Of a stretch of 22,621 bases of DNA, positions 1-22,621 are shown one piece after another. This DNA is from a virus, in IMG/VR virus record IMGVR_UViG_3300020469_000286, positions 1 through 22,621 of that record. One strand, 5' to 3'. A program made the translations under genes and the position numbers. A model generated the notes under the pieces. It had not been told where the DNA came from. It was given only the letters and a program-made list of their open reading frames with translations, and ran no database searches. How positions within the stretch are numbered: the stretch's first letter is position 1; every line of letters begins with the position of its first letter.

Positions 1-159
1 TGGGGTCAGAACCTTATAAAGTTCCAAGGTGTAAAACTACCTGGCGGTATAGAAATGAATGGTAGACAGATATATGAGGATGCTCTAGGAGAACTAGACA
101 CTCTAGAAAGTAAGATGGCAAATGAATACGAATTACCACCACTTGATCTCATTGGCTAA
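1..159 (+). CDS. 13: gp13 neck protein, C-terminal fragment
   Basis: Only the last 52 codons are present. The frame is open from base 1 to the TAA at 157-159. The fragment contains KLPGGIEMNGRQIYEDA and ends ELPPLDLIG. The call rests mainly on position: in T4-like phages gene 13 directly precedes gene 14, and the next gene is clearly gp14. The short acidic, helical tail suits a T4-type neck protein. gp13 with gp14 forms the collar that closes the filled head and accepts the tail. The stop codon overlaps the gp14 start by one base (TAATG), so the two are probably translationally coupled. Too little is left to judge domains. Confidence 0.65.
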   Translation, partial: WGQNLIKFQGVKLPGGIEMNGRQIYEDALGELDTLESKMANEYELPPLDLIG

Positions 160-1529
160 TGGCACTAAATCCATATTTTCAGCAAGGTACTCCGTCTGAG
201 CAGAGTCTTTATCAAGATTTGATAAATGAACAGATCCAGATATATGGGGTCGAGTTTGTTTACATGCCAAGAAACTTTGTCAATGTAAAAACTATAATGA
301 GAGAGGTCTCTAGTTCTACTTTTGACCAATCAATTCCTATAGAGGGTTACATAGAGTCATATGAAGGTTTTGATTCTGGATATAATTTACTAACAAAATT
401 TGGTGTAAGATCTACTGCTGAGATGAAGATTGTTATATCTCAAGACAGATATAAAAATGTAGTGTTACCTTTAGTAGACTCAGGTTTAGATAATCCAACT
501 GACCGCCCTAATGAAGGTGACTTACTATACTTCCCATATAGGGACTTACTACTAGAAATCAAATATGTAGATGATGTTAGTGAGTTCTATCAGTTACGTA
601 AGAACTACACATACACACTTACCTGTGAACCTTTCGAGTACGAAGACGAGGTTATCGACACTGGTATTAGTGCAATAGATGACGACATGGCGACTGTTGG
701 ATATGACGCAACTCTGAAGTTAGTTGCTATTGGTAACACTGCAAGCATGATAACAACAGTTGCCACAGGTATTATGAGGATCGACCTCCTCAATGGTGGT
801 GTAAACTATACTGCTGACCCACGAGTCAAGATCAATCCCCCTGTTATATCCACTGGTACCACTGCAACTGCTGTTGCTATTACAACTAATATTGGATTTA
901 CTGACAGTAGAAGAGTACAGAGTGTATTCATAACAAATCCTGGTGCTGGATATACTTCACCACCCACAATTCAGTTCTTACCTGATGATGGTAAAGGAAG
1001 TGGAGCTTCAGGAATAGTTGCAATATCTACCTCTGGTTCTGTTGGTCTTGTTACTATAACTAATGTTGGTACTAAGTATACAGTTCCTCCAACTCTTACA
1101 TTTGACAGCCCACCTGGCGCAGGTACAACTGCAACTGCTGTTGCTGTACTGAATGATACTGGTGGAGTTGGTGCTGTGCGTATTACAAACGCTGGTTCAG
1201 GTTATGTAAGTGTTCCAAATATAACTGTCTCTGCTGCTGGAACCATAGGTGTTGGTACATTCTCCTTTGGTGAAATTATTACTGGTCAATCTTCACTCTC
1301 AACTGCATTTGTCACATCATGGAATGCTCCTTCTCTCACTCTTACTGCAAGAAATCTTGCTGGTGACTTCAGTGTTGGTGAACTTATTGTTGATAATGAA
1401 GGTTCTGCATACAGACTACATAGTATTGATTACGATGACAATGATGCGAACAACAGTGGTGATGACATCCAAGTTGAAGCAGATAGCATCCTAAACTTTA
1501 CAGAGAAGAACCCATTTGGTGAAGTATAA
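159..1529 (+). CDS. 14: gp14 neck protein with a large inserted repeat domain
   Basis: Neck (collar) protein that with gp13 seals the DNA-filled head. The N-terminus (MALNPYFQQGTPSEQSLYQD, then a segment around residues 30-60 with VYMPRNF) and the tail end ILNFTEKNPFGEV are typical of cyanophage gp14. At 456 aa it is about 200 aa longer than T4 gp14 (256 aa). The extra length lies at about residues 185-430. It carries four degenerate repeats with the pattern I-T-N-x-G-x-x-Y-x-x-x-P at about 208-228, 256-275, 298-316 and 340-358. These are followed by a second module at about 368-412 with FSFGEIITGQ and GDFSVGELI. Both are low-complexity, Gly/Thr-rich beta modules of the kind seen in phage fibre or adhesin proteins. 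The start overlaps the gp13 stop, and the stop shares a base with the gp15 start. Confidence 0.85.
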   Translation: MALNPYFQQGTPSEQSLYQDLINEQIQIYGVEFVYMPRNFVNVKTIMREVSSSTFDQSIPIEGYIESYEGFDSGYNLLTKFGVRSTAEMKIVISQDRYKNVVLPLVDSGLDNPTDRPNEGDLLYFPYRDLLLEIKYVDDVSEFYQLRKNYTYTLTCEPFEYEDEVIDTGISAIDDDMATVGYDATLKLVAIGNTASMITTVATGIMRIDLLNGGVNYTADPRVKINPPVISTGTTATAVAITTNIGFTDSRRVQSVFITNPGAGYTSPPTIQFLPDDGKGSGASGIVAISTSGSVGLVTITNVGTKYTVPPTLTFDSPPGAGTTATAVAVLNDTGGVGAVRITNAGSGYVSVPNITVSAAGTIGVGTFSFGEIITGQSSLSTAFVTSWNAPSLTLTARNLAGDFSVGELIVDNEGSAYRLHSIDYDDNDANNSGDDIQVEADSILNFTEKNPFGEV

Positions 1530-2575
1530 TGATAGGCAATTATTTTTACAACGAAACAGTTAGAAAGACTGTAATTGCTTTTGGAACTTTATTCAATAAT
1601 ATAAAGATCAAAAAGTTTGCAAGTGACGGTAAGTCTATAAGTCAGATTAAGGTGCCTATAGCATATGGTCCTATGCAAAGGTTTCTTGCAAGGATAGAAC
1701 AGCAACCAAATTTTGATGATAATGTAGCAATCACACTACCAAGACTATCATTTGAGTTGACTTCCTACACATATGATCCTACAAGGAAGGCATCTCCTGT
1801 ACAGAAATTTACCATGAAGTCTCCTAACGACAAGGTAAAAGTCAAGAAGATGTTCTTGCCAGTGCCATATGATATTGGATTTAGACTTAGTTTTGCTACC
1901 AAACAACAAGACGATTCTCTACAAATCATAGAACAGATATTACCATTTTTCCAACCATCATATAATGTGACAGTCAATATGTTAGAAGGAGTAGAAGAGA
2001 AGAGAGATATACCATTTACCTTGATGTCTACTACATTTACTGATGAGTATGAGGGTGACTTCTCTACTCGTAGGTTTATACAGTATGATCTAGACTTTAT
2101 TTCTAAAACATATTTCTATCAGGAGGTTCCAACAGACGAGAACGGTATTATCAAGAAGGTACAAATCGATTACTCTACTGCTATACGAGCACCAAGAGAA
2201 CAAAGATATACTGTTGTACCACAGGCAACTAAGGATTACAACGAAGATAAGACTGATAAACTTACAGAATCTATAGATGTGAAGAAGACTCTTGTAAAGG
2301 TCACGTCTGGTGCATCATTCTCTACAGGTGGTTATATACAGATTGGTAATGAAGTTATGCGTATCAAAGAGAAGGATCTGAACAACTTGGTGGTTGTCCG
2401 TGGTCAGTATGGAACTAAGATTGCAGAGCATAGCAATGGTGATATTATAAATCTTGTTAACGCAGTCGATTCTGACCTCATTGAAATGGGTGATTCCTTT
2501 GGATTCAGTGAGACTAGATCGTTCTTTGACGCAGATGGTCAAGAGTGGAGTCCTGCATTAGGAAATGACGTATGA
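1529..2575 (+). CDS. 15: gp15 tail sheath terminator/stabilizer
   Basis: Caps the head-proximal end of the contractile tail and joins it to the neck. The opening MIGNYFYNETVRKTVIAFGT and the following I-K-V-P-I-A-Y-G-P-M-Q-R-F-L-A-R segment (about residues 40-55) are diagnostic of T4-type gp15. The length is 348 aa against 272 in T4. The added part is an insert near the C-terminus at about residues 253-311. It has the pattern GGYIQIGNEVMRI, then LVVVRGQYGT, H, and GDIINL, a small beta module that also occurs in other cyanophage structural proteins. The acidic tail (DSFGFSETRSFFDADG) resumes after it. The ATG shares a base with the gp14 TAA, and the TGA overlaps the gp16 start (ATGA). Confidence 0.85.
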   Translation: MIGNYFYNETVRKTVIAFGTLFNNIKIKKFASDGKSISQIKVPIAYGPMQRFLARIEQQPNFDDNVAITLPRLSFELTSYTYDPTRKASPVQKFTMKSPNDKVKVKKMFLPVPYDIGFRLSFATKQQDDSLQIIEQILPFFQPSYNVTVNMLEGVEEKRDIPFTLMSTTFTDEYEGDFSTRRFIQYDLDFISKTYFYQEVPTDENGIIKKVQIDYSTAIRAPREQRYTVVPQATKDYNEDKTDKLTESIDVKKTLVKVTSGASFSTGGYIQIGNEVMRIKEKDLNNLVVVRGQYGTKIAEHSNGDIINLVNAVDSDLIEMGDSFGFSETRSFFDADGQEWSPALGNDV

Positions 2576-3075
2576 CAAAAGATTATGATCCGACTGACAG
2601 TGAGACAACCTCATTCAGTCCTATTGATGAAGCATTAGAAGTAAAAGCAACAGATGTTGTAAAAGAAGCAAAAGCAGTAAAGAGAGTAAAAAAAGATCAG
2701 ACACCTAGAGATGATTTTGAATACTCTCGTGCACAGTTATACAATATTGTAGAGAAAGGACAAGAAGCAATGAATGGTATTCTTGATGTATGTCAAGATA
2801 CTCAACACCCACGTGCTTATGAAGTTGCAGGACAATTGGTCAAAGCAGTAGGAGATGTAACTGACAAAATTATTGACCTACAAAGGAAAATGAAAGATTT
2901 AGAGAAGGAAGATAAACCAACACAAGTTACAAATAATTCTTTGTTTGTTGGTAGCACTGCTGACCTACAGAAGATGATCAAGAAAGGATTAGCAGGTGCA
3001 CCACCCATACCTGTACCAGAACCTAAGACACCTAATATAGACTTATCATCTATAGACGTTGATAGGTCTCCATAA
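2572..3075 (+). CDS. 16: gp16 terminase small subunit
   Basis: Small terminase that recognises or holds concatemeric DNA and regulates the gp17 motor during packaging. The family core is at about residues 49-115: YSRAQLYNIVEKGQEAMNGI, then a segment with QHPRAYEVAGQLVKAV and a helical stretch containing DLQRKMKDLE, matching the T4 gp16 central helical region. The C-terminal part has NNSLFVGSTADLQKMI, typical of cyanophage versions. The length, 167 aa, is close to T4 gp16 (164). The first 45 residues are charged and probably flexible. The ATG overlaps the gp15 TGA (ATGA). The stop lies inside the CATAAATA late-promoter-like box for the next gene. Confidence 0.85.
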   Translation: MTKDYDPTDSETTSFSPIDEALEVKATDVVKEAKAVKRVKKDQTPRDDFEYSRAQLYNIVEKGQEAMNGILDVCQDTQHPRAYEVAGQLVKAVGDVTDKIIDLQRKMKDLEKEDKPTQVTNNSLFVGSTADLQKMIKKGLAGAPPIPVPEPKTPNIDLSSIDVDRSP

Positions 3076-3078
3076 ATA
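3071..3078 (+). promoter_or_regulatory. late promoter-like box CATAAATA
   Basis: CATAAATA matches 7 of 8 bases of the T4 late promoter TATAAATA. It overlaps the gp16 stop codon and lies 22 bases before the ATG at 3100. In T4 such boxes are read by gp55-bearing RNA polymerase; gp55 is encoded here at 17296. Activity is inferred. Confidence 0.5.
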
Positions 3079-3099
3079 ACAAAGAAGATAGAGAGTGCT

Positions 3100-3783
3100 A
3101 TGGGCGACACCTACATAAAAACTGATAGAAACAAATATGGTCTTCCAAAAGGATTGAAGTCTTCTGGTGGCGGGAAGAAGGATGGAGGAATAAGTACAGA
3201 TACTTTCAAAAAGATGAGAAATAATCTCACCATGAGTTTTGATTATGAAAATCTTGATGAACAAATCAGAAGAAATATAAAGAATCCTAAGTATAGAAAT
3301 GCAGATGGGTCATTCAATAAAGAAAAGTATGATGCTGACAAGGGTGGTGTAGAAACAAAGAAAGGTGCTGGAAGACCACGTAATAAGGGTGGTGCAATTG
3401 TAAAATCCCAAAGTTCTTCTGTAACACCAGCAACAAAAAGTGAAATAGTAAAATCAGGTAAAGGTGAAATAACAAAAAGTAAAGGTGGAGATATAGTAAA
3501 ATCTAAAGGTGGGCAACTTGCTAAGAAAGAGAAGAGCACTTCTAACAAGACAGAACCTGGCAAACCAAAAGATGATAAGATTAAACTTACCAAAAACAAA
3601 CAAAGTTTAGGAGTAGGAAAGGTAATGAAAAAAGCAGGACCTTATGTCAAGGCAGCAGCAACAGTAGCAAAAGTTGCATACAAAGGTATAAGAGCTGTAG
3701 GTGGTGCATCTAAAGCATTTGATCCTAAGAGCAAAGGATGGGAGTCATATATACAAAGAACTACTGATAATATGATAGACTGA
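3100..3783 (+). CDS. lysine-rich repeat protein of unknown function between terminase genes
   Basis: I do not recognise this 227-aa protein. It is strongly basic (Lys- and Gly-rich). Residues 88-98 (KGAGRPRNKGG) resemble an AT-hook, with a GRPR core flanked by Lys. Four tandem 8-residue repeats follow at residues 114-145 (SEIVKSGK, GEITKSKG, GDIVKSKG, GQLAKKEK), with a fifth degenerate copy at 98-104. The C-terminus (about 170-227) is Ala-rich and helical, ending in an acidic tip. The first 80 residues contain SFDYENLDEQIRRNI, a charged helical patch. The gene sits between 16 and 17, with its stop overlapping the gp17 start, so it is probably co-expressed with the packaging motor. A DNA- or RNA-binding role is an inference from charge, the AT-hook-like motif and context only. 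No clear ribosome-binding site is visible. Confidence 0.7.
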   Translation: MGDTYIKTDRNKYGLPKGLKSSGGGKKDGGISTDTFKKMRNNLTMSFDYENLDEQIRRNIKNPKYRNADGSFNKEKYDADKGGVETKKGAGRPRNKGGAIVKSQSSSVTPATKSEIVKSGKGEITKSKGGDIVKSKGGQLAKKEKSTSNKTEPGKPKDDKIKLTKNKQSLGVGKVMKKAGPYVKAAATVAKVAYKGIRAVGGASKAFDPKSKGWESYIQRTTDNMID

Positions 3784-5441
3784 TGCCAACATCAAGTGAC
3801 ATCTATCTTGGTAATCCCAATCTAAAAAAAGCGAATACTAAGCAGCAATTTACTGAAGAACAAATTGTTGAATTTATTAAATGTAAAAATGATCCAATAT
3901 ATTTTACAGAGAATTACATTCAAATCGTCAACGTAGACGAAGGACTTGTACCTTTTAAGATGTACAAGTTTCAAAGAAAATTACTGAGTAGATTTCATAA
4001 GCATAGATTTAATATTTGTAAGATGCCACGTCAGACTGGTAAGTCTACAACTGTGGTTTCGTATCTACTACACTATGCTATCTTCAATGATCAAGTAAAC
4101 ATTGGCATCCTTGCTAACAAGGCAGCGACTGCAAGAGACTTACTTGGTAGATTGCAACTAGCATATGAAAACTTACCTAAGTGGATGCAACAGGGTATCA
4201 TCGCTTGGAACAAAGGATCAATGGAACTGGAGAACGGTTCTAAGATCATAGCAGCATCTACTTCAGCATCTGCTGTTCGAGGTATGTCATTCAATATTAT
4301 ATTCTTGGACGAATTTGCATTCGTACAAAATCACCTAGCAGATGACTTCTTTGCGTCTGTGTATCCTACTATATCTTCTGGTAAATCTACGAAGGTTATA
4401 ATAGTTTCCACTCCACATGGTATGAATCATTTCTACCGAATGTGGCATGATGCAGAGCGTGGTCAGAACGAGTATACTCCCACGGAAGTCCATTGGTCTG
4501 AAGTGCCAGGCAGAGATAGGAAATGGAAAGAACAGACTATAAAAAATACCAGCAAACAACAATTTGCTATTGAGTTTGAGTGTGAGTTTCTAGGATCTGT
4601 TGATACTTTAATCAATGCAGCAAAACTAAAGGCATTAGTATATGAACAACCTGTTGAAGAGAATGGAAAGTTAAAAGTTTATGAAAGACCCTATCAAAAA
4701 AGAGATTATATTGTAACCGTCGACGTAGCAAGAGGAGTTGGTAAAGACTATAGTGCTTTCATAGTTGCTGATATTACAGAGTTTCCATACAAAATTGTTG
4801 CCACATATAGAGACAATGATATAAAACCTATGGTCTTTCCATCTGTTATACAAGATGTGGCAAAAGGATATAACAACGCATATGTACTATGCGAAGTAAA
4901 TGATATAGGTGATCAGGTAGCATCTATACTATTCTATGATCTTGAATATGAGAATTTACTCATGGTTGCTATGAGAGGACGTGCAGGACAAATAGTTGGG
5001 TCAGGATTTTCTGGTGTGAAGACTCAATTGGGTGTTAAGATGAGTCAGGTAACTAAGAAGTTAGGTTGCTCTAACCTGAAAGCACTGGTAGAAGAAGATA
5101 AACTTACGTTCTGTGATTATAATATTATAAGTGAATTGACCACCTTCATACAGAAGAGACAATCATTTGAGGCAGAAGAAGGTTGTAACGATGATCTAGC
5201 AATGTGTTTGGTAATTTTTGCGTGGTTGGTTGCACAGGATTATTTTAAGGAGATGACCGACTCTGACGTAAGAAAACGTATATACGATGAACAGAAGAAT
5301 GCAATAGAACAAGACATGGCACCATTTGGATTTGTATGTGATGGTTTTGAGGAGATGGGAGGGGAAACTGTGGAGTCTGATGGTACAGTTTGGAAGACAG
5401 ATGAGTACGGTGACAAATCATATATGTGGGAATATCGCTAG
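3783..5441 (+). CDS. 17: gp17 terminase large subunit (packaging ATPase and nuclease)
   Basis: ATP-driven motor that pumps DNA into the prohead and cuts the concatemer. The ATPase domain has a Walker A at residues 82-89 (PRQTGKST), Walker B with catalytic Glu at 171-177 (NIIFLDE), and a coupling motif at 206-213 (IIVSTPHG). The RNase H-like nuclease follows, with acidic residues in the expected order: D314 (VTVDVARGVGKDYSAF), E371 (LCEVNDIGDQ) and D470 or D471 (CNDDLAM). These correspond to T4 D401, E458 and D542. The 552-aa length is shorter than T4 (610 aa), mostly at the N-terminus. The start overlaps the preceding stop (TGATG). It should act with gp16 (2572) at the portal gp20 (8355). Confidence 0.96.
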   Translation: MPTSSDIYLGNPNLKKANTKQQFTEEQIVEFIKCKNDPIYFTENYIQIVNVDEGLVPFKMYKFQRKLLSRFHKHRFNICKMPRQTGKSTTVVSYLLHYAIFNDQVNIGILANKAATARDLLGRLQLAYENLPKWMQQGIIAWNKGSMELENGSKIIAASTSASAVRGMSFNIIFLDEFAFVQNHLADDFFASVYPTISSGKSTKVIIVSTPHGMNHFYRMWHDAERGQNEYTPTEVHWSEVPGRDRKWKEQTIKNTSKQQFAIEFECEFLGSVDTLINAAKLKALVYEQPVEENGKLKVYERPYQKRDYIVTVDVARGVGKDYSAFIVADITEFPYKIVATYRDNDIKPMVFPSVIQDVAKGYNNAYVLCEVNDIGDQVASILFYDLEYENLLMVAMRGRAGQIVGSGFSGVKTQLGVKMSQVTKKLGCSNLKALVEEDKLTFCDYNIISELTTFIQKRQSFEAEEGCNDDLAMCLVIFAWLVAQDYFKEMTDSDVRKRIYDEQKNAIEQDMAPFGFVCDGFEEMGGETVESDGTVWKTDEYGDKSYMWEYR

Positions 5442-5455
5442 TAAAGACGCTTTTT

Positions 5456-5463
5456 CATAAATA
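5456..5463 (+). promoter_or_regulatory. late promoter-like box CATAAATA ahead of gp18
   Basis: CATAAATA (7 of 8 to T4 TATAAATA) in the 56-base gap between genes 17 and 18, 35 bases before the chosen gp18 start. It probably gives strong late transcription of the sheath and tube genes. Confidence 0.6.
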
Positions 5464-5497
5464 TCAATAGTCATTGTATGTGGAGAAAGAAGTTAGA

Positions 5498-7678
5498 ATG
5501 GCACTTCGATTAGCATCTCCGGGAATTTCTATAAGAGAAGTCGACCTAACTCGTGGTGGCGTGGATTTTAGTATCAACGTTGTCGGTGGTTTTGTTGGAC
5601 CTTTTAGAAAAGGACCGGTAAACGAAATTACTAGGATCAATAACGAGAAGGAACTTGTAGATGTCTTCGGTTTACCAGGTGTTGGTACAACCGATTATCA
5701 TTATGAGACTTTTATGGCAGCATCCAATTTCTTATCCTACGGGGGTAAGTTGGATGTTGTTCGCTGTAAGGGCGGTGACTTAAACAACGCTAACGCAGCA
5801 GTTGGATATGCATCTTCATCTATTTTATTAGTAGAGGGAAAAGAAGATTACTATAACAACAATGCGGACGATCTTAACTGGTATTGGTCATCCAAGGATC
5901 CTGGATCTTGGGCAAACGAACTAAGAGTTGCAGTAATAGATAACGCTACCGATCAAGTAGTAACACCTACATTTACCAGTGGTAATATGGGTAACGTTAC
6001 AGTCGGTATGGGAGTTACACAACACCTTACTGGTCAAACAATCGGTGTTGGTACTGTAACAGCAGCAACTGGAATACTAAAAGGTATTGTTACTGCTAAG
6101 ACAGGAACAACTGTAGATGTAAGAGTTGTAAGTACAGTCATAGGCGGTACAGAAACATTACAGTCCTACACACAAAACTCACAGTTTGAGTTCAAGAACG
6201 GAACTCTACTGAACTTTGTGAACTCTGGTGGTAGTACTACTGCATCATCAGGTACAACTCATACTACTGTAGATTGGTACAGCACTCAGAATATACTGAC
6301 AAGTGTTGCTGACGGTGGAACTGATTTAGTTACACTTCCATGGAGAGCAGTACTAAACAAACCTAGAACAAACAATTACGTATCTACAAGAGACGGTGCC
6401 AACGATGCATTGCATGTTGTCGTTGTTGACGCAAACGGTGCGGTAACTGGTGAGATAGGTTCTGTAATGGAGAAGCATGCAAACCTTTCTAAAGCAGGGG
6501 ATTGCGAACAGTCTGGTGGTAGAGCAATATACTATAAAGACTACATTGCAGAGAACTCTGGATTACTATTTGCTGGTGTATCACTGGTAAATGGAACTGA
6601 TGCGTTTAGAGGAACAGCACCTCTAGCATCTGGATTTAGTTCAGGAACTACAGCAGTTACATCTGGTGCAGGAGCATGGGGTCAAGACGCTAAGAACGTC
6701 AAGTTCAACTCTGTTGGTAATGTAAATTACGAACTAGGAGGAGGATTAGACTACACTGGTGTTGGAGTATTCAATGCACCTCTAGGAGATCTACTCACAG
6801 CATACGACAAGTTTGCAGATCCAGTAGATAGTGACATTAGATTCTTACTACAAGGTAGTGCATACAGAACAAAAGAAGAAGAGCAAGCGAAAGCAAATAA
6901 ACTAATACAGATATGTGAAGGTAGAAAAGACTGCATCACATTCATATCACCATGTAGATCATCTCTGGTCAATGTGGCGAGTGCTGCGGATCAACTACAA
7001 AATACTCTTGAGTTCTTCTCACCACTTACATCGTCTTCTTATGCAATCTTCGATGCTGGTTACCAGTATGTTTACGATAGATTCAATAAGAAGTTCGTCT
7101 ACATGCCTACATCAAATGATGTTGCAGGACTTTGTGTAAGAACAGATAGGGACAACTTCCCTTGGTTCTCTCCTGCTGGACAGGCAAGAGGAGGACTGAA
7201 TTTTGCTATCAAACTAGCGTTCAATCCTAGTTTAGATGCAAGGGATCAACTCTATTCAAATAGAGTCAACCCAATAACCAACAAACCAGGTGCAGGAATC
7301 ATCCTATTTGGAGACAAGACTGCATTATCTTATGAGAGTGCGTTTGACAGAATCAACGTTCGTAGATTGTTCATCACTATTGAGCAAGCAATCGAGAACG
7401 CTGCACAAGCACAACTCTTTGAACTCAACGATGCAGGGACACGAAGCAACTTCGTAAATATCGTTGAACCATTCCTAAGGGATGTACAAGCTAAGAGAGG
7501 TATCACCGACTTCTTACTTGTTTGTGATGAAACCAATAACACACCTAACGTTATTGATCGCAATGAATTCATTGCTGACATTTATGTCAAACCAGCAAGG
7601 TCAATTAACTTTATCGGTCTGACCTTTGTTGCTACACGAACTGGAGTTTCCTTCAGTGAAGTTGTAGGAACTGTATAA
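5498..7678 (+). CDS. 18: gp18 contractile tail sheath protein
   Basis: Main subunit of the contractile sheath around the gp19 tube. The N-terminus MALRLASPGISIREVDLTRG is the classic sheath start. The C-terminal half has conserved sheath stretches (VYDRFNKKFVYMPTSNDVAG, FPWFSPAGQARGGL, KLAFNPSLDARDQLY) and a C-terminal domain ending ATRTGVSFSEVVGTV. I chose the ATG at 5498 (726 aa). An upstream TTG at 5474 would add 8 residues, but the MALRLASPG start fits the family and is preceded by GGAGA at 5482-5486. T4 gp18 is 659 aa. Much of the extra length seems to be a Gly/Thr/Val-rich segment at about residues 150-225, where sheath proteins carry variable surface domains. A late-promoter-like box lies 35 bases upstream. 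Confidence 0.95.
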   Translation: MALRLASPGISIREVDLTRGGVDFSINVVGGFVGPFRKGPVNEITRINNEKELVDVFGLPGVGTTDYHYETFMAASNFLSYGGKLDVVRCKGGDLNNANAAVGYASSSILLVEGKEDYYNNNADDLNWYWSSKDPGSWANELRVAVIDNATDQVVTPTFTSGNMGNVTVGMGVTQHLTGQTIGVGTVTAATGILKGIVTAKTGTTVDVRVVSTVIGGTETLQSYTQNSQFEFKNGTLLNFVNSGGSTTASSGTTHTTVDWYSTQNILTSVADGGTDLVTLPWRAVLNKPRTNNYVSTRDGANDALHVVVVDANGAVTGEIGSVMEKHANLSKAGDCEQSGGRAIYYKDYIAENSGLLFAGVSLVNGTDAFRGTAPLASGFSSGTTAVTSGAGAWGQDAKNVKFNSVGNVNYELGGGLDYTGVGVFNAPLGDLLTAYDKFADPVDSDIRFLLQGSAYRTKEEEQAKANKLIQICEGRKDCITFISPCRSSLVNVASAADQLQNTLEFFSPLTSSSYAIFDAGYQYVYDRFNKKFVYMPTSNDVAGLCVRTDRDNFPWFSPAGQARGGLNFAIKLAFNPSLDARDQLYSNRVNPITNKPGAGIILFGDKTALSYESAFDRINVRRLFITIEQAIENAAQAQLFELNDAGTRSNFVNIVEPFLRDVQAKRGITDFLLVCDETNNTPNVIDRNEFIADIYVKPARSINFIGLTFVATRTGVSFSEVVGTV

Positions 7679-7693
7679 TAGAGGAACCAAACA

Positions 7694-8329
7694 ATGGCAC
7701 TAGATAGAAACATTTTTTCTATACCTAACAACGAGAGATCAATTGACTCTTTCAAATCAAGACTCATTGGTGGTGGTGCTCGTCCTAATCTATTTGAGGT
7801 TGAGCTAAACTTTCCGTCAGGTGTAGGTATATTTGATGATGAGATAGAAAACACTACTCATCGTATGATGATCAAGGGAGCACAATTACCAGCGTCTAAC
7901 ATCGCTGAAGTTATTGTTCCTTTCAGAGGTCGTCAACTCAAGGTTGCAGGAGATCGTAGATTCGATCCTTGGACAATCACAGTTATCAACGATAACGATT
8001 TCAAACTAAGAACAGCATTCGAGAGATGGGCAAACTACATCGTCAAAGTATCTGACGGTTCAGGAACCCTAAACCCTGCTGAATACTACACTGATTGGGT
8101 AGTAAACCAGTTGGGTCGTGCTAACACAGATCTAAATGTAAAAGGAAAGGACAACCCTGCTGCATTACCTGTACTAAGACGCTACCAAATGGTTGGTTGC
8201 TGGCCAAGTGCAGTAAGCACAGTTGAACTATCTTATGATCAAGTAGATGCTGTAGAAGAGTTCCAAGTAACACTTCAAGTTCAGTACTGGACTGCTTATG
8301 ATGGCAACAATACTGATTCTGTGGTATAA
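7694..8329 (+). CDS. 19: gp19 tail tube protein
   Basis: Forms the hexameric rings of the inner tail tube through which DNA passes. It follows gp18 directly after 15 bases containing GAGGAA (7681-7686), a good ribosome-binding site for this ATG. Family features visible are an early SFKSRLIGGGARPNLFEVEL segment, IKGAQLPASNIAEVIVPFRG at about residues 57-76, then RRFDPWTITVINDNDFKLRT and AFERWANYI. The C-terminus has EFQVTLQVQYW. The length, 211 aa, exceeds T4 gp19 (163 aa) but fits cyanophage tube proteins. No obvious late box precedes it, so it is probably read from the gp18 promoter. Confidence 0.93.
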   Translation: MALDRNIFSIPNNERSIDSFKSRLIGGGARPNLFEVELNFPSGVGIFDDEIENTTHRMMIKGAQLPASNIAEVIVPFRGRQLKVAGDRRFDPWTITVINDNDFKLRTAFERWANYIVKVSDGSGTLNPAEYYTDWVVNQLGRANTDLNVKGKDNPAALPVLRRYQMVGCWPSAVSTVELSYDQVDAVEEFQVTLQVQYWTAYDGNNTDSVV

Positions 8330-8335
8330 TAAATA
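8328..8335 (+). promoter_or_regulatory. late promoter-like box AATAAATA ahead of gp20
   Basis: AATAAATA (7 of 8 to TATAAATA) overlaps the gp19 stop codon (8327-8329), in the 25-base gap between genes 19 and 20, 20 bases before the gp20 ATG. An SD-like AAGGT (8344-8348) follows at good spacing. Confidence 0.5.
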
Positions 8336-8354
8336 TATCGAATAAGGTAATATA

Positions 8355-10031
8355 ATGCCAAAACTTTTTGGTTTCTCAATTGAAGACGAGAACGATAAGA
8401 AGAAGAAGAAAGGTGTAATCAGCCCTGTCGCTCCTAACAACGAGGACGGTGCTGATTATTTTCTATCTTCGGGATTCTATGGTCAGTACGTAGATATTGA
8501 GGGAGTATTTAAGACTGAGTTTGATATTGTAAAAAGATATCGTGACATGTCTCTACACCCTGAGTGTGATACAGCGATTGAGCATGTGGTGAATGAGGCA
8601 ATCGTTTCAGATATGAACGATAGTCCTGTAGAGATAGACCTTGATAACCTAAACATAGGTCAACCATTAAAGAAAGTAATAAGAAACGAGTTCAAGAAAG
8701 TAAAAGACTTACTAGAGTTTGATAAGAAGTCACACGAGATTTTTAGAAACTGGTATGTTGATGGTAGGATATTCTACCATAAAGTAATTGACGTACAGAA
8801 ACCAGACGAAGGGATACAAGAATTAAGATTTATTGATGCTCTCAAGATAAAATTGATGAGAATCAAACCTAATGATAAGGAGAAGGGTGTAATTGCTATT
8901 CCTTCACAAGATCAAGGTACAGAGACTGTAAACAAAGATACTAAGGTAACTGAGTTCTACACATACTATCCACAAGGTGTAGCACAGAAGTATGGATCAG
9001 TTGCTGGTAAGGGTATAAGAATAGCAAAGGATGCTATCACTCATGTACACTCTGGTCTAGTAGATAGAAACAAGAAGATTACACTGTCTTACTTACATAA
9101 GGCAATCAAAGGTCTAAACCAGTTACGTATGATCGAGGACTCTCTCGTTATCTATAGACTGTCTAGAGCACCTGAGAGAAGAATATTTTATATTGACGTT
9201 GGTAATTTACCTAAGGTAAAGGCAGAGCAGTATCTACGTGATGTTATGAGTAGGTACAGAAACAAGTTAGTATATGATGCTAACACTGGTGAAATCAAGG
9301 ATGACAAGAAATTCATGTCTATGCTTGAAGACTTCTGGTTACCTAGAAGAGAAGGTGGAAGAGGAACTGAGATTACTACACTACCTGGTGGTCAGAACCT
9401 TGGAGAACTTACAGATATTGAATACTTCCAGAAGAAATTATATCGCTCACTCAATGTACCTGAGTCAAGAATAGGTGCTGACAGTGGATTTAACCTAGGT
9501 AGATCATCAGAGATACTAAGAGATGAACTTATGTTTAGTAAGTTTGTAGGTAGACTTCGTAAGAGATTCAGTCGTCTATTCTTAGATCTACTCAAGACAC
9601 AACTTATACTCAAGAACATCGTAACCCCAGAAGATTGGGAGAAGATGGCAGAGCACATACAGTTTGATTACTTGTATGACAACCACTTTGCTGAACTCAA
9701 AGAGACTGAGTTGATGAACGAAAGATTGAATGTCATGGTTGCAATCGAACCTTACATTGGTACATACTATTCAAGAGATTATGTGAAACGTAAGGTACTA
9801 CGTCAAACAGATGAAGAGATAGAAGAGATGGCACAAGAGATGGAAGAGGAGAATGCAACAGGGGTAGGTGTACCACTAGAAACACAGAATCAAATCATGC
9901 AGGGACAGATAGAAAACGGACAGATTGGTAATAATGAGAAATCAAATATGGGTAAAAATGGTAAAGACCCTCAGGTCAATGGAAGCGCAACAGAAGCACC
10001 TGAATTAAACATCAAGAAAGCTAAGATATAA
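8355..10031 (+). CDS. 20: gp20 portal protein
   Basis: Dodecameric portal at the unique head vertex; it nucleates head assembly, docks the terminase and later binds the neck. The N-terminal part has GADYFLSSGFYGQYVDIEG, YRDMSLHPECDTAIEHVVNE and ENDKKKKKG. The middle has RLSRAPERRIFYIDVGNLPK, and the crown side has MLEDFWLPRREGGRGTEI, TLPGGQNLGELTDIEYFQKK and PESRI. All are hallmark segments of the g20 family used as a cyanophage marker gene. The length, 558 aa, is similar to T4 (524). The C-terminus is Gln/Asn/Lys-rich and probably disordered. AAGGT at 8344-8348 serves as ribosome-binding site. The stop lies within the next gene's TATAAATA box. Confidence 0.96.
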   Translation: MPKLFGFSIEDENDKKKKKGVISPVAPNNEDGADYFLSSGFYGQYVDIEGVFKTEFDIVKRYRDMSLHPECDTAIEHVVNEAIVSDMNDSPVEIDLDNLNIGQPLKKVIRNEFKKVKDLLEFDKKSHEIFRNWYVDGRIFYHKVIDVQKPDEGIQELRFIDALKIKLMRIKPNDKEKGVIAIPSQDQGTETVNKDTKVTEFYTYYPQGVAQKYGSVAGKGIRIAKDAITHVHSGLVDRNKKITLSYLHKAIKGLNQLRMIEDSLVIYRLSRAPERRIFYIDVGNLPKVKAEQYLRDVMSRYRNKLVYDANTGEIKDDKKFMSMLEDFWLPRREGGRGTEITTLPGGQNLGELTDIEYFQKKLYRSLNVPESRIGADSGFNLGRSSEILRDELMFSKFVGRLRKRFSRLFLDLLKTQLILKNIVTPEDWEKMAEHIQFDYLYDNHFAELKETELMNERLNVMVAIEPYIGTYYSRDYVKRKVLRQTDEEIEEMAQEMEEENATGVGVPLETQNQIMQGQIENGQIGNNEKSNMGKNGKDPQVNGSATEAPELNIKKAKI

Positions 10032-10034
10032 ATA
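10027..10034 (+). promoter_or_regulatory. exact T4-type late promoter TATAAATA
   Basis: TATAAATA matches the T4 late promoter at all 8 bases. It overlaps the gp20 stop (10029-10031) and lies 25 bases before the ATG at 10059. It should drive the prohead core genes (67-like, the 10261 ORF, 21). Confidence 0.65.
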
Positions 10035-10058
10035 GGGTTAGCGTTACTTTAAAATATA

Positions 10059-10259
10059 ATGGATACCAATGAATTGCTAGGTATGATGTCTAATGATGAG
10101 ACTTCCTCATCAGAAGTTCATGATGCAATAAAAACCTTGCTATACCAAAAAAGTGCAGAGAAGGTGGATCAAATAACACCTACAGTCGCTGCTACTCAGT
10201 TTGGTAAACAAGAGGAACCATCTGACGCTGTTGAATCAGAACCGCAAGAAGAGGAGTAA
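10059..10259 (+). CDS. gp67-like prohead core peptide
   Basis: A 66-aa protein with the architecture of T4 gp67: a short N-terminal region, one helix (about residues 20-37, VHDAIKTLLYQKSAEKVDQI) and a very acidic tail (PSDAVESEPQEEE). In T4, gp67 is an internal scaffold component of the prohead, lies between genes 20 and 21, and is degraded by the gp21 protease to small acidic internal peptides. Position and composition both fit here, but T4 gp67 is longer (80 aa) and sequence identity is too low to claim by eye. It could be an unrelated core protein. A perfect late promoter box is 25 bases upstream, and the next ATG follows one base after its stop. Confidence 0.6.
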   Translation: MDTNELLGMMSNDETSSSEVHDAIKTLLYQKSAEKVDQITPTVAATQFGKQEEPSDAVESEPQEEE

Positions 10260-10260
10260 A

Positions 10261-10821
10261 ATGCCACAGGTATTAAGTTTAGTCTCTGACCATGGAGAAG
10301 TAAGTAGCAACAATGCTACGACTGCTGCTTCTGGTGCAAAGGCTGTGAAAAGCGGTATTTTATACATTGCATGTAGTTCTGAAAAAAAGTCAGGACACAT
10401 CACTGTATGTAATACCATCGCCCAAACGGGTGTAGGATCTTTTCATGTAGAGAAAGGTGGAGACTTTTTATATCGTTACGGACATCCTGCTCACGCAAAA
10501 GCAATGTCTGTCACAAAAGCAAATCCATGTGTGATTACATTGGATAGGCAAGATACAAAATTCAGAGTTGGTGATTATATTACCATGACTGGATCAGCAG
10601 TTGGTACTTATAATAGTACCCTTGCTCACAAAGAAATTACTGCAATACAGTACCCACAGAGATCTAACGAATTCAAATGTAAGATCACTGTTGATGCTAA
10701 TACATCATCTCTCGCTGACTTCACAGGAGACGCAGAGTTGACTAAGACAGTTATTTTTAGAATGGCACCCGAAACATCAGATGGGTGTACTATGCATTTG
10801 CACGAGGTAAACCTAGGATGA
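10261..10821 (+). CDS. unknown beta-rich protein in the prohead operon
   Basis: I do not recognise this 186-aa product. The ATG at 10261 follows the previous stop by one base; a longer frame opening at a GTG at 10201 would overlap the acidic peptide gene and is less likely. The sequence is rich in Thr, Ser, Ala and Val with alternating hydrophobics (SGILYIACSS, RVGDYITMTGSAVG, KTVIFRMAP), which suggests a beta-sandwich. There is no signal peptide, membrane span or catalytic motif. Four cysteines are spread over the protein. Its place between the gp67-like peptide and the gp21 protease, with overlaps on both sides, suggests a head component such as a decoration or core protein. That is inference from context alone. 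The stop overlaps the gp21 start (ATGA). Confidence 0.7.
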   Translation: MPQVLSLVSDHGEVSSNNATTAASGAKAVKSGILYIACSSEKKSGHITVCNTIAQTGVGSFHVEKGGDFLYRYGHPAHAKAMSVTKANPCVITLDRQDTKFRVGDYITMTGSAVGTYNSTLAHKEITAIQYPQRSNEFKCKITVDANTSSLADFTGDAELTKTVIFRMAPETSDGCTMHLHEVNLG

Positions 10822-11465
10822 AACTAATTTCAGAAGAGATCGAATCAGTAGAAGTTCTGACCGAAGAAAAAAACGGGAAGAAGACTCTATACATTCAAGG
10901 TCCTTTTTTACAAGCAGAAATCGTAAATCGCAATAAAAGATGCTATCCATTGCAAACAATGGTGAACGAAGTGAAGCGTTATAACGAAGCACATGTAGGC
11001 ACAGGTCGTGCTCTTGGTGAACTAGGACACCCCGATGGTCCTCAAATTAACCTTGATAGAGTATCACATAAAATTGTATCTCTTCAACAAGAAGGTAATA
11101 ATTTTGTAGGTAAGGCACAGATACTTTCAACACCTATGGGTAAGATTGCTTCTTCTCTTATTGGGGAGGGAGTCAAGTTAGGAGTATCATCTAGAGGTAT
11201 GGGTTCTATCATATCAAGAGATGGTGTGAGTTATGTGGGCGAAGACTTTATGCTCGCCACTGCTGCTGATATAGTGGCAGATCCCAGTGCACCAGACGCT
11301 TTTGTGGATGGTATCATGGAAGGAAAGGAATGGGTATGGGAAGGTGGTATGCTACGTGAAAAAGCATGCAAGGGCGCACAAAGAAAGATTGATACCCTAG
11401 TCGACGAAGGAATATTAGAGGCAAACAAACTTAAATTGTTCGCTAATTTCTTATCAGAACTATAA
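10818..11465 (+). CDS. 21: gp21 prohead maturation protease
   Basis: Serine-type protease that assembles inside the prohead and processes the scaffold, gp23 and other head proteins before packaging. I chose the ATG at 10818, which overlaps the preceding stop (ATGA) and gives 215 aa, against 212 in T4. An in-frame ATG at 10785 would only add residues inside the upstream gene. Family motifs are GELGHPDGPQINLDRVSHKI with candidate catalytic His71, LGVSSRGMGS with candidate Ser124 or Ser125, and ADIVADPSAPDAFV, a conserved acidic patch at about 150-163. The C-terminal helix is charged. A site of the preferred L-x-E type is visible in the gp23 encoded at 12638. Confidence 0.94.
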   Translation: MKLISEEIESVEVLTEEKNGKKTLYIQGPFLQAEIVNRNKRCYPLQTMVNEVKRYNEAHVGTGRALGELGHPDGPQINLDRVSHKIVSLQQEGNNFVGKAQILSTPMGKIASSLIGEGVKLGVSSRGMGSIISRDGVSYVGEDFMLATAADIVADPSAPDAFVDGIMEGKEWVWEGGMLREKACKGAQRKIDTLVDEGILEANKLKLFANFLSEL

Positions 11466-11468
11466 ATT

Positions 11469-11476
11469 GATAAATA
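11469..11476 (+). promoter_or_regulatory. late promoter-like box GATAAATA ahead of gp22
   Basis: GATAAATA (7 of 8 to TATAAATA) in the 49-base gap between genes 21 and 22, 39 bases before the gp22 ATG. It is likely the late promoter for gp22 and, by read-through, gp23. Confidence 0.6.
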
Positions 11477-11514
11477 ATAACAGTATTCATACGAAAATAC
11501 GGAAAAGTTAACCA

Positions 11515-12603
11515 ATGGCTGCGAAAAAACAACTACATGAAATGGAGAACCAGGTTACAAAGGGCGCAGCGAAAGCAGACCCTATGCCTAAAGCTCCATC
11601 ATACGTACCTGACAACGGTGCGATAGAAGATTTAGGAGGACCTACTCCTACAAACGGAAAACCAACTGATGATTCTCATAAGTTGAAGACACCTACTGCA
11701 ACATTTGCACAACAAGGTGATCCTCAAACTAAGGGAACAGCAGGTAAGGTTCAATTACCAGGACCCGGTGCTATAAAAAGCAGTGGATATGGTAAAGGTG
11801 CAAACGAAGAGACTGCATCTGAGGAAGAAGCAGTTGTTGAAACTCCCGTATCTGAGTCTGAATCACCTGAGGAAGAAGTAGCAAAAGAGATCGTAATTGA
11901 CGTTGCGGATGATGTTGCTGCACTCTTAGAAGGCGAAGAACTTTCTAAAGAGTTCCAAGAAAAGACTGCTACAATCTTTGAAGCGGCTGTAAAGTCCAAG
12001 ATTGAACAAGTTGCTGAACAACTTGAAGAGCAGTTCACAAAAGCATTTGATGAGGAGATTGCTTCTCACAAATCAGAACTTACAGAGCGTGTTGACTCTT
12101 ACTTAGAGTACGTCGCTAATGAGTGGATCAATGAGAATGCACTCGCTGTAGAAACTGGAATAAGAGGTGAACTCTCTGATTCCTTTATGAGTGGTCTTAA
12201 GACCCTCTTTGAAGAACATTATGTTGAAATCCCTGAAGACAAATACGATGTCTTAGAAGCAATGACTTCTAAACTAGATGAAATGGAAACAAAACTAAAT
12301 GAGCAGATAGAAAGTAACGTAGAATTGACTAAGCGTCTTTCAGTATCTGTGTCAGACAACATCCTTGATGAAGTAAGTGAAGGTTTGGCGTTATCTCAAA
12401 AGGATAAACTCTCCGAACTATCTAACGGTGTTGAGTTTGAAAGTGAAGAACAGTACAGAGAAAAACTATCTACACTCAAGGAGTCGTATTTCAATGCGAA
12501 ACCAATTGTAGAAAACTCTGAAATCAACCCTGAGGATGCGATTCCTGAGGATCATGGATCAGCAATGAACGCATATTTGTCAGCGTTGACAAAGTTCCAA
12601 TAG
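11515..12603 (+). CDS. 22: gp22 prohead core scaffold protein
   Basis: Main internal scaffold around which the gp23 shell assembles; it is later degraded by gp21. From about residue 115 the protein is highly acidic and helical, with long heptad-like stretches (SKIEQVAEQLEEQFTKAFD, KLDEMETKLNEQIESNVEL), as in T4 gp22. The C-terminal end (residues about 330-362) has SAMNAYLSALTKFQ, typical for cyanophage gp22. The length is 362 aa against 269 in T4. The extra part is mostly a Pro/Gly/Thr-rich, probably disordered N-terminus (about residues 1-115). L/I-x-E sites suitable for gp21 cleavage occur in the helical part, for example IFEAA near 153. GGAAAAG at 11501 is a plausible ribosome-binding site. 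Confidence 0.9.
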   Translation: MAAKKQLHEMENQVTKGAAKADPMPKAPSYVPDNGAIEDLGGPTPTNGKPTDDSHKLKTPTATFAQQGDPQTKGTAGKVQLPGPGAIKSSGYGKGANEETASEEEAVVETPVSESESPEEEVAKEIVIDVADDVAALLEGEELSKEFQEKTATIFEAAVKSKIEQVAEQLEEQFTKAFDEEIASHKSELTERVDSYLEYVANEWINENALAVETGIRGELSDSFMSGLKTLFEEHYVEIPEDKYDVLEAMTSKLDEMETKLNEQIESNVELTKRLSVSVSDNILDEVSEGLALSQKDKLSELSNGVEFESEEQYREKLSTLKESYFNAKPIVENSEINPEDAIPEDHGSAMNAYLSALTKFQ

Positions 12604-12637
12604 TCAATTTTTAAATTACACCCATAAGGTAAGCCAA

Positions 12638-14044
12638 ATGTTTAATTCTGGACAACTCCAGAAGAAGTGGCAACCACTCTTAGAGGCAGAAGGATTAGAT
12701 AAAATCCAAGACAACCACAGAAGAGCAGTTACCGCCCAACTTCTAGAAAACCAAGAAAGATTTTTAAGAGAAGAGAGAGCATTCTTGTCAGAAGCTCCTC
12801 CAACAGTAAACACTGACCCATCAGGAACTGGAGCCGCAGGTTTCAGTGGTGGTGCATCAGTTGGTGGACCTGTTGCTGGTTTCGACCCAGTTCTAATTTC
12901 ATTGATCAGAAGATCAATGCCAAACCTCGTTGCATACGACCTAGCTGGCGTTCAACCAATGAACGGACCAACTGGATTGATCTTCGCAATGAGATCCAAG
13001 TACGACAACCAGAACGGTACAGAAGCATTCTTCAACGAACCAGATTCTGCATTCTCTGCTCAAGACTCCGACGCATCATTCACACAGGGTGATTACACAG
13101 GAGCAACTGACGGAGATTCAGATGTTGGTTTCGGTACAACTGCACAAGGTGGTGGTAACCCATCAATCTTGAACGGTGGTGCAGAGAACGCTTACTCAGT
13201 TGGACAAGGTTTCAAGACTCAACAGTCTGAAGCTTTAGGCGACGGTGCTAACAACGACTTCCGTGAGATGGCGTTCAGCATCGAGAAGGTATCTGTGACT
13301 GCGAAGTCAAGAGCCCTCAAAGCTGAGTACAGTTTAGAACTAGCACAAGACCTCAAGGCGATCCATGGATTGGATGCAGAGGCTGAGTTAGCAAACATCC
13401 TTTCTACTGAGATCCTAGCGGAAATCAACAGAGAGATCATCCGTACAATCTATAAGGCAGCAAGACCTGGTGCTCAAGTCAACACAGCAACAACTGGTGT
13501 ATTTGACTTAGACACAGACAGTAACGGAAGATGGATGGTTGAGAAGTTCAAAGGTATGATCTTCCAACTAGAAAGAGATGCTAACGCAATCGCACAAGAG
13601 ACTCGTAGAGGAAAGGGTAACATCATCCTTTGTTCTGCTGACGTTGCTTCATCGCTAACAGCTGCTGGTCAACTAGACTACACACCTGCACTTTCATCTA
13701 ACATGAACGTTGATGATACTGGTAACACATTCGCAGGTACTCTAAACGGTAGATACAAAGTTTACATCGATCCATTCGCTGCAAACCTAACTGCTGATCA
13801 GTACTACGTCATGGGATACAAGGGATCTAACCCTTATGATGCTGGTCTATTCTATTGCCCTTACGTTCCACTACAGATGGTAAGAGCAGTTGGACAAGAC
13901 ACATTCCAACCAAAAATTGGTTTCAAAACCAGATATGGAATGGTTGCTAACCCATTTGCTGAAGGTACAGATCAAGGTCTTGGTAGAATTACTGGTAACA
14001 GTAACAGATACTACAGACGTGTTAAAGTTACAAACCTTATGTAA
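12638..14044 (+). CDS. 23: gp23 major capsid protein
   Basis: HK97-fold subunit of the capsid hexamers. The N-terminal region up to about residue 52 is the delta domain. FLSEAPPT at 49-56 fits the gp21 consensus (L-x-E), predicting cleavage after E52, as T4 gp23 is cut after E65. Conserved stretches include DPVLISLIRRSMPNLVAYDL, GVQPMNGPTGLIFAMRSKY, SRALKAEYSLELAQDLKAIH and GNIILCSADVAS. The C-terminal region has GRITGNSNRYYRRVKVTNLM. The length, 468 aa, is shorter than T4 (521), as usual for cyanophages. AAGG at 12626-12629 is the ribosome-binding site. No NATAAATA box is visible in the 34-base leader. A strong terminator follows the gene. Confidence 0.97.
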   Translation: MFNSGQLQKKWQPLLEAEGLDKIQDNHRRAVTAQLLENQERFLREERAFLSEAPPTVNTDPSGTGAAGFSGGASVGGPVAGFDPVLISLIRRSMPNLVAYDLAGVQPMNGPTGLIFAMRSKYDNQNGTEAFFNEPDSAFSAQDSDASFTQGDYTGATDGDSDVGFGTTAQGGGNPSILNGGAENAYSVGQGFKTQQSEALGDGANNDFREMAFSIEKVSVTAKSRALKAEYSLELAQDLKAIHGLDAEAELANILSTEILAEINREIIRTIYKAARPGAQVNTATTGVFDLDTDSNGRWMVEKFKGMIFQLERDANAIAQETRRGKGNIILCSADVASSLTAAGQLDYTPALSSNMNVDDTGNTFAGTLNGRYKVYIDPFAANLTADQYYVMGYKGSNPYDAGLFYCPYVPLQMVRAVGQDTFQPKIGFKTRYGMVANPFAEGTDQGLGRITGNSNRYYRRVKVTNLM

Positions 14045-14066
14045 GCGAGTTGCTTATATTTTTCAG

Positions 14067-14092
14067 AGAGACCCTAATGGGTCTCTTTTTTT
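14067..14092 (+). terminator. rho-independent terminator after gp23
   Basis: Perfect 8-bp stem AGAGACCC / GGGTCTCT with a TAAT loop, running into T7. It closes the head gene unit. The sequence continues ATGCTA, as do two other terminators in the window. Confidence 0.93.
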
Positions 14093-14099
14093 ATGCTAT

Positions 14100-14107
14100 G
14101 ATAAATA
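14100..14107 (+). promoter_or_regulatory. late promoter-like box GATAAATA behind the gp23 terminator
   Basis: GATAAATA lies 8 bases after the terminator T-run and 19 bases before the ATG at 14126, as expected for a new late unit. An extended -10-like TGCTATGAT (14094-14102) overlaps it, so host-type initiation is also possible. Confidence 0.55.
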
Positions 14108-14125
14108 TTATAGTACGACTACATT

Positions 14126-14317
14126 ATGAAAGATCAAGGATCTATTGGAGTTGAGACTCCAGCAATCAAATATGATAGAGCACTTTCTATCTTCATCGAA
14201 TCAGTAATGGCACCCGATCCTAAACTGAGAGGGTGTGCCCATAATCAAGGATGCTACGATGAATTGATGGGCATACGAGAAAACGTTCTTGACTATTTAA
14301 AAACACTACGTAAGTAA
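14126..14317 (+). CDS. small helical protein of unknown function
   Basis: A 63-aa product, first gene of the unit after gp23. I do not recognise it. It appears helical in its N-terminal half (AIKYDRALSIFIESVMA) and C-terminal half (GIRENVLDYLKTLRK), separated by a loop with two cysteines (GCAHNQGCYDE, residues 36-46). There is no signal peptide or membrane span. The stop overlaps the start of the next gene (TAATG), which argues for a real, coupled gene. No convincing ribosome-binding site is visible upstream. It may be a small assembly or regulatory protein, but nothing in the sequence decides this. Confidence 0.7.
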   Translation: MKDQGSIGVETPAIKYDRALSIFIESVMAPDPKLRGCAHNQGCYDELMGIRENVLDYLKTLRK

Positions 14318-14904
14318 TGGCAGACACTAGGGTTAGAGGTGCTACACCTCCATTCAAACTAAACGAACCTTCTAATAGGAACTTCCTATCAATAGTTGGG
14401 TTCAAATTTTTGCTGAACCGTTGCCCTAAAGTTAGTTTCTTTTGCAACCAAGCAAATATACCAACTGTAACTCTTGGCACTACAACACAAGCATCGTACC
14501 TTCGTCAAATACCTATACCTGGCACAGAGTTATCTTACGAAGATCTGACTCTGAGTTTTATAGTTGACGAAAACTGCGAGAATTACTTGCAGATATATGA
14601 TTGGATTACTGGACTAGGATTTCCTGAGTCACTACAACAGTATGAAGATCTGAAGAAAGTAAATAGATTTTATCCTGATGCTGCTGAGAGAGATCAGTTT
14701 GCAGAGAGATCCGATGGAACATTGATGGTTCTGAATAGTGATTACAACCCAAGTATCTCTATTAAGTTCAAGGATTTATTCCCTGTTGCACTATCTGGTG
14801 TACCATTTGACTCAACAGAAACAGAGCAAAGATATTTTACCGCAATGGTTACCTTTAAATATACTATTTTTGATGTGATTGACGTAAATGGAACTAAGGT
14901 CTAA
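14317..14904 (+). CDS. 3: gp3-like tail completion / tube terminator protein
   Basis: A 195-aa protein with the features of the tail-tube fold family shared by T4 gp3, gp19 and gp54. It has a region NIPTVTLGTTTQASYLRQIP (about residues 48-66), then IPGTELSYEDLTLSFIVDEN and NYLQIYDWITGLGFP. The C-terminal half has SISIKFKDLFPVALSGVPFD and ends in beta strands (MVTFKYTIFDVIDV). In T4, gp3 caps the tube end and helps stabilise the sheath. The gp3 identity is inferred from the position between gp23 and uvsY/uvsW and from length (T4 gp3 176 aa). The alternative is a second tube-like or baseplate initiator protein (gp54-like). It starts on the stop of the preceding ORF, and its end overlaps the uvsY start by 17 bases. 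Confidence 0.65.
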   Translation: MADTRVRGATPPFKLNEPSNRNFLSIVGFKFLLNRCPKVSFFCNQANIPTVTLGTTTQASYLRQIPIPGTELSYEDLTLSFIVDENCENYLQIYDWITGLGFPESLQQYEDLKKVNRFYPDAAERDQFAERSDGTLMVLNSDYNPSISIKFKDLFPVALSGVPFDSTETEQRYFTAMVTFKYTIFDVIDVNGTKV

Positions 14905-15340
14905 GACTTTAAGTCTTGAAATGATTCAAGACATGTGGGAAAAAGACGCAAAGATAAATCAAGATGAACTTGATACTGAGTCTCTAAGAATCCCACAATT
15001 ACACGCTACTTATTATGAGCTATATAATACGATACTGCTCATGCGAAAGCGTGAAGAGCAGATACATTGTAATGTTCTACTAGATCGGAGAAAGTATTAC
15101 ACAGGTAAGGCAACTGCATCTGTATATGAAGCAGAACCATTTCCTTACAAAGTCAGAGACAAGGATGATCTCAAGTTATATCTTGAGGCAGACGAGAAAC
15201 TCAGAAAGACTAAACTAAAGATCGAGTACTATGACACTATGTTGAAGTACATCGAAGAAATACTAAGACAAGTCTCCAATAGAACTTACCAGATAAAAAA
15301 CGCTATTGAATGGAGACGTTTCAACGCTGGTTATGGCTGA
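14888..15340 (+). CDS. uvsY: UvsY recombination mediator
   Basis: Recombination mediator that loads the UvsX recombinase onto gp32-covered single-stranded DNA. The 150-aa length is close to T4 UvsY (137). Conserved features are SLEMIQDMWEKDAKINQDEL at the start, LRIPQLHATYYELYNTILLM, the basic LLDRRKYYTGKA motif (about residues 63-75, compare T4 ARLDYYSGRG), LEADEKLRKTKLKIEYYDTM, and the closing NAIEWRRFNAGYG (T4 has a similar end at MRAFEAGK). The ATG at 14888 lies inside the gp3-like gene. An ATG at 14921 would remove 11 residues and cannot be excluded. The stop overlaps the uvsW ATG. Confidence 0.88.
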   Translation: MELRSKTLSLEMIQDMWEKDAKINQDELDTESLRIPQLHATYYELYNTILLMRKREEQIHCNVLLDRRKYYTGKATASVYEAEPFPYKVRDKDDLKLYLEADEKLRKTKLKIEYYDTMLKYIEEILRQVSNRTYQIKNAIEWRRFNAGYG

Positions 15341-16781
15341 TCTAACTATAAGAAAGAAGAACGAAGTCTTTCTAAAAATTGATTGCGACCCACACATACG
15401 ACACGAGTTACAGGACGAGTTCACCTTTGATGTACCAGGTGCAAAGTTTATGCCTCAGTACCGTAGTAAGTATTGGGATGGTAAGATAAGATTATTTAAT
15501 GTACAGAAGAATGAGATATATGTTGGTCTTCTTGATAAGATTGTTGTATTTTGTCAGAGATATAATTACGAGTTTGAATTTGAGAACTCCAAGTTTTATG
15601 GGCTCCCTTATCAAGAGACGGAATCAATCTCTCGTGAGGGAGTAAAGGATTACCTAACGGGAATCTCGAAGTACAAACCTCGTGACTATCAGATTGATGG
15701 GGTGTTTGATGCATTACAAAAGAATCGTAGACTGATTATATCACCAACAGGGTCTGGTAAGTCCCTAATGATCTATGCTATTACACGATACCATAAAGAA
15801 TATGGTAGGTCAACCCTTATTATTGTCCCTACTACCTCTCTGGTAGAACAGATGTATAAGGACTTTATAGATTATGGATGGAATGTCGAAGATATTTGTC
15901 ATAGAATATATGCTGGAAAGGATTTGTTGAGTCAACACCCAGTTATTATAAGCACATGGCAGTCAATATACAAGTTACCTAAGGACTGGTTCAATAGGTT
16001 TGATGTAGTGATTGGGGATGAGGCACATCAGTTTAAGTCTAAATCATTAGTAAGTATAATGACAAAACTTTATGACACAAAATACAGGTATGGTTTCACA
16101 GGTACGCTTGATGGTACACAAACTCATAAGTGGGTACTTGAAGGTCTATTCGGACCCTCTTATAAAATCGTCAATACTAAGGAGTTACAGGAGAAAGGTT
16201 ATCTAGCAACACTAAACATAAAGGTTCTGCTACTCAAACATGAACCTAAGAAGTTTGATGCTTATCAAGATGAAATAGAATATATTATTTCACATGAAAA
16301 AAGAAATAAATTTATAAAAAACCTAGCACTGGACTTGAAAGGTAACACATTGATACTTTTTAGTAGGGTTGCTACCCATGGAGAAGTCCTATTTGAACTA
16401 ATAAATAGAGACGATAGGAAAGTATTCTTTATTCACGGTGGTGTGGATGCTGAAGAAAGAGAAACTGTCAGAGGTATAGCGGAGATTGAAAACAACGCTA
16501 TTATAATTGCTTCCTTTGGAACATTTTCCACTGGTGTCAATATAAAGAACCTTCACAATGTCGTATTCTCTTCTCCATCTAAGTCTAGAATAAGGACACT
16601 GCAATCTATCGGCAGAGTATTACGTAAGAGTAATACCAAGTTGAATGCTACATTATATGATATAGCAGACGATACCAAGAAAGGATCAGTCCAGAACTAT
16701 ACTTTGAATCACTTAATTGAGAGAATCAAATACTACAACGAGGAAAAATTCAACTATGACATCATCCAAATCAAAATTTGA
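15333..16781 (+). CDS. uvsW: UvsW RNA-DNA and branched DNA helicase
   Basis: Superfamily 2 helicase that unwinds R-loops and branched DNA, shifting replication from origin-dependent to recombination-dependent initiation. I chose the ATG at 15333 (MADLTIRKKNEVFLKID, 482 aa) over a TTG at 15306. The N-terminal domain (residues 1-100) contains PGAKFMPQYRSKYWDGKIRL, as in T4 UvsW. Helicase motifs are Q-like KPRDYQ (115-120), Walker A PTGSGKS (138-144), DEAH (229-232), FTGT (255-258) and motif VI QSIGRVLRK (424-432). Motif V is around GVNIKNLHNVVF. The length compares with 503 in T4. It overlaps the uvsY stop by 8 bases. Confidence 0.95.
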   Translation: MADLTIRKKNEVFLKIDCDPHIRHELQDEFTFDVPGAKFMPQYRSKYWDGKIRLFNVQKNEIYVGLLDKIVVFCQRYNYEFEFENSKFYGLPYQETESISREGVKDYLTGISKYKPRDYQIDGVFDALQKNRRLIISPTGSGKSLMIYAITRYHKEYGRSTLIIVPTTSLVEQMYKDFIDYGWNVEDICHRIYAGKDLLSQHPVIISTWQSIYKLPKDWFNRFDVVIGDEAHQFKSKSLVSIMTKLYDTKYRYGFTGTLDGTQTHKWVLEGLFGPSYKIVNTKELQEKGYLATLNIKVLLLKHEPKKFDAYQDEIEYIISHEKRNKFIKNLALDLKGNTLILFSRVATHGEVLFELINRDDRKVFFIHGGVDAEERETVRGIAEIENNAIIIASFGTFSTGVNIKNLHNVVFSSPSKSRIRTLQSIGRVLRKSNTKLNATLYDIADDTKKGSVQNYTLNHLIERIKYYNEEKFNYDIIQIKI

Positions 16782-17202
16782 AGAACCGTATGAAGACTTT
16801 CTTGCGGCTATCAAACTTGTAAGTGGTGAAGAGATACTGTCAAAGGTTGTTGTCTGTAGTGACGATGACGATAGAATTATTCTAGAGAATCCAGTTGTAT
16901 GTCAAGAAGTTCGCACCCCTGGTGCGAATATCCCGTTGGGATATAAATTTGAACCTTGGATGAAATTGACTGATGAAGAGGTTTTTATAGTTGACATGAA
17001 TAGAATTATTACGATGTCTGAGATAAAAGATAAGGAAGTAAATAAAACATATTCTACAATCATCCAGCAAGGGTTCACTCGCTCACACCCTGAGATTACT
17101 AAAGAAATGGGTTATGTAAACTCTGTAGATGATGCAAGAAAGTCTTTTGAAGACTTGTACAAGAAGGATTCTAAGGACTCTAAGGATACAAAAGAAACTT
17201 AA
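16756..17202 (+). CDS. possible Sm-like (LSm-type) protein
   Basis: A 148-aa protein. I chose the ATG at 16756, with GAGG at 16740-16743 as ribosome-binding site; an upstream in-frame start at 16717 lies well inside uvsW. Residues 15-88 follow an Sm-like pattern: FLAAIKLVSGEEILSKVVV (bent strands 1-2, as in Sm1), RIILENPVV (strand 3), a 20-residue variable segment, and EEVFIVDMNRIITMSEI (strands 4-5, as in Sm2). The pattern K-L-x-[ST]-G-E-E-I is common to small Sm-like proteins of marine myoviruses. The C-terminal 50 residues are charged and end in repeated KDSKDSKDTKET. An RNA- or protein-binding ring is an inference. It overlaps the uvsW end by 26 bases. Confidence 0.75.
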   Translation: MTSSKSKFEEPYEDFLAAIKLVSGEEILSKVVVCSDDDDRIILENPVVCQEVRTPGANIPLGYKFEPWMKLTDEEVFIVDMNRIITMSEIKDKEVNKTYSTIIQQGFTRSHPEITKEMGYVNSVDDARKSFEDLYKKDSKDSKDTKET

Positions 17203-17242
17203 TACTTGTCCCTTGAACCCCTACAGGGTAATTGTAACCCTA

Positions 17243-17272
17243 TTGCACGGACTTGTCAAGCTGTGCTATAAT
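17243..17272 (+). promoter_or_regulatory. host sigma-70-like promoter with extended -10 ahead of gp55
   Basis: TATAAT at 17267-17272 is preceded by TGC (17264-17266), giving an exact extended -10 element. A weak -35 TTGCAC (17243-17248) lies 18 bases upstream. It sits in the 93-base gap before gp55, 23 bases before the ATG. It should be read by unmodified host polymerase, so gp55 would be made before late genes. Confidence 0.75.
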
Positions 17273-17295
17273 TTGTATAGATTCATACACAGGTA

Positions 17296-17763
17296 ATGCC
17301 CAGAAAAAGATCAGAGCACTACGTCAATAATAAGGAATTCCTTGCTGCTATCATTGATTACAAGGATGAGATAATTATTGCAGAGAAAAGAGGATTACCT
17401 AAACCAGTTATCCCCAGATACATTGGAGAATGTTTTCTAAAGATAGCAACACACTTATCATTCAAACCAAACTTTGTAAACTACATGTTCAAAGATGATA
17501 TGGTTTGTGATGGTATAGAGAACTGTGTCCAGTATATTTCTAACTTCAATCCTGATAAGTCTAGAAATCCTTTTGCATATTTTACACAGATAATACACTA
17601 TGCATTCCTAAGAAGAATACAGAAAGAGAAACGTCAGTTAGATATAAAACAAAAGATAATAGAAAAGTCTGGATATGACGAAGTCTTCGTCGCAGACGAA
17701 GCGGATAAGTCTTCTGAGTATAACTCTATCAAAGATGCTGTACAATATAGAACCAACAGATGA
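17296..17763 (+). CDS. 55: gp55 late-transcription sigma factor
   Basis: Phage sigma factor that directs host RNA polymerase to late promoters of the TATAAATA type; several such boxes are present in this window. Diagnostic segments are EFLAAIIDYKDEIIIAEKRG, IPRYIGECFLKIATHLSFKP, the PNFVNYMFKDDMVCDGIENC stretch, and NFNPDKSRNPFAYFTQIIHY with YAFLRRIQKEKRQ (about residues 83-118), which is sigma region 2 (core binding and -10 recognition). There is no region 4, as in T4. The length is 155 aa against 185 in T4. The C-terminus ends NSIKDAVQYRTNR, without an obvious hydrophobic-acidic motif like the one T4 gp55 uses to bind the sliding clamp. It has its own extended -10 promoter. Its stop overlaps the next start (ATGA). 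Confidence 0.95.
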   Translation: MPRKRSEHYVNNKEFLAAIIDYKDEIIIAEKRGLPKPVIPRYIGECFLKIATHLSFKPNFVNYMFKDDMVCDGIENCVQYISNFNPDKSRNPFAYFTQIIHYAFLRRIQKEKRQLDIKQKIIEKSGYDEVFVADEADKSSEYNSIKDAVQYRTNR

Positions 17764-17951
17764 AACTAACACAAGAAATTATCGACCAGATTCAAGAAGC
17801 AATGCTTCACACCAAAAAGAATGGTGATATCAACTGGGAAGATGGTGATGATATAGATGTCTGTCTTGCAGGTACATTTGCAGCAGATAGATTTATTGTC
17901 ATACATAACAGAACAAAAAGCAGCACATCAAAACAGAATTTTGTAAAATGA
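17760..17951 (+). CDS. small unknown protein between gp55 and gp47
   Basis: A 63-aa product I cannot assign. It has an N-terminal helix (MKLTQEIIDQIQEAMLHT), an acidic middle (INWEDGDDIDVCLAG), a short hydrophobic strand (RFIVIHN) and a basic Ser/Thr/Lys tail. There is no membrane span or signal peptide. It overlaps gp55 upstream and gp47 downstream by 4 bases each (ATGA in both cases), which supports a real coupled gene in the sigma/recombination operon. Its length and position suit a small regulatory or accessory protein, but no function can be read from the sequence. Confidence 0.75.
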   Translation: MKLTQEIIDQIQEAMLHTKKNGDINWEDGDDIDVCLAGTFAADRFIVIHNRTKSSTSKQNFVK

Positions 17952-18988
17952 AAGTTGCTATCATAACAGATCAACACTTTGGTTTCAAGAAAGGTTCTAA
18001 ATTATGGTTAGATTACTTTCAGAAATTTTATGATGATATATTCTTTCCTACATTAGAGAAGCACGGTATAGATACTATTCTGGATCTAGGAGATACTTTT
18101 GATAATAGGAAAGGTGTGGATCTATGCTCTCTCAATTGGGCAAAGGACAATTACTTTGATCCTATTCGAGATAAAGGAATGTCCATGATTAGTATAGTTG
18201 GCAATCATACTGCTTTCTATAAGAATACCAATGACATCAACACTATAGATCTGATGCTTAGAGAGTATAAGAATATACGTATCCTTGAAGAGTGTGAAGA
18301 GATAACTGTAGGTGGTCTACCAATACTGTTTATACCTTGGATCAACGCAGAAAATAATACAACAACATATAAGATGGTCAAGGATAGTAAGTGTAAAGTT
18401 GCTATGGGACATCTAGAACTCAATGGGTTCGTTGCCACACATGGGCATGTAATGGACGTAGGAGCAGACTTTGAGTGTTATGATCACTTTACACATGTAT
18501 TCTCTGGACACTACCATACAAGGTCAAATAACGGTAGGATATATTACCTAGGGAATCCATATGAAATGTTTTGGAATGATTGTAATGATAAAAGAGGGTT
18601 TCATATTTACGACACAGAAACTCTGAGACTAAAGACAATCAATAACCCATATCAGATGTACAAGATTATCAATTACGCTGATACACCCAGACAATTGACT
18701 AAGTTTGAGGATTATAGGAACAAGATAGTCAAGGTTGTAGTCAAACAGAAGAGTGATGAGAAAGAGTATGAAAGATTTATGCAATCGTTAGCAAAGGTGC
18801 ATCCATATGATATTAAGGTGGTAGAAAGATCAGTAAATATGCTTGCACCAGATGAGAACATAGCACAGACAGAAGATACTATGACACTACTCAATACATA
18901 CGTTGATGATCTAAGCACAGATCTAAATAAATCAAAAATCAAGGACATTTTGAGAGTTACTTATCAAGAGGCATGCGAGATTATCTGA
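17948..18988 (+). CDS. 47: gp47 recombination endonuclease subunit (Mre11-like)
   Basis: Mre11-type metallophosphoesterase that with gp46 resects double-strand ends for recombination-dependent replication and repair. All the metal-binding motifs are present in order: D8 and H10 (IITDQHFGF), D49 (DLGDTFDNRK), N86 and H87 (IVGNHTAFY), H155 (AMGHLELNG), H188 and H190 (FSGHYHTR). The C-terminal third (about residues 240-346) is the capping and gp46-binding part. The length, 346 aa, matches T4 gp47 (339). It starts on the 4-base overlap with the preceding ORF, and its TGA shares a base with the next ATG (TGATG). Confidence 0.96.
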   Translation: MKVAIITDQHFGFKKGSKLWLDYFQKFYDDIFFPTLEKHGIDTILDLGDTFDNRKGVDLCSLNWAKDNYFDPIRDKGMSMISIVGNHTAFYKNTNDINTIDLMLREYKNIRILEECEEITVGGLPILFIPWINAENNTTTYKMVKDSKCKVAMGHLELNGFVATHGHVMDVGADFECYDHFTHVFSGHYHTRSNNGRIYYLGNPYEMFWNDCNDKRGFHIYDTETLRLKTINNPYQMYKIINYADTPRQLTKFEDYRNKIVKVVVKQKSDEKEYERFMQSLAKVHPYDIKVVERSVNMLAPDENIAQTEDTMTLLNTYVDDLSTDLNKSKIKDILRVTYQEACEII

Positions 18989-19248
18989 TGCATATTATTA
19001 CACCAAAACATAGCACTGATGAGGGTGCATACGCTGTACATAACGAGTATGGTGAGAAGGTTGTATTCTTTTTTGTAGAGAAAGATGATGCTGAAAGATA
19101 TGCTATGATGTTAGAAGGTACAGGTGAACCCATAATGAAGGTGATGCATGTTGCTGATCGTGTAGCAATTGCTGCTTGCGAAAAAACAGGAACAAGGTAT
19201 ACTGTAATAGGTAAAGATGATTTCGTAATCCCAGTCAAATCTAAGTGA
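18988..19248 (+). CDS. DUF3110-like protein (cyanobacterial-type)
   Basis: An 86-aa protein inserted between the two subunits of the gp46/47 nuclease. The pattern DEGAYAVHNEYGEKVVFFFV then EKDDAERYAMMLEG and VADRVAIAACEKTGTRYTVI matches, from memory, DUF3110, a small domain found mainly in cyanobacteria and their phages. Its function is unknown to me. The start at 18988 shares a base with the gp47 stop (TGATG) and is preferred over an in-frame ATG at 18973. The end overlaps the gp46 GTG start. The predicted fold is alpha/beta with no membrane span. This host-type domain supports a cyanobacterial host. Alternatively it could be a phage family that merely resembles DUF3110. Confidence 0.8.
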   Translation: MHIITPKHSTDEGAYAVHNEYGEKVVFFFVEKDDAERYAMMLEGTGEPIMKVMHVADRVAIAACEKTGTRYTVIGKDDFVIPVKSK

Positions 19249-20957
19249 TCCGTTTCAAACAAATTCGTTATAAGAACTTTCTTTCATCAGGAAATCAATT
19301 CACATCTATAAAGTTAGATGAGAATAAGGATACCCTGATTGTTGGTGCAAATGGTTCGGGTAAGAGTACGGTTCTAGATGCTCTGACTTTTTCGTTGTTC
19401 GGAAAACCGTTCCGAAAAGTAACTAAGGGTCAGTTAGTCAACAGCACAAACGAAAGAGATGCTGTAGTAGAAATACAATTTGATATTGGTGATGTACCTT
19501 ACAGGGTAATACGAGGCATCAAACCTAATATATTTGAGATTTACAAACATGGGAAAAAATTCAATGAAGACTGTTCTGCCAATGATCAACAAAAGTCTTT
19601 GGAAGGACAAATACTCAAACTCAACTACAAATCTTTCACTCAAATTGTTATTCTTGGGAGTGCTTCTTTCGTTCCCTTTATGCAACTTAGTGCTCCACAT
19701 CGCAGGGAAGTTATAGAAGACTTGCTTGACATCAAAGTTTTTTCTATGATGTCAGATATCTTGAAGACTCAACTCAAGCAGTCAAGGGATAATTTGAGGG
19801 TACTGGAACTAAAGAAAGAATCAGTTGCAGACAAAATTATAATGCAAAAGAAATTTATCAAACAAATAGAGGATGAAGGTTATGACAGCATCAGTTCCAA
19901 ACAACAAAAGATCCAGAATTGTGATACCGAAACGGAAGAATACCAAAGGAGTGTTGAGGATCTCATCTCTAAAGTCAACAATAAGGAGACAGATATCAAA
20001 CAGTATACTAAATCAAGTAATACTATAAAGAAATTAGAAAAATTAAAATCAAAAATACAGACCAAAGAATCTAACTCTAGTCATGAACTGGATTTTTTTG
20101 AAGCACATTCGGTTTGTCCTACATGTACACAGGACATAGAGGAGTCATTTAGAGTAAATAGAGTTGAACACCTCCAAGGAGTTCTTGCCAAACATCAAAG
20201 TAGTTTGGATGAAATAACCTCTGCTATAGAAACAGAGGAAGAACGAGAACAACAGTTTCTCAAACTCCAGAAGGAGATTACAACCCTATCAAATGAAGTT
20301 TCTCAATTCAATATTAGAATTGCTAACAATAACAGACAACGAGGAAATCTTGAAACAGAAATTCAAAACATTACCGACAGACTTGAGAATAAAAATACTG
20401 AAGACGAGAAACTAACTGAATATAAGAACCAACTAAAAGATATATTACTAACACTAGATAAAACTGAAGAGGAGTACGATTACTTGGAACAGGGTAACGA
20501 ACTACTCAAGGATGATGGTGTAAAGAAGAGTATTATAAGAAAGTATCTACCTCTAATCAACCAACAGGTCAATGAGTATCTACAGAGGATGGATTTCTAT
20601 GTCAATTTCTTGTTAGATGAAGACTTCAATGAGACTGTGCAGACACCTGTACATGAAAAGTTCTCTTATGCTTCATTCTCTGAGGGTGAAAAGATGAGGA
20701 TTGACCTTGCACTTCTGTTTACATGGAGAGAGATAGCAAGGATGAAGAACAGTGTTGTCACAAATTTGCTAATCATGGACGAAGTTTTCGACTCATCACT
20801 AGATGAATTTGGTACAGAATACTTCCTCAAAATTATACGATATATTATCAAGGATGCCAACGTGTTTATAATCTCACACAAACAAGACATGTACGATAAA
20901 TTCAATCACTGTCTAGAGTTTACTAAGGACAAGGGGTTTTCTAAACTAAACACTTGA
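19245..20957 (+). CDS. 46: gp46 recombination endonuclease subunit (Rad50/SbcC-like)
   Basis: SMC-type ATPase partner of gp47. It starts at GTG (19245), overlapping the preceding TGA; a nearby ATG start is absent and the family N-terminus (IRFKQIRYKNFLSSGNQF) begins here. Walker A is at about residues 34-41 (GANGSGKS). The region FGKPFRKVTKGQLVNSTNE matches T4 gp46 closely. Coiled coils run from about 170-285 and 300-415 and flank a zinc hook CPTC (C291, C294). The ABC signature is SFSEGEK (477-483), Walker B LLIMDEVFD (508-516), and the H-loop is at SH (544-545). The length is 570 aa against 560 in T4. The last codons overlap the -35 box of the downstream promoter. Confidence 0.96.
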   Translation: MIRFKQIRYKNFLSSGNQFTSIKLDENKDTLIVGANGSGKSTVLDALTFSLFGKPFRKVTKGQLVNSTNERDAVVEIQFDIGDVPYRVIRGIKPNIFEIYKHGKKFNEDCSANDQQKSLEGQILKLNYKSFTQIVILGSASFVPFMQLSAPHRREVIEDLLDIKVFSMMSDILKTQLKQSRDNLRVLELKKESVADKIIMQKKFIKQIEDEGYDSISSKQQKIQNCDTETEEYQRSVEDLISKVNNKETDIKQYTKSSNTIKKLEKLKSKIQTKESNSSHELDFFEAHSVCPTCTQDIEESFRVNRVEHLQGVLAKHQSSLDEITSAIETEEEREQQFLKLQKEITTLSNEVSQFNIRIANNNRQRGNLETEIQNITDRLENKNTEDEKLTEYKNQLKDILLTLDKTEEEYDYLEQGNELLKDDGVKKSIIRKYLPLINQQVNEYLQRMDFYVNFLLDEDFNETVQTPVHEKFSYASFSEGEKMRIDLALLFTWREIARMKNSVVTNLLIMDEVFDSSLDEFGTEYFLKIIRYIIKDANVFIISHKQDMYDKFNHCLEFTKDKGFSKLNT

Positions 20958-20982
20958 CAATGCCCTTGGTGTGGTGTACTAT
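20954..20982 (+). promoter_or_regulatory. sigma-70-like promoter after gp46
   Basis: A consensus -35 TTGACA (20954-20959) overlaps the gp46 stop codon. With a 17-base spacer the -10 is TACTAT (20977-20982). A TATACT follows at 20982-20987. It predicts a transcript start near 20990, roughly 85-110 bases before the start of the secreted protein gene, giving a structured leader. Confidence 0.65.
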
Positions 20983-21029
20983 ATACTGATACAAAGGACT
21001 CGAAAGATCGTACCCCTGCGTAGATAAAA

Positions 21030-21074
21030 AGACACCCATGTCGGGGTCGTCTAACATCCGCAAGGGATTTTTTT
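21030..21074 (+). promoter_or_regulatory. structured leader: hairpin plus terminator-like T-run
   Basis: A hairpin at 21030-21052 pairs AGACACCC with GGGT-c-GTCT (8 bp, one bulged C, 6-base loop). A short ATCC / GGAT stem with loop GCAAG (21056-21068) then runs into T7. This could be an attenuator or the end of a small RNA starting near 20990. Alternatively AAGGG (21062-21066) could be a ribosome-binding site for an ATG at 21075. Confidence 0.4.
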
Positions 21075-21101
21075 ATGCCCATGCGAGATACAATAAAACA
21101 C

Positions 21102-21461
21102 ATGTCAATTAAATCAACAATCGCTGCAATAGCAGCAACTCCTCTTCTAGTATCTGGTGCAGCTTTTGCTGGTCCATATGTTAATTTGGAAGCAACTGGA
21201 TCATATCCTGATGGAGCATATACATCTGGTGGTCTTGAAGCAGTAGTTGGATACGAAGGAACAACAGAAGGCGGAATCGGATACTATGTATCTGGTGGTC
21301 CTACAGTTACTCATACAGAAACTTCTGATGAGTTCGGTGATGTAGAATTCATTGGATACCTTGGTGGTTCTTATGATAAGTTCTACGGAGAGATCTCTGG
21401 AGTAACTAACAACGATGACGTCGACTGGGGTGCTAAAGCAGGTGTGAAGTTCACATTCTAA
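21102..21461 (+). CDS. secreted beta-barrel-like (outer membrane) protein
   Basis: A 119-aa protein with a clear Sec signal peptide: MSIK, hydrophobic core STIAAIAATPLLVSG, then AAFA before a probable cleavage after residue 23. The mature 96 residues alternate polar and hydrophobic residues, are rich in Gly, Tyr and acidic residues (VGYEGTTEGGIGYYVSGGP, GYLGGSYDKFYGEISGV), and end in GVKFTF. A terminal Phe after an alternating strand is the usual C-terminal signature of outer membrane barrels. The role is unknown; it may modify the host envelope or mimic a small porin. An upstream in-frame ATG at 21075 would add 9 residues and has AAGGG at good spacing, so the start is uncertain. It is preceded by a TTGACA promoter and followed by a terminator. 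Confidence 0.75.
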   Translation: MSIKSTIAAIAATPLLVSGAAFAGPYVNLEATGSYPDGAYTSGGLEAVVGYEGTTEGGIGYYVSGGPTVTHTETSDEFGDVEFIGYLGGSYDKFYGEISGVTNNDDVDWGAKAGVKFTF

Positions 21462-21488
21462 ATAATACTGGTTCGAGATGGATCAATG

Positions 21489-21514
21489 AGGGGTGCTTGA
21501 CACCCCTTTTTTTT
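21489..21514 (+). terminator. rho-independent terminator with an embedded -35 box
   Basis: 7-bp stem AGGGGTG / CACCCCT with loop CTTGA, followed by T7. It ends the barrel gene unit. The loop and descending arm contain TTGACA (21497-21502), which is the -35 of the promoter that follows. Confidence 0.93.
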
Positions 21515-21526
21515 ATGCTATATAAT
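21497..21526 (+). promoter_or_regulatory. consensus sigma-70 promoter embedded in the terminator
   Basis: TTGACA (21497-21502), an 18-base spacer that consists mostly of the terminator T-run, then TATAAT (21521-21526). Both hexamers match consensus exactly. TGCTATATA at 21516-21524 offers an extended -10 in a shifted register. It lies 20 bases before the ATG at 21546. Confidence 0.8.
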
Positions 21527-21545
21527 AAACGGACTAGGTAAGATT

Positions 21546-22211
21546 ATGGATCAAGATGAAGCAATGTTTGGTGCGGAAACCAACCCTAAGAAAAAACCAT
21601 CTAATGGTGGCAAGTGGAAGTGGATATCATTTGGTATAGTAGGCAGTCTATTCGCTGTCTCACATCTTGGTATGATAGGATATATTGCAAGTAGAAAAGA
21701 AACACCTAAGTTACCAAGTTTAGATATACCTGTAGGTCCTTACACATCATATAAGGCAAGTGTAGCAGATGATGGTTATGTTATTTCATATAAAGCAAAC
21801 GATCCCAAGACAGCATTCATCACTAAGGAGATCAAAGAGAAGGGTGGATTCTTAGGATTAGCAAACGAGACAACTCAGATTACTGAAGAGTACTTCATGG
21901 ATGGTAAGATAAACCAAGGAGGACCTGTATCTAATCAGAGATCATGGATTGATTCACCACCAGGTTTGACTGATGCACAAGCACAGCAGATAACTGAGTA
22001 TCGAAAAAGTGAAGCCTGTATCAAAGCAATTGGATCAGCAGAAGGCACAGGCAGACTCGTGGGTACCTCGGTTGGTGCTAGTGCTGCTCCTGCTCTCAGT
22101 GGTATCCCCTTTATTGGTTGGGTCGCTGCTGGTTGGGTGGCAATGTTTGGTGGCAATCAAGGTGCTGATATAGGTGGTAACATGGCAGAAGGTCTAAACA
22201 AAGATTGCTAA
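21546..22211 (+). CDS. single-span membrane protein of unknown function
   Basis: A 221-aa protein. The first 25 residues are charged and Lys-rich (KKKPSNGGKWKW), followed by one membrane span at about 26-48 (SFGIVGSLFAVSHLGMIGYI). Basic residues sit before the span, predicting an N-in topology with the long C-terminal part outside the cytoplasm. The external part contains SWIDSPPGLTDAQAQQITEY and a glycine-rich hydrophobic stretch at about 164-215 (GTSVGASAAPALSGIPFIGW and AAGWVAMFGGNQGADIGGNM). That stretch resembles glycine-zipper segments that insert into or pack on membranes. Two cysteines (C158, C221) could form a disulfide. I do not recognise the family. Possible roles are envelope modification, superinfection exclusion or lysis, none shown. 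It is driven by the promoter embedded in the preceding terminator, and its stop overlaps the next small ORF. Confidence 0.75.
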   Translation: MDQDEAMFGAETNPKKKPSNGGKWKWISFGIVGSLFAVSHLGMIGYIASRKETPKLPSLDIPVGPYTSYKASVADDGYVISYKANDPKTAFITKEIKEKGGFLGLANETTQITEEYFMDGKINQGGPVSNQRSWIDSPPGLTDAQAQQITEYRKSEACIKAIGSAEGTGRLVGTSVGASAAPALSGIPFIGWVAAGWVAMFGGNQGADIGGNMAEGLNKDC

Positions 22212-22300
22212 TGTGGGAAGGTATACTTATCATTGGAGTCGGGTCTATTGTCCTCACTATTGTTGATGCATGGATCAGGGAGAAAGTAAGAAAGAAATAA
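22211..22300 (+). CDS. 29-aa membrane microprotein
   Basis: ATG at 22211 overlaps the previous stop (TAATG). The product starts MWEGILIIGVGSIVLTIVDA and ends in a basic tail (WIREKVRKK): one hydrophobic helix with an N-out, C-in charge bias. The TAA at 22298-22300 is followed four bases later by a perfect terminator, so the ORF fills the space between gene and terminator exactly. It is probably coupled to the upstream membrane protein and may be its small partner. The function is unknown. Confidence 0.55.
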   Translation: MWEGILIIGVGSIVLTIVDAWIREKVRKK

Positions 22301-22303
22301 ACC

Positions 22304-22327
22304 AGACCCCTTCGGGGGTCTTTTTTT
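22304..22327 (+). terminator. rho-independent terminator with UUCG tetraloop
   Basis: 7-bp stem AGACCCC / GGGGTCT closed by a TTCG tetraloop on a C-G pair, followed by T7. It ends the membrane protein unit and continues ATGCTA into a late-promoter-like box. Confidence 0.95.
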
Positions 22328-22329
22328 AT

Positions 22330-22357
22330 GCTAAATAGTAACACTTCTTTATAAATG
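22330..22357 (+). promoter_or_regulatory. two late promoter-like boxes after the terminator
   Basis: GCTAAATA at 22330-22337 and TATAAATG at 22350-22357 (7 of 8 to TATAAATA) lie directly after the terminator. The second is 20 bases before the ATG at 22377, the same spacing seen ahead of gp20. Confidence 0.45.
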
Positions 22358-22376
22358 AATGTCAGAGATTAGACAC

Positions 22377-22484
22377 ATGATTGAAATGGTGGTGATGATA
22401 ATATTTTTCACAACGGTGCCAGTAGCGTTAGTCCTCAACCTATTTTTCAAGTTCTCGCAAGGGAATGATAAGCGTAGTTTATAA
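22377..22484 (+). CDS. 35-aa membrane microprotein
   Basis: ATG at 22377 to TAA at 22482-22484. The product has one hydrophobic helix (MIEMVVMIIFFTTVPVALVL, continuing NLFFKF) and a polar, mostly basic tail (SQGNDKRSL). It stands alone between a terminator with late-type boxes and a host-type promoter, so the space appears to exist for this peptide. The ribosome-binding site is weak (AGAGAT). It could be a holin-like or small bilayer peptide. I considered a small photosystem subunit but see no diagnostic residues. Confidence 0.5.
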   Translation: MIEMVVMIIFFTTVPVALVLNLFFKFSQGNDKRSL

Positions 22485-22514
22485 TAGTTATAAGTGTTGC
22501 TTATGTAATAATAC

Positions 22515-22543
22515 TTTACAAAGTTTTATATTTCCTATATAAT
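22515..22543 (+). promoter_or_regulatory. near-consensus sigma-70 promoter at right end
   Basis: TTTACA (22515-22520), 17-base spacer, TATAAT (22538-22543). It lies 28 bases before the ATG at 22572 and is read by host-type polymerase, consistent with early or host-like expression of the next gene. Confidence 0.8.
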
Positions 22544-22571
22544 TATGTAACAAAAGTTCATATTACTTCAA

Positions 22572-22621
22572 ATGACCGTAACAACTGAATCAGGTGGTAG
22601 ACAAAACGCTTTCCCAACTGA
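22572..22621 (+). CDS. start of a gene, possibly high-light-inducible (Hli) protein
   Basis: Only 16 full codons are in the window: MTVTTESGGRQNAFPT, then a partial GA that could begin Glu or Asp. The segment GGRQNAFPT resembles the leader of many cyanophage Hli proteins, in which a G-R-x-N-x-[FY] motif precedes the chlorophyll-binding helix. The helix itself is beyond the window, so this is a weak call. A strong host-type promoter directly upstream fits a photosynthesis auxiliary gene. It could equally be another small cyanophage protein. Confidence 0.4.
   Translation, partial: MTVTTESGGRQNAFPT

Follow-up and report, generated by a model that had tools for sequence, protein, structure and literature searches.

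The gene content of the window, i.e. the whole stretch of 22,621 nucleotides that was analysed, marks it as a T4-like cyanophage fragment (22.6 kb), and its genes (those for tail and capsid as far as gp23, then uvsW, gp55, gp47 and gp46) are ordered as in P-RSM4 and P-SSM4. Two genes frame the element described here. The upstream gene encodes an outer-membrane-protein-like beta barrel of cyanophages and is preceded by a separate promoter; the downstream gene encodes a conserved protein of 221 aa, for which no family was found in a Pfam search and in which an N-terminal membrane segment is likely from the sequence. The hairpin of the element lies 26 bases behind the stop codon of the barrel gene, and the composite occurs once in the fragment. 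Coordinates are collected in Table 1, together with those of the related hairpins of Enterococcus phage SAP6.

Table 1. Features of the locus in the window and, in the last row, of the SAP6 genome
Feature	Position	Strand	Basis
Separate sigma-70-like promoter TTGACA-17-TACTAT, upstream of barrel gene	20954..20982	+	promoter scan
Upstream gene, Phage_OMP (PF24653), cyanophage outer-membrane-protein-like beta barrel, 128 aa	21075..21461	+	Pfam E=1e-29
Terminator hairpin overall	21488..21508	+	sequence, fold, stem covariation in family
Hairpin 5' arm GAGGGGTG	21488-21495	+	direct reading
Hairpin loop CTTGA	21496-21500	+	direct reading
-35 hexamer TTGACA	21497..21502	+	sequence; recurrence in other phages
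Hairpin 3' arm CACCCCTT	21501-21508	+	direct reading
T-run (terminator U-tract and large part of promoter spacer)	21507..21514	+	sequence
ATGCTA between T-run and -10	21515-21520	+	sequence
-10 hexamer TATAAT, spacer 18 bp	21521..21526	+	sequence; also in L004, L008, L009
Putative transcription start (about 21533) and 13-nt leader	21533..21545	+	inferred from -10 position and sequence
Downstream gene, 221-aa conserved cyanophage protein	21546..22211	+	relatives are T4-GC 219 in P-RSM4 and P-SSM4
UUCG-loop terminator of ordinary type at the end of the downstream unit, loop without -35	22304..22321	+	scan and fold
SAP6 (L482-L484), hairpins spanning a -35	12843	+	
	21408, 26027, 28671, 31217, 34847, 38215	-	

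Read directly, the stretch from 21488 to 21526 has the order GAGGGGTG-CTTGA-CACCCCTT-TTTTTT-ATGCTA-TATAAT, in which an 8-bp stem closes a 5-nt loop and is followed by six more T. This is the arrangement of an intrinsic terminator (a GC-rich hairpin directly abutting a U-run), and the RNA of 21488-21514 folds with -12.6 kcal/mol (z -4.6), a stability that none of 200 shuffled sequences equalled. The original prediction had placed a terminator at 21489-21514; the terminator is real, but its stem begins one base earlier. Its proposal that a -35 hexamer lies within the loop and 3' arm also held, TTGA forming four of the loop bases and CA the first two bases of the arm. TTGACA and TATAAT, at the 18 bp proposed, match sigma-70 at 12 of 12 positions and lie within the 16-18 bp of a sigma-70-type promoter; no other such match exists in the 17.6 kb scanned (5000-22621). 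The spacer (21503-21520) is T at 8 of its 18 positions and is, as had been claimed, largely the T-run of the terminator. Its length lies at the long edge of the range seen in the family (3 of 62 members among the matches listed), and the TG of an extended -10, which most relatives possess, is shifted out of register. The predicted leader contains a short Shine-Dalgarno-like AGG (21536-21538); its shortness counts against the promoter reading.

Several structural genes of the window are preceded by NATAAATA boxes (5456, 8328, 10027, 11469 and 14100), the cyanophage late promoter, thought to act via the phage gp55 pathway (PMC2984593). Cyanophages have none of the factors with which T4 modifies the host polymerase for early gene expression, and so their early genes are thought to use the unmodified host polymerase and sigma-70 promoters (PMC2984593). 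No NATAAATA box, and hence no T4-type late promoter, was found near 21521 in front of the 221-aa gene, and the element accordingly reads as a signal that would stop the barrel transcript and start the next one with host polymerase. A late-promoter reading of TATATAATA was rejected as first choice, since the late genes of the window use NATAAATA and the perfect -35 would be left unexplained. The late promoter likewise stands behind a terminator in one place (14065-14107), but is devoid of a -35, unlike the element studied. There, a terminator right after gp23 is followed about 12 bases later by the late-promoter box GATAAATA, a tandem that forms a late-phase counterpart of the element. The three strong plus-strand terminators (tails at 14086-14098, 21507-21520 and 22321-22333) also share the tail TTTTTTTATGCTA, the TATGCTA of which has bases in common with the TG-N-TA of an extended -10, and terminator tails may in this way be pre-adapted to become promoters. 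The idea that TTTTTTTATGCTA marks a repeat family was discarded, as only one of the three window terminators carrying it has a -35; it is a common terminator tail and not the signal itself.

How often such a composite would arise by chance was estimated from simulated windows (first-order Markov, n=1,500). Perfect TTGACA-16/18-TATAAT pairs appeared 0.035 times per simulated window, and a terminator-promoter composite in none of the 1,500, even with a loose -10 (any TAnnnT). The search of other cyanophages that had been suggested with the original prediction was carried out on 2.34 Mb containing 229 terminators, a set made up of loci fetched by protein similarity (thus chosen independently of the motif), five named genomes and the window. 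TTGAC lies inside the hairpin of 33 of these terminators, and behind 29 of them a -10 (at least 4/6 match to TAnnnT) follows at 16-18 bp. When near-identical elements are collapsed, a -10 is found in 13 of 16 distinct elements with TTGAC versus 20 of 130 without (Fisher P=1.6e-7). As controls within the same 229 terminators, the reverse complement GTCAA occurs four times and two other reorderings zero to one time; other letter orderings of TTGAC at loops average 1.3 occurrences, against 16 for TTGAC itself. Among 6-mers at terminator loops, TTGACA is one of the commonest and ranks just below UUCG-type words. With zero to two TTGACA-bearing terminators in each of the five named genomes, the composite is thus used regularly, though not in large numbers. 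Copies stand in cultured relatives, namely P-RSM4 (120750), P-HM1 (112709 and 176429), P-SSM4 (173779), P-SSM2 (142801) and S-TIM4 (120817).

When IMG/VR was scanned for exact matches to the pattern CTTGACA-N3-9-TTTTTTATGNTANNNT, which requires six T but no hairpin, at least 120 stretches matched, compared with four for a control with the hexamer reversed. A hairpin closed around the -35 and abutting the T-run is present at 59 of 102 distinct viral sites among the matches listed, a sample that includes related cyanophages, where 4.6 are expected from shuffled upstream sequence; in bacterial and archaeal species genomes it is present at 7 of 117 sites among the matches listed (0.9 expected). 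The spacer measures 16 or 17 bp in 58 of 62 hairpin sites among the matches listed, although 13-19 bp were allowed. Such clustering is, from the sequences compared, what a promoter requires and a terminator would not. Outside cyanophages, the register of TTGACA in loop and arm varies, as does loop size (3-8 nt), while the spacing stays at 16-17 bp. These members, identified by genome match for a few, include SAP6 and Lactococcus phage P1048. SAP6 has seven hairpins spanning a -35 in its 58.6 kb genome, five of which scored with a full T-run, and several copies fit short stop-to-start gene gaps (e.g. DNA primase / transcriptional regulator); some of the stems are similar but diverged. P1048 has six such hairpins, four with a T-run. 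As in the window, the -35 lies in the hairpin loop or arm, the T-run serves as spacer and the -10 follows at 16-18 bp; the phage lineages and hosts are, however, unrelated and the stem sequences different, and the shared geometry probably reflects convergence. Taken as sequence evidence, these comparisons indicate that the composite is non-random and reused across many phages rather than a coincidence.

Constraint on the stem was examined in 20 distinct 21-base hairpins in the register of the window, selected for TTGACA and a stem. They are paired at 98.8%, a figure biased upward by the selection, and in six of the eight pairs both bases have changed. The two invariant pairs are those formed by the CA of TTGACA, and their invariance follows in part from how the set was chosen; the six with double changes are informative and point to constraint on both stem and promoter. 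The same junction is preserved in the nearest relatives. In loci L008 and L009 the barrel gene, the element and the 221-aa gene follow one another as in the window, and L004 begins at the element and continues into the 221-aa gene. All three keep both hexamers, whereas the base preceding TTGACA is c, g or a and the spacer measures 18 bp in L004 versus 17 bp in L008 and L009. The equivalent junction showed no case of a stem retained with both hexamers lost, the pattern that the original prediction had named as speaking against it. The central claim of that prediction, that one element is both terminator and promoter, is strongly supported by the comparison (stems unrelated in sequence but each self-complementary, TTGACA kept and a -10 at the right distance).

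Elsewhere, the 221-aa gene is found without the -35 composite, so that element and gene are separable: behind gp23 in other phages it follows a different hairpin and then TATATAATA without a -35, and in further phages it comes directly after other genes with no gap. Since the gp23-linked genes keep TATATAATA without a -35, the -35 may not be indispensable for the 221-aa gene. As this gene changes neighbours, comparison of orthologues across its loci is of limited use. At five gp23-linked loci (L017, L036, L038, L052 and L054), a conserved CCTATATAATA box stands behind the terminator, with neither a -35 nor NATAAATA.

Composites of promoter and terminator are known from T4-like phages as the promoter-early stem-loop (PeSL) motif (Arbiol et al. 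2010; Comeau et al. 2014; cited in PMC4503421). The window element shares with PeSLs a sigma-70-like early promoter fused with a stem-loop, a short intergenic location, a T4-like phage and varied neighbours. Scored from the genomes of the type phages RB49, T4 and KVP40, however, its layout is not theirs. The hairpin lies mostly in the -35/-10 spacer or around the -10 in RB49 and surrounds the -10 in T4, while in KVP40 the -35 forms part of the hairpin 5' arm, and nearly all of these composites are without a T-run; the window element has its -35 in the loop and a canonical U-tract that makes up much of the spacer. Filing it as an exact PeSL by the RB49 layout was abandoned after inspection of the three genomes. 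It appears from sequence to be a distinct variant of the PeSL-type composite when compared with these genomes, and the PeSL papers may already mention its layout; a literature search for phage start-site maps brought up none that shows it. Syn9 has two composites of the spacer type. RB49 also contains tandems of a terminator and a separate promoter (e.g. 45322 and 34481, minus strand), which follow the same stop-then-start logic with adjacent signals that, unlike those of the window element, share no bases. In KVP40 (AY283928; L486-L491), at least six near-identical repeats (near 21147, 59699, 85859, 97800, 100194 and 121377) place the TTGAC of the -35 in the 5' arm (AAAGGGTTGAC...GTCAGCCCTTT), before TATTAT or TATTCT.

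From these signals, the element is likely to be a stop-and-restart punctuation between the barrel gene and the 221-aa gene, in which an intrinsic terminator and an early promoter for host sigma-70 overlap. At the end of the barrel transcript, host RNA polymerase would form the hairpin and U-tract and release the RNA near 21508-21514, whereas the same DNA as a duplex would act as a consensus promoter from which host polymerase starts the 221-aa transcript at about 21533. Such an element would most likely serve the early, host-polymerase phase and would shield the downstream promoter from read-through. The two signals, their fusion in many phages and the constraint on stem and promoter are features of the sequences compared; from them we infer that both signals function in the cell, as well as their timing and the start and end positions.

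Why the two signals should overlap has several candidate answers, namely re-initiation, insulation and mere economy. Re-initiation coupled to termination, in which polymerase stays on the DNA after RNA release and restarts at the overlapping promoter, is favoured by the nil distance between terminator and promoter, and in vitro experiments with E. coli polymerase have shown the enzyme remaining bound once an intrinsic terminator has acted, diffusing along the DNA and initiating again at promoters close by (PMC6978380). The behaviour is, however, known only in vitro with the E. coli enzyme and had not been observed in vivo according to the same source, and its operation here is doubtful. It would give the overlap a function, but simple economy of space would also suffice. 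In a broader and tentative form, possible rather than probable, unrelated phage lineages may repeatedly have evolved the stop-restart element with its -35 in the loop and its U-tract spacer because the overlap allows restart on the spot, the arrangement being far rarer in bacterial chromosomes.

It has been proposed for PeSLs that their chief role is to provide a short shared sequence for swapping the gene that follows. Consistent with this, one 21-base hairpin sequence is present at 21 places, and composites behind gp23 (named by position and sequence), Hsp20, RegA and the barrel gene each precede five to eight different downstream families, with 26 upstream by 49 downstream neighbour clusters in all. 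Stems nevertheless differ widely between elements, which limits homology, and a cyanophage study judged PeSLs too sparse to account for the genes gained by S-PM2 (PMC4503421). Recombination as the chief role is unlikely here; as an additional role it is compatible with the stop-and-restart reading. The original prediction also envisaged an active switch, in which promoter-bound and terminating polymerases interfere and each process tunes the other. By sequence their footprints must overlap, and the geometry is kept in many phages, but compactness alone could explain the overlap, and such tuning is rather improbable.

An ordinary terminator with a chance TTGACA, the 221-aa gene being driven by another promoter or by read-through, is very improbable: the two other window terminators with the TTTTTTTATGCTA tail and no -35 imply that the tail alone is no sign of a promoter, and some relatives lack the -35, but TTGACA is enriched and correctly spaced and recurs with different stems, all of which argues against chance. 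Least credible is that TTGA is merely a loop favoured for RNA hairpin stability or folding, with the -35 resemblance a by-product, since the single fixed register of CTTGA in most cyanophage cases is offset by the promoter-spaced -10 found far more often behind TTGAC loops and by the other phages, which vary register and loop size yet hold the spacing.

The stop-and-restart element offers a compact and countable signal. The same bases have to satisfy both of its readings, RNA hairpin and DNA promoter, so that sequence alone is enough to locate it and to delimit transcription units with it, including those of uncultured phages, marine or other. Since it occurs in unrelated phages and is rare among the bacterial matches listed, whether the overlap has a function can be tested directly, SAP6 with its seven hairpins in 58.6 kb being a good experimental system. 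The element is also a ready-made small part for genetic design.

Two small inverted repeats lie between the barrel promoter (20954) and the start of the barrel gene (21033-21075). The second, ATCC-GCAAG-GGAT followed by a T-run, abuts the first ATG of the gene; it is possibly a leader attenuator, or else the true start is possibly a later in-frame ATG.
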